Origin: Planctomycetaceae bacterium
GTDB lineage: Bacteria > Planctomycetota > Phycisphaerae > Phycisphaerales > SM1A02
DNA length: 64,000 nucleotides
Reading direction: 5' to 3'
Assembly: GCA_947490615.1 (NCBI GenBank)
Contig: CANLHK010000001.1
Location: 434,001-498,000 of the forward strand
Shown piece after piece: positions 1 to 64,000 of the stretch. The notes beneath the pieces were generated by a model. It had not been told where the DNA came from. It did not search any database and saw only the letters and a list, made by a program, of their open reading frames with translations. The stretch's first letter is position 1. Each line of letters opens with the position of its first letter. Made by a program: the position numbers and the translations under genes.

Positions 1-1518
1 GAGGACACCGATGTCGCCGTGGGCGACGAAGTCAGCGTCCTCCTCGAGAGCCTCGAAGATGAAACTGGCGGCGTGCGCCTCTCCAAGCGCAAGGCCGATC
101 GCATCCGCGGTTGGGAGCAGATCCTGCTCACCCGCAAGGAAGGCGATGTCATCGAAGGCAAGTGCATCCGCAAGATCAAGGGTGGACTTCTCGTCGACAT
201 CGGCGTGCCCGTCTTCCTTCCCGCTTCGCAAGTTGATGTGCGTCGTCCCGGCGACATCGGCGAGTTCGTCGGCAAGCCGATGCGCGCAATGATCCTCAAG
301 ATCGACGAAGAGCGCCGCAACATCGTCATCTCCCGTCGCAAGCTCATCGAAGACGAGCGCGACAATGCCAAGAAGCGCCTCATGGAGAGCGTGCGCGAAG
401 GCGACCTGATCCGCGGCTACATCACCAATGTTGCGGACTTCGGCGCGTTCGTCGATCTCGGCGGCATCGATGGCCTGCTGCACATCACCGACATGTCGTG
501 GGGTCGCGTGAACCATCCGTCGGAGATCGTGAAGATCGGCGACGAGATCGAGGTCAAGATCCTGAACATCGATCGCGAGCGCGAGAAGATCGCCCTTGGT
601 CTCAAGCAGAAGGAAACTTCGCCTTGGGAGCAGATCGAAGCCAAGTATCCCGTCGGCTGCCGCGCCAAGGGCACCGTCGTCAACCTCATGTCCTACGGCG
701 CCTTTGTGCGTCTTGAAGAAGGCATCGAAGGTCTGGTCCACATCAGCGAGATGTCGTGGACGCGCCGCGTGAACCACCCAAGCGAGCTCGTCGCCGTCGG
801 CCAAGAGGTCGATGTCGTCGTGCTCGACATCAACAAGGAGAAGCTCGAGATCTCTCTGGGCGTCAAGCAGACCGAGGTCAATCCTTGGGAGCTCGTTGCC
901 GAGAAGTATCCGACGGGCACCGTCATCGAAGGCAAGGTTCGCAACCTCGCCAACTACGGCGCGTTCATCGAGATCGAGCCAGGCATCGACGGCCTGCTCC
1001 ATGTCAGCGACATCAGCTGGACCAAGAAGGTTGCGCACCCCAACGAGCTCTACAAGAAGGGCGACCAGGTCAAGTGCGTGGTCATCGATGTCGACCAGGA
1101 GAAGCAGCGCGTCGGACTCGGCGTCAAGCAACTCACGGAAGACCCGTGGGTTGAGGGCATTCCTTCGGCGTACCGTCCAGGCATGATCGTCAAGGGCACG
1201 ATCACCAAGATCACCAACTTCGGCGTGTTCGTCGAACTCGAGGAAGGCCTCGAGGGTCTGCTCCACATCAGCGAGCTCAGCGACTCCAAGGTCGAGGACC
1301 CGCAAGATGTGGTCAAGGTCGGCCAAGAGGTCGAAGTCAAGATCCTGCGCGTCGACACCGACGATCGCAAGATCGGACTCAGCCTCAAGCGCGCCCAGTG
1401 GACCGCTGGCAACGATCGCCCAGCCGAAGAGACAGAGCAGCGGCCAACCCGCGGCAAGCCAGCGCGCGGCGGCCTCGACAGCCACGGCGCCATGGGCTCG
1501 GATCGCTTCGAGTTCTAA
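1..1518 (+). CDS. rpsA: 30S ribosomal protein S1, 3' part
   Basis: Ribosomal protein S1, which binds mRNA on the 30S subunit and helps initiation. The reading frame is open from base 1, so the true start lies upstream and the first S1 domain is cut. From the visible residue 1 there is the tail of domain 1, then five S1 OB-folds near residues 47-120, 132-203, 217-288, 304-375 and 392-463, each with the YGAFV/DGLLHISEMSW type core. Domain 2 is more divergent (GGLLVDIGVPVFLPASQ), as in other S1 proteins. A charged tail of about 40 residues follows. A strong hairpin terminator sits 30 bases past the stop. The GTG at base 19 is internal, not the start. Confidence 0.96.
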   Translation, partial: EDTDVAVGDEVSVLLESLEDETGGVRLSKRKADRIRGWEQILLTRKEGDVIEGKCIRKIKGGLLVDIGVPVFLPASQVDVRRPGDIGEFVGKPMRAMILKIDEERRNIVISRRKLIEDERDNAKKRLMESVREGDLIRGYITNVADFGAFVDLGGIDGLLHITDMSWGRVNHPSEIVKIGDEIEVKILNIDREREKIALGLKQKETSPWEQIEAKYPVGCRAKGTVVNLMSYGAFVRLEEGIEGLVHISEMSWTRRVNHPSELVAVGQEVDVVVLDINKEKLEISLGVKQTEVNPWELVAEKYPTGTVIEGKVRNLANYGAFIEIEPGIDGLLHVSDISWTKKVAHPNELYKKGDQVKCVVIDVDQEKQRVGLGVKQLTEDPWVEGIPSAYRPGMIVKGTITKITNFGVFVELEEGLEGLLHISELSDSKVEDPQDVVKVGQEVEVKILRVDTDDRKIGLSLKRAQWTAGNDRPAEETEQRPTRGKPARGGLDSHGAMGSDRFEF

Positions 1519-1548
1519 GCCGTCGCTCCAACGAGTCAGTCAACAAAG

Positions 1549-1580
1549 AAACAGGCCGCGGCGTTTGCCGCGGCCTGTTT
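1549..1580 (+). terminator. Rho-independent terminator of rpsA
   Basis: A perfect 14-bp stem (1549-1562 pairing with 1567-1580) made of AAACAGGCCGCGGC and its complement, with loop GTTT. The stem ends in TGTTT rather than a long T run. It lies 31 bases after the rpsA stop. The AAAC/GTTT ends make it symmetric, so it could work in both directions. Confidence 0.8.
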
Positions 1581-1808
1581 CACTTCCGGGCCCTGGTCAG
1601 GGGCGTCATGTCTGATCTGATTCTCTCCGACAGTTCCAACTCGAGGCGCGATGCCGTGCGTGTTCAGCAAAGCGCGATGAAGGCAAGAATGGCAAGCAAG
1701 ACGATCTTGCGGCGGTTGTCGACGGGAGCGAAGATGGTGGTCAGCAGCATGGCGATTCTCGTTCTTCGATTGTGTTCCCGTCGCGGTGTGACCGCGGACG
1801 AAAGGTAC

Positions 1809-3674
1809 ATGGCAACCGCCGTGCCAGTCGCCGTTGTGAGGCGATTTGCAACATTCTGCATGCTCTCTGGCGTCGCCCTGTGCGGTGCGATGCAGGCGCG
1901 CGCCTCCTTGTGTTGCATCGATGCAACACGCGATGCAACCACCGCTGCAACACGGGAGCTAGTCCAGAACACTCCGCCAACAGCGCTGCGCGCGGGTGAG
2001 GCACCAAGCGAGACAGTGGCGATCGATGCATTCCTCGCTGCGCGGACTTGGCTCACAGCCGACGCACTTCCAGCACTCGACGAGACCAGTGCGCGCGTCG
2101 TCCTAGAAAACACCAGTGCGGTCTGCGTGCTGTTGCGTCTCAACGGGCGCGTCGTCGGTGTCGGTGAAGACGCGACGGGCGACGCGCTCATGCTGCGACG
2201 CGCCGTCGGACGCGCCGTCGCCAAGGCGCTCGGTGATGAGACGATTCGCTCGGTGCGCGCCACGCTCGGCGACAAGGTGACGACGCGACTGGCACTCGAG
2301 CTTGAGCTCGCAGCGGCTCCCCTGCCGCTTCTTGGTCGCACCATCGCCGATGCCGCAGCGCGCGTCGTTCCTGGCCAGGATGGTCTGGCGGTTCGTCGTG
2401 CTGACCTCATCGTGCGCGCATTTCCTTCGCGTCTTGCTGCCTCGGACAACGCCGACAAGCCAGCGGGCACCATCACGGCGCTTCTCATCGATGCTGGACT
2501 TCCCGCGAAAGACCTCAACGAGTACGCCGCGCACGATCGCGTCTCGCTCGCGCGTTTTGCCACGATTCGATTGCGCGAGGCCTCGCCAAATGCGACACCC
2601 GAAGTGATCACGCGCGGTGGACGCACGATTGAGCTCGTCGAGATCACCACCGCTTCGATCGAAGTGCTTGCGGCGCAACTCACGACGCGCCTTGCTGGAC
2701 AAGTCACGACCGATGGAACGGCAGGCGCAGCGAATTCGAAGTTGTTGGGCACGCTCAATCCAACTGCCGATCTCTACGACCCTCCGTTTGCAGACACGCG
2801 ACAGACTGCGCTGGCCGCACTGGCCTTGGGTGAGGCCTCGCGCTGTGCGCCGCTAGCTGAAGCCATCCGCACGAACGCCGCTGCGAAGTCTCTCGCGCTG
2901 GTGCGCACGCTCTGCGTGTTGCCTGAGACAGAGCGCACACCGACCCTCGATGCGTTGTGTGCCTTGGCGCTCTCTGCGACCGGCGCCACTGACGCGGATG
3001 CAACCGCGTTGCGCACGCAACTCTCGGCGCGCGTTCAGGCGCGTTGCGCCGCGCTGACCACGATCGACGAAACCCAATCACCCGTGGCGGCTGCGTTCAC
3101 CGCTGCAGCGAGTGCAGCGCTTGGTGGGGAGGAGCACCTGAAGGACGCTGCGCGCCTCGCGCGCACCCTGCTCAGCACCTATCACGAGCGACCCGCCGCC
3201 TTGCTGCAGGCCGCGTTGCCGCTGGCCTTCCTCGCGAGCAACCCTGCGCTTGACCCCATCGTCGCTCAAGAGATTCGCGCCGCGGTCGCACGCGTCGCAG
3301 CTCCAGTGCTCGCACGGCAAGTTGGTGCGGACCCCGCGCTCAGTGCAGGCATGCCACTCGACCTCATCGGTGGACTTCTTCCCGTTGCAGGACCACGCTT
3401 GGGGCTCGAAACCGATTGCCTTCGCCATGCCGCCGCGTTTGCATGGGCGTTTCCATCAGGGACCGTGGGGTCGCCGCCCGACCTTGCGCTCGCGACCCGT
3501 CGGTCCATGCGCTATCTCGCGCAGCACATGGCCCAAGATCCGTGGGTTGGGGGGTTCCAGAGACCAGAGACGGTCCGCGGCCTCGTCCGCGCCGCCCTCT
3601 CTGGGGATGATTGCCCTCCTGAGCCGACGATCGTCGGACTCTTGCTCTCGACGGCTGCCTTGCGAAGTCGGTAA
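1809..3674 (+). CDS. Unknown secreted protein, about 621 aa
   Basis: I do not recognise a family. The ATG at 1809 is preferred because GAAAGG stands just upstream and it gives a signal peptide (basic start, hydrophobic FCMLSGVALCGAMQARA, then CC, so a lipoprotein-like or Cys-containing mature end is possible). The open frame extends further upstream, but that part overlaps rpsA and its terminator and is rejected. The body is Ala/Leu/Thr-rich and mostly helical in appearance, with a middle part full of LALALGEASR-type helices. The last 80 residues (RRSMRYLAQHMAQDPWVGG) loosely recall alpha-alpha toroid repeats; this is only an impression. It is followed by a 204-base gap. Confidence 0.6.
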   Translation: MATAVPVAVVRRFATFCMLSGVALCGAMQARASLCCIDATRDATTAATRELVQNTPPTALRAGEAPSETVAIDAFLAARTWLTADALPALDETSARVVLENTSAVCVLLRLNGRVVGVGEDATGDALMLRRAVGRAVAKALGDETIRSVRATLGDKVTTRLALELELAAAPLPLLGRTIADAAARVVPGQDGLAVRRADLIVRAFPSRLAASDNADKPAGTITALLIDAGLPAKDLNEYAAHDRVSLARFATIRLREASPNATPEVITRGGRTIELVEITTASIEVLAAQLTTRLAGQVTTDGTAGAANSKLLGTLNPTADLYDPPFADTRQTALAALALGEASRCAPLAEAIRTNAAAKSLALVRTLCVLPETERTPTLDALCALALSATGATDADATALRTQLSARVQARCAALTTIDETQSPVAAAFTAAASAALGGEEHLKDAARLARTLLSTYHERPAALLQAALPLAFLASNPALDPIVAQEIRAAVARVAAPVLARQVGADPALSAGMPLDLIGGLLPVAGPRLGLETDCLRHAAAFAWAFPSGTVGSPPDLALATRRSMRYLAQHMAQDPWVGGFQRPETVRGLVRAALSGDDCPPEPTIVGLLLSTAALRSR

Positions 3675-3755
3675 CCCCACCCAAGACCGCGGATGAGGGC
3701 GCAGCAAATCGTCCCAAATGGCGACGAGCCCGCAAATGAGGAGCGAAACGGGCCG

Positions 3756-3761
3756 TATATT
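3756..3761 (+). promoter_or_regulatory. Possible -10 box for the Gly-rich secreted protein
   Basis: TATATT lies 117 bases upstream of the ATG at 3879, in the 204-base gap after the preceding stop. I see no convincing -35 element 16-18 bases upstream, so this rests on the -10 match alone. Confidence 0.3.
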
Positions 3762-3878
3762 CGATGGAATGCTCGGCTGCGCGCTGCGGGAAACCTCGCG
3801 GTGCAGCAGACATCCGATCGAGAGACTCTGCCGGTGTCAACACGCGCCTCACGCTGAGGCGTCATTCAAGGAACCGTC

Positions 3879-5060
3879 ATGCACCATGCCTTTCGCGTTT
3901 CGTGCCTCTCTCGCGTGCTCCACGCGACCGCTTCCTCGACCAGCATCGCGTCGCTCGTGAGCGCCGCACTGTTGGTGGGACTCTCGTCAACGGCGAGCGC
4001 GCAAGGACTCTCTGAGCGCGTCCGCGCCGTGGCAGAGCAGCGGCAAGAAGCAGCGAAGAACGACACGAGCCGCGGTCGCCTTCTTGGCGCGCTGCTCTAC
4101 ACCGATGTCAGCGTGAACTTTGAGAAGACTCCTGCGCGCGCTGCCTTCGAGTACCTCACGCAGCACCTTGGTGGAGTTCCTCTCATCGTGCGCTACGCCG
4201 GTGAAGGCGGCTCCGAGGGCGTCGATCCTGAGTTGGAGATCTCGCTGAAGATCGACGGCTCACCAGCCATCACGGTGTTGGAGCGGCTCTTGGAAATCTG
4301 CGGCACTGATGCGCCCTGCACTTGGCAGATCCGCGAAGGCTTCATCGAGGCTGGCACCAAGGATCGACTTTCCGTTCCTGCTGCGCGCGAACTTCGGATG
4401 TATCCGATCCGCGACCTGCTCTTCGAACCACCGACCTTTGACAACGCACCACAGTTCAATCTTGGCGCTGCGCTCTCGCAGGGTCAGGGTGGCGGACAAG
4501 GCGGCGGTCAGGGTGGCGGTTCGGGCGGTGGCGGCGGCGGCGGATTCGGTGGTGGCGGCGGCGGCGGTGGCTTCGGCGGTGGTGGAGGCGGTTCGGGCGG
4601 CGGCGGTGGCGGCGGCGGACTGATCGGCGAACCTGCCGAAGACCCCGAGCGCAAGAGCGAAGAAGAGAAGGCCGACCAGCTCATGGACATCATCATGGAG
4701 CAGTGCGAGCCCGAAGCTTGGAAGGACGCTGGCGGTGAGTTCGCGACCATGCGCTACTACCAAGGCGTGCTGATCATCCGCGCACCCGACTACATCCATC
4801 GCCAAATCGACGGCTATCCCTTCGCGCCCCAACGTCCACGCGGCACTTCCGTTGAGGGCACCAAGCGCTATGTCACCTTCACGGGTGAACTCTCGATCGT
4901 GCAGAACCTCGGATTTGGATCGTCGACGGTGCACGGCGCCGTTGGTGGTGGCAACGGCAACAACGCTGGTGGTGGTGGCGGCGGCGGCGGATCGCCAATC
5001 GCGAAGCCCGACCAGTCGCCCTCACAAGCACCTACTGGAACTGACAAGCCGAAGAAGTGA
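3879..5060 (+). CDS. Secreted STN-like protein with polyglycine linkers
   Basis: A 393-aa exported protein. The start has AAGGA seven bases upstream, and residues 1-42 form a signal peptide ending SSTASAQ. Residues about 78-160 (NFEKTPARAAFEYLTQHLGG ... IREGFIEAG) have the pattern of the secretin/TonB short N-terminal (STN) fold: a helix, then a strand pair ending in a self-referential VLERLLEICG helix. There is no secretin beta-domain and no TonB receptor barrel after it. Residues about 202-247 and 358-372 are almost pure glycine, separated by an acidic stretch and a second small alpha/beta segment; a charged Lys-rich end follows. Orphan STN proteins of this type occur in planctomycetes; partner and role are unknown. 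Confidence 0.7.
   Translation: MHHAFRVSCLSRVLHATASSTSIASLVSAALLVGLSSTASAQGLSERVRAVAEQRQEAAKNDTSRGRLLGALLYTDVSVNFEKTPARAAFEYLTQHLGGVPLIVRYAGEGGSEGVDPELEISLKIDGSPAITVLERLLEICGTDAPCTWQIREGFIEAGTKDRLSVPAARELRMYPIRDLLFEPPTFDNAPQFNLGAALSQGQGGGQGGGQGGGSGGGGGGGFGGGGGGGGFGGGGGGSGGGGGGGGLIGEPAEDPERKSEEEKADQLMDIIMEQCEPEAWKDAGGEFATMRYYQGVLIIRAPDYIHRQIDGYPFAPQRPRGTSVEGTKRYVTFTGELSIVQNLGFGSSTVHGAVGGGNGNNAGGGGGGGGSPIAKPDQSPSQAPTGTDKPKK
4484..4620 (+). repeat. GGC/GGT-rich low-complexity tract
   Basis: Repeated GGY and GGN codons encoding Gly-Gly-Gly-Ser/Phe/Gln blocks inside the STN-like protein. The opposite strand reads as a polyproline frame, which is a shadow. The tract is likely to vary in length between strains by slippage. 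A shorter copy is at about 4953-4992. Confidence 0.85.
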
Positions 5061-5192
5061 CGACGCTTGAACGCGCCGCGCGGCCGATGGCGCTGCACTG
5101 TCCTGGCCCACTCTTCTGAGCCGTGAACAGTGCGCGCGGTACGGCGCACGCGTCATCCCAATTCGCGCGATTGGTACGCTCCCGCGGCAGGG

Positions 5193-6572
5193 ATGCGCGG
5201 ATTTCGCAAGCACACTCCACTTCGACGGGATCTCATCGCCTGCACGGGCGACGGGATGACCTATTCATTGATGGTCGGGACTGGCGAGACCTACTTCGCT
5301 GCGTTTGCCCTCGTGCTTGGTTCGAGTGATCGCCTGAGCGGACTGATCGCTGCCGTGCCGCCATTGGTCGGCGCGACTGCGCAACTCTTCGCGCCCGCAC
5401 TCGCGGCTCGCGTCAAGAGTCCTTCTCGGTGGATCCGCGGCTGCGCCATCCTGCAAGTGTTGAGCTTCGTGCCGATGATCGTCGGCGCGCTCATCGGGGC
5501 ACTTCCGATGTGGGTGCTCTTTCTCGTCGCGGGCGTCTACTGGACCAGCGCGCTTGGTGCCGCCGGCGTGTGGAACACTTGGATCGGCCTTTGTTTCCCC
5601 GCAAAGATCCGCCCGCGCTACTTCGGCATTCGCAGCCGATTGTGCCAAGGGACGATTCTCCTCGGACTCCTCGTCGCTGCGGGGATTCTCCAACCAACCC
5701 ATGGCACGAAGTGGGAACTGACAGGCTTCGCCGTGCTGTTTCTCATTGCTGCGGCCGCGCGCGCCTCGAGCATTCCGTACCTCAAGAGTCAGCGCGATCC
5801 CCCGCACTGGCCCGAACACACGCCCGTTCAGCTGCTCCACTTCATCTCGAACTTCTGGCACCGCGCCGATGCTCGACTGGTGACGCTCATGCTCGCGATG
5901 CAAGTCGCGGTGCAGATGGGCCAGCCGTTTCTCAATCCGTTTCTGCTCAAGCAACTCGCCGTCACGCCGATTCAGTATCTCGCGCTCTTAGCGATGAGCT
6001 TCTTCGCTAAGAGCTTCGCGCTTCCGATGCTTGGCCGCTACGCCCATCGTCACGGAGCACGCAGTCTCATGACCCTCGGCGCCCTCGGAACGACCTTCAT
6101 GATCCTGCCGTGGATGTTCGTCGAGTGGGTTCCTGGCATGTTCCTCATCCAAGCGGTGAGCGGCGTCGCGCAAGGCGCGTGGGAATTGGCGACCTTCCTG
6201 CTCTTCCTCGAGACGATCCCTTCCAAGGAACGCAACAGCGTCATGAGCGGCTTCTATTTCCTCAGCTCCTTTGCGATGGCCGTGGGCGCCATCTTGGGCG
6301 GATTCCTGCTGGGAAATCTTCCGACTCACGCTGCCTACGGGCTGGTGTTTGGACTCTCGACGGCGGCGCGTGTGGGTGCACTGCTGCTGGTGCCGTTCGT
6401 GCACATCGAAGTCCTGCGCACGATTCCGCTGATCTCCTCGACACTCGCTGTGCGCATCAACGCTGGCTCGATTGAGTCGCCGATTCAGGATTCGATCGAC
6501 GAAGATGACGACGCTGCGCCGACGCGTGCATCCGAGGCGCGTGCGGCCACGGCTCGGAGCGACAGCCGTTGA
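5193..6572 (+). CDS. Major facilitator superfamily transporter
   Basis: A 459-aa membrane carrier with about twelve hydrophobic segments in two halves, split by a loop near the middle (YLKSQRDPPHWPEHTP). The first segment begins at LIACTGDGMTYSLMVGTGETYFAAF, longer than one line of quoting allows here only in part: GMTYSLMVGTGETYF. Substrate cannot be read. The start at 5193 keeps all membrane segments; a GTG at 5130 in frame is the alternative. The last 40 residues are acidic then Arg-rich and cytoplasmic. The stop overlaps the TTG start of the next gene by three bases (TTGA), suggesting coupled translation. Upstream, 5158-5174 holds a short CCAAT...ATTGG inverted repeat. Confidence 0.82.
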   Translation: MRGFRKHTPLRRDLIACTGDGMTYSLMVGTGETYFAAFALVLGSSDRLSGLIAAVPPLVGATAQLFAPALAARVKSPSRWIRGCAILQVLSFVPMIVGALIGALPMWVLFLVAGVYWTSALGAAGVWNTWIGLCFPAKIRPRYFGIRSRLCQGTILLGLLVAAGILQPTHGTKWELTGFAVLFLIAAAARASSIPYLKSQRDPPHWPEHTPVQLLHFISNFWHRADARLVTLMLAMQVAVQMGQPFLNPFLLKQLAVTPIQYLALLAMSFFAKSFALPMLGRYAHRHGARSLMTLGALGTTFMILPWMFVEWVPGMFLIQAVSGVAQGAWELATFLLFLETIPSKERNSVMSGFYFLSSFAMAVGAILGGFLLGNLPTHAAYGLVFGLSTAARVGALLLVPFVHIEVLRTIPLISSTLAVRINAGSIESPIQDSIDEDDDAAPTRASEARAATARSDSR

Positions 6573-8239
6573 GAGATCAACGCCAACACCCCGTGTTGCT
6601 CCTCGCCTTCGCAGCAGGTGCGGCGTGTGTGGGCCTGGCGGCGGTGCCGACGATGAACTACGCGCAGGCGTTTGCGCATCCGTCACGCATGGAAGGGAAC
6701 GCAGGCGTGATTCCCGACGCAACGATCAGTGGCGCGGGTTTCTTTCGACTCGCCTGCGCAGCAGCAGCGCTGCTCATTCCGTTGCTAGCGTGGCTGCTCG
6801 TACAGACTTGCCCAAGCGAACCGCGTGCAGCACGGCGCCTGCTTGCGGATCTTCGAAGAGACCGATTCCTGCTCGGAGTGCTTCTGGCCCTCGGTGCGTT
6901 TCTGCGCGTGACGGTCGCTTCAGAGAGTCTCTGGTACGACGAGATTTCCGCGTTTCTCTCTTTCGCCATCGAAGGCCCTGGCGTGGCGTTCGGTTCCTAC
7001 GCGGTCCCGACCAATCATGTCCCGATGACACTCGCGACCTGGCTCGCGTGGACGCTCACGGGTGGATCACTCCACGAACTGACGCTGCGTGCACCTGCGA
7101 TCCTCGCGGGAATCGCCACGATTCCCGTCGGCTATGCACTTGGCGCGGCCGTTGGTGGGCGACGACTCGCACGCGCCTGCGCAGGAGTTCTCGCCGTCGC
7201 ACCGATCGCAGTCCTTGAGAGCGCTGAAGCGCGCGGCTATCCGTTCGTCATCCTCGGCGCGTGTGTCGCAGCGCTCGCGCTCGCCCGTGCCGATCGCACG
7301 CGCGCGGCGGGCGACTACGCACTGTTCGTCGGCGCGTCGGTGTTCGCAGCATGGAGTCATCCTGTGGCGATTCTGCTTCCCATCGCTGCAGGAGTCGTCG
7401 GACTATTCCGTGATCGACGACTCGTCATCGCGTGTCTCCTTGCTGGCGTCTGCAGCAGCGTGTTGCTCTCACCGCTCCTGGGTGATCTGTTGGCCAGTCG
7501 CGCGGACTATGTGCAATCGACGAGCGACCAACCGACGGTCTTCTCGCGCGAGGGTCTCGAGAGTCTCCTCGGACTCGCGTTGACATGGAGTACTGGCGGA
7601 TGGGCAGCGACCGCTGTCCTGGTTGGATGTTGGTGTGTCGGCGTGTACACGCTGATGACGCAAGGGAGCAGCCGCACCAAGCGCGCGCAGCGTGTGCTCT
7701 TGCCTTTCACCATCGCGTTTCTTCTGGCTCTCGCGCTGGCGCTCACGCTTGGCACTTGGATCTACGCGCGGTTCCTACTCTTCACGGTTCCTAGCGGTGC
7801 TCTGCTGCTGGCGTTCGCCACGCTCACGCGAAGCAGGCATCGCAACTCCGAGTGGATCGCGCTGACTCTCGTCGTTGGCGCGTCGCTTCTCTCACTGTCG
7901 CAACATCCATCGAAGCAGCCGATCCGCGATGCCGTCGCGGTGGTTGCCGCAGCACGCGCGCCCGACGATCGCGTCGCGACCGTTGGACTACCAGACAACG
8001 CTGTCGGGTTCTACACGCAGCAATTCGGATTCGAAGCCACGCCCACCGGCTTCCTCGGCAAGGACCTTGCCATGACGCTCGAGCGCGAGCGCCCGAGGTT
8101 TGTCGTGATGCTCTATCCCGAGCGCGTCGAGACAGAGGTGCTGCGCTCACTGAATGCGGCGTACGACCGCACGCTGCGTCTCGAAGGTTGGGCCGACTGG
8201 GGTCAGGGCGCCGTTGAAGTGTGGGAACGCGCGCGCTGA
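6569..8239 (+). CDS. GT39-like polytopic membrane glycosyltransferase
   Basis: A 556-aa protein with ten or more membrane segments. The segment SLWYDEISAFLSF near residues 120-132 matches the first-loop acidic motif (D-E after a Trp/Tyr) of the ArnT/PMT-type dolichyl/undecaprenyl sugar transferases, followed by a short helix and an NHVPMTLAT stretch. The C-terminal 100 residues are soluble and would be outside (VAVVAAARAPDDRVATVGLP, then YTQQFGFEAT). By family it would move a lipid-linked sugar to a lipid or protein acceptor; acceptor not readable. Start is TTG overlapping the previous stop. Its own stop is directly next to the stop of the convergent gene at 8240. Confidence 0.72.
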   Translation: MRDQRQHPVLLLAFAAGAACVGLAAVPTMNYAQAFAHPSRMEGNAGVIPDATISGAGFFRLACAAAALLIPLLAWLLVQTCPSEPRAARRLLADLRRDRFLLGVLLALGAFLRVTVASESLWYDEISAFLSFAIEGPGVAFGSYAVPTNHVPMTLATWLAWTLTGGSLHELTLRAPAILAGIATIPVGYALGAAVGGRRLARACAGVLAVAPIAVLESAEARGYPFVILGACVAALALARADRTRAAGDYALFVGASVFAAWSHPVAILLPIAAGVVGLFRDRRLVIACLLAGVCSSVLLSPLLGDLLASRADYVQSTSDQPTVFSREGLESLLGLALTWSTGGWAATAVLVGCWCVGVYTLMTQGSSRTKRAQRVLLPFTIAFLLALALALTLGTWIYARFLLFTVPSGALLLAFATLTRSRHRNSEWIALTLVVGASLLSLSQHPSKQPIRDAVAVVAAARAPDDRVATVGLPDNAVGFYTQQFGFEATPTGFLGKDLAMTLERERPRFVVMLYPERVETEVLRSLNAAYDRTLRLEGWADWGQGAVEVWERAR

Positions 8240-8551
8240 TCAACCCGCGAGCGTTTGCGCGATGTCCCGATCAGCGAAGGGGAAACGCATGCGCGCCATG
8301 GCTGCATCGAGTCGCTCACGCAGCGGGAACTCGCGGCGGTGGCGCGCAAAGAAGAGCAACACCGCGCGCCCGACCTCGGCTGGTGTGCGGGTGCCGTCTG
8401 GAGAGAAGATGTTGTAATCGGCCCAAGAAAGACGCAGTTCATGGAGCGTCGAGCCGTCGGCGGCATCAATCGAAGCATGCCAAATCCACGACTGTTCCGC
8501 CTCGCGCTCAGCGCCAAGTCGGATCGTGGGCATGGGCTCATCATGGGGCAT
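8240..8551 (-). CDS. Small conserved-type hypothetical protein
   Basis: A 103-aa soluble protein. Its form is a beta-rich N-terminal half (HASIDAADGSTLHELRLSW) and a helical C-terminal half (VGRAVLLFFARHRREFPLRE), like small planctomycete proteins of unknown role ending in a helix with LLEREP-type text. I choose the ATG at 8551 because a TATCCT box ends exactly six bases before it. The stop abuts the stop of the convergent membrane glycosyltransferase with no spacer. Confidence 0.6.
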   Translation of the reverse strand: MPHDEPMPTIRLGAEREAEQSWIWHASIDAADGSTLHELRLSWADYNIFSPDGTRTPAEVGRAVLLFFARHRREFPLRERLDAAMARMRFPFADRDIAQTLAG

Positions 8552-8557
8552 CGGCGG

Positions 8558-8563
8558 AGGATA
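8558..8563 (-). promoter_or_regulatory. -10 box (TATCCT) for a leaderless start at 8551
   Basis: On the minus strand TATCCT is followed by six bases and then ATG. The same hexamer stands 6 and 8 bases before the starts at 21195 and 16396. No clear -35. Confidence 0.5.
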
Positions 8564-8635
8564 CCATCGCGCCCCCGCGCACTCGCTCATCGGTGTGCGA
8601 GCCTTCTGAGCTCAACGACACGACCGCACGACTCC

Positions 8636-9964
8636 ATGGGTTTCTTCCTCGAGATCTTCCGCTTAGGCATTCGCAACCTCGGGCTGCACAAGCTGCGGTC
8701 GACGCTCACGAGTCTCGGCATCATCCTCGGCGTGGCTGCGGTGATCGTGGTCGTCGCCGTCGGCGAAGGAAACAAGATCAGTGCGTTGCGCGAAGTCTCC
8801 GCGCTCGGCGCGACGAACATCATCGTGCGTTCCTCGAAACCTCCTGAGGCCGCCAACGCAGGGCAAGCGCGCACCTTCTTCGTCGCCTACGGACTTCTGC
8901 GCCAGGACCTGCTGCGGCTGCGCTCGTCGCTCCCCGATGCCACGGCGGTGGTGCCACTCAAAGCCGTCGGGTCTGATGTTTCCTATGAGAACCAGCGGGT
9001 CACCAGCCAGGTCTACGGCTCGACGCCCAAGCTGCTCGATGTCGCGCGCCTGCGCCTCGAACCTCGTGGCCGCTACCTCAGCGATGAAGACCTCGTGGCG
9101 CGCGCGCCTGTGTGCGTCATCGGCAGCGAGATCGCGCGGCAGTTCTTCCGCTTCCGCGATCCCCTCGGCGCCACGATCAAAGTCGACGGCACGGTCTTTC
9201 GCGTGATTGGTGTGCTTGAGCCCGTTGGACTTGCTGGCGGACGAGGTTCCGCGCTGGTCGGTCGCGACTTGAACAAGGACATCCACATTCCCATCACCAC
9301 CGCCGAGACGCAGTTTGGCGACATGGTGATGCGACGGCAGTCGGGCTCGTTCAGCGGCGAACAGATCGAACTCTCTGAACTCTATGTGGTGGCGCCCAAC
9401 ACCGACGCGGTGGTTCCGATCGCTGAGCGCGTGCGTCGCATCGTCGACGCGGGCCACGCTGGACTTTCCGATGTGCAGATCGTCGTTCCTTGGGAGCTCC
9501 TCGAAAACGCCAAGCGACAGATGATGGTGTGGAATGTCATGCTCGTCGTCGTCGCGGGGATCTCGCTTCTCGTCGGCGGCATCGGGATCATGAACATCAT
9601 GCTCGCGTCGGTCACCGAACGCACGCGAGAGATCGGCATTCGCCGCGCGCTCGGCGCGACGCGCAAGCACATCGTGCTGCAGTTCCTTGTCGAAACCGGC
9701 GCGCTCTCGATGCTGGGCGGCATGGTCGGCATTCTGCTTGGACTCGGCATTTCCTGGGGACTTCAGCCGCTGGTGCAATGGCTGGTGCGGTTGCCTTTCC
9801 TCGTTGGAGCGTTCGAAGGCCGGCTTACGCTTGAGCCACGCGTGACGCTCTGGTCGATCGTGGTGAGCTTCGTTGTGGCGGCGGGTGTTGGATTGATCTT
9901 CGGGATCTACCCCGCGATCATCGCCAGCCGCAAAGATCCGATCGAAGCGCTGCGTCACGATTGA
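8636..9964 (+). CDS. MacB-type ABC transporter permease
   Basis: A 442-aa permease of the FtsX/MacB group. Order: membrane helix 19-42 (TLTSLGIILGVAAVIVVVAV), a large periplasmic MacB core domain (about 45-290), then three helices near 302-326, 355-380 and 402-430. The hallmark cytoplasmic loop TERTREIGIRRALGATRKHI is present. No ATPase or adaptor gene is adjacent, so partner subunits must lie elsewhere. Such permeases work as mechanotransducers for export of lipids, peptides or lipoproteins rather than as simple channels. The longer frame opening at 8255 overlaps the gene on the other strand and is rejected. It converges with the next gene across 18 bases. Confidence 0.9.
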   Translation: MGFFLEIFRLGIRNLGLHKLRSTLTSLGIILGVAAVIVVVAVGEGNKISALREVSALGATNIIVRSSKPPEAANAGQARTFFVAYGLLRQDLLRLRSSLPDATAVVPLKAVGSDVSYENQRVTSQVYGSTPKLLDVARLRLEPRGRYLSDEDLVARAPVCVIGSEIARQFFRFRDPLGATIKVDGTVFRVIGVLEPVGLAGGRGSALVGRDLNKDIHIPITTAETQFGDMVMRRQSGSFSGEQIELSELYVVAPNTDAVVPIAERVRRIVDAGHAGLSDVQIVVPWELLENAKRQMMVWNVMLVVVAGISLLVGGIGIMNIMLASVTERTREIGIRRALGATRKHIVLQFLVETGALSMLGGMVGILLGLGISWGLQPLVQWLVRLPFLVGAFEGRLTLEPRVTLWSIVVSFVVAAGVGLIFGIYPAIIASRKDPIEALRHD

Positions 9965-9982
9965 GGCGCCAAGGCCACGCGT

Positions 9983-10507
9983 TCAAGTGCGTGGTTCTGC
10001 GCGCTTCGTCGTCGCCCAGAAGATCAGCGCGAGGCCGAGCAACTCCATCCACCACTTCATCGGGAACGGGCCGCGCACGACAAGCGCATCGAGTTCATGG
10101 AGCGAGGTCATGCGCACCGACGCGTAGAGACCGAGCACGACGACACCAGTCAGCGCTGGCCAGAGTCGCGCGAGATTCGGTCGCAACATGCGCACCGCGA
10201 CGCTTGCAAAGAAGCTCACGACCAGCGCAGCGAAGCCGACAGCGACCATCTGCAGCGGCTTGCGGTCGGAGTACCAGCCTTGGTTCTTCGCCGTGGTCCG
10301 TGCAAGGCCAGTCACGAAGACCTGCAAATCCAGCTGCTTGTTCAACGCCAGGAATGCCAGGGCCATCGTGAGGAACCACCAGAATCGGCGCACCGCCAAC
10401 GCGGGTTCCGTCGCATGCGCTTGCCAACAACGCCATGCTGTCACCGCATAGGCCACGGTGATCGTCCACCCCAGCACCGTCGGATCGCCGACGGGTTGCC
10501 AACTCAT
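9983..10507 (-). CDS. Five-helix membrane protein, unknown, paired with a kinase
   Basis: A 174-aa protein with about five hydrophobic helices (first VLGWTITVAYAVTAW; last WWMELLGLALIFWATT) and a periplasmic or cytoplasmic loop with NQGWYSDRKPLQM. No family recognised. Its start overlaps the stop of the histidine kinase by ATGA, so the two are co-translated, and it may sense or modulate with the kinase. This last point is inference from position only. Confidence 0.68.
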   Translation of the reverse strand: MSWQPVGDPTVLGWTITVAYAVTAWRCWQAHATEPALAVRRFWWFLTMALAFLALNKQLDLQVFVTGLARTTAKNQGWYSDRKPLQMVAVGFAALVVSFFASVAVRMLRPNLARLWPALTGVVVLGLYASVRMTSLHELDALVVRGPFPMKWWMELLGLALIFWATTKRAEPRT

Positions 10508-12081
10508 CGGCTCTCCGCCATGAGCGCCTCGAGACGCTTGCCCTTGAACTCCACGGGCACCTCGACGCTGAAGGTCGCGCCGTGACCAGGGACGGAGTGC
10601 AACGCGACGCGCGCCGAGAGACGCTCGGCAAGTTCGCGACAGATCGCCAGGCCAAGACCCGTACCCGAGTGTGCGCGCGTGTGACTCGCGTCGACTTGTC
10701 GGAACTTCTCAAAGATCGTGTCCTGCATGTCGAGCGGAATGCCAGGGCCTTCGTCAGTGACCGAGGCCAACACACAGGCAAGCCCGTCGTCGCGCACGGT
10801 TCGACGCGCCGCGATGACCACGCGCGTGCCCTCGGGCGAGAACTTGATCGCGTTGGAAACGAAGTTGAAGAGGATCTGCTGCAACTTTCCTGCGTCGCTC
10901 TCCACGCCTGGCAGATCGTCCTCGATCACCGTCTCGACAGAAATCCTGCGCGCTTGCGACTGCGGACGCATGATCGCAGCGAGTCCTTCGACGACATCCT
11001 TCACGCTTGCAGGACCGATGGTGACCTCAAGCCGCCCCGCTTCGATCTTGGCCATCTGCAGGAGCTCGTTGATCATCTCGAGCAGAGTGCGGCCGCTGGA
11101 GAGGATGTTGCCGATGTAGCGCCGACGCTTGGGATCGGCCTGTTCGTCGGTGCGGGCGATCTCGTCGAGCAGCTCTGCGAAGCCGATGATCGAGTTGAGC
11201 GGCGTGCGCAACTCATGCGAGACATTGGCTAGGAACTCGCTCTTCAACTGGTTGGACTCGAAGAGCCCGACATTCGCTTCCGCGAGTTCGCCGATCTTGA
11301 GGTCAAGGCTCTCGTTGACAGCGCGCAATTGCGCCTGCCCAAGCTCAAGGCGATCGAGCATGCCGTCAAACGCGCGCGACATGCGTTCGAAGTCGTCACC
11401 CGTCGTAAGACGAACCCGTGCAGTCGTGCTGCCTTGCTCGATGCGTTCGGCGACTTCGGTCAGCGCGCGCACGGGACCAAAGATGAGGCGCTTGAGAATG
11501 AGATGAAACACGAGCATCGCCAACGCGACGGCGATGACGCCCGACGCCACGATGTACACGCGATTCACGAGGATCTGCGCTTCGGCAAACTCACTCTTGC
11601 GATCGATGACGAGGAGCGCCGCCACCGCGTCGTCGGGACGCACAGGCACGCTGCTGGCTGGCTCCGCATCAAAGTCAGGCGCGCTGATCTCGCGCCACTG
11701 CGCTTCGCGGATGACCCGCGCGTAGCGATAGTGCGTGCTGCCACCCTTGGTTTCGTGCTGGAAACTCTCGGTCTCGGTGACATCGGCGGAGAATCGCGCG
11801 AAGCTCGATTGGAGAAACGGGTCCGACTCCGACTGCGACTCGCCGACAAGTTCGCCCACGCGATAGATGCGCCCAGTCAGTGGTTGCCCAAGCGCATCGG
11901 CTTCGAGCGTCTCACGAGAGAGGATCTCGTTGGCGAGCTCACGCGAAAGTTCGAGTTGACTGTCGGTGACGATGGAACCCGTGCGAATCCACGGTCCACC
12001 AAGCGCTCCACCAAGGAGCGCGACGACCGCGACCCCGAAGAGGATCTGACACTTGTTCGCGAGTGAGATACCCTGCGCCAC
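10504..12081 (-). CDS. Membrane sensor histidine kinase
   Basis: A 525-aa sensor kinase. Helix 1 (CQILFGVAVVALLGGALGG), periplasmic sensor about 31-172, helix 2 about 174-195 (VYIVASGVIAVALAMLVF), HAMP to about 250, short coiled coil, then HisKA with SHELRTPLNSIIGF (phospho-His near residue 289). The ATPase domain shows the N box NFVSNAIKFS, G1 DEGPGIP, F box FEKFRQVD and G2 HSGTGLGLAI. All catalytic boxes look intact. No response regulator is adjacent. Start is a GTG eight bases after a TAGAAT box; longer upstream frames would cross the divergent gene. The downstream membrane protein is translationally coupled. Confidence 0.92.
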   Translation of the reverse strand: MAQGISLANKCQILFGVAVVALLGGALGGPWIRTGSIVTDSQLELSRELANEILSRETLEADALGQPLTGRIYRVGELVGESQSESDPFLQSSFARFSADVTETESFQHETKGGSTHYRYARVIREAQWREISAPDFDAEPASSVPVRPDDAVAALLVIDRKSEFAEAQILVNRVYIVASGVIAVALAMLVFHLILKRLIFGPVRALTEVAERIEQGSTTARVRLTTGDDFERMSRAFDGMLDRLELGQAQLRAVNESLDLKIGELAEANVGLFESNQLKSEFLANVSHELRTPLNSIIGFAELLDEIARTDEQADPKRRRYIGNILSSGRTLLEMINELLQMAKIEAGRLEVTIGPASVKDVVEGLAAIMRPQSQARRISVETVIEDDLPGVESDAGKLQQILFNFVSNAIKFSPEGTRVVIAARRTVRDDGLACVLASVTDEGPGIPLDMQDTIFEKFRQVDASHTRAHSGTGLGLAICRELAERLSARVALHSVPGHGATFSVEVPVEFKGKRLEALMAESR

Positions 12082-12089
12082 GGGCGGCG

Positions 12090-12095
12090 ATTCTA
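12090..12095 (-). promoter_or_regulatory. -10 box (TAGAAT) for a leaderless kinase start
   Basis: TAGAAT on the minus strand ends eight bases before the GTG of the kinase, inside the 67-base divergent gap. This supports both the GTG choice and a leaderless transcript. The -35 region is poor. Confidence 0.5.
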
Positions 12096-12148
12096 CTCGT
12101 AAGCCCAGACAGTCCCGCGAGCGCAGCCAAGGCCAGTGAGAACCCTCC

Positions 12149-12511
12149 ATGTTTCGACCAGGCACCGATGAGACCAATGTCCAGTACGAGGATGTCCTCT
12201 GCAACTTCTGCAGGCGTTCGTGGGATCCCGATGACCCGACGCGTCCGCTCATCGAAGGTCATCATGGAAGCCACCTCTGCGGCGAGTGCCTCGCGCTGGC
12301 CTACCAAGCGGTGGTCTTGGAGAACAAGAGCGATCGCGTCGCGGGTGTCGCCTGCACCATGTGCCTTGAAGAACGAGACGACGAGTGCTGGCGAAGTCCC
12401 GAGTTTCATGACGCCGTCTTGTGTCGTCGCTGCGTGAAGCAATCGGCGACGGCACTCGAGAAGGACAAGGACTACCAGTGGACGCGGCCGAAGCAGGTGG
12501 AGGGTGCCTGA
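12149..12511 (+). CDS. Small zinc-ribbon protein
   Basis: A 120-aa protein with two treble-clef/ribbon halves: LCNFCRR ... HLCGECLALAY, then ACTMCLEE ... LCRRCVKQ. The first half resembles the ClpX-type C4 zinc-binding domain, here with no AAA domain attached. Eight Cys suggest two zinc sites. It is divergent from the sensor kinase across 67 bases. Role is unknown; it could be an adaptor or a nucleic-acid or protein binding module. Confidence 0.72.
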   Translation: MFRPGTDETNVQYEDVLCNFCRRSWDPDDPTRPLIEGHHGSHLCGECLALAYQAVVLENKSDRVAGVACTMCLEERDDECWRSPEFHDAVLCRRCVKQSATALEKDKDYQWTRPKQVEGA

Positions 12512-12573
12512 CGCGGCGACTTGCCTCAGCACCTCTGATGAAGTTGCCTTTGCCGATGGGTTTGCAGCCGCCC

Positions 12574-13257
12574 TTAGCGCTTGACCAGCGTCATCGCATG
12601 AAACGGTCGACCTTCACGGCGGAACTTCCGCTCGAAGTTGGTGCCCACGAGCTCGCCTTCACCCGCACTGGCTGGTCGCGCAAAATCGCGGCGCTCAAAG
12701 AGCTCCTGCGCGCGATCGACATGTTCGACATCCCATTGCCAGAGCTCGTCGTGGTCGGTCACGATCCGAAGTTCGCCCTGCGGACAGAGCACGCGATGAA
12801 ACTCGCGCAGCGTGTGATCCTGCACCACGCGTCGCTTGTGGTGACGCGACTTCGGCCATGGGTCACTGAAGTAAAGATGAATGACCGAGGCGATCGCATC
12901 GGGCGTGCGACCACGCAGAAAGTCGGTCGCATCGCCGCGCAGCACCTTCACATTGGTCAGTCCAACGCGTCGCACGCGATCGGCGGCGTAGGCCCAGAAC
13001 TCCCCAGCCCACTCGATACCGAGGAAGTTGGTGTTGGGCTCGAGTACCGCCTGCTGAAGCAGAAAGGTCCCCTTGCCCGAACCAATCTCGATCTCGAAGC
13101 GACGGCTCGGCTCTGCAAACCAGGCGCGCGGATCAAAGGCGAGTTGCGCACGCGCAGCTTCGACCGTGGCTGCATCAGGCAGCGGCGGCAATGCACTCAT
13201 CTCAACGCCCGCGGCACCAGGAACCAGTTCGCGTCCATGACCGAGCCCGAAACTCAT
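12574..13257 (-). CDS. trmB: tRNA (guanine-46-N7)-methyltransferase
   Basis: Methylates G46 of tRNA using S-adenosylmethionine. The 227-aa protein has the SAM motif IEIGSGKGTFLL, the family stretch LGIEWAGEFWAYA, the catalytic/substrate motif YFSDPWPKSRHHKRRV and the C-terminal T-x-x-E-like region GTNFERKFRREG. I place the start at 13257, where ATGA overlaps the stop of the upstream esterase, rather than ten codons upstream. Coupling to an exported esterase is odd functionally and probably only positional. Confidence 0.93.
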   Translation of the reverse strand: MSFGLGHGRELVPGAAGVEMSALPPLPDAATVEAARAQLAFDPRAWFAEPSRRFEIEIGSGKGTFLLQQAVLEPNTNFLGIEWAGEFWAYAADRVRRVGLTNVKVLRGDATDFLRGRTPDAIASVIHLYFSDPWPKSRHHKRRVVQDHTLREFHRVLCPQGELRIVTDHDELWQWDVEHVDRAQELFERRDFARPASAGEGELVGTNFERKFRREGRPFHAMTLVKR

Positions 13258-15266
13258 GGCGTTGCAGCCACGGGCTTGAGCAGCCACAGGCGAGGTGGGA
13301 GCGCAGCGACCTCTTCACCAAATCCCGCGCGGGTGGCCTCAGGAATCTGTGGTGCGGGACCCTTGGTCACGGTTTCCACAACCCACGCAACCATCTCCGC
13401 AAGTGCCTTCGGATCGAAAGTCGTTTCAATCGCGCCGTACTCGTCGGGCATCCCTGTGGTCGCGGGCTGGAAGAGGTGATTGAGCCCTTCGTAGCGACGC
13501 GCGGTCACGGGTGCGCCTGACTTCGCCGCGATGCTCTCGAGGAGCGGCGCGTTGGCGTCGACAACCACTTGCACATCTTTGCTACCCCACATCGCAAGCG
13601 TGGGCATTTCGAGGCGCGTCAGCACAGGAGCTGGATCAAATCGAATGAACTCCACCATCCACGGATCGGTGAGTTGTCGCATCGCTCCGTCGATGATCGG
13701 CGCGAGTTCGGCGTCACTGGGAAGCGGCTTCTCCACGAGGGCCAACTGCGATCGGACCAGCGCCTCGACGAAGGGACGCAGCGCCGAAGCGTCGCGGTAC
13801 TGCTCAATCGCGCGCATCACCTCGGCATGAGCGACGATCGCGACGACCACCTTCTCAGGTGGCAACGCAGCGACTTCGTACATCTTGGAAGTTTGGCGCG
13901 CGAGGGTTGCAGCGCCCGATTCCGCGGGCGGCGCGAGCAAGACTGTGAAGGCCAACGGCGAAACGGGCGTGTCGCCCGCGTTCTGCCAGAGCGCAACGAT
14001 CGGTGCAATCATCGCGCCTTCGCTGTGACCAACCATGCCGACGCGCGCGGGATCGATCGACGGTTGTCGCTTGAGCCACTGGCTCGCGATGTCCGCGTCG
14101 CTCGCGAGGTCGAGCGTCGTCGCACCCGCAAAGGTGCCCGTCGAGGCGTCCACACCGCGATCGTCGTAGCGCAAGACCGCGACGCCTGCACGCGCCAGCG
14201 CGTCGGCGATCACTGCAAATGGCTTGTGCCCAAGCAGATCTTCATCGCGATTCTGCGGGCCCGAACCCGTCACCATCACGACAGCAGGCACGAGGCCCTT
14301 TCGTGCGAGTTGCTGCGAGGTCGGCAGCGTGAGCGTGCCACCGAGCGTGTGTCCTGCAGGATGCTCGATGCGAACATCGGCGTTGGTGTACGGAAACGGC
14401 GGCTTCGGTTCCTGCGGTCGACGCGCTGCGGCCAGCGCAGCGCCCTCGACATGGGTGAACCGAATGTTGCCTCGAAAGGTGCCCTGCGAGAAGGATCCTT
14501 CAAGCACGCGCATCTCCGCATCGGGAACCAACACCATCGTTGCGATGGTGCCAACGGGCATGTGGACCGTGAATCCTGCGGCGCTCTTCACGACTTCGAC
14601 AGGGAGATCCCGAACCCCTTGCGAAACCACATCCATCGCGCCACACCATCCGTGTGGTCCTTCGCCGAGAGCGAGCCGCATCGCGACCGCGCTGCCAGCG
14701 ACTTCGAGCGCGCCCTCGTAGACCTTCGTGTTTGGCAGCTCACTCGCAAGATCGACGCGCCGCATCGACCAGATGAGGACCTGTTGCGCAGCCGCACCTC
14801 CAGGCGCCAAGGTCGTCATCGAACCACGGATCGACTGCCCTTCGTCCGCGAGCGATCCCTCAAAACGCCCTTGTTTGCCGCCAGAATCGAGCGTGAAGGC
14901 AAGATCGGTTTCGGTGGAGACGACCGAGATCGCCGACTTTGCGAGCGCCCCAGCGGGCAGCATCGTTACGGCAATCTCAAGCCCAGGACCAGGTGTACCA
15001 CTCGCGCTCCGCACCACCACCGAAACAGGAATGGTGTACCCCTGCTTGCCGTTGGTTGGTTGGCTCGCGATCGTTCCCATCCACGCGCCCGTCCAACCGT
15101 GATCGAGAGGAACCGCAGGAGTGGCTGCCGGCGTCGCTGGTGTCGGAGGCGTCTGCGCCGCGGGAGCGCTCGAGGAGAGCACGATGGCAAGCGCAGCCAG
15201 GAACACGCAGCGTGCGCGACCCGTGAACACTCGGACTGCAAGACCTCGACGCATTACTCGAAGCAT
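13254..15266 (-). CDS. Secreted alpha/beta-hydrolase (esterase-like)
   Basis: A 670-aa exported protein. It starts after GAGGAG and has a signal peptide (FLAALAIVLSSSAPAAQ) and a Pro/Thr/Ala linker. Residues about 55-300 form a beta-rich N-terminal region with no catalytic motif. The hydrolase domain runs from about 310 to 640 with nucleophile Ser415 in GHSEG, likely acid Asp564 in WGSKDVQV and His597 in GLNHLFQ, a complete triad. The oxyanion/lid region VMVTGSGPQNRDEDLLGHKP matches secreted hydrolases that de-esterify small molecules or polysaccharide acyl groups. Substrate not known. Third gene after rpsU and rsfS on this strand. Confidence 0.85.
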   Translation of the reverse strand: MLRVMRRGLAVRVFTGRARCVFLAALAIVLSSSAPAAQTPPTPATPAATPAVPLDHGWTGAWMGTIASQPTNGKQGYTIPVSVVVRSASGTPGPGLEIAVTMLPAGALAKSAISVVSTETDLAFTLDSGGKQGRFEGSLADEGQSIRGSMTTLAPGGAAAQQVLIWSMRRVDLASELPNTKVYEGALEVAGSAVAMRLALGEGPHGWCGAMDVVSQGVRDLPVEVVKSAAGFTVHMPVGTIATMVLVPDAEMRVLEGSFSQGTFRGNIRFTHVEGAALAAARRPQEPKPPFPYTNADVRIEHPAGHTLGGTLTLPTSQQLARKGLVPAVVMVTGSGPQNRDEDLLGHKPFAVIADALARAGVAVLRYDDRGVDASTGTFAGATTLDLASDADIASQWLKRQPSIDPARVGMVGHSEGAMIAPIVALWQNAGDTPVSPLAFTVLLAPPAESGAATLARQTSKMYEVAALPPEKVVVAIVAHAEVMRAIEQYRDASALRPFVEALVRSQLALVEKPLPSDAELAPIIDGAMRQLTDPWMVEFIRFDPAPVLTRLEMPTLAMWGSKDVQVVVDANAPLLESIAAKSGAPVTARRYEGLNHLFQPATTGMPDEYGAIETTFDPKALAEMVAWVVETVTKGPAPQIPEATRAGFGEEVAALPPRLWLLKPVAATP

Positions 15267-15383
15267 GAGACGGCTCCTCGATCAAGGGTGACGCGCCTGC
15301 GGACTCTGCGCCGCCTTCGGCAGCGCCTTGCGCACGCGCTGTTCAGGAACGGATCGTTCGACCAAAGCGGTCGACGCGAACAA

Positions 15384-15815
15384 TCAGCCTTCGGACTTCG
15401 GTGCGGCGCCGCGCGGAGCACGCGCTGGCGGGCGCTCGCCCTCGGGACGACGCCAATCCATGCGCTTCCCGTCGGCATGGAGCAATTCGAGGTCGTAGTA
15501 GAGCCGCTGGTCGGGCTCGAAGAGATGGACGACGATGTCGACGAAATCGACGACCACCCAAGTGGTGCTGTCGTCGGAATTGGTGCGATACGGATGTTGG
15601 CCGCGCGCCTTGCCGAGATCTTCGATCTCCTGCGCGGAGGATCGCATCTGTCGCTGACTCGTTCCCGAGCCGATGACGACGAAGTCGCAGACTTGGCTGC
15701 GGCCGCGCACATCGAGCAACAACACATCGCTGCATTTCGAGTCGGAAAGCGTGCGGGCGATCTCGACCGCGAACGCGCGAATCGACTCTGCATCAGATGT
15801 ACTGCGTGAACGCAT
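15384..15815 (-). CDS. rsfS: Ribosomal silencing factor RsfS
   Basis: RsfS binds uL14 and blocks subunit joining in stationary phase. The 143-aa protein carries the family signature VCDFVVIGSGTSQRQMRS and WVVVDFVDIVVHLFEPDQR followed by YYDLELLHADGK. The last 30 residues are a basic, Pro/Ala-rich tail beyond the usual ~115-aa core. It lies between rpsU and an esterase gene on the same strand. The common neighbours nadD and proA are absent. Confidence 0.93.
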   Translation of the reverse strand: MRSRSTSDAESIRAFAVEIARTLSDSKCSDVLLLDVRGRSQVCDFVVIGSGTSQRQMRSSAQEIEDLGKARGQHPYRTNSDDSTTWVVVDFVDIVVHLFEPDQRLYYDLELLHADGKRMDWRRPEGERPPARAPRGAAPKSEG

Positions 15816-15891
15816 GCGTGGACTTGTCTGCTAGGAGCAATGAAGTGCCCACACGCGAGAGCCGCGCGAGGCCTCCAACACTCAGAAGCGC

Positions 15892-16158
15892 TTAGAAGCC
15901 GCCACCGCCGCTGCGTGCGCCCGTGCGACCCTTGGCTTCGGGCTTCTTGGGACGGCCACCACCCTGGCGATCAGCGCCGGGGCGAACTGGACGCGGCTCA
16001 TGACGGCGAGCGTCACGGCGATTGCGCTCCGATGGCTTCTCGTAGTGCTGGTTGCGCTTGACATCCTTGATCAAGCCTTCCTTCTCGCAGAGCTTCTTAA
16101 AGCGTCGGAGCATCTGCTCTACGGATTCGCCACTGCGGGCCTTGATACGGATCGCCAT
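15892..16158 (-). CDS. rpsU: 30S ribosomal protein bS21 with C-terminal tail
   Basis: bS21 of 88 aa. The conserved core is MAIRIKARSGESVEQMLRRF and the following KKLCEKEGLIKDVKRNQHYE. After about residue 48 there is a tail rich in Arg, Pro and Gly that ends GGGGF. Usual bS21 is 58-71 aa, so the tail is somewhat long. An AAGGA lies 12 bases before the ATG. It heads the rsfS-esterase-trmB cluster. Confidence 0.9.
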   Translation of the reverse strand: MAIRIKARSGESVEQMLRRFKKLCEKEGLIKDVKRNQHYEKPSERNRRDARRHEPRPVRPGADRQGGGRPKKPEAKGRTGARSGGGGF

Positions 16159-16381
16159 CTGAATTCAGTTCCTTCGTGAGGGTTGCAACTGTCGAGTCGT
16201 CTATTGGACACGAATCCTCGCGGACGGTCAAGGCGACGACGCGCGTGAAGTGGTCCGTGAAGAGCGTTTCGTGCGACTTCGAGGCCGCCTTCGCTGCGAC
16301 ACTTCCTCGCGACGGCTCACCCGCCAACACCCAGCAGCCAACCGAGTGTTCCCACTGCCGCCTGAACTCGCCCTGCAGGAC

Positions 16382-16387
16382 TATCCT
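16382..16387 (+). promoter_or_regulatory. -10 box (TATCCT) for a leaderless GTG start
   Basis: TATCCT ends eight bases before the GTG at 16396. The same hexamer and spacing are seen at 8558 and 21183. The upstream -35 is not recognisable. Confidence 0.45.
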
Positions 16388-16395
16388 GCCTGCCC

Positions 16396-17151
16396 GTGCC
16401 CCTCATTATCGACACATACAACGTGCTCCATGTGACGGGAGTCCTCCCTGGGGAGCTCGCGGTGGAGGAGCCTGAGGGACTCGCGCGGCTCATCGGCGTT
16501 AGTCGGTTTGCGTCGGAGGCGGTGTGGCTGATCTGTGATGGCGTGCCGCGCGGCGCGAGTCGACTTGGGCGCATCGTGATTGAGGGCGCCGGCCACGGTC
16601 GCAGTGCTGACGATCATCTCCTGGACTTCCTCAAGCGCAGCAGCGCGCCTCGTCGCGTGACGGTGGTGACGAGCGATCGCGCGATTCTCAAGCGCGCCAA
16701 GACCCACGGTGCCGCCTGCCTCAAGAGCGAGGAGTTCCTCGCCATGCTCGGGCACGATGCCGAGCAGACGCGGCGAAAGAAACCCCAGCAAAGTCATCCG
16801 CGAAAGTCTGTGCCGCTCAACAGCCGCGAGGTCGCGGGATGGACCGCGCTCTTTGCGATCACCGCTGAACAAGCGGCGATTCAAGGCGCGCCCGCTCTTC
16901 CTCCGCGCACCGCCGCGACGAGCCGTGCCAACGATCGCGCGCTCGAGCAGTTTCTTGAAGCAACGAAGGACCTCGCCGATCCGCTCTCGATCCTTGACGC
17001 GCTCGCAGGCCGCGATCTCCTTGATGCCCTCGGTTCGATCGACGACGCTACGCTGACCACGCTGATGCAGCAGCACGAGCCTTCGGTCTTGAAGGACGGC
17101 GCGCGCATCGGAGGTCGAAAGCGCAAGCCCAACCCACGAGGCGGCGCCTGA
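16396..17151 (+). CDS. NYN-domain RNase (YacP/Rae1-like)
   Basis: A 251-aa protein with the NYN/PIN-like nuclease fold. The first acidic site is in LIIDTYNVLH, a second in VWLICDGVP, and the third in the SADDHLLDFL and VTVVTSDRAI stretches; all acidic residues expected for metal binding are present. After about residue 140 there is a basic linker and a helical C-terminal region (EQFLEATKDLADPLSILDAL) that is not part of YacP/Rae1. Known relatives cut mRNA on the ribosome, but the activity here is inferred. GTG start, leaderless candidate. pdxH follows after 11 bases. Confidence 0.75.
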   Translation: MPLIIDTYNVLHVTGVLPGELAVEEPEGLARLIGVSRFASEAVWLICDGVPRGASRLGRIVIEGAGHGRSADDHLLDFLKRSSAPRRVTVVTSDRAILKRAKTHGAACLKSEEFLAMLGHDAEQTRRKKPQQSHPRKSVPLNSREVAGWTALFAITAEQAAIQGAPALPPRTAATSRANDRALEQFLEATKDLADPLSILDALAGRDLLDALGSIDDATLTTLMQQHEPSVLKDGARIGGRKRKPNPRGGA

Positions 17152-17162
17152 CGGAGAACGCG

Positions 17163-17792
17163 ATGAGCACAGGCCACGGTCCGACTCCCTCGATCGACTT
17201 TGATCATCCGCCTGCGGATCCGCTGCCGCTGTTTGTCCAGTGGTTCGACGAGGCCCAGCGCCTCAACACGCCGAACCCCAACGCCATGATGCTCGCGACC
17301 GTCGATGCCGATGGCGCGCCAAGTGCGCGCATCATGCTCCTGCGCGGCATCAGCAAGGACGGCGCGCGGTTCTTTACCAACCGCCTGAGTCGTAAGGGCC
17401 GCGCCCTGACGGCCAACCCGCGCGCAGCCCTGCTTTTTCACTGGGATTCGCTCGATCGGCAGGTCCGCATCGAAGGCACGGTGACACCCACGAGTGATGC
17501 CGAAAGCGACGAGTACTTCGCGCAGCGTCCCGCTGACAGCAGGATCAACGCGTGGGCCAGCGCCCAGAGCGAGCCTGTGGCCAGTCGCGCGGAGCTTGAG
17601 CAGAGAGCTGAGGCGCTGCGCGCACGCTTTCTTCCCACTGGTGATGTGCCGCGTCCGCCACACTGGGGTGGCTACCTCGTGAGCCTTGACCGCATCGAGT
17701 TCTGGCAAGGCGACAAGTACCGCTTCCATGATCGCGTGGTCTACACGCGACGCGTTGACGGCGGCTACGACGCGACGCGACTCTGTCCTTGA
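17163..17792 (+). CDS. pdxH: Pyridoxamine 5'-phosphate oxidase
   Basis: FMN enzyme that oxidises pyridoxamine or pyridoxine 5'-phosphate to PLP. At 209 aa it is family length. Motifs in order: ARIMLLRGISKDGARFFTN (FMN phosphate and substrate loop), LLFHWDSLDRQVRIEG, RPADSRINAWASAQS, and the C-terminal pair HWGGYLVSLDRIEFWQG and YRFHDRVVYTR. A GGAG site precedes the ATG. PLP is the cofactor of the two transsulfuration enzymes encoded just beyond on the other strand. The stop directly abuts the stop of rsmJ. Confidence 0.95.
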   Translation: MSTGHGPTPSIDFDHPPADPLPLFVQWFDEAQRLNTPNPNAMMLATVDADGAPSARIMLLRGISKDGARFFTNRLSRKGRALTANPRAALLFHWDSLDRQVRIEGTVTPTSDAESDEYFAQRPADSRINAWASAQSEPVASRAELEQRAEALRARFLPTGDVPRPPHWGGYLVSLDRIEFWQGDKYRFHDRVVYTRRVDGGYDATRLCP

Positions 17793-18461
17793 TCAGCTGT
17801 CGCCGCGAAAGACATCAAAGCGCACCGTCGTTCCTTCGACAGCCCAATCGGGCTGCGCGAGGATCGGCGAATCGTCGCCGCGCTTGAGGACCACGCGCTG
17901 ACGCGCACAGCGACGCGCTGCAGCGAGAAGCAACGCAGCGTCCTCATCCACGCCGACGAGTTCGCGCAGCAGCACCATCTCCTTGCGCGGCAGTGCACTC
18001 TTCTTGCGCTTACTCGGAAACATTGGATCCAGCACGATCGCATCAGGCGCGGCGTCGGTTCGCGCGCGTTGGTCGAGCCACTCGCGCGCATCAGCATGCA
18101 CCACACTGAGACGATCTTCGAGGAGCGCGCAGAGTCGCGGGTCGCGTTGCGCGCGAGCCAATCCGTCCTCGGCGACGCGGTAGACCTCGAGTGATCGCTC
18201 GACAGCAACCACGCGAAAACCCGCAGCGGCAAGCAGAAAGGCGTCGCCGAGCAATCCCGCAGTCGCATCAACCACGGTCGCCGCATCACCAAGAGCTTTG
18301 ACGATCGGCATGGCGCGCGCTTCGGCGCGTCCGCCTCGCAAAGAGATCGACGCAAGGTCGCAATGCACGCCTCGGCCTTCGCGCTCACCAACGCGGCGCA
18401 GCTCGAGGTACGAACTCGGATCGTCGCTCAACCCAACGCGCACCACTTCGAAGCCGCTCAC
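17793..18461 (-). CDS. rsmJ: 16S rRNA (guanine-1516-N2)-methyltransferase
   Basis: SAM-dependent methyltransferase for m2G1516 of 16S rRNA. The 222-aa protein shows the SAM site VVDATAGLLGDAFLLAAAG, the acidic ribose-binding VAVERSLEVY, and the RsmJ signature IVLDPMFPSKRKKSALPRKE followed by VVLKRGDDSP. The start overlaps the stop of the gamma-lyase by ATGA, so it is co-translated with the cysteine pathway. The stop meets pdxH with zero spacing. Confidence 0.9.
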   Translation of the reverse strand: MSGFEVVRVGLSDDPSSYLELRRVGEREGRGVHCDLASISLRGGRAEARAMPIVKALGDAATVVDATAGLLGDAFLLAAAGFRVVAVERSLEVYRVAEDGLARAQRDPRLCALLEDRLSVVHADAREWLDQRARTDAAPDAIVLDPMFPSKRKKSALPRKEMVLLRELVGVDEDAALLLAAARRCARQRVVLKRGDDSPILAQPDWAVEGTTVRFDVFRGDS

Positions 18462-19711
18462 ACCTTCGACAACCCATGCTCGAGGTCGTTCCAGAGATCC
18501 TCGACATGCTCGATGCCAACCGAGAGTCGCACCAAGGCATCACTGATGCCAAGCTCAGCGCGCATGGCTTCAGGCACGCTCGCGTGGGTCATGATCGCGG
18601 GATGCTCAATGAGACTCTCGACGCCGCCGAGACTCTCGGCGAGTGCGAAGAGGTGGACATTCTCAAGGAAGCGACGGCTCTCGGCCATGCCGCTTCCGCT
18701 ACCCGACTTCAAGAAGATGGTGATCATCCCGCCGTATGCAGGCTTGCCATCAAGGCGCATCTGTCGCGATGCCAACGCATGTTGCGGATGACTCGCGAGG
18801 CCTGGATACACGACCTTGGCAACCTTTGAGTGCTTCTCGAGTCGCCGCGCGAGTTCCAGTGCGCTCGCGCAGTGGCGTTCCATGCGCACATGCATGGTCT
18901 TGAGTCCGCGCAACGAGAGATACGCATCGAAGGGACCCATGACGCTGCCGATGGCGTTCTGCAGGAAACGCAGGCGTTCCGCGAGTTCCGCGCTTCCCGT
19001 CACCAACGCGCCGCCCACGGTGTCGGAGTGGCCACCGACATATTTGGTGGTCGAGTGCATGACGATGTCCGCGCCGAGTTCGATCGGACGCGTGAGCATT
19101 GGCGTGGCAAAGGTGTTGTCGACGACAGAGATCGCGCCCGCCGCGCGAGCTTGCGCGCAGATCGCCGCGACATCAACGAGCTTGAGCGTTGGATTCGTCG
19201 GAGTCTCGAGCCACACCATGCGCGGCTTGTGCTGACGAATCGCCGCCTCAGCCTTCGTGGCGTCGCTCAAGTCCACATGCACGACCTTGTAGCCTGCGCT
19301 GCGCTTGCGCACGCGATTGAGCAGTCGATTCGTGCCGCCGTACACATCGTCCATGCACACGATGGTGTCGCCGCAGTCCATGAGTTCGAGCGCGGTGCCG
19401 ATTGAGGCGAGTCCTGACGCGAAGGCAAAACCTCCGCAGGTTCGCTCGGACTCTTCGGACAAACCCGAACGCTCCAAAGAGGCAATGCAACGCTCGAACG
19501 CGAAGCGCGTCACATTGTGGCTGCGCGAGTACTCAAAGCCCTTGTGGACGCCAGGCGATTCCTGCACGAAGGTCGAGCTCGTGTAGATCGGCGGCATCAC
19601 CGCGCCTGTGGTGGGGTCGGTGTGTTGGCCACCATGAATGCAGTCGGTCGCGAGGTGCGACGCGGAGGTCTGCGAGGGCGTGGACGCGGAATGCTGGGTG
19701 ACGGTCGACAT
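18458..19711 (-). CDS. Cystathionine gamma-lyase (Cys/Met PLP family)
   Basis: A 417-aa PLP enzyme of the cystathionine gamma-synthase/lyase group. Residues CIHGGQ..DPTTGAVMPPIY mark the N-terminus, FASGLASIGTALELMDCGD the cofactor phosphate site, TPTNPTLKLVD and VVDNTFATPMLTRPIELGAD the PLP ring site, and K223 in HSTTKYVGGHSD is the Schiff-base lysine. LAESLGGVESLIEHPA is the C-terminal signature. Because it follows cystathionine beta-synthase by 25 bases, gamma-lyase (cystathionine to cysteine) is the likeliest activity, but gamma-synthase cannot be excluded from sequence alone. AGGGA lies eight bases before the chosen ATG; the frame extends 20 codons further up into the intergenic region. 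Confidence 0.88.
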   Translation of the reverse strand: MSTVTQHSASTPSQTSASHLATDCIHGGQHTDPTTGAVMPPIYTSSTFVQESPGVHKGFEYSRSHNVTRFAFERCIASLERSGLSEESERTCGGFAFASGLASIGTALELMDCGDTIVCMDDVYGGTNRLLNRVRKRSAGYKVVHVDLSDATKAEAAIRQHKPRMVWLETPTNPTLKLVDVAAICAQARAAGAISVVDNTFATPMLTRPIELGADIVMHSTTKYVGGHSDTVGGALVTGSAELAERLRFLQNAIGSVMGPFDAYLSLRGLKTMHVRMERHCASALELARRLEKHSKVAKVVYPGLASHPQHALASRQMRLDGKPAYGGMITIFLKSGSGSGMAESRRFLENVHLFALAESLGGVESLIEHPAIMTHASVPEAMRAELGISDALVRLSVGIEHVEDLWNDLEHGLSKV

Positions 19712-19736
19712 GCGAAGTCCCTGTCGGATCCTGAGA

Positions 19737-21125
19737 TCAAAGCTGCTTGCGCAGATAGTTGATGAGGTCAATCTTGGTGATCAGGCCGTAGAAGTGCTTC
19801 TCGTCGGCCACCACTGCCACGCGGTCGGCGCGGAAGATCGGCAGCAGATCGTTGGCGCTGGCGGTGGGTCGCACCGTCTCAACACGACTGGTCATGAAGT
19901 CCGCGACGGGCTTCGCTTCGCATCCGCGATCGCGCACCAACGCCATGAGGACATCAGTCTCGTCAAGAATGCCGACGACGCGATCCGATTCGTCGACCAC
20001 CGCCATTTGCGAGATCGAGAACATCCGCATGCGCTTGATCGCCTGCAGAATGGGGATATTCGGCGTGAGGCAGAAATCCTCGCGCTCAAGATGGCGTCGC
20101 GCGATGAGGTCGCGGATGTCGCCATAGGTCGGTCGCTGGATGAAGCCGTTGTCCACCATCCAGAAGTCATTGAACATCTTGGAGAGGTACTTGGCCCCGT
20201 TGTCGCAGATGAGCGTCACGACCCGCTTGGGTTCCTTCTGCTCGCGGCAGTAGTGCAGCGCTGCGGCAAACAGAGTTCCGACCGACGAGCCCGCGAGCAC
20301 TCCTTCTTTGCGGAGCAGTTCGCGCGCGGTATGGAACGCTTCGGCGTCGGAAATCGCGTAGGCCTTGGTCACGAGGTCGAGGTGGAGGATCGACGGAATG
20401 AAGTCCTCACCGATCCCTTCGACGAGCCATGATCCTGGCGTGACTTTGCGGCCTTCGTTGACCAACGGTGCGAGGATCGAGCCCACTGGGTCAGCGAGGA
20501 TGATCTCGCAGCGCGGATTGCGCTCCTTGAGGAACTTGCCGACACCGCTGACGGTTCCACCCGAACCAACGCCCGCGACGAACGCATCGATGCGCCCGTC
20601 CATTTGCTCCCACATCTCTGGAGCAGTCGTCTCATAGTGCGCCTGCGGATTGGCCTCGTTGGCAAACTGGTTCACATAGAACGCATCGGGATCATCCTTG
20701 GCGATCTTCTCGGCGACATCTTGGTAGTACTCGGGATGGCCCTTGGCGACATCGCTGCGGCTCAGGACGACCTCGGCACCCATGGCGCGCAGATGTGAGA
20801 TCTTCTCATCGCTCATCTTGTCGGGCACCACGACGGTCAGTCGGTAGCCCTTCTGTCCCGCCACGAGCGCTAGAGCGAGTCCCGTGTTTCCTGCGGTGGC
20901 CTCGACGATGCGACCGCCCTTCTTGAGTTTGCCCGAACGCTCTGCGGCATCGACCATGGTGACCGCGATGCGATCCTTGATCGAGTTGCCGGGGTTCATC
21001 GACTCCATCTTGACGAAGAGCTGGCATGGCCCCGTGTCGATGCGGGTGATCTCCAGCATCGGCGTGTTCCCGATCATGTCGAGGATGTTTCGAAAGACGG
21101 GTGCCGTGGCCTGCGCGGAAGTCAT
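19737..21125 (-). CDS. cbs: Cystathionine beta-synthase with CBS-domain pair
   Basis: Condenses serine and homocysteine to cystathionine. The 462-aa protein has a fold-type II PLP domain (PLP lysine K50 in NPGNSIKDR, ATAGNTGLALALVAGQKGY, VGSGGTVSGVGKFL for the phosphate, GEGVLAGSSVGTLFAAAL-type C-terminal loop) and then two CBS motifs at about 340-395 and 400-460 (FSISQMAVVDESDRVVGILD; YGLITKIDLINYL). CBS pairs in this family bind adenine ligands such as SAM. No N-terminal heme-binding extension is present. First gene of the CBS, gamma-lyase, rsmJ operon. A TACACT box nine bases before the ATG predicts a leaderless transcript. Confidence 0.92.
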   Translation of the reverse strand: MTSAQATAPVFRNILDMIGNTPMLEITRIDTGPCQLFVKMESMNPGNSIKDRIAVTMVDAAERSGKLKKGGRIVEATAGNTGLALALVAGQKGYRLTVVVPDKMSDEKISHLRAMGAEVVLSRSDVAKGHPEYYQDVAEKIAKDDPDAFYVNQFANEANPQAHYETTAPEMWEQMDGRIDAFVAGVGSGGTVSGVGKFLKERNPRCEIILADPVGSILAPLVNEGRKVTPGSWLVEGIGEDFIPSILHLDLVTKAYAISDAEAFHTARELLRKEGVLAGSSVGTLFAAALHYCREQKEPKRVVTLICDNGAKYLSKMFNDFWMVDNGFIQRPTYGDIRDLIARRHLEREDFCLTPNIPILQAIKRMRMFSISQMAVVDESDRVVGILDETDVLMALVRDRGCEAKPVADFMTSRVETVRPTASANDLLPIFRADRVAVVADEKHFYGLITKIDLINYLRKQL

Positions 21126-21134
21126 GGTCTACGG

Positions 21135-21140
21135 AGTGTA
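21135..21140 (-). promoter_or_regulatory. -10 box (TACACT) of the transsulfuration operon
   Basis: TACACT on the minus strand ends nine bases before the cystathionine beta-synthase ATG. The same hexamer stands before frr and thrS. -35 is not clear. Confidence 0.5.
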
Positions 21141-21144
21141 CAGA

Positions 21145-21161
21145 AGCAACCCTCGGTTGCT
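21145..21161. promoter_or_regulatory. Inverted repeat in a divergent promoter region
   Basis: AGCAACC-CTC-GGTTGCT is a perfect 7-bp inverted repeat with a 3-base centre, placed between the two divergent starts and next to both -10 boxes. It could be an operator or a short hairpin. No regulator is identified. Confidence 0.4.
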
Positions 21162-21188
21162 TGCGAGGGCAAGTCGCGCAGGTATCCT
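21161..21188 (+). promoter_or_regulatory. Promoter for the secreted protein at 21195
   Basis: TTGCGA (21161-21166), 16 bases, TATCCT (21183-21188), then six bases and the ATG. This is one of the few places here with a fair -35. Confidence 0.55.
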
Positions 21189-21194
21189 CAAACC

Positions 21195-22169
21195 ATGCCG
21201 CTGCTCGCCGTGCTCCTTCTCGCAACGACGAGCCCAATCCTCGCGCGGCTTGCCCCGCCGCCTGACCTGCTCGCGGGGCCGAAAGTCGCTGCGCCGACCG
21301 CAGATTCTGCCGCGAAGCGCCCCACGCTGGTGACGCGCGGATTCGATGGCGAGATCATTCGGCTCGGACCTGAGCCTGGTGTCGATGCGCTGCGGGCGCT
21401 GGTCAACGCTGGCGGCGAATGGGCGCTCGACGAGGCCGAGCTTCGCGCCATCGACGCAGTGGCTAACGCGCGCGCGGGTGCACTCGACACGCTGCTGCGA
21501 GAAAATTACGAGCTGCTCTTCTCACTGCAAGGTCTTGGCGCACGCGCCAACTCAGCGACCATCGCAGGGCGCGCTGCGGCGCTCTTGGAGTTGGGAAGCG
21601 CCATGCGTCGGTTCACTCCCTACTTTGAGCGCGGCGGGTTTCTCGATGAGTTCGCTCGCCTCCCCGGTGTGCGCGCCACGACGGTGGAACAGGCCAAGGC
21701 ACTTGAGAAGCGCTACATCGACGCGCTGGTTCGAACCGAGCTTCGCCGCGTCAACGAACAGCGCGACAAGTTGGGCGCCGCGAAGAACGATGGCGAGTTT
21801 GGCATTCGCGTGAAGCTGCGGCTTGAGCACTTCGGCGCACTCATCAAAGAGGCGATTGAGCGCAAGGTCGCGCTCGGCGAAGCGGAGTTCCAGGAGTTTG
21901 CGCAGAAGCTCAACCTTGATGGCACCACGCAAGAGAAGGTGAAAGCGGAACTCACGCCGCTGTTCCTCGCCGACCTCGCGGGAAAGTCCACACCAGCGAT
22001 GCGGATGGAGGTCTTCACCAAGGTCTACGCGATGTTGACGCCCGACCAACGAAGAGCGCTGCTTGCGCATCTTGCGGAGCGCAAAGTGCCGACTCCGCCG
22101 CCAACGCCAGAGCGGTCTCTTCCCAACGACGAGATGGCACCCTCGAGCCAGCCCACCGACACGCCGTGA
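21195..22169 (+). CDS. Unknown secreted helical protein
   Basis: A 324-aa protein with a short signal-like N-terminus (MPLLAVLLLATTSPILA) and then almost wholly helical, charged sequence. The end of the helical part, MEVFTKVYAMLTPDQRRALL, has the LTPDQ/LTPEQ pattern of Spy/CpxP-type periplasmic helices; that is a faint likeness only. The last 25 residues are Pro/Ser/Thr-rich. Divergent from the transsulfuration operon; it meets the next gene convergently across nine bases. Confidence 0.6.
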   Translation: MPLLAVLLLATTSPILARLAPPPDLLAGPKVAAPTADSAAKRPTLVTRGFDGEIIRLGPEPGVDALRALVNAGGEWALDEAELRAIDAVANARAGALDTLLRENYELLFSLQGLGARANSATIAGRAAALLELGSAMRRFTPYFERGGFLDEFARLPGVRATTVEQAKALEKRYIDALVRTELRRVNEQRDKLGAAKNDGEFGIRVKLRLEHFGALIKEAIERKVALGEAEFQEFAQKLNLDGTTQEKVKAELTPLFLADLAGKSTPAMRMEVFTKVYAMLTPDQRRALLAHLAERKVPTPPPTPERSLPNDEMAPSSQPTDTP

Positions 22170-22178
22170 CGCGTGTGG

Positions 22179-22973
22179 TTAGCTGTTTCCGCTCCATTTT
22201 CCATTGCGCCACCACGCCCTTGCGGGATCGACACGCCAGGTCGACTGGGGATCGCTCAGGTCGATCTCGATCAGCGGCTCATCGTTGTAGAGCGCGAGGT
22301 CGACGCCTGGCGCGCGCAGATCACCGCTGCGCAGCGCAAGCTCCACCAACATGCCTTGCACGACCATGCTTTCGTCTGAGAGCGGAGGCCCGCCCGTCGG
22401 CATGTTGGCGCACTCGCTGCGAAAGACATCGGCACCACCAGCAAGCGCCTCACCGACGCGCTCGAGGAGCGCGTCGGAGTTGTCCTGCTTGAGCACATTG
22501 AGCGCCTTGCGCCCTTCACCTCGACGGTGGTAGCTGATGGCACGCGCGAGCGATTCAAGTTGCGCGGGCTCGGGCGCGATGTCGCGTCGCTCGATCCCCT
22601 TGCCGCCAACCAACTCCGCGCCAGCTGTGGCGCGCGCGCGCTCGGCGTCATCGGTCGCGACTGAGGCCAGCGCAAGCATGGCGCTGCGGCCAAGCCGTGC
22701 TGCATCGAGCGCGCCCGCGAGTCCGAAGAGCTCTCGCGCGAGGATGCGTTCATCTTCGGTGGTCGCGGCGTCGGCGACTTCTTCGCCGAGATCGAGATAG
22801 TCCATTGGTCGCACAGGATCGAGCCGAGCGAGTCGCACTTCCCAACGCGATGACGCGGCCTGCTGCACGCGCGGTGATGCAAGGGCCAGCGTGGTCGACA
22901 GCAACATGGCGACGCTGAGCAACAAGACGGAGCGCATCGTGAAGAACCGTTGTGGGTGCATGGCGTGAGTCAT
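22179..22973 (-). CDS. Last gene of the ExbBD operon: secreted, unknown
   Basis: A 264-aa exported protein (signal peptide MRSVLLLSVAMLLSTTLALA inside the first 33 residues). The body is helical with Ala/Arg/Glu and suggests two or three TPR-like pairs (LARAISYHRRGEGRKALNVL), followed by a C-terminal segment with WRVDPARAWWRNGKW. No family recognised. It overlaps the 1017-aa gene by four bases and ends the operon of 22179-32541. Confidence 0.62.
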   Translation of the reverse strand: MTHAMHPQRFFTMRSVLLLSVAMLLSTTLALASPRVQQAASSRWEVRLARLDPVRPMDYLDLGEEVADAATTEDERILARELFGLAGALDAARLGRSAMLALASVATDDAERARATAGAELVGGKGIERRDIAPEPAQLESLARAISYHRRGEGRKALNVLKQDNSDALLERVGEALAGGADVFRSECANMPTGGPPLSDESMVVQGMLVELALRSGDLRAPGVDLALYNDEPLIEIDLSDPQSTWRVDPARAWWRNGKWSGNS

Positions 22974-25900
22974 CCGTTGCTCCGTTCGGTGGCCTTTGGT
23001 GCGAGACTCTCGCCCAAGATCCCCAGCATCGCATCGACATCGCCCTGAATCTGCGCAGAGGCACTCTGCCCGCCCGCGCGTGCGCGGCGTGCGGCCGTGA
23101 GCAACTCGGTGAGCTTCGATCGAAGCGCTGGTTGACGCGCCGCCACGAGCATCGCTGCGTAATCCACCAGCGCGGCCGACTCCGCGGCCATGCGTTGGGT
23201 CACGCTGATGGCCAGCGAACGCCGTGCGTTTCGCAGCCGCTCGATCTCGTCAATGGTCGTGGGAAACGGTTCAGCAAGGAAACGACTGGCCGCTTCGACT
23301 CGCAGCGCGTCCACGAGCCCTGAGAGCGAACGATCGGGTCGCGTCGACAGGACCGAACTTCCTTCGTGTCCGCCAAACGCCACCGCCAACGCGGTCGCCT
23401 GCGTGGCGATCTCAGCGCACGCAGCGTCGATGGCGTTCTCGCCGCTGTCATCGAGTTCGTAAATCTTGTCCAACAGCGCACGGCGTCCCTCGGAGACCCA
23501 GTCGCGGCCAGCGACCGACGCGCCCGAGAGTTGTCCGACAAAGATTCGACCATCCTCTGACACACCCGAGTCCGCCAGCGCGTCGAGCGTTGCACGCAGG
23601 ACTTCGCGCCCATTGGCGTACTTCTCAAGAAGCACGCTGCACAGCTCAGCGCGCACATCAGCTTGGCCGCCGCGCAGCGCCTCGCTTGCCGCGATGCGCG
23701 CATCGATGGGTCCGAGGTCGCCCGCGGCTGGTCGCGCGCGCAAGGTGCGAATCGCTTCGAGCCGCGACTTTGAATCGCGCGCCTTCCACTCATCTGCAAA
23801 CGAGCCATCGGGAATGCCTGTGCTCTGCAATCCCGAACGCAATCCGCTTGGTGACGCGATCCAATCCTTTGCTTCGCGCTCGCTGATGCCCTCGGTGACG
23901 CTCACCGCGAGCTTGGACATCTTCTCATCGTCGCGCTCGTAGGCACGAACAAGGCGAGCCAACGCAAGACTCGCTGCAGCGTTGCATAACCGCTCTGAGG
24001 TGTTTCCACTTGGAAGCGCGCGCACCGCGGCGAGTTTGGTCTTCCACAGTTCGAGTTGCGAAGTTTCGACGCTGATCGCCTCGCCGATGGAGGTCACGGT
24101 GACGCGCGGAAACGCCTTGTCCACTCGCTGCGCGAGCACGGTGCGGGCCGCCGAATCGGCGTTGGTCGCGAGCACGAGATCGGGCCCGTACCACGCGATC
24201 CCAAGATCGGCATCGAGCAAACTCGTAAAGACCCAGATGCGCGTCGGTGGAATCTTCGCGTCGACAAGCCACGCGCCGAGTGCGGTGCGCACAGCGTCGG
24301 CTTCTGCACCGCGGCCCGTGAAATCAAGCGATCGAATGAAGTACGCCAGCGCATCGACGATGGGACCCGGCTGATCGAGCGCACCAGGCGCGCGAAGCAC
24401 GGCGTCGATGGCGGCGGTCAAGGCGCGAATGCGCAGTCGCGGCGAACGACTCGCGGCAAACACCGCTTCGTTCCAGCGCGCCACATCTTCGAGCGTGCTC
24501 GAGCCGAACACCAGCTGTTCTGCCAGAAGCGGGGCTGACGCGACCAGCGAGTCAATCGCTGCAGAGGCAAAGGGATCTTCGATGGTGCCGCGCGGAATGG
24601 GAATGCTGCGCAACCGCATCTCTTCACGCGCGGCCGTCGCCACCTCAGGACTCTGCGAGGGATCGAGCGCGATACTCGCAAGGCAGCCCGCGCCAAACGC
24701 CAGTCGCCATTGCCGCTGCCACGGAGGGAGCGCGCGTTGGCCAGTGGCGCTCGCCGAACCAGGCACGAGTTGCATCACGCGGCGCAGACTGTCGGCGCCC
24801 TGCGCAACGCGAACCACGCTGCCGAACGCGCGCACGGCGTCGTTGCGATAGCCGCCCGCTGCGGGCCAGGAGTCCGCCGCGAGTCCCAGCGCGCGCTCCA
24901 TCAATCCAAGCGCGCGAGTCGACTCCGACGAACCTTCAACACGGCCGCCGCCCGCGGCCAGCGCCCGCGCCGCTTCATCGAGATCGACGAGCCACACCGC
25001 AGCGCCGCTGGCCGCCTCGGCGACTGATCCAGGCGTTGGTGTGGCGACAAATCCAGGTGGACGCGGGAACTTCGCGGGCGCAGCCAACGCCGCGATGGGA
25101 CCAATCGGCTTTCCGTTGGCGTCGACATCGCCCTGCGTTCTCGCAACTGCCTGCTCGGTCCCCTTGCTGTCGGGTGCGCCGCTTGTTGCGACATCAGGCG
25201 TGTTTCCAGAACCAGCGGATGAATCGCCGCCATCATTCCAGAAGAACAGGTAGCCAAGCGCGGCCATCCACGAGAGCGCGAAGATCGCAAACGCAGCAAT
25301 CAAACGCGCCTGCGAAGCTGCGGTGTGCCCGCCGACTTCATCGCGCAACACATCGTTGATGCGCGTGAAGACGCGCTCGACAGCGCCCTCGGCCGCGTCG
25401 ATGCCGCCGCGATGCTGCGTGCCCATCCACGACGAGCGGGCGGAGTCGCCGACATCGCCCATCGCGCTGCGCATTCCTTCGCCTTGCGAGAGGAACTCGG
25501 TGAGCCCGAGCACCACGCGCTCGAGATCGCCGATCGAGATCTGGTAGTCCTCGGCGATGGTCGCAAGGCGCTTCGCGCTCGTCGCGTTCCATCCACCGCT
25601 TACGACTAGGACCGCGAGGGCCACGCGATCAAACTCGGTGAGGTCGTCCGACGAGAGCCCGATGCCCGGCTTACTCACCGCGGAAGGCGCTACAACGACC
25701 TGCTTGACCTTCGACGCAGCGTCCATCGATTGCGAGCGAAGTCGCACTGCCGCACGGCGCGCCGCGATGGGATGGAGCGGACCCTTTCCTGAGAGAGCGA
25801 GTTCGGCCTGCAACCGATCGGCGGCGAGTTCGAGTTGTTGCAACAAACGCTTGGCTTCGAGTCCACCAGCCAGCGGGTGACGCGCGATTTCGTCGGCGCG

Positions 25901-26023
25901 TCTTTCAAGCGCGGCCTCAATCTGTCCGCTCTTCAAGGCGTCTTTCGGCAACGCCAAGAGCGTGCGATCGTCGGGCGACTTCACCTCAAGACCAAGGAAG
26001 CGTCGTTCGGGAGTCACACTCAT
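22970..26023 (-). CDS. Giant single-span membrane protein of the ExbBD operon
   Basis: A 1017-aa protein. Residues 1-235 are cytoplasmic: an opening RRFLGLEVKSPDDRTLLALP and a helical part (DRVALAVLVVSGGWNATSAK) that recalls small acidic helical bundles. One membrane helix at about 238-262 (LIAAFAIFALSWMAALGYLF). The remaining 750 residues are outside the membrane, starting with a Gly/Ser/Pro-rich linker, then Ala/Arg-rich alpha-helical repeats without motifs I can name. This topology, together with the ExbB/ExbD genes upstream, suggests a partner that spans the periplasm. That role is inference. Start and stop overlap neighbours by four bases each. Confidence 0.68.
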   Translation of the reverse strand: MSVTPERRFLGLEVKSPDDRTLLALPKDALKSGQIEAALERRADEIARHPLAGGLEAKRLLQQLELAADRLQAELALSGKGPLHPIAARRAAVRLRSQSMDAASKVKQVVVAPSAVSKPGIGLSSDDLTEFDRVALAVLVVSGGWNATSAKRLATIAEDYQISIGDLERVVLGLTEFLSQGEGMRSAMGDVGDSARSSWMGTQHRGGIDAAEGAVERVFTRINDVLRDEVGGHTAASQARLIAAFAIFALSWMAALGYLFFWNDGGDSSAGSGNTPDVATSGAPDSKGTEQAVARTQGDVDANGKPIGPIAALAAPAKFPRPPGFVATPTPGSVAEAASGAAVWLVDLDEAARALAAGGGRVEGSSESTRALGLMERALGLAADSWPAAGGYRNDAVRAFGSVVRVAQGADSLRRVMQLVPGSASATGQRALPPWQRQWRLAFGAGCLASIALDPSQSPEVATAAREEMRLRSIPIPRGTIEDPFASAAIDSLVASAPLLAEQLVFGSSTLEDVARWNEAVFAASRSPRLRIRALTAAIDAVLRAPGALDQPGPIVDALAYFIRSLDFTGRGAEADAVRTALGAWLVDAKIPPTRIWVFTSLLDADLGIAWYGPDLVLATNADSAARTVLAQRVDKAFPRVTVTSIGEAISVETSQLELWKTKLAAVRALPSGNTSERLCNAAASLALARLVRAYERDDEKMSKLAVSVTEGISEREAKDWIASPSGLRSGLQSTGIPDGSFADEWKARDSKSRLEAIRTLRARPAAGDLGPIDARIAASEALRGGQADVRAELCSVLLEKYANGREVLRATLDALADSGVSEDGRIFVGQLSGASVAGRDWVSEGRRALLDKIYELDDSGENAIDAACAEIATQATALAVAFGGHEGSSVLSTRPDRSLSGLVDALRVEAASRFLAEPFPTTIDEIERLRNARRSLAISVTQRMAAESAALVDYAAMLVAARQPALRSKLTELLTAARRARAGGQSASAQIQGDVDAMLGILGESLAPKATERSNG

Positions 26024-28743
26024 GGTGCAGCTCCTTCGCTTGGAGCGGGCGCATCACTTGGCGCGGCGGCAGGCGAGGCCGCGGGGAGCGCGCGCTCAAC
26101 ATCGAGGATGCGCGTGCGATAGGGCTCGGGGCCGAGATCGGGATAGAGCGCGCGATATTGCGAGAGCACTGCGCGCGCACGATCGGGCGCGAACTTCGCC
26201 AAGACGCGGATCTGGTCAACCTTGGCGTTGAACCACGGCTCGGTGCGCGGCGGCAATCCGCTGACGAGCATGCGCAACAGCTCGGCCGCGCGCTCCTCAT
26301 TGCCTGCGTGTTCTGCAAAGAGCGCCGCAGAGCGCAGCAGCGTGCCATCGTTGGGTCGCGTCTTCAGTTGGAGCTCAGCGAGCACCAGTCCGCGCTTGGA
26401 CTGCGCGGGATCGTTGTTGGAGCGCACAAGCTCGCTGCGCGCATCGAGCAGGATCGCCGCAATCTGCGCGAGCGCCTGCGCGTCAGGCGCCCCGGGCACC
26501 AAGGCCACTTCCACACCGCCAGCGCGTTCAAAGATCGCATCACCCGCGCGCACGATGCACGCGACATACGCACCGCGCTCGGGAGCGGTGTTGGCCACGG
26601 CGCGCCGCTTGCCTTCGGCGCCACGAATCGCCAGACGCAGCGCTGCATCGGCCCACAACTTGGTGGCTTCAGGCTTCTCGAAAGGCGCGAGCGCCGCATC
26701 GACATCCGACCATCGATCCGAGAGCATCGCCAGTTGCAACGCGCGGTAGGCGAGCTCTTCCTCGGCTTCGCGGCGATCAAACTGCCCCGCGGCCGCGGCT
26801 TTGTCGAGGCCTTCGAGCATCACGGTCGCCAACTGCGTTCCGCGCACTTCAGGAGCAAGAAGAACTTCGAGCGACTGCCGTGCGATCGCTGTGCTCGATG
26901 CAGGCAAGCCTGTGACGGGATCTACGGGGAGTTCGCCAAGGACCGCGATGTAGCGTCGACCCGTTTCTTCGCGCGGCTCCTTGCCTGCGCGGAAGGTGCG
27001 GTAGAGACCCTCGAGTGCTTGGCGGCGCGACACCAGCCAATCCTTACTCTCGGGACGAATGCGCAGGAGCTCCGTCACATCAGTGGCCGTCGGCTCCGCC
27101 ATCGCAGCAACCTTGCGCACGAGCAATTCTGGCACATGATCGCTGCCTGGGAAGCGCGTGAGGAAGACATCAACGCGACGCTGCAATTCGATGTCGAGCG
27201 CGGCGCGTTCCGCGGGAACGGTGTTCTTGCGACGCGCATCATCGAGTGAGAGGATGGAGAACCGCGACGCGTCTTCCGCGCGATCACCCACGGAATCGGT
27301 CGAGACGAGTTCGAACTCTGCAGCAGCTTCGGCAAATCGTCCCGCGCCGCGCAGACTCCACGCATGCATCAGGCGACAGGAGAGCAGTGCCTCTTCGAAT
27401 TGCTTGGCATCTGGGGCAGCGAGCGCGAGTTTCAATGCCGCCGCTGCAGCGTCCGAAGCGCGAACGACTGGCTCCGATTCGAGTTTGGTCTTGTCGGATC
27501 CCGCCGCAGCGATGGCGGTTTGCGACTCTTCATAGAGACGCACCGCGCGCACATAGAGCCCGACAAATCCAGCGGTCGCGCCCTCGGCACCCGCCTCGTC
27601 GCCGAGAATGCGCTCGCCGTACTTGTTCACGAGATCGCGAATCGCCGAGAGATCACGCTTGGCGGCGAGTAACGCAATTGCCTCGCGCAGAAGCTTCTCA
27701 GCGTCCGCATCCCCGCGGCCCTTCTCGACGGCGCGTGACGCAGCGACGCGTGCCCAGTTCGCAGCGTCGATGCGCGGAGAAACTTGCGTGAGCAACTCGC
27801 GCGCCGTCGCAAACGCGCGCGCCTCAAGCGCAGCCACGAGCGACCAACCCACGCGCACTTCGCGCACCGAAGCAATGGTCTCGGTGTGGTCAAGCAAATC
27901 GAGCCAGCGCGCCGCTTCGGCGTATCCGCCCGTCGGCGCTTTCGCCAAGGCAAGACCGAGGAGTGCACTGGCGTAGAGCTCATCGGCGCGCAGCGGCTCG
28001 GAAACTTCGCTCGGAAGCAACTTGCCGTCGCGCGCTCCGAGCAGCGGAAGAAACACCGTCGCGGCACGATCGGAGTCTTTGCTGTCGTCGCGCAGGAAAC
28101 CGCGGTAAACAAGGCTCCACGCAGCGAGGTAACGCGAGACACCCGCAAGCGAACTCGCGCGGTCCTTCTCCTCCTGCAACGCTTCGGCCTTCATCGGATC
28201 GTCGGAGTCGATCCTGCGATCGATGTCCATGGCGCGCTTGTCGGCGCGCGTGGCGATCTCAAGCAACCCTTCGATCTGTTGCGAAAGCGCGTTGGCAGCT
28301 TCGACGGCATCTCCTGGCATACCCGCACGAATCGCCTCGGCGACGCGCGCCGCGCTGCGATAGCGCGCCCGTGCCGCGGCCACGCGCAGCGTGTCACCTT
28401 TGGCGCTTTCGATTCCCGTTGCCAGCGCGTCGGCGCGCCGCAGCAGAAACGCCTGCGTACTCGGGTCTGTGCTGTTGTCGAGCATCCGCGCAAAGAGATC
28501 CGCCAAGCGATCGATGAGTTGCGCCTTCTCCTCGCCTGAGGCTGCGCCCGCGAGTTGCTCGATGCGAAGCGCGGCAAGCGAGTCGAGTCCGTGCCCGTCG
28601 AGATACTCAAGGAGTTCATCCGCGCGCACCGGCGCCGCAAGAGCGCAGGCCAGCGCCAGCGCGCCAATCCAACGAGACGCCCGCTGCACGCGGCAACGCG
28701 TCGTGTTGGTGATTCGTGAAGTTGCGTCACTTGGCTGGCACAT
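26020..28743 (-). CDS. Large secreted helical-repeat (TPR-like) protein
   Basis: A 907-aa exported protein. Signal peptide at about 20-42 (WIGALALACALAAPVRA). The rest is built of antiparallel helix pairs with TPR-like spacing, for example ALLGLALAKAPTGGYAEAAR, SLRGAGRFAEAAAEFELVST and AALFAEHAGNEERAAELLRM. The extreme C-terminus is Ala/Pro-rich. The start overlaps exbD2 by 17 bases and the end overlaps the 1017-aa gene by four, so all are one transcript. It would be a periplasmic scaffold for the ExbB/ExbD machine; inferred from context. Confidence 0.7.
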   Translation of the reverse strand: MCQPSDATSRITNTTRCRVQRASRWIGALALACALAAPVRADELLEYLDGHGLDSLAALRIEQLAGAASGEEKAQLIDRLADLFARMLDNSTDPSTQAFLLRRADALATGIESAKGDTLRVAAARARYRSAARVAEAIRAGMPGDAVEAANALSQQIEGLLEIATRADKRAMDIDRRIDSDDPMKAEALQEEKDRASSLAGVSRYLAAWSLVYRGFLRDDSKDSDRAATVFLPLLGARDGKLLPSEVSEPLRADELYASALLGLALAKAPTGGYAEAARWLDLLDHTETIASVREVRVGWSLVAALEARAFATARELLTQVSPRIDAANWARVAASRAVEKGRGDADAEKLLREAIALLAAKRDLSAIRDLVNKYGERILGDEAGAEGATAGFVGLYVRAVRLYEESQTAIAAAGSDKTKLESEPVVRASDAAAAALKLALAAPDAKQFEEALLSCRLMHAWSLRGAGRFAEAAAEFELVSTDSVGDRAEDASRFSILSLDDARRKNTVPAERAALDIELQRRVDVFLTRFPGSDHVPELLVRKVAAMAEPTATDVTELLRIRPESKDWLVSRRQALEGLYRTFRAGKEPREETGRRYIAVLGELPVDPVTGLPASSTAIARQSLEVLLAPEVRGTQLATVMLEGLDKAAAAGQFDRREAEEELAYRALQLAMLSDRWSDVDAALAPFEKPEATKLWADAALRLAIRGAEGKRRAVANTAPERGAYVACIVRAGDAIFERAGGVEVALVPGAPDAQALAQIAAILLDARSELVRSNNDPAQSKRGLVLAELQLKTRPNDGTLLRSAALFAEHAGNEERAAELLRMLVSGLPPRTEPWFNAKVDQIRVLAKFAPDRARAVLSQYRALYPDLGPEPYRTRILDVERALPAASPAAAPSDAPAPSEGAAP

Positions 28744-29134
28744 AGGTCACCGCTTCAAAACCAACATCACGCGCCACCTGAATCGCCGTCGCCGCTGAAC
28801 CAACATCGACACCTGGGTAGACGCGCACAAAGAGCCCGCGCTCACGCGGAAGAAGTTGCAAGGCCAACGCGAGCGACGCACGATCCGCGTGATCGCTCGA
28901 ACCGACACGAAACACCGTGTTTTCTCCTACGCGCAGCACTTCCACGATCTGTGGCTCGAGGTCGTCCTTGGCGTCGGTCCCCTGCTGCACGCGGAGATTC
29001 GGCGAAAGTTTCGACTCGTTGGAACCCGCGCCTGTCGTGAAGATGAAGAACGACAGGAGCAAGAAGGTCGCGTCGATCATCGACGCGAGGTTCAGCTCAG
29101 GCTTGCGGTCGCCACCAGAACGCTTGAAGCGCAT
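28727..29134 (-). CDS. ExbD/TolR-family protein 2
   Basis: A 135-aa protein with the ExbD/TolR plan: short basic cytoplasmic start, single membrane helix with the conserved acidic residue in LNLASMIDATFLLLSFFIFT, then a periplasmic domain (VRVYPGVDVGSAATAIQVAR). The Asp of ASMID is the proton-path residue of the family. It starts one base after exbD1. Pairs of unlike ExbD genes behind one ExbB are common in planctomycetes. Confidence 0.88.
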   Translation of the reverse strand: MRFKRSGGDRKPELNLASMIDATFLLLSFFIFTTGAGSNESKLSPNLRVQQGTDAKDDLEPQIVEVLRVGENTVFRVGSSDHADRASLALALQLLPRERGLFVRVYPGVDVGSAATAIQVARDVGFEAVTYVPAK

Positions 29135-29135
29135 C

Positions 29136-29558
29136 TCAGCGACCCCTTTCGGTGGCCAGTCGAATGGCGGTCAGCCCGCGAGAGCTGAGGTGATTGAAGA
29201 CCTCATTGAGCCGAACCGCGTCACACTTGCGGTCGGCGCGCACCAGCGGCTTCAGCGCATCGACACCGCCCGCGCGGGTGATCGCTTGATCGACCAGGCG
29301 ATCAAGCGCCTCCAACGAGAGCGTCTCGTCGTTGACCACGACGCTTCCGTCCGCGAGCAGATTGATGGTGAGTCCCGCTTGCTCGCGATCTTCGGTCTCT
29401 TCGCCCTTCTCCTTGGGAAGATCGAGTGTTTCCCGCGTCGCCTGCGCCATCTGCGCGGTGACGAGGAAGAAGATCAACAACTGAAACACGATGTCGATCA
29501 TCGGCGTCATGTCGATGTTGACGCTTCGGTTGGATTGACGGGTGTTTCGGAAGTTCAC
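29136..29558 (-). CDS. ExbD/TolR-family protein 1
   Basis: A 140-aa protein with VNIDMTPMIDIVFQLLIFFL as its membrane helix; the Asp in PMIDIVF is the conserved proton-coupling residue. The periplasmic domain holds the usual LTINLLADGSVVVNDETLS strand set and a final helix. It stands 43 bases after the ExbB-like gene. With ExbD2 it would form the mixed TolR/ExbD part of a proton-driven motor in the inner membrane. Confidence 0.92.
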   Translation of the reverse strand: MNFRNTRQSNRSVNIDMTPMIDIVFQLLIFFLVTAQMAQATRETLDLPKEKGEETEDREQAGLTINLLADGSVVVNDETLSLEALDRLVDQAITRAGGVDALKPLVRADRKCDAVRLNEVFNHLSSRGLTAIRLATERGR

Positions 29559-29601
29559 GGTGAAATCCTCGGTCGCACAGGAGTGATCCGCCTTCAGCGA
29601 T

Positions 29602-30321
29602 TCACTTGGTCGGCTTGCGTCCGCTCTTCTCGACGAGCGTCACGATTTCCTCGGCGTTCGCGGCGCATTCACCCGCGAGCGCATCGACGCGGTTGCGCAG
29701 GTAGCCGTAGATCGACACACACGGAATCGCCACGACGAGACCTTGGAAAGTCGTGATGAGCGCGATGGAGATGTTGGCGGCCAGCGACTCGTAGTACGAC
29801 GCGTTGTTGGCCGCGCCCGTAGCGACGGTGTCGAAGGCGCCGATCATGCCTTGCACGGTTCCGAGCAGTCCAAGCAGCGGAGCGACGGAGCCGATGGTCG
29901 CGATGACATCCATGGTGCGATAGAGCTTCGCGGTTTCTTCCGCGCCCGCTTCTTCCATCGCGCTCTTGATCTCAAAGGCACCAAACGGCGAACGAAGGAA
30001 GCGCTTCAAGCCTGCACCGATGACGCGCAGGTAGTAGCAGTCGTTGGCGGGAAGCGTCGAGTACTCCAGCGCTCCCTCGAGATCGCCGCGCTCCACGAGC
30101 TCCCGTACAGCCTTGACCTTTTCGGCGGGAAGGAGCGCGGTTCGGCGGATCTGCACGAAGTGCACGATCACAAAGGCGACCGCGACGATCGACAACACCA
30201 CGATGAGGTAGCCGATGATGCCGCCACCCGTGATGAACTTGAGCAGCGAGCCACTGTCGCTCGCGGCGTCAGGCGCGGCGTCAGTTTGAAGCAGGATGGT
30301 GGTGAAGATGCTGTGCAACAT
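29602..30321 (-). CDS. MotA/TolQ/ExbB proton-channel protein
   Basis: A 239-aa protein. An N-terminal periplasmic stretch, membrane helix 1 (GGIIGYLIVVLSIVAVAFVI), a cytoplasmic domain, and then the paired helices VIATIGSVAPLLGLLGTVQG and LITTFQGLVVAIPCV that form the family signature. The ATG at 30321 has GAGGA seven bases upstream; the frame runs on into the next gene but without a better start. Partner of the two ExbD proteins. The set lacks tolA, tolB and pal, and no standard tonB is seen. Confidence 0.92.
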   Translation of the reverse strand: MLHSIFTTILLQTDAAPDAASDSGSLLKFITGGGIIGYLIVVLSIVAVAFVIVHFVQIRRTALLPAEKVKAVRELVERGDLEGALEYSTLPANDCYYLRVIGAGLKRFLRSPFGAFEIKSAMEEAGAEETAKLYRTMDVIATIGSVAPLLGLLGTVQGMIGAFDTVATGAANNASYYESLAANISIALITTFQGLVVAIPCVSIYGYLRNRVDALAGECAANAEEIVTLVEKSGRKPTK

Positions 30322-30331
30322 GTCAGAGTCC

Positions 30332-31543
30332 TCAGCGGGCGCTGGGCGGGGTAGAAGTTCGGCCTGGCTTGGCAGCGAGGCCCGATGAAGTCGAAAGAGA
30401 GGTCTCGGAGAGAATCGCGTCAAGTTGCGCGGCGCTGGCTTCGTCGCCCGACGCACGCAGGAGGCGCGCGGCCTCTTCCAAGGCGTAGGCCTCAACGAGA
30501 CCCGTGCGATCCAAACCTGAGGCGGGAACGGCGAGCAATTCGAGTGCGGCGCGACCGAGCAAGGCCGCGCGTTCGTTGGTGTTGGACTCAGGCATGGCGC
30601 GAGCGAGGCGCGCGCGGCAGGTGCCGAGAGCGGCGAGCCGCCACGCGCCGAGCGAGCTCACGGGCTCGGGGTAGGCGCGATCAAAGTCGAGGATGCTTTG
30701 CTCGAGCGCGCGCGCGTCCGCAGCCACGACGATCGATTCGACGAAGGCGAGCGCGCGCACGGCGGGTGGAAGCGCATGCATCGCAGCGAAAGACGAGTTC
30801 CCTGATGCCGTGGCGTTGGCTGCACTCGGATCCGTCGCACTCGTGGGTTCAGTCAGACGCGCAATACGAACGATCCGTGCGGCGACTTCGCCCGCTTCAC
30901 CAGTCGCTCCTGCAGCGTTGCAAGCAGCGATCACTTCGGCGCGACGGACCGCTGGGAGAAAGGGCGAGAGCTCAGGCAGCAAGCCAGTGTCCGCGTCGAG
31001 AACCGCAGGAAGCGCGGGGAAACGCGTGGTTTGTCCTGCGCTTCGATGGCGCACACAGGCAAGCCACGGATCAGTGGCGGCGCGCACATCTTGTTGCGCG
31101 AGAGCGCAGCGCAAGAGACCTTCAGCCACAAGTGCCGCAGTCGGTCCATCAGCGGCGCGAAACCGCGCCCATTGCTTGGCGAGCAGCGGCTGCGCGAGTG
31201 CAAAGTCTCCACGCTCGATGCGAATGCGCGCGCGCCACAGGTCGGTGCCGATGGTGAGGAACTCACCGAAAGATCCTGTCGACGCTGCGCCTTCGACGGC
31301 GCGCACCATGTCCCACGGCAGCACGCGACGCTGCGCCTCGCCGCCACCGCTCTTGGCGCGAATCTCAAGTCCATGCGCGTCACCAAAGATGGTCTCGGCA
31401 ACGATGGGCGGCGCGTCACCGCGCACGAAGACGGTGACCTGCGCATGGACGCGAGCGCCAAGCACGAAGGTCAGTGCACACAGCATGGAGGCTGCGCGGC
31501 GCGCGGTCGTCGCGAACTGTTGCTGGTGAGGCGCGCGCTTCAT
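30332..31543 (-). CDS. Secreted protein of unknown family in the ExbBD operon
   Basis: A 403-aa exported protein. Signal peptide ending GARVHAQ at about residue 35, then a small beta domain (VTVFVRGDAPPIVAETIFGD ... RRVLPWDMVRAVEG) that looks like a ligand or glycan module, then a long Ala-rich helical part resembling TPR text (FALAQPLLAKQWARFRAAD). No name can be given. The start overlaps the VWA gene by ATGA. Confidence 0.65.
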   Translation of the reverse strand: MKRAPHQQQFATTARRAASMLCALTFVLGARVHAQVTVFVRGDAPPIVAETIFGDAHGLEIRAKSGGGEAQRRVLPWDMVRAVEGAASTGSFGEFLTIGTDLWRARIRIERGDFALAQPLLAKQWARFRAADGPTAALVAEGLLRCALAQQDVRAATDPWLACVRHRSAGQTTRFPALPAVLDADTGLLPELSPFLPAVRRAEVIAACNAAGATGEAGEVAARIVRIARLTEPTSATDPSAANATASGNSSFAAMHALPPAVRALAFVESIVVAADARALEQSILDFDRAYPEPVSSLGAWRLAALGTCRARLARAMPESNTNERAALLGRAALELLAVPASGLDRTGLVEAYALEEAARLLRASGDEASAAQLDAILSETSLSTSSGLAAKPGRTSTPPSAR

Positions 31544-32541
31544 GGTGCCGCCTTAGAACCGCCGCGTGTGGGTACGAAGCGGAAGACGCCGCGATGGGCG
31601 CGCGCGATGCGCTCGAGCGGCTCTTTGCCTGCTTCGCTCGAGAATCCGATGGTGTTGATGATGACCTTGCGCTTCGAGCTTTCTGCAGCGGTTTGCAGGT
31701 GGTATTCGGTCTCGTCCTGAATCTCACCATCGGTGAGGAAGAAGATCACATCGGGCGGTTGGGGCAGCCCCAACACGAGCTCGAACGCGCCGTGCGGCCG
31801 CGTGGCGCCGCGCGAAGTCTGCAGATTGATCCAATCGTTGATGCGCGTCTTGTTCGCGCGCGTGGCCTTGAGCCAGCCATCCTTCTCGAAATCAGGAATG
31901 AATGGACCATCCGAGAAGAGCACCACATAGAACTGCGTGAAGTCAGGGAGCGCGCTCACCGAGCGCTTGAGCTCCGCCATGGCGGTGACGAGGCGATTGT
32001 CGGTGTCCATCGAACCCGAGACATCGACGATGTACGCGAAGCGCGTTCCGCGCCCGCCGACGCCGAAGAAACTCGTGCCGCCTCCACCGCGACCGCTGCC
32101 GATTCCGATGCCACTGCCTGCACCACCAGGTCCGACGATCGCGCCGATGCCTGGCGCTTCGAGCATCCCGTAGGAATCGGCGTTGGGATTGCTGCTCGCT
32201 TGCTCGTTGGAGAGATTGGGATTGGGATCAAGCTCCGTCGTGACGGGACCAAGCACCAACGGCGTGGGATCAGGAAGTTCGATCTCGTCCGCGACGATCT
32301 CAACGACGGGCGGAAGTTCCTGCAGCACCATCTCCACAGGAGCGGCGTCATCATCGATGCGTCCTGGCAACGCCACCGACCAGAGGCGGAGCATCACGAT
32401 GACATGCACGACGATCGAGACTGCGAAGCCGAGAAGAAGCAGATGCACCCAACGCTCGCGCACCATGCGGCGCCGCTCGTCGCGCATGCGCTCTTCAGGG
32501 GTTCGATCGGATGCGTTCGCTCCCGCGCGGGAAGGCGTCAT
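31540..32541 (-). CDS. Membrane-anchored von Willebrand A protein with TonB-like N-terminus
   Basis: A 333-aa protein. After a basic start come one membrane helix at about 35-58 (VHLLLLGFAVSIVVHVIVML) and a Pro/Glu/Val-rich spacer (VEMVLQELPPVVEIVADE), the same layout as TonB. A Gly-rich linker follows, then a VWA domain from about 168 with the metal site D173-x-S175-x-S177 in VDVSGSMD, a Thr after GATRPHGAFE and an Asp in FFLTDGE. It is the first gene of the operon. A TonB-like tether carrying a VWA domain in place of the TonB C-terminus, next to ExbB/ExbD, implies it is the moved part. This is inference. The ATG at 32541 is chosen because it fits the spacing; the frame stays open further up. 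Confidence 0.85.
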   Translation of the reverse strand: MTPSRAGANASDRTPEERMRDERRRMVRERWVHLLLLGFAVSIVVHVIVMLRLWSVALPGRIDDDAAPVEMVLQELPPVVEIVADEIELPDPTPLVLGPVTTELDPNPNLSNEQASSNPNADSYGMLEAPGIGAIVGPGGAGSGIGIGSGRGGGGTSFFGVGGRGTRFAYIVDVSGSMDTDNRLVTAMAELKRSVSALPDFTQFYVVLFSDGPFIPDFEKDGWLKATRANKTRINDWINLQTSRGATRPHGAFELVLGLPQPPDVIFFLTDGEIQDETEYHLQTAAESSKRKVIINTIGFSSEAGKEPLERIARAHRGVFRFVPTRGGSKAAP

Positions 32542-32639
32542 GGTGCCTCGGCCTGAGGACGGGAGGCCGTCATCGTTCTGCGCGGAGTTGCTTGATCCAA
32601 AGAGAGCCACGAGATTCCATACGCAAGGGGCGAATCGCG

Positions 32640-32645
32640 ATTGTA
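32640..32645 (-). promoter_or_regulatory. Possible -10 box (TACAAT) of the VWA/ExbBD operon
   Basis: TACAAT on the minus strand, about 98 bases before the VWA gene start, in the gap after pyrH. A -35 is not clear. If used, the leader would be about 90 bases. Confidence 0.4.
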
Positions 32646-32717
32646 GAGAATCCCCGATGAAGCGCTTGGATCGTGAGCTTGTGAAGCCACCCGCGAAAGC
32701 GTCGAGCCGCAAAGACA

Positions 32718-33443
32718 CTAACTGCGCGTGACCAGCGTGCCGATCCGCTCACCCGCCACAACGCGACGGATGTTGCCCGCGGCTTTGTAGTCAAACACGC
32801 AGACAGGAAGATCATGCTCCATGCACATCGTCAGGGCGGTGAGGTCCATCACACCAAGTTGCCGTTCGATGGCTTCCGCAAAAGTCAGCCGGTCGTAGCG
32901 CTTGGCCTTGGGGTCCTTCTTGGGGTCGGCGGTGTAGATACCGTCGACCTTGGTGGCCTTGAGCAGGATGCTCGCGTTGAGTTCGACGGCGCGAAGACTC
33001 GCACAGGTATCGGTGGTGAAGAAGGGATTTCCCGTGCCCGCCACCATGATGATCACGCGGCCCTTCTCAAGGTGGCGAATCGCGCGCCCACGAATGAACG
33101 GCTCCGCAACGGCGGGAACATTGATCGCGCTCATCACGCGCGCAGGGCGGCCGATCCCTTCGAGTGCTTCCTTGAGCGCGAGTCCGTTGATGACCGTGCC
33201 GAGCATGCCCATGTAGTCGGCGGTTGATTGGTGCACCACGCCGTCTTTGGCCAGGCGCGCGCCGCGAATGATGTTGCCACCACCCACGACCACCGCGATC
33301 TGTCCACCGAGTTCGCAGGCCGAGGCGATCTCGTTGGCGATTACCTTGAGTTCTTGGGTGTCGATACCGAGCTGCCCCACGGGCGCGAGGCTCTCTCCAC
33401 TAATCTTGAGAACGAGTCGCTGCGAAACCTTCGATGCGGGCAT
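32718..33443 (-). CDS. pyrH: UMP kinase
   Basis: Phosphorylates UMP to UDP, amino-acid-kinase fold. The 241-aa protein shows RLVLKISGESLAPVGQLGID, the phosphate loop AVVVGGGNIIRG, the STADYMGMLGTVINGLALKE stretch, VAGTGNPFFTTDTCASLRAV, and the LLKATKVDGIYTADP loop that binds the allosteric side. A TTGACC-17 bases-TCGAAT promoter stands six bases before the ATG. The usual rpsB-tsf-pyrH-frr order is broken; here frr is divergent across 104 bases. Confidence 0.96.
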   Translation of the reverse strand: MPASKVSQRLVLKISGESLAPVGQLGIDTQELKVIANEIASACELGGQIAVVVGGGNIIRGARLAKDGVVHQSTADYMGMLGTVINGLALKEALEGIGRPARVMSAINVPAVAEPFIRGRAIRHLEKGRVIIMVAGTGNPFFTTDTCASLRAVELNASILLKATKVDGIYTADPKKDPKAKRYDRLTFAEAIERQLGVMDLTALTMCMEHDLPVCVFDYKAAGNIRRVVAGERIGTLVTRS

Positions 33444-33449
33444 GCGCGC

Positions 33450-33478
33450 ATTCGACCTGACTCGCGGCCTGCGGTCAA
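33450..33478 (-). promoter_or_regulatory. Promoter of pyrH, leaderless
   Basis: TTGACC (33473-33478), a 17-base spacer and TCGAAT (33450-33455) on the minus strand, then six bases and the ATG. It is the best -35/-10 pair among the leaderless set. Confidence 0.6.
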
Positions 33479-33496
33479 GGTGCTCGAAACACGGCG

Positions 33497-33520
33497 TTGC
33501 CAACGAGTTGGTGTTGGCAA
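33497..33520. promoter_or_regulatory. Inverted repeat between pyrH and frr
   Basis: TTGCCAAC, 8 bases, GTTGGCAA: a perfect 8-bp inverted repeat in the divergent gap. It lies just upstream of the frr -10 box and 18 bases upstream of the pyrH -35, so it could be a shared operator for both genes. Confidence 0.45.
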
Positions 33521-33532
33521 GGAGTGCCTTGT

Positions 33533-33538
33533 TACACT
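33533..33538 (+). promoter_or_regulatory. -10 box (TACACT) for leaderless frr
   Basis: TACACT sits in GTTACACTCGC and ends nine bases before the frr ATG. The thrS promoter has the same GTTACACTCGC string. Confidence 0.55.
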
Positions 33539-33547
33539 CGCGCCACT

Positions 33548-34114
33548 ATGGACCTGAAGACGATCATCTCTGAGACCGACGACCGCATGCAGAAGTCGAC
33601 CGACTACTTGCAGCGTGAGCTGCGCGGCCTTCGCACGGGCCGCGCGAGCACCGCCCTCTTGGAGTACATCAAGGTCGACTATTACGGCTCGCACACCGAC
33701 CTGCGCGAACTCGCGGCGATCACCGTCGCCGAGGCCACGCAGCTGGTCGTCAAGCCCTTCGATCCTGGTGCGAAACACGACATCGTCCGCGCGATTGAGA
33801 CTTCGGGCCTCGGACTCAATCCGATGGTTGATGGCGGCATGATCCGCATCAATGTGCCTGCGCCGAGCGCCGATCGACGCAAGCAACTCATCTCGCAGGT
33901 CAAGAAGCTTGCCGAGGAAACCAAGGTCGCCGTGCGCAACGAGCGCCGCGATGCGAACAAGTCCGTCGATACCGCCGTCGCCGACAAGAAGAACGCGATC
34001 CCTGAGGACTCCGCCAAGGATGCGAAGGATCAGATCGACAAGATGACGAAGAAGTTCTGCGACGCACTCGACACCATCGCGACCAAGAAGTGCGTCGAAG
34101 TCGAGGCGATCTAA
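33548..34114 (+). CDS. frr: Ribosome recycling factor
   Basis: Splits post-termination ribosomes together with EF-G. At 188 aa it is family length. The core helices carry LQRELRGLRTGRASTALLEY, the hinge region and domain II are IKVDYYGSHTDLRELAAITV, and NPMVDGGMIRINVPAPSADR leads into the long basic C-terminal helices. The stop lies in a 12-bp tandem repeat (34111-34134), giving a second in-frame TAA. Convergent with nrdR. Confidence 0.96.
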   Translation: MDLKTIISETDDRMQKSTDYLQRELRGLRTGRASTALLEYIKVDYYGSHTDLRELAAITVAEATQLVVKPFDPGAKHDIVRAIETSGLGLNPMVDGGMIRINVPAPSADRRKQLISQVKKLAEETKVAVRNERRDANKSVDTAVADKKNAIPEDSAKDAKDQIDKMTKKFCDALDTIATKKCVEVEAI

Positions 34115-34134
34115 ACGGCGAGCTAAACGGCGAT
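34111..34134 (+). repeat. 12-bp tandem repeat over the frr stop codon
   Basis: CTAAACGGCGAG followed directly by CTAAACGGCGAT. The first copy contains the frr stop codon, the second supplies another TAA in the same frame 12 bases on. It looks like a small duplication by slippage. Confidence 0.7.
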
Positions 34135-34150
34135 CTCGTCGGCTGCGCGG

Positions 34151-34639
34151 CTAGAACAGCTGCGTCTGACCTGGGCGGTCTTTCGGCGTTTCCTGCACAT
34201 CCTTGGCGACTTCGGCAAACTCGTCGGCCGTGGCGAAGTTGCTGTGCTCGCTGGCAAAGCGGATGTACGAGACATCATCGAGCGCGCGCAGTCGCATGGC
34301 GACGCGGCGGCCGATCTCTGCCGAGGGCACTTCGCGTTCAAAGTCGCGATTGAGCTCTTCCTCGATCGCCCGCACCAGCGCTTCCTTCTTCTCCACGGGA
34401 ATCGGCCGTTTTCCGCAGGCTGCGACGATGCCGCGCAGAATGTTGTCGGCGTTGAACGCGACGCGGGTTCCGTCACGCTTGATGACGATGAGTCGCTCGC
34501 TGCGCTCGACTCGTTCATAGGTCGTGAATCGACGCTTGCAGTTCGCGCACTCGCGCCGCCGCCGCACCGCGCTCCCACCGTCGGCCTCGCGGCTGTCGAT
34601 CACGCTGTCCTGGTCAGACTTGCAGAAGGGACAAATCAC
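34151..34639 (-). CDS. nrdR: Transcriptional repressor NrdR
   Basis: Repressor of ribonucleotide reductase genes that senses ATP/dATP. The 162-aa protein has the N-terminal zinc ribbon ICPFCKSDQDSVIDSREADG and RRECANCKRRFTTYERVE, then the ATP cone (LIVIKRDGTRVAFNADNILR ... RALDDVSYIRFASEH). I put the start at a GTG at 34639, since the zinc ribbon begins right after it; GAAAGG lies upstream. No nrd gene is in the window, so its targets are elsewhere. Divergent from thrS; an aligned pair of GGTACC sites is in the gap. Confidence 0.95.
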   Translation of the reverse strand: MICPFCKSDQDSVIDSREADGGSAVRRRRECANCKRRFTTYERVERSERLIVIKRDGTRVAFNADNILRGIVAACGKRPIPVEKKEALVRAIEEELNRDFEREVPSAEIGRRVAMRLRALDDVSYIRFASEHSNFATADEFAEVAKDVQETPKDRPGQTQLF

Positions 34640-34664
34640 TGGGGCCTTTCGTCGGAGTTCGGAT

Positions 34665-34683
34665 GGTACCTCCGTGCGGTACC
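34665..34683. promoter_or_regulatory. Paired GGTACC sites between nrdR and thrS
   Basis: GGTACC, 7 bases, GGTACC. Each half is itself a palindrome, so the pair is symmetric. It is placed in the divergent gap 20 bases ahead of the thrS -10 and 26 ahead of nrdR. It could be an operator; the sequence does not resemble the known NrdR box. Confidence 0.3.
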
Positions 34684-34702
34684 AACCGCCGCGCGCGCGG
34701 GT

Positions 34703-34708
34703 TACACT
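34703..34708 (+). promoter_or_regulatory. -10 box (TACACT) for leaderless thrS
   Basis: TACACT ends seven bases before the ATG at 34716, within a GTTACACTCGC string shared with the frr promoter. No usable -35. Confidence 0.55.
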
Positions 34709-34715
34709 CGCCCCA

Positions 34716-36893
34716 ATGGTCCGCATCACTCTGCCCGACGGCTCAGTCAAAGAATTCGCCTCCGCCCCCACCGCTGGTGAGGTTGCAGCGTCCATTGGCG
34801 CTGGACTGGCCAAGAGTGCCTTGGGAGCGCGAGTCACGACCGAAGGCACGAGCAGCGAACTCGTCGATCTGGCCCATCGCATCACCGCTGACGCGAAGGT
34901 CGCCATCGTCACCGCGAAAAACCGCGATGGCACGGTGAGTCCTGACGCGCTCTATCTCCTTCGTCACTCCTGCGCGCACATCATGGCGGAGGCGATCACA
35001 CGCCTCTATCCCAGCGTGCAGTTGGTCTACGGTCCGCCGCTCGAGACGAACTTCTACTACGACATGCTCTTCCCCGACGGGAAGATTCTGTCGGCCGATG
35101 AGTTCGAAAAGGTCGAAGCGGAGATGAGCAAGATCGTCGCGGAAAACCGCGCGTTCACTCGCTACGACCTGCCCATCGCCGAAGGCCTCAAGAAGCTGCA
35201 GCAGGAAGGCTCGAAGTTCAAGCTCGACAACGCGCAGCGCGCGGTGGAAGCGGGCTCGACCGCACTCTCGTGGTACGCGACTGGTGAACCTGGAAAGAAC
35301 TGGGAAGATCTCTGCCGCGGACCGCATGTGCCCTCGACAGGACGCGTCGGTGCGTTCAAGGTGTTGTCGCTCGCTTCGAGCTATTGGAAGGGCGATGAGA
35401 AGCTCGATCGCCTGACACGCGTCTACGGCACGGCCTTCGCGACCAAGGAAGAACTCGAGCAATACACGCGGCTGCAAGACGAAGCCAAGAAGCGCGACCA
35501 CCGCACGCTCGGCAAGCAACTGCGCCTCTTCCATATCGATGAGATGGTTGGCCAAGGCCTCATCCTGTGGACTCCGAAAGGTTCCGTCGTTCGAAACGAA
35601 CTGCAGAACTTCATCGGCGCCGAGTTGCGCAAGCAGGGTTACCACCAGGTCTACACGCCGCACATTGGCAAGCTTGATCTCTACAAGACCAGCGGCCACT
35701 TCCCCTACTACAAGGAGTCACAGTTCCCTGCGATCGTCGAGAACGACGAGCTCGCGGCGCTCTGTGATTCTGGCTGCTCCTGCGCCGAACTCTCGGCACG
35801 GCTCGACGGCGTCAGCGCGCAGTTCGCGCGCGATCTCAACGAGCGCACGGGTCGCGAGGTCATTGGTCCCGACAAGATTCTCGACGCCAACAAACTCGTC
35901 GGCGGGTTCTTGCTCAAGCCGATGAACTGCCCGCATCACGCCAAGATCTTCGCCAGCGAACCACACAGCTACCGCGACATGCCCGTGCGCCTTGCCGAGT
36001 TTGGCACGGTCTATCGCTGGGAACAGTCGGGCGAACTCAACGGCATGACTCGCGTGCGTGGATTCACGCAGGACGACGCGCACCTCTTCGTGCGCGAAGA
36101 TCAGATCGCCGAAGAAGTGCTCGGCTGCCTCTCGCTTGTCAAGATCATCTTCGCCACGCTGGGCATGAACGATTACCGCGTGCGGGTTGGCTTGCGCGAC
36201 CCCGATGGAACGAAGTATGTCGGCGATCCCGCGAACTGGGACAAGGCCGAACATGCCTGCCGTGATGCTGCCAAGACGCTCGGTGTTCCCTTCAGCGAAG
36301 AGCCCGGCGAAGCGGCGTTCTACGGGCCAAAGATCGACTTCGTGGTCAAGGATGTCATCGGTCGATCGTGGCAACTTGGAACGGTGCAGGTCGATTACAA
36401 CTTGCCGATTCGCTTCGACCTCTCGTACGCGGGGCAGGACAATCGTCCGCATCGCCCAGTCATGATCCACCGCGCGCCGTTTGGTTCGATGGAGCGTTTC
36501 TGCGGCGTGCTCATCGAGCACTTCGCGGGCGCGTTCCCTTGCTGGCTCAATCCTGAGCAGGTGCGGGTGCTCCCGATCTCTGAGAAGAGTGCGGCCTACG
36601 CCGACGAACTCCTCGCAGCGCTCAAGGCCCGCGGTGTGCGCGCAACCGCCGACCACGGCAACGACCGCGTGCAGGCAAAGATCAAGGTCGCCGCCGAAGA
36701 GAAGATCCCCTACATGGCCGTGGTGGGTCCGCGCGACGCTGAGAACCGCGTCGTGAGCATTCGCGCGCGCGGCGTTGAGGCAAACCTTGGCGAGATGCCC
36801 TTTGACGCGTTTGTCTCGGGAGTGGAGGCGGAGATCGCGCAGCGCCTGCTGTCGGGCGCCCCAGGAACCGTTCAAGCGAGCCTCACGAAGTAG
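34716..36893 (+). CDS. thrS: Threonyl-tRNA synthetase with a Cys-containing insertion
   Basis: Charges tRNA-Thr. 725 aa against roughly 640 in common bacterial ThrRS. TGS domain 1-65; second N-terminal (editing) domain with HSCAH and CRGPHV; class II core with FHIDEMVGQGLILWTPKGS; zinc ligands C405 in MNCPHH, H456 in TQDDAH and H585 in VMIHRAPFGS; motif 2 VYRWEQSGELNG; motif 3 GSMERFCGVLIEHF; anticodon domain from about 615. An extra segment of about 58 residues sits at 337-394, right before GFLLKPMNCPHH. It holds CDSGCSC and a basic/acidic helix. It does not interrupt the zinc or ATP residues. Start at the leaderless ATG; the longer frame overlaps nrdR. Confidence 0.95.
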   Translation: MVRITLPDGSVKEFASAPTAGEVAASIGAGLAKSALGARVTTEGTSSELVDLAHRITADAKVAIVTAKNRDGTVSPDALYLLRHSCAHIMAEAITRLYPSVQLVYGPPLETNFYYDMLFPDGKILSADEFEKVEAEMSKIVAENRAFTRYDLPIAEGLKKLQQEGSKFKLDNAQRAVEAGSTALSWYATGEPGKNWEDLCRGPHVPSTGRVGAFKVLSLASSYWKGDEKLDRLTRVYGTAFATKEELEQYTRLQDEAKKRDHRTLGKQLRLFHIDEMVGQGLILWTPKGSVVRNELQNFIGAELRKQGYHQVYTPHIGKLDLYKTSGHFPYYKESQFPAIVENDELAALCDSGCSCAELSARLDGVSAQFARDLNERTGREVIGPDKILDANKLVGGFLLKPMNCPHHAKIFASEPHSYRDMPVRLAEFGTVYRWEQSGELNGMTRVRGFTQDDAHLFVREDQIAEEVLGCLSLVKIIFATLGMNDYRVRVGLRDPDGTKYVGDPANWDKAEHACRDAAKTLGVPFSEEPGEAAFYGPKIDFVVKDVIGRSWQLGTVQVDYNLPIRFDLSYAGQDNRPHRPVMIHRAPFGSMERFCGVLIEHFAGAFPCWLNPEQVRVLPISEKSAAYADELLAALKARGVRATADHGNDRVQAKIKVAAEEKIPYMAVVGPRDAENRVVSIRARGVEANLGEMPFDAFVSGVEAEIAQRLLSGAPGTVQASLTK

Positions 36894-37246
36894 CGTCGGA
36901 CTCAGCGTTGGACTGCCCCGCGTCTTGGAGCGACCAACTTTGTCTCGAAGATCGGACAGCGGATCGCGCGCTGGTGGATGCAGCTTGCCACAGGCGCACG
37001 AGGCGAGCGCGCCAGACTTACCCGAGGCACGCGTCGCGACTACGCGGCATAAGCCTTGATCCTGTACATGGATATGCGCTGAAGCAAAATGCGCGCGCTC
37101 TCCCAAGTCCGCTCGGTCAATCGCAGTGCGATTCGCAGGGTGATCGCACAGCACCGAAATGCGAAGAAATCAGGGTAACTGTCGTCCAGATTTCAAGTGC
37201 CTCCCGTTTGCCCTGAGTGGTTCGTGAGGTAGGTTCTCTCACCGCT
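36894..37246 (+). other. Intergenic stretch after thrS, no gene seen
   Basis: About 350 bases between thrS and a terminator-like hairpin. Codon-like structure is weak on both strands, and I see no tRNA cloverleaf or clear -10/-35 pair. Base composition is less GC-rich near 37060-37200. It may be the long 3' tail of thrS and/or the promoter and leader of the secreted gene at 37338. Confidence 0.4.
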
Positions 37247-37269
37247 ATCGCTGTAGGCAGCGATTTTTT
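37247..37269 (+). terminator. Rho-independent terminator or attenuator
   Basis: ATCGCTG-TAGG-CAGCGAT makes a 7-bp stem and is followed by a run of T to 37269. It lies 353 bases past the thrS stop but only 69 before the ATG of the next gene. So it either ends thrS transcripts or works as an attenuator in the leader of the secreted protein. Confidence 0.65.
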
Positions 37270-37337
37270 GCGCCATGCCTGCAGTTCCGCGGCGCGCGCG
37301 CGCGCATGTGTTCCTCACACCCTTTTGGAGTTTTTCG

Positions 37338-39419
37338 ATGGCAACTCTCTCTCGTAATTCGAGCATCCTTGCTGGCACGGCCGTGCTTGCAAGCTCGCTC
37401 CTCGTCGCTGCCGCGGCTTCCGCGCAGTGCACGATCGACCCGGCCCCGACCTTCACCCAGAATGACACTGGCTGTCCAGTCACTGGCGTTGTGGACACCA
37501 ACGGTGGCTGCAATGTCTCCCCAATCGCATTCCAGGCAACGGGCACGCTCACTCGCAAGAGCCCGAGCTTCACGATCGGCGGATCGATGGGACAAGATCC
37601 CGTCGCCGGCTCGCGTGACCTCGACTGGTACAGCTTCGAAGTCGCGGAGCCATGCTTCGTGAACATCACCGTCTCGGCGGTCACCGCCCTGGGCGCTCCC
37701 TCGACGGTCACCACCGTGTTCTACGGTGACCCGAACAACTGCGCCAGCTTCGGCGGCTTCCTCTTTGCCGCTTGCCCGCTGGCCTACCCAGAGCAGTTCG
37801 CTGACACCGGCTCGCACGCCGTGATCGTCACCACCGAGTTCGCCGCGGGTGGCGGAATGGCCTGCGATACGGCCTACACCATCACCGTCTCGGCGCGCTT
37901 CAGCGCGTTCCCAGAGTGCGGCACTGGCAGCAACTGCGGCGTTGCAACCCCGGGCATCCCCGGCTGCGCTGACATCTCCTGCTGCGACCTCATCTGCACC
38001 GCTGACCCGACCTGCTGCATCCTCGGTTGGGATACGCCGTGCGCGACCCTCGCTCAGCAGCCACCAGCCGGTGGCGGTTGCGGCGTGTTCGTCTACAACT
38101 GCGTTGCCACCGCCGTCGCCAACGACTGCGCGATCAATGCGGAGACCGTGGCGTTCGATGTTGTCACTGCCTTCGACAACACCCTCGCGGGTGCTGACGG
38201 TCCGAACAACGGCCAGTGCGGTGCAGACACCGCCAAGGATGTCTGGTTCATCGTCCAGGCCAATGCGGACGGCAACATGACGCTCACCGCCAATTCGCCA
38301 ACGCAGGACATCGTCCTCTCGGCCTACAACAACGGCCTCAGCGGAACCGTCGATGGCACCCAGCTCGCCAACAACTTTGTCGGTTGCATTGACAACCTCG
38401 GCATCGGTGGCGAGACCGCAACCATCGTCGGCTGCACCGCTGGCAACTTCTACCTGTGGCGCCTTGGTATCTGGGGCAACCCAGCGACCCCAGGCACCGA
38501 AGGTGTCGCAGGAGCTGGATCGATCTCGATCTCGCTCGAGCAGGTCGTCTTTGACACCGGCATCCATGCCGCTGTCTGCACGCCAGCTGGCGTTGCCACC
38601 AACCTCGGCCTCTCCAGCGGCGCCATCGCAGCTAGTTTGCCACAGCGTTGGCTTGCAGCTCCATTCACCGTGGCTGACCCAGACGGCGCGGGCCCGCAAG
38701 ACAGCTGGCGCGTGACCCTCTTCCAGCCAGAAGGCTTCCAGCCAGCTGGAACCCTCAATGAGAAGATGAACTGGATCCTCTGGTCGCGCAATGGAGTGGC
38801 CGCGCCAAACTACGCGACCGACCAGGTTGCCAGCGGACAGATCGCTTACCCAGTCCTCGGCGCCAACGGCGAGGCTGACATCCCAGTTGACATGATCCTC
38901 CCAGTCGGTGACTACTACCTGACCGTCTTCGCTTCCGCGCTGGGTAACCCCTGCGCCGCGAACGATGGCCAAATCGTGCTCTCCAACTACGCGTGGTTCA
39001 TCGGTGCACCAAACGGCATGGCTCTCTCTGATGCCAGCGGCATCTTCGCGTGGCGTTCGGCAGCGCAGCCGGGCTCTGGCCCAGCGAACGAAGTCGTCCG
39101 AGTGGGCACCGTGGATCCATGCGAAGGCATGGCTGGCGCAGGCTTCCTCCGCTACACCGGCCTCAACGGTGCGTATCAGAACTGCACCGCGGGTGGCACG
39201 ATGACCCCGGTCTACAGCCCAGCGTTCCACATCCTCGGCTTCCCCGAGGCGTCGAACAACTGCCCGACCGACTTCAACAGCGACGGCGAAACTGGCTCTG
39301 CTGACCTCTCGATCCTGCTCAACGGCTGGGGTACGGCTTCGCCCGACCTCAACGCTGACGGAACCGTGGGATCGGCTGACCTCTCGATCCTGCTCAACGC
39401 TTGGGGCGTCTGCCCGTGA
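37338..39419 (+). CDS. Secreted protein with a C-terminal dockerin-like EF-hand pair
   Basis: A 693-aa exported protein. GGAG eight bases before the ATG; signal peptide to about residue 31 (LASSLLVAAAASA). The body is beta-rich, Gly/Asn/Thr-rich, with very few Lys and many Cys. A Cys-rich module at about 207-250 has CADISCCDLICTADPTCCI. A second and a third beta unit follow. The last 50 residues are two 25-residue repeats, DFNSDGETGSADLSILL and DLNADGTVGSADLSILL, each with a full calcium loop (DxNxDGxxxxxD), ending WGVCP. In Phycisphaerae this end is common on exported proteins and may serve sorting or anchoring. Function of the body is unknown. The 3' terminator is strong. Confidence 0.82.
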   Translation: MATLSRNSSILAGTAVLASSLLVAAAASAQCTIDPAPTFTQNDTGCPVTGVVDTNGGCNVSPIAFQATGTLTRKSPSFTIGGSMGQDPVAGSRDLDWYSFEVAEPCFVNITVSAVTALGAPSTVTTVFYGDPNNCASFGGFLFAACPLAYPEQFADTGSHAVIVTTEFAAGGGMACDTAYTITVSARFSAFPECGTGSNCGVATPGIPGCADISCCDLICTADPTCCILGWDTPCATLAQQPPAGGGCGVFVYNCVATAVANDCAINAETVAFDVVTAFDNTLAGADGPNNGQCGADTAKDVWFIVQANADGNMTLTANSPTQDIVLSAYNNGLSGTVDGTQLANNFVGCIDNLGIGGETATIVGCTAGNFYLWRLGIWGNPATPGTEGVAGAGSISISLEQVVFDTGIHAAVCTPAGVATNLGLSSGAIAASLPQRWLAAPFTVADPDGAGPQDSWRVTLFQPEGFQPAGTLNEKMNWILWSRNGVAAPNYATDQVASGQIAYPVLGANGEADIPVDMILPVGDYYLTVFASALGNPCAANDGQIVLSNYAWFIGAPNGMALSDASGIFAWRSAAQPGSGPANEVVRVGTVDPCEGMAGAGFLRYTGLNGAYQNCTAGGTMTPVYSPAFHILGFPEASNNCPTDFNSDGETGSADLSILLNGWGTASPDLNADGTVGSADLSILLNAWGVCP
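39300..39399 (+). repeat. 25-nt direct repeats inside the dockerin-like end
   Basis: The 25-base string beginning GCTGACCTCTCGATCCTGCT occurs at 39300-39324 and at 39375-39399, offset by 75 bases, equal to the 25-residue protein repeat. Identity at DNA level suggests recent duplication or conversion. Confidence 0.8.
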
Positions 39420-39521
39420 GTTGAGTTTGGAGCGGCGAGTCGTTTGCTGATCCAACCTCGAGAATTCGGCTGCGCGCGACAGAGCAGTACCCGTCACGCG
39501 CACCACCGAATCGTACGATCC

Positions 39522-39553
39522 ACGCCCCCCTCGGCTTCGGCCGAGGGGGGCGT
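39522..39553 (+). terminator. Rho-independent terminator after the dockerin-like protein
   Basis: ACGCCCCCCTCGGC (39522-39535), loop TTCG, and its perfect complement (39540-39553): a 14-bp stem closed by a UUCG tetraloop, 103 bases after the stop. The tail TTCTCATT is only weakly T-rich. Confidence 0.85.
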
Positions 39554-39640
39554 TCTCATTGGCGCTTGCTGCAACCAAGCTGCAGCGCGCCGATTCCACC
39601 GACTCTTCCCACGCCAAGCTCGTCCGCCTACGGATCTTCC

Positions 39641-41911
39641 ATGACCTCCCTGCCGCGCGTCGTCGTTTTCATCGTCTCCACCTTGGCCGCGACACTGCAC
39701 GCAGCCCCTCCAACAGTCCATGTCGGACAGGACAATGTGAAGGTCAGCGAGAGTTGCACGCTGACCTTCTCGACGGGATCGATCGCGGATACCGACGGCA
39801 ACGGCGTCGTGCAGATTGTCGGTCACGCCGATGGATCTCCGATCGTCATTGATCTCGGCGGAGCCGCGCTGAGCGGTGGCGCAGGTGCAGCGGAGTCGTT
39901 CAAGGGCCGCGGCATCTCGATCGTCGGCAAAGGCGTCACGCTGCGCAACGGTTCGATCCGCGGCTTCAAGGTCGGCATCGTGGCGGAGTCCTGTGACGGA
40001 CTCGTGCTTGAAGATCTCATCACCAGCGACAACTACGCGCAGACACTTGCCTCCAAGCAATCGGCCGAAGACGCTTCCGATTGGCTCTTTCCGCACTCAA
40101 ACGATGGCGGCGAGTGGATCACCGCGCATGGCGCTGGTCTTGCCGTGCGCGACGCAAGCGGCGTCACCATTCGCCGCGTGAAGTGCCATCGAACCCAGAA
40201 CGGCATCGTGCTTGATCGCGTGACGAACTCACTCGTCTACGACAACGACTGCTCGTTTCTCTCGGGCTGGGGCATCGCGATGTGGCGCTCATCGAGCAAC
40301 ACGATTTGCCGCAACAGCCTCGACTTCTGCGTCCGCGGCTACTCGCACGGCGTCTACAACCGCGGACAGGATTCCGCGGGACTGCTGATGTTCGAGCAGT
40401 GCTGCAAGAACATCATCGCGCTGAACAGCGCCACGCATGGCGGCGACGGCATCTTCGGTTTCGCAGGACGCGAAGCCCTCGGCGAAACACCGCGCGCCAA
40501 TGCTCCCGCTGCGGCCGATGATCCAGCAGGCTGGCATCGCGGACGCGGCTGCAACGAGAACATCTTTGTCGGCAACGACCTTTCCTACGCCGCCGCGCAC
40601 GGACTGGAGATGACCTTCAGCTTCGACAACATCATCGCCCGCAATCGCTTTGAGGCCAACGCCATCTGCGGCATCTGGGGCGGCTACGCGCGCGACACCG
40701 TTGTCGTCGGCAACTCGTTCCTGGGCAATGGTGTTCCTGGAAACGGCGGCGAGCGTGGCGGCGTGAACATGGAACACGCGCAACGGTGCGTCATCGAAGG
40801 AAACACCTTCGAGGGTGAACCCGTGGGCGTGCGCTTGTGGACCGATGCCGACGAGGGACTCGCCAAGACTCCGTGGGCGCAGGCCAACGGCGTTGGTGCC
40901 GCAGACAATCGCATCGTTGCCAATCGGTTCACCACGATGGAGATGGCTGCGCAACTGCTGGCCACGAAGAACACGCTGTTCGTCAACAACACGCTCGAGA
41001 AATGCAGCGCGGGTTTGGTGCAAGACGGTGCGATGGGCACGGTGGAAGTCGGCGGCGTCGCTCCGCGAGCAGGCCCCACCGACGCCGAACTGGACGCGAT
41101 CGTGGCGGCGCTCCCAGGAACACGCAAGGCTGTCGACGGCCGCAGTTCGCTGCGCGGACGCGAGAAGATCATCATGCTCCAGCGCGGACCCTACGCGTGG
41201 GATGCACCGATCGTGACGCAAGTCAGTGGTGGACAAGTGCGCGTGAAGTACAAGGCGCTCGGCTTCATGAAGATCGTCGGCACCGATATGCTCGGCTCTG
41301 GTCCGCTGCTGTCGGGACTCGATGGCGATGGCGTCACCATCGAAATCGCCTCGAACGAGAACAACTTCGCAGCGCCTTACATTCTGCAGGTGCGAGACCA
41401 GCTCAAGAAGAAGGTCCGCGTGCCAGGCATGATCGCCAAGGCGGATTGGACGACAAAGTTCTTCGCGCTCGACAGCGAGAGCGCCAAGCTGACGGATGTT
41501 CCCGACACCACCGCGTACCGCGCGTTGGCGACGGCGGAACCGCACGCCTTCGTGTTCAAGGAACTCGACTTCGACTTCCGCGGCAGGACGCTGCAGGAAA
41601 CTGCGGGAAGTGCCGAAGTCACCTTGCCCGATCTCGGAAAGTCGCGCTTTGGAATCACCTCGTCGGCAGCCATGCGTTTTCCCGTCGGAAAGTTCCGCGT
41701 GCACATCCTCAGCGACGATGGCATCCGATTCCTGATCGACGGAAAGCCCGTGATCGAGCGCTGGGACATCCACGCGCAAACGCTGGACACCTACGAGTTC
41801 GACATCACGCCCGCCCGCACGCTGCACTTTGATCTCGAGTACTTCCAAAGCTCAGGGGCCTCGCGCCTCAAGGTGTGGTTCGAGGCGATCAACCCCAAAA
41901 TCATCGGGTAG
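39641..41911 (+). CDS. Secreted beta-helix protein with a PA14-like end
   Basis: A 756-aa exported protein. Signal peptide VVVFIVSTLAATLHAAPPT. Residues about 70-430 show right-handed parallel beta-helix text: NGSIRGFKVGIVAESCDGLV, NGIVLDRVTNSLVYDNDCSF, NNIIALNSATHGGDGIFGFA and ENIFVGNDLSYAAAHGLEMT. The last 110 residues (FRVHILSDDGIRFLIDGKPV ... ALEYFQSSGASRLKV-type) look like a PA14 carbohydrate-binding domain. Together this suggests a polysaccharide-binding or -cleaving surface protein. No catalytic residues are assigned. The ATG at 39641 is preferred because it starts the signal peptide. Confidence 0.78.
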   Translation: MTSLPRVVVFIVSTLAATLHAAPPTVHVGQDNVKVSESCTLTFSTGSIADTDGNGVVQIVGHADGSPIVIDLGGAALSGGAGAAESFKGRGISIVGKGVTLRNGSIRGFKVGIVAESCDGLVLEDLITSDNYAQTLASKQSAEDASDWLFPHSNDGGEWITAHGAGLAVRDASGVTIRRVKCHRTQNGIVLDRVTNSLVYDNDCSFLSGWGIAMWRSSSNTICRNSLDFCVRGYSHGVYNRGQDSAGLLMFEQCCKNIIALNSATHGGDGIFGFAGREALGETPRANAPAAADDPAGWHRGRGCNENIFVGNDLSYAAAHGLEMTFSFDNIIARNRFEANAICGIWGGYARDTVVVGNSFLGNGVPGNGGERGGVNMEHAQRCVIEGNTFEGEPVGVRLWTDADEGLAKTPWAQANGVGAADNRIVANRFTTMEMAAQLLATKNTLFVNNTLEKCSAGLVQDGAMGTVEVGGVAPRAGPTDAELDAIVAALPGTRKAVDGRSSLRGREKIIMLQRGPYAWDAPIVTQVSGGQVRVKYKALGFMKIVGTDMLGSGPLLSGLDGDGVTIEIASNENNFAAPYILQVRDQLKKKVRVPGMIAKADWTTKFFALDSESAKLTDVPDTTAYRALATAEPHAFVFKELDFDFRGRTLQETAGSAEVTLPDLGKSRFGITSSAAMRFPVGKFRVHILSDDGIRFLIDGKPVIERWDIHAQTLDTYEFDITPARTLHFDLEYFQSSGASRLKVWFEAINPKIIG

Positions 41912-42001
41912 GCGCTGCCCTTTCCTGTCGAACCAGGCAAACCCGCGGGAGAAGCGCCGTAGTCGGTGGAAGTTTCCGCTTCCGCCAGCCGAAGGAAGTG
42001 C

Positions 42002-42007
42002 TATCTT
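42002..42007 (+). promoter_or_regulatory. Possible -10 box upstream of infC
   Basis: TATCTT lies 8 bases before an ATG (42016) that begins a short open frame, and about 198 bases before the infC ATT. GGAAG and CTTCC (41994-41998, 42005-42009) surround it as an inverted repeat. The -35 is poor. Confidence 0.35.
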
Positions 42008-42041
42008 CCAAGTTCATGGCCCTTGCCCCGAACCGACCCGA

Positions 42042-42188
42042 ATGACGGCACCCTCGACCAGAGGTCTGCTCCATCGCGTCGCCGAGGCCTGCGCCCTCCC
42101 GACAACTGTGTACTGGAATTGCCACCGCGCCGGTGACGCGCGCTGTGCGATCCGCCATTCCAACGAGCTTGTCACCAGCCAGCGCTAG
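42042..42188 (+). other. Possible small leader ORF upstream of infC
   Basis: A 48-codon open frame starting at an ATG that overlaps (ATGA) the end of a nine-codon frame MALAPNRPE (42016-42045), which itself starts eight bases after a TATCTT box. It stops 16 bases before the infC ATT. GC at third positions is fairly high, but so is the region's GC. It could be a translated leader that couples into infC, or chance. Confidence 0.25.
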
Positions 42189-42204
42189 CACAAGGAACCG
42201 ACTC

Positions 42205-42888
42205 ATTTACCCACCGCGAAGACCGTTCGGAGGACCGCCGCGTGACACGCGTGACTTTGGTCCGCGCATCAATGACCGCATCCGCATTTCTCCTGTTCGC
42301 TTGCTCGATCAGGAAGGCGAGATGATCGGCGTCGTTGAACTCGACGAAGCCAAGCGCCGCGCCTACGACATCGGCCTCGATCTCGTCGAGATCTCGCCCG
42401 ACAGTCGTCCGCCCGTGTGCAAGATCATGGACTTCGGCAAGTTCAAGTACGAGCAGTCCAAGAAGGAAAAGGTCAACAAGGCGCGCAGCAAGGCCTCGGA
42501 GATGAAGGAAGTGCGCCTCGGCCGCTCGATGAAGATCGGCGTGCACGATGTCGACATCCGCGTTGCGCAAGCGCGACGCTTCCTCATCGAAGGTCACCGC
42601 GTGCAGATCATCCAGAACTTCCGCGGTCGCGAAATGGCCTTCCGAGAGAAGGGTGAGATCCGCATGGATGACATCATCCAGCGCCTCGCCGATCTCGCGA
42701 AAGTCGAAGTCTCGCCTCGTCTCAACGGCCGCCGCATGGGCATGATTCTCGTTCCCGAGAAGCAGAAGGTCGAGGCTTACAAGAAGCGCATGATCGCCGA
42801 AGGGAAGCCGATCCTCCCGTCGATTCCCGAGCAGCTTGAAGACATGCACGACGACGATGACGACGACGGTGACGAGGGCATGGAGTGA
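42205..42888 (+). CDS. infC: Translation initiation factor IF-3, ATT start
   Basis: IF-3 keeps 30S subunits free and checks the start codon. The 227-aa protein has the N-domain (RINDRIRISPVRLLDQEGEM, DIGLDLVEISPDSRPPVCKI), the linker FGKFKYEQSKKEKVNKARSK and the C-domain (VQIIQNFRGREMAFREKGE, RLNGRRMGMILVPEK). An acidic tail of about 20 residues (HDDDDDDGDEGME) is extra. I choose the ATT at 42205: AAGGAA lies eight bases before it, and ATT/AUU is the known self-regulatory start of infC. An in-frame ATG at 42133 gives 24 more residues of no family likeness. rpmI and rplT do not follow. Confidence 0.9.
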   Translation: MYPPRRPFGGPPRDTRDFGPRINDRIRISPVRLLDQEGEMIGVVELDEAKRRAYDIGLDLVEISPDSRPPVCKIMDFGKFKYEQSKKEKVNKARSKASEMKEVRLGRSMKIGVHDVDIRVAQARRFLIEGHRVQIIQNFRGREMAFREKGEIRMDDIIQRLADLAKVEVSPRLNGRRMGMILVPEKQKVEAYKKRMIAEGKPILPSIPEQLEDMHDDDDDDGDEGME

Positions 42889-42961
42889 ACAGCGGCGGGA
42901 GGAGCGTGTGACTCGCTCTTGCGCCGCACTCCACCGCGACACCTGCAAGCCAATCAACCCA

Positions 42962-42999
42962 CCGCCGCCTGCCACCATGCAGGCGGCGGCGGTCGTTTT
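42962..42999 (+). terminator. Rho-independent terminator of infC
   Basis: CCGCCGCCTGC (42962-42972), 6-base loop, GCAGGCGGCGG (42979-42989), then a short spacer and TTTT (42996-42999). It lies 74 bases after the infC stop and ends it before the argR promoter. Confidence 0.8.
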
Positions 43000-43039
43000 G
43001 GGTTGGGACGATCGCGCCCCGAAAAATTCATGGCATGGG

Positions 43040-43068
43040 TTGCATTCTCTGCGGGGATGCTGTATATT
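43040..43068 (+). promoter_or_regulatory. Promoter of argR and the arginine genes
   Basis: TTGCAT (43040-43045), 17 bases, TATATT (43063-43068): the clearest -35/-10 pair in the window. The predicted start site, near 43075, is just before a perfect palindrome, so the leader of argR would be about 95 bases. Confidence 0.65.
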
Positions 43069-43078
43069 CTTCCCTCCG

Positions 43079-43096
43079 ACTGCATGACCATGCAGT
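43079..43096. promoter_or_regulatory. 18-bp palindrome, candidate ArgR operator
   Basis: ACTGCATG-AC-CATGCAGT, perfect over 18 bases, the length of an ARG box, placed just downstream of the promoter. Half sites GCATG and GCAT also stand at 43033-43045. The sequence differs from the enteric ARG box, so a lineage-specific box is proposed. Autoregulation by the ArgR that follows is inferred. Confidence 0.55.
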
Positions 43097-43170
43097 GCCC
43101 TTCTCGCTCGTCCCGCCGCGAGGGCTTCGGGGGATCCGCCCGTTCGCCGTCTGCAACTTGGCCCGCTCCT

Positions 43171-43617
43171 ATGAAATCCCGACGCCACGCCGCGATCCGC
43201 TCACTGATCTCCTCAGGAGAGATCTACAGCCAGCACGAGCTCGGACAGCTCCTCACCCACGAGGGCATCGAGGCCACTCAGGCCACGCTTTCGCGGGATC
43301 TCTCTGAGCTCGGAGTGCTGAAGGGTCCCGTTGGATATCAACTGCCCGGCTCCGCCGTCGCAGCACCAGCGCCTGATGCGTCGTTGGCGCGCACGCTTCG
43401 TCGCGAACTCATCGCTATCTCGGTGGGCGGCACGATGGTGGTGCTGAAGACGCCGCAAGGGCACGGCAACGCACTGGCGATCGAACTCGATCGGATGCGC
43501 ATGCAAGGCGTGCTTGGCACCATCGCAGGCGACGACACGGTGTTCCTCGCCGCGAGCACTCCGATTTCGGCCCGCCGCATCGCCAAAGAACTTCGCGGGC
43601 TCGCGCAACTCACCTGA
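43171..43617 (+). CDS. argR: Arginine repressor ArgR
   Basis: Arginine-responsive regulator. 148 aa. N-terminal winged helix: IRSLISSGEIYSQHELGQLL, then TQATLSRDLSELGVLKGPVG. C-terminal hexamer/arginine-binding domain: VVLKTPQGHGNALAIELDRM and LGTIAGDDTVFLAASTPIS, with the GDD acid pair that holds the arginine guanidinium. The first gene of the arginine regulon, so it likely controls its own operon. No Shine-Dalgarno directly before the ATG; a 95-base leader is predicted. Confidence 0.94.
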   Translation: MKSRRHAAIRSLISSGEIYSQHELGQLLTHEGIEATQATLSRDLSELGVLKGPVGYQLPGSAVAAPAPDASLARTLRRELIAISVGGTMVVLKTPQGHGNALAIELDRMRMQGVLGTIAGDDTVFLAASTPISARRIAKELRGLAQLT

Positions 43618-43725
43618 ATACCACCGACTCGGCTCCGCACTCTTGCTCGCCGCGCTGAATGCGCACAAAGCAAAGAACACCGGAGCACCGCCACTTCTGT
43701 TCGACTCGTTTGGAGCACTCCTGCA

Positions 43726-44856
43726 TTGACCCACGACCTCCCCACCGCCAATCCGCTGCGCATCGCCATCGTCGGCGCCAGCGGCTACACGGGCGCTGAA
43801 CTGCTTGAGATCCTTGCCAACCATCCGTTGGCGCAGGTCGTCGCGTTGTTCGGGAGCTCACGCAAAGCCGACGAAGGCGCGCCGACGGCCGCCGACCTCT
43901 TTCCACGCTTTGAAGGTCAGTCCATCGGAGCGCTGCGGGTGCAGCCCTTCGACCTCGCCACCGTGCGCGCGCTGCAACTCGACGCCATCTTCCTCGCCAC
44001 GCCGCACGAATTCTCCCATGAGATCGCGCGCGACTTGGTCGCGTGTCGCCCAACCGACGATTCATCGCGCGACGCACTCGTGGTCTTCGATCTGTCCGCT
44101 GCGTTTCGTCTGAGCGACCGTGTGGTCTTTGAGAAGCACTACGGATTCGCCCACGAGCACCCCGCGCTGCTATCCGACTCGGCCTACGGACTCGCAGAGT
44201 TCAATGCCTCGGCCATCGCACAGGCTCCGCTCATCGCGGTTCCTGGTTGCTATCCAACGGCGTCGATTCTCGCGATGCGGCCGCTCGTCGAAGCGGGTCT
44301 CATCGATGCGCAGCGCGGCGCGATCGTCGACGCCACCAGCGGCGCTTCGGGCGCGGGACGCAAGGCCGAAGTGAAGAGCCTGCTGTGCGAAGTCTCGTTG
44401 CAGGCGTACGGCGTGTTCAAGCATCGTCATCGACCTGAGATCGCCGAGCACGCGGGCATTGCGACGATCTTCACGCCGCATCTCGGTTGCTTTGATCGCG
44501 GCATCCTCGCCACCGTCCACCTTGAACTGAAACCTGGCGTCACCGAGGCCGCAGTGCGCAGTGCGTTCAGCAAGGCGTACGCGGGCCGCCCATTTGTGCG
44601 CCTGCTGAAGGCTGGACGCTGGCCGAGCGTCGCGGCCGTTGAGCGCACGAACTTCTGTGACATCGGCTTCGCCGTCGAAGGCACCCACCTCATCGTCGAG
44701 AGCGCGATCGACAACCTCGTGAAGGGCGCAGCGGGTCAAGCTGTGCAATGCATGAACATCCGCTTTGGATTCGCGGAAACCGCGGGCTTTGCGGCCTCCT
44801 GTGCCTCGCTCCACCCGACTTCTTCGCACGCCTGCGTGGCGGGAGTGGGATCGTGA
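43726..44856 (+). CDS. argC: N-acetyl-gamma-glutamyl-phosphate reductase
   Basis: NADPH-dependent reductase, third step of arginine synthesis. 376 aa. IAIVGASGYTGAELLEIL is the NADP site, PGCYPTA carries the catalytic Cys175, GASGAGRKAEVKSLL the phosphate loop, and FTPHLGCFDRGILATVHL the active-site His region. It starts at a TTG at 43726 with GGAG about 10 bases upstream. The C-terminus has a Cys/His/Ser tail of about 20 residues beyond the family. The stop overlaps argB as GTGA. A 108-base gap separates it from argR. Confidence 0.94.
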   Translation: MTHDLPTANPLRIAIVGASGYTGAELLEILANHPLAQVVALFGSSRKADEGAPTAADLFPRFEGQSIGALRVQPFDLATVRALQLDAIFLATPHEFSHEIARDLVACRPTDDSSRDALVVFDLSAAFRLSDRVVFEKHYGFAHEHPALLSDSAYGLAEFNASAIAQAPLIAVPGCYPTASILAMRPLVEAGLIDAQRGAIVDATSGASGAGRKAEVKSLLCEVSLQAYGVFKHRHRPEIAEHAGIATIFTPHLGCFDRGILATVHLELKPGVTEAAVRSAFSKAYAGRPFVRLLKAGRWPSVAAVERTNFCDIGFAVEGTHLIVESAIDNLVKGAAGQAVQCMNIRFGFAETAGFAASCASLHPTSSHACVAGVGS

Positions 44857-45680
44857 ACAGCGCGGCACCGCTCGTCGTCAAAGTTGGTGGCGCGCTGCTT
44901 GATGCTGCCGAGCAGCATGGCGAAGCCTTCTCGAGCCTGATCGCGTTGCACCGCGCCCATCGCGGCGGGATCATTCTCGTACACGGCGGTGGCGCGCAGG
45001 TCGATGCACAGTTGCGCTTGGTCGGCATTGAGACGCCGCGCATCGAAGGCATTCGCGTCACCAGACGCGCCGCGATCGACCAGGTCGTCGGCGTGCTCGC
45101 GGGAAGTGCGCATGTGCGACTCCTCGGACTCCTCGCTGCGCGCGGCGCGCGTGTCGTTGGGCTCACGCTCTCCGATGGCGGACTGTGCGAGTGCCGCCAC
45201 TCCACGCGCTACTCCTTTGATGTGGGTGAAGTCGGCGAGGTCGTTGGTGGCGACGCCACGATCACGCGCACGCTGCTCGCTGCGGGATTCATGCCGATCG
45301 TCAACTCGATCGGGCTCTCGAAAGACGGCCAGCCACTCAATGTGAATGCGGACGAAGCGGCCTGCGCCATCGCGCGCATCGTCGGCGCGGCGGGCATCGT
45401 GCTCTTGACCGATGTGCCAGGCGTCCTCGACGCCGCGCGCACCGACGGAACCCGCGAGCTCATCGCCGAACTCGACGCCGTGCGCATCGAGGAGCTCATC
45501 GCCAGCGGCACGATCTCGGGCGGGATGATCCCCAAAGTGCGCAGCGCACTCGCTGCGGCAGAGAGCGCGGGCTGCACCGCGACGATCGCATCGTGGCGTG
45601 ATTCCGCGAGTCTCGCTTCAGGACGGGGAGGCACGCGCATTCTCGTGCCGACTGAGCAACCTTCTGCATCGGGCGCCTGA
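44853..45680 (+). CDS. argB: Acetylglutamate kinase
   Basis: Phosphorylates N-acetylglutamate. 275 aa of amino-acid-kinase fold: LVVKVGGALLDA, IILVHGGGAQVDAQLRLVGI, the substrate loop GLTLSDGGLCECRHSTRY, LNVNADEAACAIARIVGAAG and LLTDVPGVLD for ATP. In IEELIASGTISGGMIPKVRS the conserved Gly-Met and Lys are present. A GTG start overlapping the argC stop is chosen. The N-terminal arginine-feedback helix typical of hexameric enzymes seems absent, suggesting a feedback-insensitive type; that is inference. Confidence 0.93.
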   Translation: MNSAAPLVVKVGGALLDAAEQHGEAFSSLIALHRAHRGGIILVHGGGAQVDAQLRLVGIETPRIEGIRVTRRAAIDQVVGVLAGSAHVRLLGLLAARGARVVGLTLSDGGLCECRHSTRYSFDVGEVGEVVGGDATITRTLLAAGFMPIVNSIGLSKDGQPLNVNADEAACAIARIVGAAGIVLLTDVPGVLDAARTDGTRELIAELDAVRIEELIASGTISGGMIPKVRSALAAAESAGCTATIASWRDSASLASGRGGTRILVPTEQPSASGA

Positions 45681-45698
45681 GCGCGCTCCGTTTCAACC

Positions 45699-46721
45699 AT
45701 GCCGCGAACTTCCGATCCATCCCCGCTCGACCTCTCCGCACTCCAACGACTGCGCGGGCGCTCGATTCTCCGACTCACCGATCTCGCGTCAGATGAGTTG
45801 TTGGCACTGCTGACCTTGGCACGCGTGCTCAAGAGCGACTACTCCGCATTTCGCGACGCGCTCGCACAGCGCTCGATGGTCATGCTGTTCGAGAAGCCCT
45901 CGTTGCGCACGCGCGTCTCCTTCGAACTCGGCTTCCAGAAGCTCGGCGGCGGCGTCTCGTTCCTCGATCACCGTGGTGATCTCATCGGCGAGCGCGAGCC
46001 GATCGCCGATTACGCACGAAACCTCGAGCGACTCGCGGATGTCATCGTCGCGCGCGTCTTCCGCCACGACACGCTTGAGGCGCTGCGTGATGGTTGCAAC
46101 ATCCCCGTGGTGAACGCTCTCAGCGAGCTCTCACATCCCTGCCAAGCGCTCGCTGATGCGCTCACGCTTGTGGAGCACGGCGTTGCTCTCAACTCGATGC
46201 ACCTTGCGTGGCTCGGCGATGGCAACAATGTCTGCATCGCCCTCATGGAACTCACCGCGATTCTTGGTGGGCGCATGACTGTCGTCACGCCGAAGCAGCA
46301 TCGACCCTGCACGAAGGCGATCGCGGCGCTCATGGCACAGGCAGCGAAATCGGGCGCGACCATCACGCTGACCGACGATCCAACGGCGATCCGCGGAGCC
46401 CACGCGGTCTACACCGATGCGTGGATCTCGATGGGGCAAACCGATTGCCCGATCAAGATCGAAGCGCTGCGCGCGCTCTCGGTCACGCCCGAAATCATGC
46501 GCCTCGCGGGTCCGCAGTCGCTCTTCATGCACTGTCTTCCCGCGCATCGCGGCGAAGAAGTCGCTGACGCCGTCATCGACGGCCGCCACTCCGTCGTCTA
46601 TGACCAAGCAGGGAACCGCATGCACGCGCAAAACGCGCTGGTGCTGGCCTTGCTCGGCGCGCTTCCGTTTGAACGCTCGCTGCGCGCAGCTCCACTTGAG
46701 ATCTTCGCCGCCAAAAACTGA
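45699..46721 (+). CDS. argF: Ornithine carbamoyltransferase
   Basis: Makes citrulline from ornithine and carbamoyl phosphate. 340 aa. Carbamoyl-phosphate loop EKPSLRTRVSFELG (Ser-Leu-Arg-Thr-Arg form), then LSHPCQALADALTL, LAWLGDGNNVCIAL, the ornithine loop TDAWISMGQ and MHCLPAHRGEEV. These separate it from aspartate carbamoyltransferase and from the acetylornithine form. It follows argB by 18 bases and precedes argG by 94. Confidence 0.95.
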   Translation: MPRTSDPSPLDLSALQRLRGRSILRLTDLASDELLALLTLARVLKSDYSAFRDALAQRSMVMLFEKPSLRTRVSFELGFQKLGGGVSFLDHRGDLIGEREPIADYARNLERLADVIVARVFRHDTLEALRDGCNIPVVNALSELSHPCQALADALTLVEHGVALNSMHLAWLGDGNNVCIALMELTAILGGRMTVVTPKQHRPCTKAIAALMAQAAKSGATITLTDDPTAIRGAHAVYTDAWISMGQTDCPIKIEALRALSVTPEIMRLAGPQSLFMHCLPAHRGEEVADAVIDGRHSVVYDQAGNRMHAQNALVLALLGALPFERSLRAAPLEIFAAKN

Positions 46722-46815
46722 GTCCACGGCGTGCGCCACGCGCCACGCATCATCGTTCTTCGACACACCTTCGATCACCTCACTTCTCTTCCAGCAGAAA
46801 GCTAGGCCAGCAGTC

Positions 46816-48078
46816 ATGTCCACTTTGAAGAAGCCCTCCCGCGTTTGCGTCGCCTACTCAGGCGGCCTCGACACCAGCTGCATCATTCCGTGGTTGGTCG
46901 AAACCTACGGCTGTGAAGTCATCGCCTGCGTCGCCGATGTCGGCCAGGGCGCGCGCGAACTCGAAGGAATCGAAGCGAAGGCGATTCGCACGGGCGCCAA
47001 GGCGTGCCACATCGTCGATCTCAAGAAGCAGTTCATGGAGGAGTTCGTCTTCCCGATGTGCATCTCGGGCGCGGTCTATGAGGGCCGCTACTTGATGGGC
47101 ACTTCCATCGCGCGCCCGATCATTGCGCGTGCGCAAGTTGAAGTCGCGCTGCGCACGGGTTGCGATGCGCTCTGCCACGGCTGCACCGGCAAGGGCAACG
47201 ATCAAGTCCGCTTCGAGTCGACCTACGCGTCACTCGCGCCGACCCTTGCGGTCATCTCGCCCTGGCGCATTTGGGATCTCAAGAGCCGCGAGGCGATGTT
47301 GGGCTACCTCAAGGCCCGCAACATTCCCTGCGCAGCGAGCGCGGAGAAGATCTACTCGCGCGACGCCAACATGTGGCACATCTCTCACGAAGGCGGCGAG
47401 CTTGAGGACCCATGGAACGCGCCACCAGAAGATGTGTGGATGATCTCGGTCAGCCCCAAGGACGCGCCCGACGCACACGAAGATGTCATGCTCAGCTTCG
47501 TCAAGGGTCGTCCCACGCATCTCAATGGCAAAGCGATGGATCCCGTCACGCTGCTCGCGGAGCTCAACACCATCGGCGGACGCAACGGCGTCGGTCGCGT
47601 CGACATCTGCGAGAACCGACTCGTGGGCATGAAGAGCCGCGGCGTCTATGAGACTCCAGGCGGCACGATTCTTATGGAAGCAGTGCGCGGACTCGAGCAG
47701 CTTGTGCTCGATCGCGAGACCCTGCACTTCCGCGAGCGACTCGCACTCGACTTCGCCAAGATCATTTACAACGGCACCTGGTTTAGCCCGACCCGCGAGG
47801 CGATGTGGGCTTCGTTCGAGGCGATCGCGGCTTCGCTTGACGGCGATGTCGTCGTGCGTTGCTACAAGGGACGCGCCGAAGCGTGCAAGCGCCGCTCTGC
47901 GAACTCGCTCTTTCACCACGGATTCGCCACCTTTGGCGAGGACGAGGTCTACGACCACAAGCACGCCGAAGGCTTCATCCGTCTCTTCAGCCTTCCGCTG
48001 CGAATCCGCGCGCTCCTTGGACTGAATCCTGACGCGAAGAAGATTGCTGGTTCCGCACCAAAGCAGAAAGTGCACTGA
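46816..48078 (+). CDS. argG: Argininosuccinate synthase
   Basis: ATP-dependent ligation of citrulline and aspartate. 420 aa, family length. CVAYSGGLDTSCIIPWLVE is the P-loop-like site, then VADVGQG, YLMGTSIARPIIARAQVEVA, CHGCTGKGNDQVRFE and YSRDANMWHISHEGGELEDP. A frame open further upstream overlaps argF in another phase and is rejected. argH starts one base after its stop. Confidence 0.96.
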   Translation: MSTLKKPSRVCVAYSGGLDTSCIIPWLVETYGCEVIACVADVGQGARELEGIEAKAIRTGAKACHIVDLKKQFMEEFVFPMCISGAVYEGRYLMGTSIARPIIARAQVEVALRTGCDALCHGCTGKGNDQVRFESTYASLAPTLAVISPWRIWDLKSREAMLGYLKARNIPCAASAEKIYSRDANMWHISHEGGELEDPWNAPPEDVWMISVSPKDAPDAHEDVMLSFVKGRPTHLNGKAMDPVTLLAELNTIGGRNGVGRVDICENRLVGMKSRGVYETPGGTILMEAVRGLEQLVLDRETLHFRERLALDFAKIIYNGTWFSPTREAMWASFEAIAASLDGDVVVRCYKGRAEACKRRSANSLFHHGFATFGEDEVYDHKHAEGFIRLFSLPLRIRALLGLNPDAKKIAGSAPKQKVH

Positions 48079-48079
48079 C

Positions 48080-49960
48080 ATGACGACCGCGCTCTGGGCT
48101 GGCCGCCTTGACGGCAAGACCGACGACCTCTTCCGAGAGTTCAACGACTCCCTGCCGTTTGACCGCGTGCTGGTTCGCGAGGACATCGAGGGCTCGATCG
48201 CGTGGTCGAAGGCGATCATGCGCGCGCAAGTGATCACCAGCGAGGAGCAGTCGCAGATTGAGACTGCCCTCGCGGAGATCCTCACGCTCGCGCAAGAAGA
48301 CCCAAGCTCGATCGTCGATGCCGATGATGAGGATGTCCACTCGTGGGTCGAGCGGCAACTCATCGCGCGTGTCGGCGACCTCGGCAAGAAGTTGCACACG
48401 GGGCGCAGTCGCAACGACCAAGTCGCGACCGATCTGCGGCTCTGGACGGCGCGGCAACTTCGCTTGCGCCAGAACGAGCTCAAAGCAGTCATGAACGCGC
48501 TCGTCGATCTTGCCGAGCGCGAGAAGACCACGGCATTCCCTGGCTACACCCACTTGCAGCGCGCGCAGCCGATTCTGTTCGCGCACTGGTGTCTGGCGTA
48601 TGTTGAGATGTTCCGACGCGACTCGGAGCGCATCACCGATGCGCTCAAGCGCGTGCGACTTTCGCCGCTCGGTTCAGGCGCGCTCGCTGGCACGGCGTAC
48701 CCAATCGATCGTGAGTTGTTGGCCAAGGACCTCGGATTCCGCGCACCAACCGCCAACTCGCTCGACGCCGTCGGCGACCGCGACTTCGTGATCGAAACCC
48801 TTGCGGCCTGCGCACTCTGCGCGGTGCATCTCTCTCGCCTTGCTGAAGACCTCATCTTCTACTCGACGAGCGAGGCGGCGCTTGTCGAACTTCCCGATGC
48901 GTTTACTTCGGGTAGTTCGCTCATGCCGCAGAAGAAGAACCCTGATGCGTTGGAGCTCTTCCGCGGCAAGTCAGGGCGGCAGATTGGAAACCTTGTCACG
49001 CTCCTCGTCACGGTCAAGGGTCTTCCCATGGCCTACAACAAGGATCTGCAAGAGGACAAGGAGCCGCTCTTTGATGCGATGCGGCAACTCTCCATGTGTC
49101 TGCGCGTGTTGCCTCCCTTAGTCACGGGGATCACCGTCAATCGCGAAGCTGCGCTGGTCGCGGCGGCCGAGGGCTACACCAACGCCACCGATCTTGCAGA
49201 CTACCTCACGCGTCTTGGCGTTCCCTTCCGTGAAGCGCATCACCAAGCGGGTCGTCTGGTGCGTAAGGCGATCGAGAGTCACTCGTCGCTTGAGGAACTC
49301 TCGCTCGAAGTCATCCGTGAGCAAGCGCCGCGCGCCAACAACGATGTCTACACGCAGCTCACTGTGAGTGCGACACTCGAGAAGCGTGATGTCACTGGCG
49401 GCACGGGTCCAAGAGCCGTCGAGAGCGCGATCGAACGCGTGCGTCGCATGTTGCGCGAACGAGCGGTTCCCGCAGGCAAAGGCGAAGCCGAGTTCCGTCA
49501 GGCGCGCATGGACGATCTCGATGCGATCGTGCAGCTCGTCGACTACTGGGCGCAGCACGGTGAAAATCTCCCGCGCTCACGCGATGACATCATCAAGGCG
49601 ATCCTCGACTTTGGTGTCGCGGTCGTCGATGGACGCGTGGTTGGATGCGCCGCGCTCTGGATCTACACCCCTGATCTCGCGGAGATCCGCTCGCTGGGCA
49701 TTCACACCGAGTTCCAAGGTCGCGGCATCGGCCAAGGTTTGGTGCGCCACTTCCAGCATGTCGCTAGTCAGTTGCACATCGACAAGGTCTTCGTGCTCAC
49801 ACGAGCTCCCGAGTTCTTTGAGCGATGCAACTTCAGTCGCGTGTCGATCAACTCGCTTCCTGAGAAGGTTCTCAAGGACTGCGCGAATTGCCCAAAGAAC
49901 ACCTGCTGTGACGAGATCGCGCTGGTGCATGACACCGTGCTGCCCGATCGCGCGTCCTGA
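48080..49960 (+). CDS. argH: Argininosuccinate lyase fused to an N-acetylglutamate-synthase-type GNAT
   Basis: A 626-aa bifunctional enzyme. Residues 1-470 are ArgH: KKLHTGRSRNDQVATDLRLW, TTAFPGYTHLQRAQPILFAH, and the catalytic loop FTSGSSLMPQKKNPDALELF (Ser near 278). Residues about 475-626 are a GNAT domain: EAEFRQARMDDLDAIVQLV, LAEIRSLGIHTEFQGRGIGQ (acetyl-CoA site) and LPEKVLKDCANCPKNTCCDE, text of the short ArgA (NAGS) family. This matches the ArgH(A) fusion known from marine gammaproteobacteria. It would catalyse both the first acetylation and the last step of the pathway. No other argA is in the window; argJ follows. Confidence 0.92.
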   Translation: MTTALWAGRLDGKTDDLFREFNDSLPFDRVLVREDIEGSIAWSKAIMRAQVITSEEQSQIETALAEILTLAQEDPSSIVDADDEDVHSWVERQLIARVGDLGKKLHTGRSRNDQVATDLRLWTARQLRLRQNELKAVMNALVDLAEREKTTAFPGYTHLQRAQPILFAHWCLAYVEMFRRDSERITDALKRVRLSPLGSGALAGTAYPIDRELLAKDLGFRAPTANSLDAVGDRDFVIETLAACALCAVHLSRLAEDLIFYSTSEAALVELPDAFTSGSSLMPQKKNPDALELFRGKSGRQIGNLVTLLVTVKGLPMAYNKDLQEDKEPLFDAMRQLSMCLRVLPPLVTGITVNREAALVAAAEGYTNATDLADYLTRLGVPFREAHHQAGRLVRKAIESHSSLEELSLEVIREQAPRANNDVYTQLTVSATLEKRDVTGGTGPRAVESAIERVRRMLRERAVPAGKGEAEFRQARMDDLDAIVQLVDYWAQHGENLPRSRDDIIKAILDFGVAVVDGRVVGCAALWIYTPDLAEIRSLGIHTEFQGRGIGQGLVRHFQHVASQLHIDKVFVLTRAPEFFERCNFSRVSINSLPEKVLKDCANCPKNTCCDEIALVHDTVLPDRAS

Positions 49961-50030
49961 CATCACTGTCTGCATGGTCGGCGCTCTGTGCGACAGCATG
50001 ATCGGATCAGCGCAAAGTCTGGAGCCCATG

Positions 50031-51278
50031 ATGAACTCGATGGTCACGAGCAATCCACTTCCGCGCGCTGCCGCAACCCTCGACTGGCCACGCGGATTTC
50101 GTGCGGCGGTCGGTGCTGCAGCGATCAAGAAACAAGGTCGGGACGATCTCGCGCTGCTCACGATGCCCAGTGGCGCCACGGCGGCGGCGATCTTCACGCG
50201 CAATCTCTTTGCCGCGGCGCCAATCGAAGTGTCGCGGCGTCATCTGAAGGACTCGCGCGGCCACGCGTCGGCCCTGCTCTTGAACTCTGGCTGCGCCAAC
50301 GCAGCGACGGGACCACTTGGTGTCGCCAACGCGGTCGAGTCGATTGACGCTGTCGCGCGCGCGCTCGGCTGCGCAAGTGAGTCCGTGCTCGTCAATTCCA
50401 CGGGCGTCATCGGTGTGCAGCTGCCGATGGATCGAATCCTGCCTGAGCTCCCCCGCCTTTGCGCGAGGATCGAACGGGCGAGCGACGGCGATAGCCTTGA
50501 GCCGTTCGCGCGCGCGATCATGACCACCGACACGAAACCCAAGATGTCGTCACGCACCATCTCCTGCAGCGACGGCCGCACGGTGCGCGTGTCGGGCGTC
50601 GCCAAAGGCGCTGGCATGATCCGTCCTGACATGGCCACGATGATCTCGGTGCTCGCGACCGATGCAGAGGTGGATGCGCGCACGCTCGATCGCGTGCTTC
50701 GCCATGCGGCCGATGCGAGCTACCACCGGATCTCTGTCGATGGCGACACGAGCACCAACGACTCAGTCTTTGCCTTCGCGTCGTGCGTGGCTGGAGCGTG
50801 CGATGAGACCTTGCTCGCTGCGGCATTTCGCGAGGTCGCCTGCGATCTGGCCAAGATGATCGTCTGCGATGGCGAGGGCTTTGAGCGCTCGCTGGCTGTG
50901 CGCGTCTCTGGTGCAGCGATCAAGGCCGATGCACTCAAGGTCGCCGAGACGGTGGCGTCGAGTCTGCTAGTTCGAACCGCGATCACAGGCGGCGATCCCA
51001 ACTGGGGACGCATCATCGCTGCCGCTGGACGCGCGGGTGTCACCTTCCGCGCCAACGATCTCGAACTGCGCGTGGGCGGCAATCTGATCTTCCGCGATGG
51101 ACAACCCGTCGAGGCGGACAAGAATGCGGTCCGGGCAGCGTTCAACGGGTCGCATGTCGAGATCGCCATCTCGCTCGGAGCCACCGATGGCTCCGTTGGA
51201 GAGGCGAACTCCGACACCTTCCTCTCCTGCGGGTTGACGACTGAGTATGTCCGCTTGAACGCTGACTACACAACCTGA
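50031..51278 (+). CDS. argJ: Glutamate N-acetyltransferase (ArgJ)
   Basis: Transfers the acetyl group from N-acetylornithine to glutamate; bifunctional forms also use acetyl-CoA. 415 aa. The self-cleavage site KGAGMIRPDMATMISVLATD contains the nucleophile Thr203, with SVDGDTSTNDSV, and the C-terminal GGDPNWGRIIAAAGRAGV. The start at 50031 has GGAG six bases upstream; ATGs at 49974, 50028 and 50040 are alternatives. With a NAGS domain fused to ArgH, a strict need for the acetyl-CoA activity of ArgJ would be removed. argD is absent from the cluster. Confidence 0.93.
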   Translation: MNSMVTSNPLPRAAATLDWPRGFRAAVGAAAIKKQGRDDLALLTMPSGATAAAIFTRNLFAAAPIEVSRRHLKDSRGHASALLLNSGCANAATGPLGVANAVESIDAVARALGCASESVLVNSTGVIGVQLPMDRILPELPRLCARIERASDGDSLEPFARAIMTTDTKPKMSSRTISCSDGRTVRVSGVAKGAGMIRPDMATMISVLATDAEVDARTLDRVLRHAADASYHRISVDGDTSTNDSVFAFASCVAGACDETLLAAAFREVACDLAKMIVCDGEGFERSLAVRVSGAAIKADALKVAETVASSLLVRTAITGGDPNWGRIIAAAGRAGVTFRANDLELRVGGNLIFRDGQPVEADKNAVRAAFNGSHVEIAISLGATDGSVGEANSDTFLSCGLTTEYVRLNADYTT

Positions 51279-51365
51279 CGGGATCGACGCGTGAAGCGAT
51301 TGCCGCGGTGCGGCGAACGCCCCATTCCGATCTGTGCGGGCAGCCGAATCACTACCCATTCGTCC

Positions 51366-51392
51366 TTGACTGTGGTTGACGGGGTGTTTGAC
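51366..51392 (+). repeat. Three TTGAC repeats upstream of the chemoreceptor
   Basis: TTGAC occurs at 51366, 51376 and 51388, spaced 10 and 12 bases, in the 155-base gap after argJ and about 45 bases before the MCP start. Could be activator sites or -35 elements; no -10 of standard form follows at 17 bases. Confidence 0.3.
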
Positions 51393-51433
51393 CGAGGGAA
51401 AGAACACGCACGAAGCCGTGCAGAAGGTTTCTG

Positions 51434-53602
51434 ATGTCCTCGGCAGTCCCAACCGCTCGCTCTCCGCTCTCGCGCCGCACCGATTCCATTGGTGTGCGCA
51501 CGCTCGTCGGTTGCATCGCTGCAGTCATCGCGACCAGCGTAGCCATTGGCGTTGCTTCCTCGGAACGCGCGACGAATGCGCTTCGTGCGCAAGAGGAGGC
51601 TGCCTTCGCCGCCACCATCGCAACTCGGAGCGCTTCGCTCGAACAGTACCTCGTCACGATGCAGGGCCACATCGCTTCGCTCGCCGAAGAGCCATCGACG
51701 CTCGATGCGCTGCATGGCTTTGAGGCTGGATTCGCCACTGCTTCCAACGATGCTGCCCGCGTTGGCCGCGCGCAGGAATCTGCAGCAGCGCGCATCAGCG
51801 AACATCATGACGCGCAGTTGGCCACGCGCTTTCGCGATGGCGGTCTCGCCTGGCAGGGTGGTGCGGCAATCATGCCCACCGATCCAAACGCGTTGGCGCT
51901 GCAAGATCTCTACATCGTCTCGAACCCAAACGCCGTTGGTTCCAAGCACAAACTTGACCGTGCAGAGGTCGAGACCGCCTACGACCGAACCCACGCGGCG
52001 CACCATCCGCGGCTTCGTTCGCTGCTCGAGCGGTTCGGCTACTACGACATCTTTCTCTTCGACGCCCATGGGACAGCGGTGTACACGGTGTTCAAGGAGA
52101 CCGACTTTGGCAGCAATGCGGAGTCGGGCTGCTATGCGAGTTCCAACCTCTCGAAACTGATTCGCAACATGCTCGCTGCAGCGCCTGGAGCCAAGGCACG
52201 CGCTTGCGACTTCGCCGCGTACACCGCCAGCTATGGCGCGCAAGCAGGATTTCTTGCGGCCCAAATTGTCGAAGGGGGCGCCGTCGTGGGAGTCCTCGCT
52301 GTGCAGCTTCCCATTGATCGCCTCGACAAAGTCTGCAACCAGACCGAGGGGCTTGGTCTCACTGGTCGCGTGGAGCTCGTCGGACCCGATGGACGCACGC
52401 GAAACAATCCGAGAGATGCAAAGCAGGGAGTGGTAGGAGCGCCAACAGGATTTCCCGACCTCGCGACAGCAGCCATCAAGGGTGACCAAGGATTTTCGGA
52501 AGTCGAAAGCGCGGGCGTTCGCCACATGGCCGCCTACCGACCGTTCGACTATCTCGGCGCAACCTGGGCCATCGTCTGCGCGAAGCACAGCGAAGAAGTG
52601 TTTGCGCCCGTCCGCGCATTGATGTGGTGGATCCTTGGAGTGAGTGCGGCATCCGTTGTTCTCGTGTCGCTCCTCGCGTGGCCGCTGGCCCGCTCCATTC
52701 AACGACGCGCGGGCGCTGCAGTCACCGCGTTGCAGACGCTCGCCCACGGCGATCTTCGCCCCCGCATCCCTCCGCGCGGACACGATGAATTCAGCGCCAT
52801 CGCTGCGGCGATCAACCAGCTCGGTGAAGAGCTCTCAACCTCGATTGCAGGCGTCCGACACAGCGCCGAAGATCTTTCGGGTGAGGCCTCGACACTTGCT
52901 TCGACGAGCGAGATGCTCTCAGGCGTTGCCAGCGGTCAAGCCGCCAGCATCGAAGAGATGTCCGCAGCCATCACTGAATTGCGCGCGCAAACTGGACGGA
53001 CGACTGAAGAGTCGCGCGCCGCGCAGGAGCGAACCGCCAAGGGCGAACGCGACGCACAGGACGCCACGCGTGCAGTGGATGGCCTTGAGCATTCGATGGA
53101 AGAGATCGATCACGCCGCGCGCGAAATCGGCCAGATCACTCGCGTGATCGACGAGATCGCGTTCCAAACCAATCTGCTCGCGCTCAACGCTGCGGTGGAA
53201 GCGGCGCGTGCGGGTGAAGCGGGCCGCGGATTTGCGGTGGTCGCGCAGGAAGTCCGCGCACTAGCGACTCGCTCAAGCGAAGCCGCACGCAAGACCACCG
53301 AGCTCGTGGGTTCGGCCAGTGAGCGTGTCGGGCGTGGTGTCGCGTTCTCTCGCAATGTGCGCGCGTCGCTCGAGCAAATCATCGCAAGCTCCACAGAGAT
53401 CGCCCGCGTGGTCGGGAGCATCGCCCAAGCGCAAACCGACCAATTGAGCGGCATCAGCCAACTTGATCAAGGCATCGCCGCGATCTCGCAGACCACCCAA
53501 GACGCTGCAGGTCAGAGCGAGCAAGTGGCCGCGTCGGCGCGTCAGGCTGCGGACGAAGTCACAAGCCTCAAGAAGAATGTCGAGCGCTTCGTGGTCGGGT
53601 GA
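51434..53602 (+). CDS. Methyl-accepting chemotaxis protein
   Basis: A 722-aa chemoreceptor. TM1 at about 22-45, a large sensor domain of about 350 residues outside the membrane with Cache-like features ([37 protein letters not shown]), TM2 at about 398-420 ([18 protein letters not shown]), HAMP to about 475, then the coiled-coil signalling domain. The kinase-contact hairpin has [19 protein letters not shown] and [18 protein letters not shown]. No che or flagellar gene is adjacent, so it is an orphan here. GAAGG lies just upstream of the ATG. It converges with pheS across 16 bases. Confidence 0.93.
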
Positions 53603-53618
53603 GCGTGCGTCTTCGCAC

Positions 53619-54623
53619 TTAGAACTGCCGCAGGAAACGCGCGTCGTTCTCGAACAGCAGGCGGATGTCGCCAATCCCGTACTTGCGCATCGCCACGCGC
53701 TCGATACCGAGGCCAAACGCGAAACCCGTCCACTCTTCGGGATCAACGCCCACAGCCTTGAACACATTCGGGTCGACCATGCCGCAGCCGCCGAGTTCGA
53801 TCCAGCGCCATTCGGGCACGCCGTTGCGCATGACGCGCATCTTCATGTCGAGTTCTGCACTGGGCTCGGTGAACGGGAAGAAACTCGGGCGCAGGCGAAT
53901 CTCCGCTTCCTCACCAAAGAACGCCTTGGCGAACTGCACGAGCGTCGACTTGAGATCCACCATCGAGACATGCCGATCGACGAACAAGCCTTCGACCTGA
54001 TGGAACATCGAATAGTGCGTGGCATCGTGGGCATCGGGGCGGTAGACGCGACCGATGGCGCAGATCTTGAGCGGTGGTTTCGCCGCTTCCATCGCACGAA
54101 TCTGCACCGTTGAGGTCTGCGTGCGCAGCAGCAGTTTGCCCGCGACCTCGCCGCCGAGAAAGAAATTGTCCGCAGGACCGCGCGCAGGATGGGTGTCGGG
54201 AATGTTGAGCGCGTTGAAGTTGTGCCACTCGTCTTCGAGCTCGGGTCCGTCCGCGACGGCGAAACCCATACGGCCGAGCACATCGACGATCTCGTCGATG
54301 GTCTTGGTCAGCACATGGCGCGCCCCTTCGCCGACGGCGAATCCTGGCTCCGTGACATCGACGGCTGGGCCAGTTGGCAGCGCCACCACCGTCAATTTCG
54401 CTGCAGCAAAGGCGCCCTCAATCGCGCTCTTCACTTCGTTCATGCGCTTACCGACGGCGGGCTTCTGTTCCTTGGGAACACTCTTCAGCGCATCGAGCGC
54501 GCCACGGAGTCGGCCGTTGGTTCCGAGCCATCGCACGCGATACGCCTCAAGCGCCGCTGGATCGACCACCGTCCGCAGTTCGGCCAGCGCGTCGCGTTCC
54601 ATCGCATCGAGATCAGGGAGCAT
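53619..54623 (-). CDS. pheS: Phenylalanyl-tRNA synthetase alpha subunit
   Basis: Catalytic subunit of PheRS, 334 aa, family length. N-terminal coiled coil (LAELRTVVDPAALEAYRVRW), then motif 2 VYRPDAHDATHYSMFHQVEG, SFFPFTEPSAELDMKM, and motif 3 WTGFAFGLGIERVAMRKYGI. pheT is not next to it: the gene stands alone, convergent with the MCP gene and 136 bases from rplQ. A TAGAGT box six bases before the ATG predicts a leaderless mRNA. Confidence 0.96.
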   Translation of the reverse strand: MLPDLDAMERDALAELRTVVDPAALEAYRVRWLGTNGRLRGALDALKSVPKEQKPAVGKRMNEVKSAIEGAFAAAKLTVVALPTGPAVDVTEPGFAVGEGARHVLTKTIDEIVDVLGRMGFAVADGPELEDEWHNFNALNIPDTHPARGPADNFFLGGEVAGKLLLRTQTSTVQIRAMEAAKPPLKICAIGRVYRPDAHDATHYSMFHQVEGLFVDRHVSMVDLKSTLVQFAKAFFGEEAEIRLRPSFFPFTEPSAELDMKMRVMRNGVPEWRWIELGGCGMVDPNVFKAVGVDPEEWTGFAFGLGIERVAMRKYGIGDIRLLFENDARFLRQF

Positions 54624-54629
54624 CGCCGT

Positions 54630-54635
54630 ACTCTA
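54630..54635 (-). promoter_or_regulatory. -10 box (TAGAGT) for leaderless pheS
   Basis: TAGAGT on the minus strand ends six bases before the ATG. The rplQ terminator lies behind it, so pheS needs its own promoter. -35 not obvious. Confidence 0.5.
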
Positions 54636-54706
54636 ACTTCAGGCGCGCGGCGTGCGAGTCATATCGCGCCGCGCGCGTGCGACGCGAAGTGCACCAACCA
54701 AAGCAA

Positions 54707-54733
54707 GTCGCCCCGACCAAAGGCCGGGGCGAC
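54707..54733 (-). terminator. Terminator of the ribosomal operon after rplQ
   Basis: GTCGCCCCG (54707-54715) pairs with CGGGGCGAC (54725-54733), a 9-bp stem that extends by two C-G pairs over an AAA loop. On the minus strand it is followed by TTGCTTTGGTTGG. It lies 27 bases after the rplQ stop. Confidence 0.7.
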
Positions 54734-54759
54734 GAGTTCAGTAGCGTTGTTGGGTTCGT

Positions 54760-55359
54760 TCACTCCGACTTCGGAGCGTCCGCGCCCTTCTTGCGAAGTT
54801 CCGCGGCGTACGCGGTGCGCTTGTCGGCGGTGCGTCGACGATTCGATCGACGACCCGAGACCTGCGGGCCTTCTTCCTTACCGACGAGCTGCAAAATGCA
54901 GAGGTCGGTCTGGTCACCCACGCGGCGCTTGTCGAGCTTCACGATGCGGGTGTAACCACCAGCGCGATCGGTGTAGAGCGGAGCGACGCGGGTCATGAGG
55001 TGCTGCACAAGGCGAGGAGCCTTGCGGATCTCGCCGTAACGATTGAACTCCACCGCGTCCGCGCTGGGGAGTTCCCAGAGCTGATGGACATTGCGCTTGG
55101 CGTCCTTCGTGTTCGGATCAGCAACCCACGCGAAGACCGCGCGGTCGTTGATGCGAGACTCGATCTCGCGGCGCATGGTCAGACCACTGCGCTTGGCCAT
55201 GGTGATGAGCTTCTCGACGAACGGCTGCACAGCCTTCGCCTTGGGGATGGTGGTCTCGATCTGTCCGTGCTCAAAGAGACCCGCAGCGAGATTGCGAAGC
55301 ATCGCGCGACGGTGATCTTCCTTCACACACAGTTGCTTGCCAAATACACGGTGACGCAT
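54760..55359 (-). CDS. rplQ: 50S ribosomal protein bL17, long form
   Basis: bL17 at the end of the alpha operon. It opens MRHRVFGKQLCVKEDHRRAM and has LRNLAAGLFEHGQIETTIPK and the C-terminal GGYTRIVKLDKRRVGD. At 199 aa it is well above the usual 120-130: about 30 residues are inserted near 80-115 (WELPSADAVEFNRYGEIRKA) and a basic tail of about 40 residues follows. Terminator 27 bases downstream. Confidence 0.94.
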   Translation of the reverse strand: MRHRVFGKQLCVKEDHRRAMLRNLAAGLFEHGQIETTIPKAKAVQPFVEKLITMAKRSGLTMRREIESRINDRAVFAWVADPNTKDAKRNVHQLWELPSADAVEFNRYGEIRKAPRLVQHLMTRVAPLYTDRAGGYTRIVKLDKRRVGDQTDLCILQLVGKEEGPQVSGRRSNRRRTADKRTAYAAELRKKGADAPKSE

Positions 55360-55451
55360 GACTCGTTCCTATCGAAGTGGACTTCGCCGTGGGCAGCTGC
55401 CGTGGGCGGGGTCCGAATGCTCTATCTCATCTCGTTCAGATCGCGATCAAC

Positions 55452-56462
55452 TCAGCTCGTGGTCAAGCCATCGGGCACTGGATAGCCCAAGTGCAGACCA
55501 AGCTTCTCGAGTTCTTCCTTCACTTCGCGCAGCGAGGTCTTGCCGAAGCTGCGCACCGCGAGGAGGTCGTCCTCGCTGCGCTGCACCAGCTCGCCCACCG
55601 AGCGAATCTTGGCGGTTTCAAGGCAGTTCGACGCGCGGACGCTGAGCTCAAGCTCCGAGACCGGCATCCGCAACTTGCGGATGATTTCGTCGTCCTGCGC
55701 GTTAGTGTCGGCGACTTCGTCCGACACCATGATGTCGCCGAGCTCATCGAACTGAACGAACGGATTGAGGTGCTTGCGAAGAACCTTCGCAGCCTCGACG
55801 AGCGCCATGTCTGGCGTCACCGTTCCGTTGGTCCACACATCGAGCACGAGCTTCTGGTAGTTGGTCTGCTGGCCAACGCGGGTGTCCTCGGTTGCGAAAC
55901 GCACGCGCTGCACCGGCGAGAAGATCGCGTCGATCGGAATCTCGCCAATCAACTGATCGCCGCCACGCGTAGCTTCCTTCGAGATCTGCTCGGTCGCTGG
56001 CATGTAGCCGCGGCCCTTCTCGACGGTGAACTCGATGTCGAAATCGATCTTGTCGGTGAGCGTCGCGATGACCTTGTCGGGGTTGATGATCTCGATGGAT
56101 GCATCGCACTCGATGAGTTCAGCGGTGACATCGCCAGGACCTTCGGCGGAGAGCTTCATGGTGCGGGGGCCATCGCCCTCCATCGCCACGACGATGCCCT
56201 TGATGTTCAGGATGATGTCCACGACATCCTCAAGGACGCCAGGAATCGTCGAGAACTCGTGGGTGACGCCCTTGATCTTGATCTTGGTGATCGCCGCACC
56301 CTCGATCGAGGAGAGCAGGACGCGACGAAGGCTGTTGCCGATGGTCGTACCGAAACCAGGCTCAAACGGCTCCGCGATGAAACGCGAGAAAGTCGCCGAG
56401 CGGCTCTTGGGATCAGGCTGAACGTTTGCGGGCAAGTCGAGCCCGCGCCAACGAAGGTGCAT
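55452..56462 (-). CDS. rpoA: RNA polymerase alpha subunit
   Basis: 336 aa. N-domain for dimerisation: EPGFGTTIGNSLRRVLLSSI and GVTHEFSTIPGVLEDVVDII. Linker about 236-262. C-domain for UP elements and activators: LELSVRASNCLETAKIRSVG, VQRSEDDLLAVRSFGKTSLR. The intact CTD supports normal promoter contacts. Preceded by a 242-base gap where rpsD would stand in most bacteria. Confidence 0.97.
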   Translation of the reverse strand: MHLRWRGLDLPANVQPDPKSRSATFSRFIAEPFEPGFGTTIGNSLRRVLLSSIEGAAITKIKIKGVTHEFSTIPGVLEDVVDIILNIKGIVVAMEGDGPRTMKLSAEGPGDVTAELIECDASIEIINPDKVIATLTDKIDFDIEFTVEKGRGYMPATEQISKEATRGGDQLIGEIPIDAIFSPVQRVRFATEDTRVGQQTNYQKLVLDVWTNGTVTPDMALVEAAKVLRKHLNPFVQFDELGDIMVSDEVADTNAQDDEIIRKLRMPVSELELSVRASNCLETAKIRSVGELVQRSEDDLLAVRSFGKTSLREVKEELEKLGLHLGYPVPDGLTTS

Positions 56463-56704
56463 CAGAAACTCCTAGTGTCCCACTGAGGGGACTCCGACAA
56501 GACGGGCTTTCGCCCTGACTCAACACCGTTGCAGCTCGGTTGTTCACCCTTGTCGGCGGGTGACTTCCTTCTGTGCGACGGATCCGATGAAATCCGCCGG
56601 GCGGGATGACTCTCGCGCGGCGGGAATGTTCTGGCAAACTGCGAGGCTCTTGTTGCGGCGCGTTGTGCGTGGTGCAGCGCGACGAGAACCAACTGACCCC
56701 TGCG
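56463..56704 (-). other. Gap between rpsK and rpoA without rpsD
   Basis: 242 bases. No reading frame of uS4 type or any other conserved small protein. I see no terminator of good form, so readthrough into rpoA is possible. The gap may hold a promoter for rpoA-rplQ, but no clear -10 is visible. Confidence 0.4.
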
Positions 56705-57103
56705 TCAGACGCGGCGCTTCTTTGGCGGACGGCATCCGTTGAAGGGAATCGCAGTGTGGTCTTCGACGGCAGTGACGCGAAGCCCGTTGGCCTGCAGCGC
56801 AGTGATCGCGCTCTCGCGACCAGGGCCTGGACCCTTCACGCGAACCTCGACCTCCTTGAGGCCGACGCGCTTCGCCTTGCCGACAGCCTTCTCCGAGGCG
56901 CGGCTGGCCGCGAACGGAGTCGACTTGCGCGCGCCCTTGAATCCGACGGTGCCCGCCGAATCCCACGCGATGGTCTCGCCATTCACATCGGTGATGGTGA
57001 CCAGCGTGTTGTTGAAGGTCGCGTGGACATGCACGATGCCGCGCAAGACATTCTTGCGGATCTTCTTCTTCGAGGCTGATGCTGCCGGGGTTGGCGTGTT
57101 CAT
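56705..57103 (-). CDS. rpsK: 30S ribosomal protein uS11
   Basis: uS11 of 132 aa. Core [60 protein letters not shown] and the C-terminal [20 protein letters not shown]. The ATG at 57103 has AGGA about 10 bases ahead; a longer frame upstream has no family likeness and is rejected. Between rpsM and rpoA. Confidence 0.96.
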
Positions 57104-57236
57104 GTTGGTGATTCCTGCCTGGTCTCGATGTCTGTTCGACGCTCGAACCGTACTTGTCTTCTTCGCTGCGGATCGCCCGCGACTGCGCTCCATCACGCCG
57201 CGCAGGAATATCCCGCGCGGGCGTCATGGACCTCAC

Positions 57237-57614
57237 TCAGCCCTTCACGCCCTTCTTGCCCGCGACGGTCTTCTTGCGACCCTTACGAGTACGCGAGTTG
57301 GAACGCGTGCGCTGACCATGCACGGGGAGGCTGCGACGATGACGATCGCCGCGGTAGCTCTTGATGTCCTTGAGGCGCTGAATGTCCTGCTGGATCTGAC
57401 GACGCAGCGCGCCTTCGACCACGATCTTGGCATCGATGATGCCTGCGATCGCAGCGACTTCCTGCTCCTTGAGGTCGTTAGTACGACGCTCAGGGTCGAT
57501 GCCGACCTCGCGCAGAATGTCGAGCGCAACCTTCGGCCCAATGCCGTAGACATAGCGCAGCGAGACGCCGATCTTCTTCTTCTCGGGGATGTCGATACCA
57601 GCGATACGCGGCAT
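57237..57614 (-). CDS. rpsM: 30S ribosomal protein uS13
   Basis: uS13 of 125 aa: MPRIAGIDIPEKKKIGVSLR, YVYGIGPKVALDILREVGID, SYRGDRHRRSLPVHGQRTRS and a Lys/Arg-rich end (KTVAGKKG). Spans from 57614 to 57237. 133 bases separate it from uS11 and 197 from bL36. Confidence 0.97.
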   Translation of the reverse strand: MPRIAGIDIPEKKKIGVSLRYVYGIGPKVALDILREVGIDPERRTNDLKEQEVAAIAGIIDAKIVVEGALRRQIQQDIQRLKDIKSYRGDRHRRSLPVHGQRTRSNSRTRKGRKKTVAGKKGVKG

Positions 57615-57811
57615 GTCAGGCTCCGGTCGGCGCTCGCAGATGGACTGCGATGCGCCACACTTCTCTTTGTTGAGCCCACCGTCGTGAAGGCGTCAAGGTT
57701 TGACGCGCAGCACTCCGATGAGCCCGTTTGGTTTCCGATGAACTCCCCGTTTGTGCGGCGTTGGACCGCGCAAGAGGGGAAGGGGCGATTGTACCGAAAT
57801 TGGCGTCTTGG

Positions 57812-57928
57812 TCAGCCTTGGCGCTGCTTGAGACGAGGATTCTTCTTGTTGATCACGAGTCGCTTGCCCTTGCGGACAACGATCTGACAATCACGGGAAC
57901 GGCGCTTGATGCTCGAGCGAACCTTCAT
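57812..57928 (-). CDS. rpmJ: 50S ribosomal protein bL36, zinc-free variant
   Basis: bL36 of 38 aa, read from the minus strand: [18 protein letters not shown] at the start and NPRLKQRQG at the end. The canonical zinc ligands are C11, C14, C27 and H33. Here position 11 is Ser, 14 is Cys, 27 is Asn and 33 is Leu, so only one of four remains and zinc binding is lost. Length, start and KQRQG end are typical. Between infA and rpsM. Confidence 0.93.
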
Positions 57929-58031
57929 GGTGGGACTCCTGGCTTCGATTCTCTGACTGTTCTTGGCGCCCGCTGAGGTCATCCTCGGCGGGGGGAATGG
58001 ACCGAGTGGTTCTCGGTCGGACTTGCTCCGC

Positions 58032-58247
58032 TTAGTAGCGGTAGATGATGCGGCCCTTGGTCATGTCGTACGGGCTCATCTCGATGGTCACGCGATCTCC
58101 TGGGAGGATGCGGATAAAGAACTTCCGCATCTTGCCGCTGACGTACGCGATGATCACTTGGTCGTTTTGCAAACGCACTTTGAACATCGCATCAGGCAAC
58201 GCTTCGGTGACCTCTGCGTCGAGTGTGATTTTGTCTTCTTTGGCCAT
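58032..58247 (-). CDS. infA: Translation initiation factor IF-1
   Basis: IF-1 of 71 aa, S1-like OB fold: [65 protein letters not shown]. Family length. The frame is open further up, but the ATG at 58247 is the homologous start. Between map and rpmJ, 50 bases after map. Confidence 0.97.
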
Positions 58248-58297
58248 CGTTGCGTGATGCTTGTGTTGGGGATCGGACTGCTGCTCTGCTCGAAGGA

Positions 58298-59299
58298 TCA
58301 GCTGGCCAAGCGCGCGGAGTGCGCGGCTCGGACAACTCGTTGATTGATTGGTGTGGTCGCGGTCGAGTTCGAAACGGTGAGGACCTCGGCACCATCGCGG
58401 GTGACGGCGACGGTGTGCTCGACATGGCAGCTGCGCGCGCCTGATTCGACGAGCACGGTCCATCCATCCGAGGCCAGTTTGACGCGCGGGTTGAGACGCT
58501 CGCCGTTGGAGTCGCGTCGAGTCCGCTCGAGAACGACCATCGGTTCAATCGCGAGCACCATGCCCGGACGAAGCGTGAAGTCGCCGCCGCGGAGAAACCC
58601 TGCGGAAACGCAACTCGGAACCTGCGGAGACTCGTGGAGTTCGCGGCCGATGCCGTGGCCGACAAAGTCGACGGCGATCGCGAAGTCTGCGTCGGCAGCG
58701 ATCGCTTCCATGCCGTTGGCAATCTCGCTCCAGCGTCGTCCTGGACGAATCGCAGCGATGGCGTGATTTAGCATCGCCTGTGCGCAATCAACGAGGGCAT
58801 CGAGTTCGTCGCGATTCTCGCTGGCACCCACGCGAACGGTCACGGCGCTGTCGGCGCACCAACCATCAAGCCGAACGCCTGCGTCGATCGAGACAAGGTC
58901 GCCTTCGCCGATCACACGCGCGCCGGGTACGCCGTGCACCAGTTCCTCATTCACCGAGACGCAGCTCGATGCGGGGAAGGGAGCGTTGGCATGGATGTTG
59001 GATGCCGCCGTCCCGAGATAGCCCAGGAAGATCGGCTCGCCACCAGCGCGCTGCATCGTGGTGCGCACGGCATCATCGATGGCGGCGGTCGTTGCGCCAG
59101 GAACGCAGGCACACTCTGCAGTAGCCAACGCCTCCGCGACCAAGGCCCCTGCCCTGCGAATACCTGCGACATCTTCAGCCGAGCGAAGCGCGAGCACTGG
59201 TCGAGGCGACAGCGCGCTCGCGCGATCTGTTCTCGCTCGGGCGGCACCGCGGTGCAAGCGCGCAACGCGCGCGGGGGCCATGGTGACGCCAGATTGCAT
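58298..59299 (-). CDS. map: Methionine aminopeptidase type I
   Basis: Removes the first Met. 333 aa: N-terminal ~70 residues are extra, basic and Pro/Ala-rich; the core begins [20 protein letters not shown]. Metal ligands Asp near 138 in SIDAG, Asp near 149 in WCADSAV, His near 213 in [10 protein letters not shown], Glu near 252 in AIEPMV and Glu near 294 in HVEHTV are all present. The ATG at 59299 follows the secY stop by one base; a second in-frame ATG at 59281 is the alternative. adk, usual neighbour of secY-map, is missing. Confidence 0.92.
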
Positions 59300-59300
59300 G

Positions 59301-60716
59301 TCAGCTCGTGCGACTCCGAATGCGCGGCGCCTTGGAGTCGTTCGCGCCGTGCGCGAGGAAGCCCGAATAGTTACGCATGAGCAGGTTGGCTTCGATGCGC
59401 TGAATGAGATCAAGGCCAACGCTCACGACGATCAGGAGACCCGTGCCGCCGAGGAACTGCGACACATTCAGCGGAATCATCATCTTCGAGCTGACCACGG
59501 TTGGAATCACCGCGATCGCTGCGAGGAATCCCGCGCCGACATAGGTGATGCGCTCCATGACCGTTTCGAGGTACTCCGCGGTGCGCGGACCCGGGCGATA
59601 GCCAGGAATGAACGAACCGCTCTGTTTCAGCTGCTTGGACATCTCGTCTGGGCTGAACTGCACAGTCGTCCAGAAGTAGCTGAAGAAGAAGATCATCACG
59701 ATCTCAAAGAAGATGTACGGGAACTTGCCCATCTGGCTGTTGATCGCGAGGAACCCCGTGATCGACTGCCACCAGTCGGCTGAGTTGTCTTGAAGCGCGC
59801 GGGTTTGCAGCCACGCAAAGATGCTCGACGGGAAGATCATCAGCGAGCTGGCAAACACGATCGGCATGACGCCCGCGTGATTGAGACGCAGCGGCAGATA
59901 CTGGCGCTGCCCACCAAAGACGCGACGACCACGAGTGTGCTTGGCCTGCTGAATCGGAATACGACGCTGCGCAACCGTGATGACGATGGCACCCGCGACG
60001 ACGAACACGAATCCACCCATGATCAAGAGCAGACCGATCGGGCTGAGCCGACCTGGCGCCGCGTTGATCGAGGGATCGAAGTTGTCCCAGACCCACTGCA
60101 CTGCCGACGGCATGCGCGAAAGAATGCCCGCCGTGAGGATGAGCGAGATGCCGTTTCCGATGCCGTACTTGTCGATTTGCTCGCCAAGCCACATGAGGAA
60201 CAAGCTGCCTGCCGTCAGGCCGACCACACCAGCGGTGTAGAAGGTGACCATCTTGCCTGAGACAAGGAAGTCAGGCTGCACGAGGCCCGACTGCCGCAGG
60301 TACGACAGCCACATGATGCCTTGGATGATGCAGAGTCCGACGGTGGCGTACCGCGTGTACTCGTTGATCTTGGTCTGGCCCGAGGTGCCGTCCTTCTTCA
60401 GATCTTGCAGCGGCTTCCACACGGTGGTGAGAAGCTGGAAGATGATCGACGCCGTGATGTACGGCATGATGCCGAGGCCGAAGATCGTCGACTGCTGCAA
60501 GCTTCCGCCTGAGAAGATCGAGGCGTACTCGAGGATGCGACCGAAGCCGCTTCCGCCCTCGCTCGCCTTCTCGGCGGCTTCCTTCAGCGCGCTTTGATCG
60601 ACACCGATGAGCGGAATCGCAAAGCCAACGCGATAGATGGCGAGCAGGCCGAGCGTGAAGAACACGCGACGACGGAGCTCAGGGATCTTGAAGATGTTCG
60701 CGAAGGCTTGAAACAT
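59301..60716 (-). CDS. secY: Preprotein translocase subunit SecY
   Basis: Central channel of the Sec translocon, 471 aa with ten membrane segments. FFTLGLLAIYRVGFAIPLIG is helix 1; the plug and helix 2 region follows with FGLGIMPYITASIIFQLLT. YLPLRLNHAGVMPIVFASSL and SFIPGYRPGPRTAEYLETVM are the C-half signatures. Between rplO and map, with a 115-base gap to rplO. Confidence 0.97.
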   Translation of the reverse strand: MFQAFANIFKIPELRRRVFFTLGLLAIYRVGFAIPLIGVDQSALKEAAEKASEGGSGFGRILEYASIFSGGSLQQSTIFGLGIMPYITASIIFQLLTTVWKPLQDLKKDGTSGQTKINEYTRYATVGLCIIQGIMWLSYLRQSGLVQPDFLVSGKMVTFYTAGVVGLTAGSLFLMWLGEQIDKYGIGNGISLILTAGILSRMPSAVQWVWDNFDPSINAAPGRLSPIGLLLIMGGFVFVVAGAIVITVAQRRIPIQQAKHTRGRRVFGGQRQYLPLRLNHAGVMPIVFASSLMIFPSSIFAWLQTRALQDNSADWWQSITGFLAINSQMGKFPYIFFEIVMIFFFSYFWTTVQFSPDEMSKQLKQSGSFIPGYRPGPRTAEYLETVMERITYVGAGFLAAIAVIPTVVSSKMMIPLNVSQFLGGTGLLIVVSVGLDLIQRIEANLLMRNYSGFLAHGANDSKAPRIRSRTS

Positions 60717-60831
60717 CAGGGTCTCGGGTGGAAAGTTCGGTCCAACGCCGCGAGCAACGAACTTCCCGTGATCGTGGTCACCATCTCAACAGGGTCCTCG
60801 CGCAGATCGCTTGGACCGGTGGATCACACGC

Positions 60832-61284
60832 TTACTTCGCTGCCTCGGCGCACGAGCCGCCTGCAGCCTCGATCTTGCTTTTGGCGCTGGCGCTGAACGC
60901 CGCCGCCGTCACGGTGAGCTTCTTCTTGAGCTCGCCGGTGCCGAGCACCTTCAGACCGAGCTTGGCGTTCGGGATCATGCCCAACTTCACGAGCACTTCG
61001 ATGTCGACGATCGCGCCGTCCTTGAAGTGCTTGTCGAGGTCGCGGACATTGATGACGTAGTAGTCCGTGCGGAAGCCCGCATTGGAGAAGCCGCGCTTGG
61101 GGAAGCGACGGGCAAAGGGAGTCGCGCCGCCTGCGTAGGCGGGACGGCTCGTCCAACCAGCGCGGCTCTTCGCACCCTTGTGACCGCGACCGGAGGTGCC
61201 GCCACGACCGCTGCCTTCGCCGCGACCAACGCGACGACTCTTCTTGTGCGGACCAACCTTCGCAGTGATGTCTTGGATCATCAT
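60832..61284 (-). CDS. rplO: 50S ribosomal protein uL15
   Basis: uL15 of 150 aa: KKSRRVGRGEGSGRGGTSGR near the start, then RPAYAGGATPFARRFPKRGF, VKLGMIPNAKLGLKVLGTGE and LTVTAAAFSASAKSKIEAAG. GGAGAG lies eight bases before an ATGATG pair; I take the first ATG (61284). The gap to uS5 is too short (123 bases) for uL30. Confidence 0.95.
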   Translation of the reverse strand: MMIQDITAKVGPHKKSRRVGRGEGSGRGGTSGRGHKGAKSRAGWTSRPAYAGGATPFARRFPKRGFSNAGFRTDYYVINVRDLDKHFKDGAIVDIEVLVKLGMIPNAKLGLKVLGTGELKKKLTVTAAAFSASAKSKIEAAGGSCAEAAK

Positions 61285-61407
61285 GACTGAAGCTCTCCAG
61301 AACAGCGGTTCGAACCGCTGGGGAATCACAGGCTCACTTCGGACGATTGTGCTGCTCTTTCGCAGAGCTCAGCGCTGATCGACCACGCACACTTCAAACA
61401 CTCGCCA

Positions 61408-62142
61408 TCAACCGGCCGACGGGGCAGCCGGAGCGGCGGGAGCTGCGGGAGCTGCGGGAGCTGCCTCAGCCTCTGGCGCACGACGCGGGCCACTTCCACC
61501 GCGGTATCCACCACCGCCACCACCGCGCGGACCACCGCGACCACCACGACGATTCTCTTCGCCGACGGTGTTCTTCGGTGCAGCCATGCGCTCGCCACCC
61601 TTGGACTGCGGCATGAATGCCATGCCGCGCTTGATCGCCACTTCGACGGCGGTTTCAGGAAGTTGAACGCCGCGAAGCGCCTCAACCTGTTGACGGCTGC
61701 GCACGGTTCCGAGCGCGTCCATCGTGGCCTTGACCACGTTCTTTGGATTGCTCGAGCCATACACCTTGGTGAGGCAGTCCTGCACGCCGATCATTTCGAG
61801 CACCGCGCGCACTGCGGCACCAGCGATGACGCCAGTACCAGGCGCTGCGGGCATGAGCTTCACCGTCGTGGCGCCGAAGCGACCGACGACAAGGTGAGGA
61901 ATCGTCTTGCCCTGCAGCTGGAAAGTCGACATCTTGCGACGGCCTTCCTTCTGCGCCTTCTCGATGGCTTGAGGCACCTGGTTGCTCTTGGCATAGCCGA
62001 CGCCCGAGCGACCGTGACGGTCGCCGACGACGACCATCGCCGAGAAGCTAAATCGACGACCGCCTGCGACGGTCGAGGAGGTGCGATAGACGCCGACCGT
62101 AGTCGACTCGATGGATGAGGATTCGTCGATGATCTCTGCCAT
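61408..62142 (-). CDS. rpsE: 30S ribosomal protein uS5 with RG/AP-rich tail
   Basis: uS5 of 244 aa; common length is about 166. Core: [60 protein letters not shown] and [16 protein letters not shown]. From about residue 188 the tail has arginine-glycine repeats ([20 protein letters not shown]) and then an Ala/Pro run. Such a tail is not needed for ribosome assembly in other bacteria and may bind RNA. No uL30 gene follows. Confidence 0.95.
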
Positions 62143-62202
62143 AGCGTGTCCCAGTCTTCAATCGTCTGGCGCGTCAAAGCGCCACGACGGGAGTGGATTC
62201 GA

Positions 62203-62574
62203 TCAGAACTGCAGTCCAGCTTCGCGCGCACCATCGGCGAGAGCCTTGACGCGACCGTGATAGAGGTAACCGTTGCGGTCGAAGACAACCTTCGAGACGC
62301 CCTTCTCCTTGGCGCGCGCTGCGACAAGCTTGCCGACGGCGGTCGCCTCGTTCATCTTGGCGCCCTTGGTCGCTGGATCGGCCGCGAAACCCTTGTCGCG
62401 CGTGCTGGCCGCGGCGAGAGTCTTGCCCGTGAGGTCGTCGATCACCTGTGCGTACACATGGTTGAGCGAGCGAAAGACGGAAAGGCGTGGACGGTCGGGG
62501 AGTCCGAGGATGTCCTTGCGGATGCCCTGCTTGCGGCGGGCTCGACGGACGCGCTTGTTGGTCGTGCGATTCAT
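62203..62574 (-). CDS. rplR: 50S ribosomal protein uL18
   Basis: uL18 of 123 aa, binds 5S r[64 protein letters not shown] at the end. GAAGG before the ATG at 62574; the upstream extension has no family likeness. Confidence 0.96.
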
Positions 62575-62662
62575 GGTTAGCTGCCTTCTTACTGGGTGAG
62601 AATCGAAGAGTGCGATACCGATCGAAGGACCGCGGCGAACCGCCAGTCCAACGAGTGCGGCA

Positions 62663-63232
62663 TCAGCCGCCCGTCGCCTTGCCTTGCTTACGGATGATGG
62701 TCTCGCCAAAATACTTGATGCCCTTGCCGTTGTATGGCTCAGGCTTGCGCTGCGAACGGATCATGGCGGCGAACTCGCCGACGCGCTGACGGTCCGCACC
62801 GCTGATGGTCACGAAGATGCCGCCTTCGGTCACGATGTCGACCTTGACGCCTGCTGGGACATTGAGCGAGATCGTGTCGGCGTAGCCAAGCTTGAGATCA
62901 AGCTTCTTGCCGACGGCCTTGACGGAGTAACCGACTCCGACGACCTCAAGCTTCTCCGAGTAGCCCTCGGTGACGCCCTTGATGCAGTTGTTGATGTTGG
63001 CGCGCGTGGTACCCCAGAACGCGCGGCGGTTGCCCTCGTCGATGCGCGCCATGTCGGTGGAGCAGACAATCTGTCGCTCCTTCTCGTTCCAGGCGACGGA
63101 GACCTCGGGGCGATACGCGACCTTGAGGGTCTCGCCCTTGGGTCCGGTGATCGCGACTTCGCGGGTGCTTGCGTTCACGGCGACCTTGCAGCTGCCGGGG
63201 ACGAGGATGGGCTTCTTACCGATGCGGGACAT
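62663..63232 (-). CDS. rplF: 50S ribosomal protein uL6
   Basis: uL6 of 189 aa, near the L7/L12 stalk: [20 protein letters not shown], the [11 protein letters not shown] loop, [20 protein letters not shown] and [25 protein letters not shown] stands before the ATG. Between rpsH and rplR. Confidence 0.97.
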
Positions 63233-63295
63233 GGCTGGCTCCTGCGGACTATGCACTCTGAAACACACGAATTGCAGACGCGTGTGGATGGGATT

Positions 63296-63694
63296 TCAGC
63301 AGACGGTTGCGACCACTTCGCCGCCGACGCGCAACTCGCGCGCCCGGCGGTCGGACATGATGCCACTGCTCGTCGAGACGATCGAGATGCCGAGGCCTTG
63401 CAGCGGACGAGGCAGAGCCCCGACCGCTGAATAGCTGCGGCAACCTGAGGTCGAGACGCGGCGGATTTCGTTGATGATGTTTTCGCCGCGCGTTCCATAC
63501 TTCAGCGCGAGGCGAATGATGCCCTGGCGGCCGTCAGCAATACACTCGAAACTCGAGATGTAGCCTTCGTCCTTGAGCACGCCAGCCACGCCGCGGTTGA
63601 GCTTGTTGCTGAGTACGACGACGGACTTCTCGCGATTCCGCACGGCGTTGCGGATGCGGGTGAGCATGTCGGCGGTGAGATCTTGAACGGACAT
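63296..63694 (-). CDS. rpsH: 30S ribosomal protein uS8
   Basis: uS8 of 132 aa: VQDLTADMLTRIRNAVRNRE, VLSNKLNRGVAGVLKDEGYI, LKYGTRGENIINEIRRVSTS and SIVSTSSGIMSDRRARELRV. AGGAGCC stands before the ATG. In other bacteria it represses its operon by binding mRNA; no such hairpin was identified by eye. Confidence 0.97.
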   Translation of the reverse strand: MSVQDLTADMLTRIRNAVRNREKSVVVLSNKLNRGVAGVLKDEGYISSFECIADGRQGIIRLALKYGTRGENIINEIRRVSTSGCRSYSAVGALPRPLQGLGISIVSTSSGIMSDRRARELRVGGEVVATVC

Positions 63695-63765
63695 TTCGTT
63701 TGGCTCCTGCGTCCCTGCGCGAATGCGCGGGCAGCGTCAATCTGATTCGGTTCGTTCGGGTTCGG

Positions 63766-63951
63766 TCACCAACTGGCCTTGCGCATGCCGGGGATCATCC
63801 CCTGCAGCGCCAGCTCACGAAGCATGTGACGGCAAATGCGGAACTTGCGGTACACACCGCGCTTGCGCCCCGTGATCTCGCAGCGAACTTCCGCTCGGCT
63901 GCTGAACTTCGGCTTGCGCTTCATCTTGTTAAAGGTTCGCGTGCTGGCCAT
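63766..63951 (-). CDS. rpsN: 30S ribosomal protein uS14, short form with broken zinc site
   Basis: uS14 of 61 aa, the length of the zinc-binding (type Z) form: VRCEITGRKRGVYRKFRICR and then HMLRELALQGMIPGMRKASW. The type Z ribbon needs Cys at four places (CxxC and CxxC). Here the second Cys of the first pair is Thr (CEIT) and the second Cys of the second pair is Met (CRHM), so only two of four remain. The upstream gene, presumably rplE, is not yet in view; the last 49 bases of the window stay open in all three minus frames. Confidence 0.95.
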   Translation of the reverse strand: MASTRTFNKMKRKPKFSSRAEVRCEITGRKRGVYRKFRICRHMLRELALQGMIPGMRKASW

Positions 63952-64000
63952 AGGTGGTTCGATCCGTTTCTTTCTTGCTTCTGACTGACCGCGCGGTGTT

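What the first reader, a model, noticed from the sequence alone, without database searches (positions are those of the whole stretch)
22179..32541. Eight-gene operon pairing an ExbB/ExbD motor with a VWA protein on a TonB-like tether
Seen: on one strand, with overlaps or gaps of at most 43 bases, a VWA protein (membrane helix, Pro/Glu spacer, intact DxSxS metal site), a secreted unknown, ExbB/TolQ-like, two ExbD/TolR-like with conserved Asp, a 907-aa secreted helical protein, a 1017-aa single-span protein with a 750-aa external part, and a 264-aa secreted protein. Known: ExbB/ExbD turn proton flow into motion of TonB or TolA. Inference: here the moved part is the VWA protein or the 1017-aa protein, and the large helical proteins form a periplasmic assembly. 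tonB, tolA, tolB and pal are absent. I know of no named system with this set.
Basis: partly seen in the sequence, partly recalled or inferred. Interest (0 to 1): 0.78.

Follow-up and report, generated by a model that had tools for sequence, protein, structure and literature searches.

The report
Proton-driven VWA envelope machine, Planctomycetota
Eight neighbouring genes, kept together in two groups of Planctomycetota, look like a proton-driven motor that works a tethered VWA gripping protein inside a scaffold of periplasmic helical-repeat proteins; the motor-plus-VWA core was already predicted in print, and the larger scaffolded version is the new part.

Summary
In detail: eight genes, one strand, junctions from -17 to +43 nt. 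All eight stand in the same order in 13 of the 116 loci I examined, which were picked by similarity; two of the 13 lie outside the window's class. ExbB of these operons falls on one supported branch. In 294 genomes of the phylum, full-length H907 occurs in 10 and T1017 in 9 of those ten. The VWA protein is the TonB/TolA-like part: SxxxH in the membrane helix of 36 of 38 family members, against 18 of 558 control helices, with an invariant metal site. The 1017-aa protein lacks this signature. The motor-VWA-TPR core is already published as a prediction (Williams-Jones 2025, PMC12204202; passages read). 'tonB absent' holds for the window, not the genome, where TonB sits beside its own ExbB/ExbD. 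New here: the eight-gene form with a large TPR-type solenoid, a membrane solenoid protein with a weakly supported J-like cytosolic part, and one genome whose operon lacks only the motor genes. Cargo and phenotype are unknown.

The parts
31540..32541 (-). VWA protein, 333 aa: N-terminal stretch, one membrane helix, ~110-residue Pro/Gly-rich linker, VWA domain; proposed force transducer
32404..32418 (-). SxxxH (S42, H46) of the membrane helix, part of the TonB/TolA motor-docking signature; both invariant in 17 rows
   Evidence: motif named in PMC12204202
31567..32046 (-). VWA domain with intact metal site (D173, S175, S177, T247, D271 invariant in 17 rows)
30332..31543 (-). U403: signal-like N-terminus, then (by eye) a short beta-like stretch and a helical rest; no Pfam family
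   Evidence: a homologue in a core-type locus, E 1.6e-7
29602..30321 (-). ExbB/TolQ-like proton channel subunit, 239 aa
   Evidence: T155, T190, T191 invariant in 19 rows
29136..29558 (-). ExbD/TolR-like subunit 1, membrane Asp22
28727..29134 (-). ExbD/TolR-like subunit 2, membrane Asp21
26020..28743 (-). H907: signal-like N-terminus, all-helical TPR-type solenoid (AlphaFold2 mean pLDDT 86.5)
22970..26023 (-). T1017: N-terminal part, one predicted span near residue 241, long all-helical rest (model poor, pLDDT 59.5)
25769..26023 (-). N-terminal ~85 residues of T1017: J-domain-like, the D of HPD missing (weak profile evidence)
22179..22973 (-). S264: signal-like N-terminus, no family; C-terminal DPxxxxWRNGxW-like end (W260 invariant in 11 rows)

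Best explanation
It is a chromosomal, vertically inherited envelope force machine. ExbB with an ExbD-1/ExbD-2 pair makes a 5:2-type proton-driven motor. The VWA protein docks on the outside of ExbB through its SxxxH membrane helix, as TonB and TolA do. The motor stretches or pulls it through the periplasm on its ~110-residue linker. The VWA head grips a ligand through its metal site and passes the force towards the outer membrane or cell wall. H907 (a TPR-type solenoid), U403, S264 and the single-span T1017 form a periplasmic scaffold that places motors or presents the ligand, with T1017 tying it to the inner membrane and cytosol. The likely role is general envelope maintenance rather than uptake of one nutrient. 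Shown by computation: gene set, order, conservation, SxxxH, metal site, proton-site residues, H907 fold class. Inferred: 5:2 stoichiometry, docking, force, topology, scaffold, ligand and role.
For: Eight genes in order on one strand in 13 of 116 loci examined; 83 of 84 junctions at most 60 nt in the 12 relatives (starts were chosen near the previous stop, so this is favoured by construction). Of ten named loci taken on and not used to train the profiles, seven hit H907 and T1017 in order, five of these also S264 and two up to the contig end (L056, L058, L061, L065, L071; L057, L062). L059 and L063 are cut before T1017, and L066 missed T1017. T1017 in 9 of 294 genomes, all nine among the 10 with full-length H907. 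SxxxH in 36 of 38 VWA versus 18 of 558 control helices. VWA metal-site residues invariant in 17 rows, both ExbD Asp and three ExbB Thr in 19. TonB_C matchless in 5 of those 10 genomes. H907 model pLDDT 86.5, TPR-type neighbours. ExbB of the system on one starred branch, 96/95. pyrH or frr beside the operon in the window, L040 and 15 further loci. No transporter or receptor recognised in the operon. Core predicted by others with AlphaFold3 complexes (PMC12204202 section 8, passages).
Against: No phenotype, interaction or complex model of mine. L058, L066 and L067 carry the operon without an adjacent VWA hit. G270 keeps VWA-U403-H907-T1017-S264 without exbB/exbD in the operon, so the link is not obligate in cis, though two other exbB-exbD-exbD loci exist there. 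L076 has AxxxH instead of SxxxH. The L and second S of the SHLS motif are not among the invariant columns. T1017 is modelled poorly. The set is patchy: no T1017 match in the sampled genomes of families f3 and f4 of the order, nor in 285 of 294 genomes of the sample.
Confidence: 0.6

Rival explanations
1. The machine powers something specific: surface adhesion, gliding, or uptake of large polymers, with the VWA head as adhesin or gate puller, rather than general envelope upkeep.
For: VWA domains often bind ligands through an intact metal site, conserved here. Williams-Jones et al. suggest a gliding-type role for such proteins. Patchy distribution fits an optional function.
Against: No surface protein, secretion gene, receptor or enzyme recognised in the operon. 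The VWA head should be periplasmic (inferred topology). Signs of vertical inheritance beside pyrH/frr suit a housekeeping role, but do not prove it.
Confidence: 0.25
2. The ExbB/ExbD here serves TonB in trans, and the VWA and solenoid proteins are an accessory or unrelated cluster.
For: The genome has a TonB_C protein; a TPR protein is needed by a Vibrio TonB2 system (PMC6957404, passages).
Against: TonB has its own ExbB/ExbD next door on C12. G002, G034, G095, G172 and G278 have the full operon and no TonB_C match; G095 and G034 also have no Plug match. The VWA itself carries SxxxH.
Confidence: 0.05
3. T1017, not the VWA protein, is the moved part.
For: It has a single predicted span and a long part beyond it.
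Against: SxxxH at its best helix in 1 of 18 family members against 36 of 38 for VWA. It has over 200 residues before the span, unlike TonB/TolA (recalled), and has no profile hit in the core-type loci that keep motor and VWA.
Confidence: 0.07

Closest known systems
vWA force transducers with tolQ, two tolR and a TPR gene (Williams-Jones et al. 2025, PMC12204202; a prediction; outline and passages seen)
   Same: TonB/TolA-like membrane helix with the S and H of the SHLS motif, linker of about 100 residues, VWA head, one tolQ-like and two different tolR-like genes, a TPR gene; Planctomycetes are among the phyla named
   Different: Here VWA is the first gene, U403 lies between VWA and exbB, and T1017 and S264 are added. 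The paper's passages and figure legend name only a TPR gene beside motor and vWA; its figure and supplement were not seen
TonB-ExbB-ExbD and TolA-TolQ-TolR
   Same: Motor genes, proton-site residues, SxxxH helix; the VWA profile weakly matches the N-terminal half of this genome's own TonB
   Different: C-terminal domain is VWA, not TonB_C; no receptor, TolB or Pal in the operon; two different ExbD
Vibrio vulnificus TonB2 system with TtpB2 and TtpD2 (PMC6957404, passages seen)
   Same: An ExbB/ExbD motor system that needs a TPR protein (TtpD2), shown by mutants
   Different: TonB2 is a TonB; TtpD2 is 425 aa; iron uptake; no VWA mentioned in the passages seen
Campylobacter PflA/PflB stator scaffold (PMC12222027, passages seen; 9HMF)
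   Same: A TPR superhelical periplasmic protein plus an inner-membrane-associated TPR protein that hold stator motors in place; 9hmf_K is among Foldseek's matches to H907 (rank 12, E 3.9e-5)
   Different: Flagellar; TM-scores 0.16 and 0.18, so only a shared repeat architecture; no homology shown

Membership tests
vWA force transducer family of Williams-Jones et al. 2025 | Membrane helix with SHLS-type motif ('many' of the family, in the paper's words) | tested here: met
   S42 and H46 invariant in 17 rows, SxxxH in 36 of 38 family members; the L and second S of the motif are not invariant
vWA force transducer family of Williams-Jones et al. 2025 | Linker of about 100 residues followed by a vWA head | tested here: met
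   About 110 residues, 12% Pro and 19% Gly; VWA by Pfam and PDB profile search. Disorder and the motor-box strand were not tested
vWA force transducer family of Williams-Jones et al. 2025 | Next to tolQ, two heterologous tolR and a TPR gene | tested here: met
   H907 TPR-type; the H907 profile hits the long gene of core-type loci, E 3e-24 in L068
vWA force transducer family of Williams-Jones et al. 2025 | Helix docks on the motor through the His | not testable with these tools
   No complex prediction available
TonB/TolA | TonB_C/TolA C-terminal fold | tested here: not met
   Pfam scan of the VWA protein gives only VWA families above cut-off
Tol-Pal system | tolB and pal with the motor | tested here: not met
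   None recognised in the operon; no TolB_N match in the genome; OmpA-domain matches lie elsewhere
ExbB/ExbD motor | Family match and proton-site residues | tested here: met
   ExbD D22 and D21, ExbB T155, T190, T191 invariant in 19 rows
Zorya or other known anti-phage systems | Match to PADLOC models | tested here: not met
   No match at E 0.01 for any of the 8 proteins
J-domain proteins (T1017 N-terminus) | J-domain profile match with HPD | tested here: not met
   Profile hits DnaJ chains at E 0.0073 and weaker, the D of HPD absent in the aligned rows; Pfam DnaJ in 1 of 11 members at 0.089
PflA/PflB stator scaffold | Homology to PflA or PflB | tested here: inconclusive
   9hmf_K at Foldseek rank 12 for H907, TM 0.16 and 0.18

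The most novel reading that the evidence does not exclude
A previously undescribed envelope-spanning machine, old enough to be shared by Phycisphaerae and Planctomycetia. A TonB/TolA-type motor works a metal-dependent VWA grip inside a dedicated periplasmic TPR scaffold, built on the same plan as the stator scaffold of Campylobacter, and T1017 couples it to the cytosol through a degenerate J-like domain. In genomes such as the window's, where no TolB was found, it would stand in for Tol-Pal.
Probability: 0.3. Interest if true: 0.72.

Novelty: new variant of a known kind. Interest (0 to 1): 0.52.

Why it matters
How planctomycetes hold and work their enlarged periplasm (so described in an abstract listed, PMC11958385) is not settled, and the 2025 paper says the function of its vWA transducers remains unknown. 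A fixed eight-gene set gives named partners to test, and one genome whose operon lacks only the motor genes is a natural experiment. If right, it would add a transducer beside TonB and TolA that has its own scaffold.

Tried and rejected
Defence system: no PADLOC match. Known NCBI families: nothing reaches its cut-off; below it are TolQ, ExbB, TolR, ExbD and MotA-type scores for the motor subunits, one for the VWA and one unrelated label for H907. T1017 fold: model pLDDT 59.5, Foldseek best E 3e-3 with TM about 0.1, no PDB sequence match at E 1; I take only 'all-helical' from it. H907's structural neighbours are mostly generic TPR and other helical repeats; Z up to 15.8 is only slightly above the typical best of 14 that the tool quotes for helical models. 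Motor genes serving TonB: see rivals. Outside the phylum: 240 genomes of the phylum of L100's genome (Opitutia by record title, so Verrucomicrobiota) gave 12 matches at E 1e-5 or better, none full-length, best 5.1e-8 on a short stretch; other phyla were not surveyed. The VWA search of the phylum (210 of 294) largely reports the common VWA domain and was not used for distribution. Lipoprotein signal: 0 of 19 U403, 5 of 18 H907, 1 of 15 S264 with a loose pattern, not informative. Gene essentiality: the main text of the Planctopirus Tn-seq paper does not hold ExbB, TolQ, biopolymer transport or von Willebrand (PMC10632474, term search); its supplements could not be read. Whether L058, L066 and L067 have a VWA partner elsewhere was not searched. 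Searches in print for the eight-gene set; only PMC12204202 was close.

Weak points of my counts: the first nine loci with all eight genes came from the top VWA hits, and the profiles were trained on members found, which include all 13 full loci. In the VWA count the cut was E 1e-10; the seven hits below it are L037 (TonB, no SxxxH), L084 and L107 (no SxxxH), and L068, L070, L085 and L153 (SxxxH present). The 558 control helices come from mechanical ORFs of 200 aa or more, many of which are probably not genes. The ExbB tree is midpoint-rooted, its support tests used the labels full, part and core separately, and none of these labels alone forms one group. The T1017 gene of G270 is seen in L150 (E 2e-83), but the genome search missed it.
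Full report
Observation. The eight genes are in the places given, on the minus strand, with junctions of -4, +10, +43, +1, -17, -4 and -4 nt. Pfam names ExbB, two ExbD and VWA, and nothing above cut-off for U403, H907, T1017 and S264; NCBIfam has nothing above cut-off for any of the eight.

Conservation of the set. I examined 116 loci with profiles of the eight families: the window, 100 loci L036-L135 and 15 loci L144-L158. 39 of them hold four or more of the genes, and 13 hold all eight on one strand in the same order: window, L040, L043-L046, L052-L054, L056, L061, L065, L071. The loci were chosen by similarity, so this is no frequency, and the profiles were trained on members of these loci. 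The out-of-sample test is, whose profiles came from nine earlier loci. Of the ten named loci taken on as members, L056, L061, L065 and L071 showed all eight genes, L057 and L062 seven up to a contig end, and L058 seven without VWA. L059 and L063 are cut before T1017, and L066 missed T1017 and VWA. The four unknown proteins share about 15-30% identity with members outside the genus, so order is kept far beyond recent copying. Nine further loci on the same ExbB branch are incomplete: L057, L059, L060, L062, L063, L064 and L067 are cut by a contig end, and L058, L066 and L067 have no VWA hit next door.

Descent. A midpoint-rooted tree of 59 ExbB rows puts all 22 rows of this kind, with L073 and L076, on one starred branch (96/95). 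It splits into 17 rows of Phycisphaerae-type or same-order origin and 7 rows labelled Pirellulaceae or Planctomycetaceae or coming from family f71. pyrH or frr lies beside the operon in the window, L040 and 15 further loci, none of them in the group of seven. I read this as old vertical inheritance.

Distribution. In an even sample of 294 genomes of the phylum, a full-length H907 match (E below 1e-100) occurs in 10: G000, G251, G002, G034, G095, G172, G270, G278, G121, G205. A further 71 genomes have weaker matches, mostly short. T1017 occurs in 9 of 294, all among those ten; the tenth, G270, has it in L150. In the order, the sampled genomes of f1 and f2 have full-length H907 and those of f3 and f4 do not. 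In 240 genomes of the phylum of L100 no full-length H907 was seen.

Which part is moved. Williams-Jones et al. (passages) give SHLS as the motor-binding motif of TolA and TonB. In the VWA family its S and H (S42, H46 here) are invariant in 17 aligned members, and SxxxH lies at the best membrane helix of 36 of 38 family members. The exceptions are L041, an 879-aa protein, and L076, with A for S. Control helices of other ORFs from the same loci have it in 18 of 558. T1017 members have it in 1 of 18. The metal site is invariant too. The VWA profile also matches the N-terminal half of this genome's TonB weakly (5e-5 in the ORF set; alignment), partly over low-complexity linker; that TonB has A for the S. 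So the VWA protein is the TonB/TolA-like element and keeps a working-looking grip; T1017 is not.

Partners elsewhere in the genome. There are five MotA/ExbB matches: this operon; a second VWA-ExbB-ExbD-ExbD set on C3 (L036); ExbB-ExbD-TonB on C12 with a Plug match near it; a MotA/MotB-like pair on C8; and one on C2 without an ExbD hit beside it. TonB thus has its own motor. Five of the ten genomes with full-length H907 have no TonB_C match; G270's is weak, 1.1e-5. Of five genomes tested for Plug, G034, G095 and G270 have none. The window's genome has no TolB_N match.

The unknown proteins. H907 is modelled well (mean pLDDT 86.5, pTM 0.62) as an all-helical solenoid. The TPR family matched by most members, TPR_6, is found in 4 of 9, and structural neighbours are largely TPR superhelices. 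The H907 profile hits the long gene after the ExbD pair in core-type loci (L068, 3e-24; L155, 6e-16), so H907 corresponds to the TPR gene of the published core. U403 has a distant homologue in a core-type locus (L180, 1.6e-7) and no family. T1017 is all-helical with one predicted span, poorly modelled. Its N-terminal 85 residues give DnaJ chains as 12 of 20 PDB hits, E 0.0073 to 1.3, mixed with S20 and others, and lack the D of HPD: a lead only. S264 has no family.

G270. In L150 the order VWA-U403-H907-T1017-S264 is kept while exbB and both exbD are missing from the operon. Two other exbB-exbD-exbD loci exist in that genome, without a VWA profile hit in the stretch shown. The VWA there still has SVLVH. 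So the five non-motor genes cohere on their own and may use another motor. This is one genome, and loss rather than original absence is my reading.

Mechanism, shown and inferred. Shown by computation: the gene set, its spread, the docking signature, the proton-site residues and the grip residues. From established knowledge: ExbB/ExbD are proton-driven motors. From the 2025 paper: AlphaFold3 places such VWA helices at the TonB/TolA site. Inferred by me: the TPR-type proteins as scaffold, T1017 as the tie to the cytosol, envelope maintenance as role. Two precedents make the scaffold idea reasonable without homology: TtpD2, a TPR protein required by a Vibrio TonB2 system (PMC6957404, passages), and PflA/PflB, TPR proteins that hold Campylobacter stators (PMC12222027, passages).

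Novelty. The core is a published prediction. I found no description of the eight-gene form in four searches of the held open-access papers, but the figure and supplement of Williams-Jones et al. were not available to me. I therefore call it a new variant of a known kind.

Noticed in passing
L036 (own genome, contig C3:268000-286000), 4007-10154: A second VWA(SLAIH)-ExbB-ExbD-ExbD set followed by an 883-aa and a 279-aa gene: a paralogous machine in the same genome; VWA-ExbB-ExbD-ExbD also in the same-genus genome (L042).
   Followed up: partly
L150 (G270:C1:262000-281000), 4644-12898: The operon without its motor genes, VWA-U403-H907-T1017-S264; apparently a natural loss of exbB/exbD/exbD.
   Followed up: partly
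L052:6247-7284 and L054:6818-7846: VWA proteins of the two out-of-class genomes carry an extra N-terminal CxxC...CPHC zinc-ribbon-like segment before the membrane helix.
   Followed up: no
L049:5952-6950 and L055:6139-7182: VWA proteins with the SxxxH membrane helix and no motor-gene hit in the 19-kb stretch around them.
   Followed up: no
L144 (G291), 4986-8912: Two long ORFs (619 and 630 aa) with hydrophobic N-termini, one with SLVVH, beside a distant H907-like gene; possible further transducers.
   Followed up: no
L076 (Phycisphaerales ALOHA_ZT_36), 8314-14265: A shrunken form: VWA with AxxxH, U403, ExbB, two ExbD, then a 732-aa and a 216-aa ORF, the latter with one predicted span.
   Followed up: no
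window 37275-39419 (+): 714-aa ORF with signal-like N-terminus ending in two dockerin-like repeats (DFNSDGETGSADLSILLNGWG); identification from memory.
   Followed up: no
window 32718-33503 (-) and 33497-34114 (+): pyrH points the same way as the operon and away from frr here and in L040, while in the other loci pyrH (with frr where seen) points away from the operon: probably a local inversion of pyrH in this genus.
   Followed up: partly
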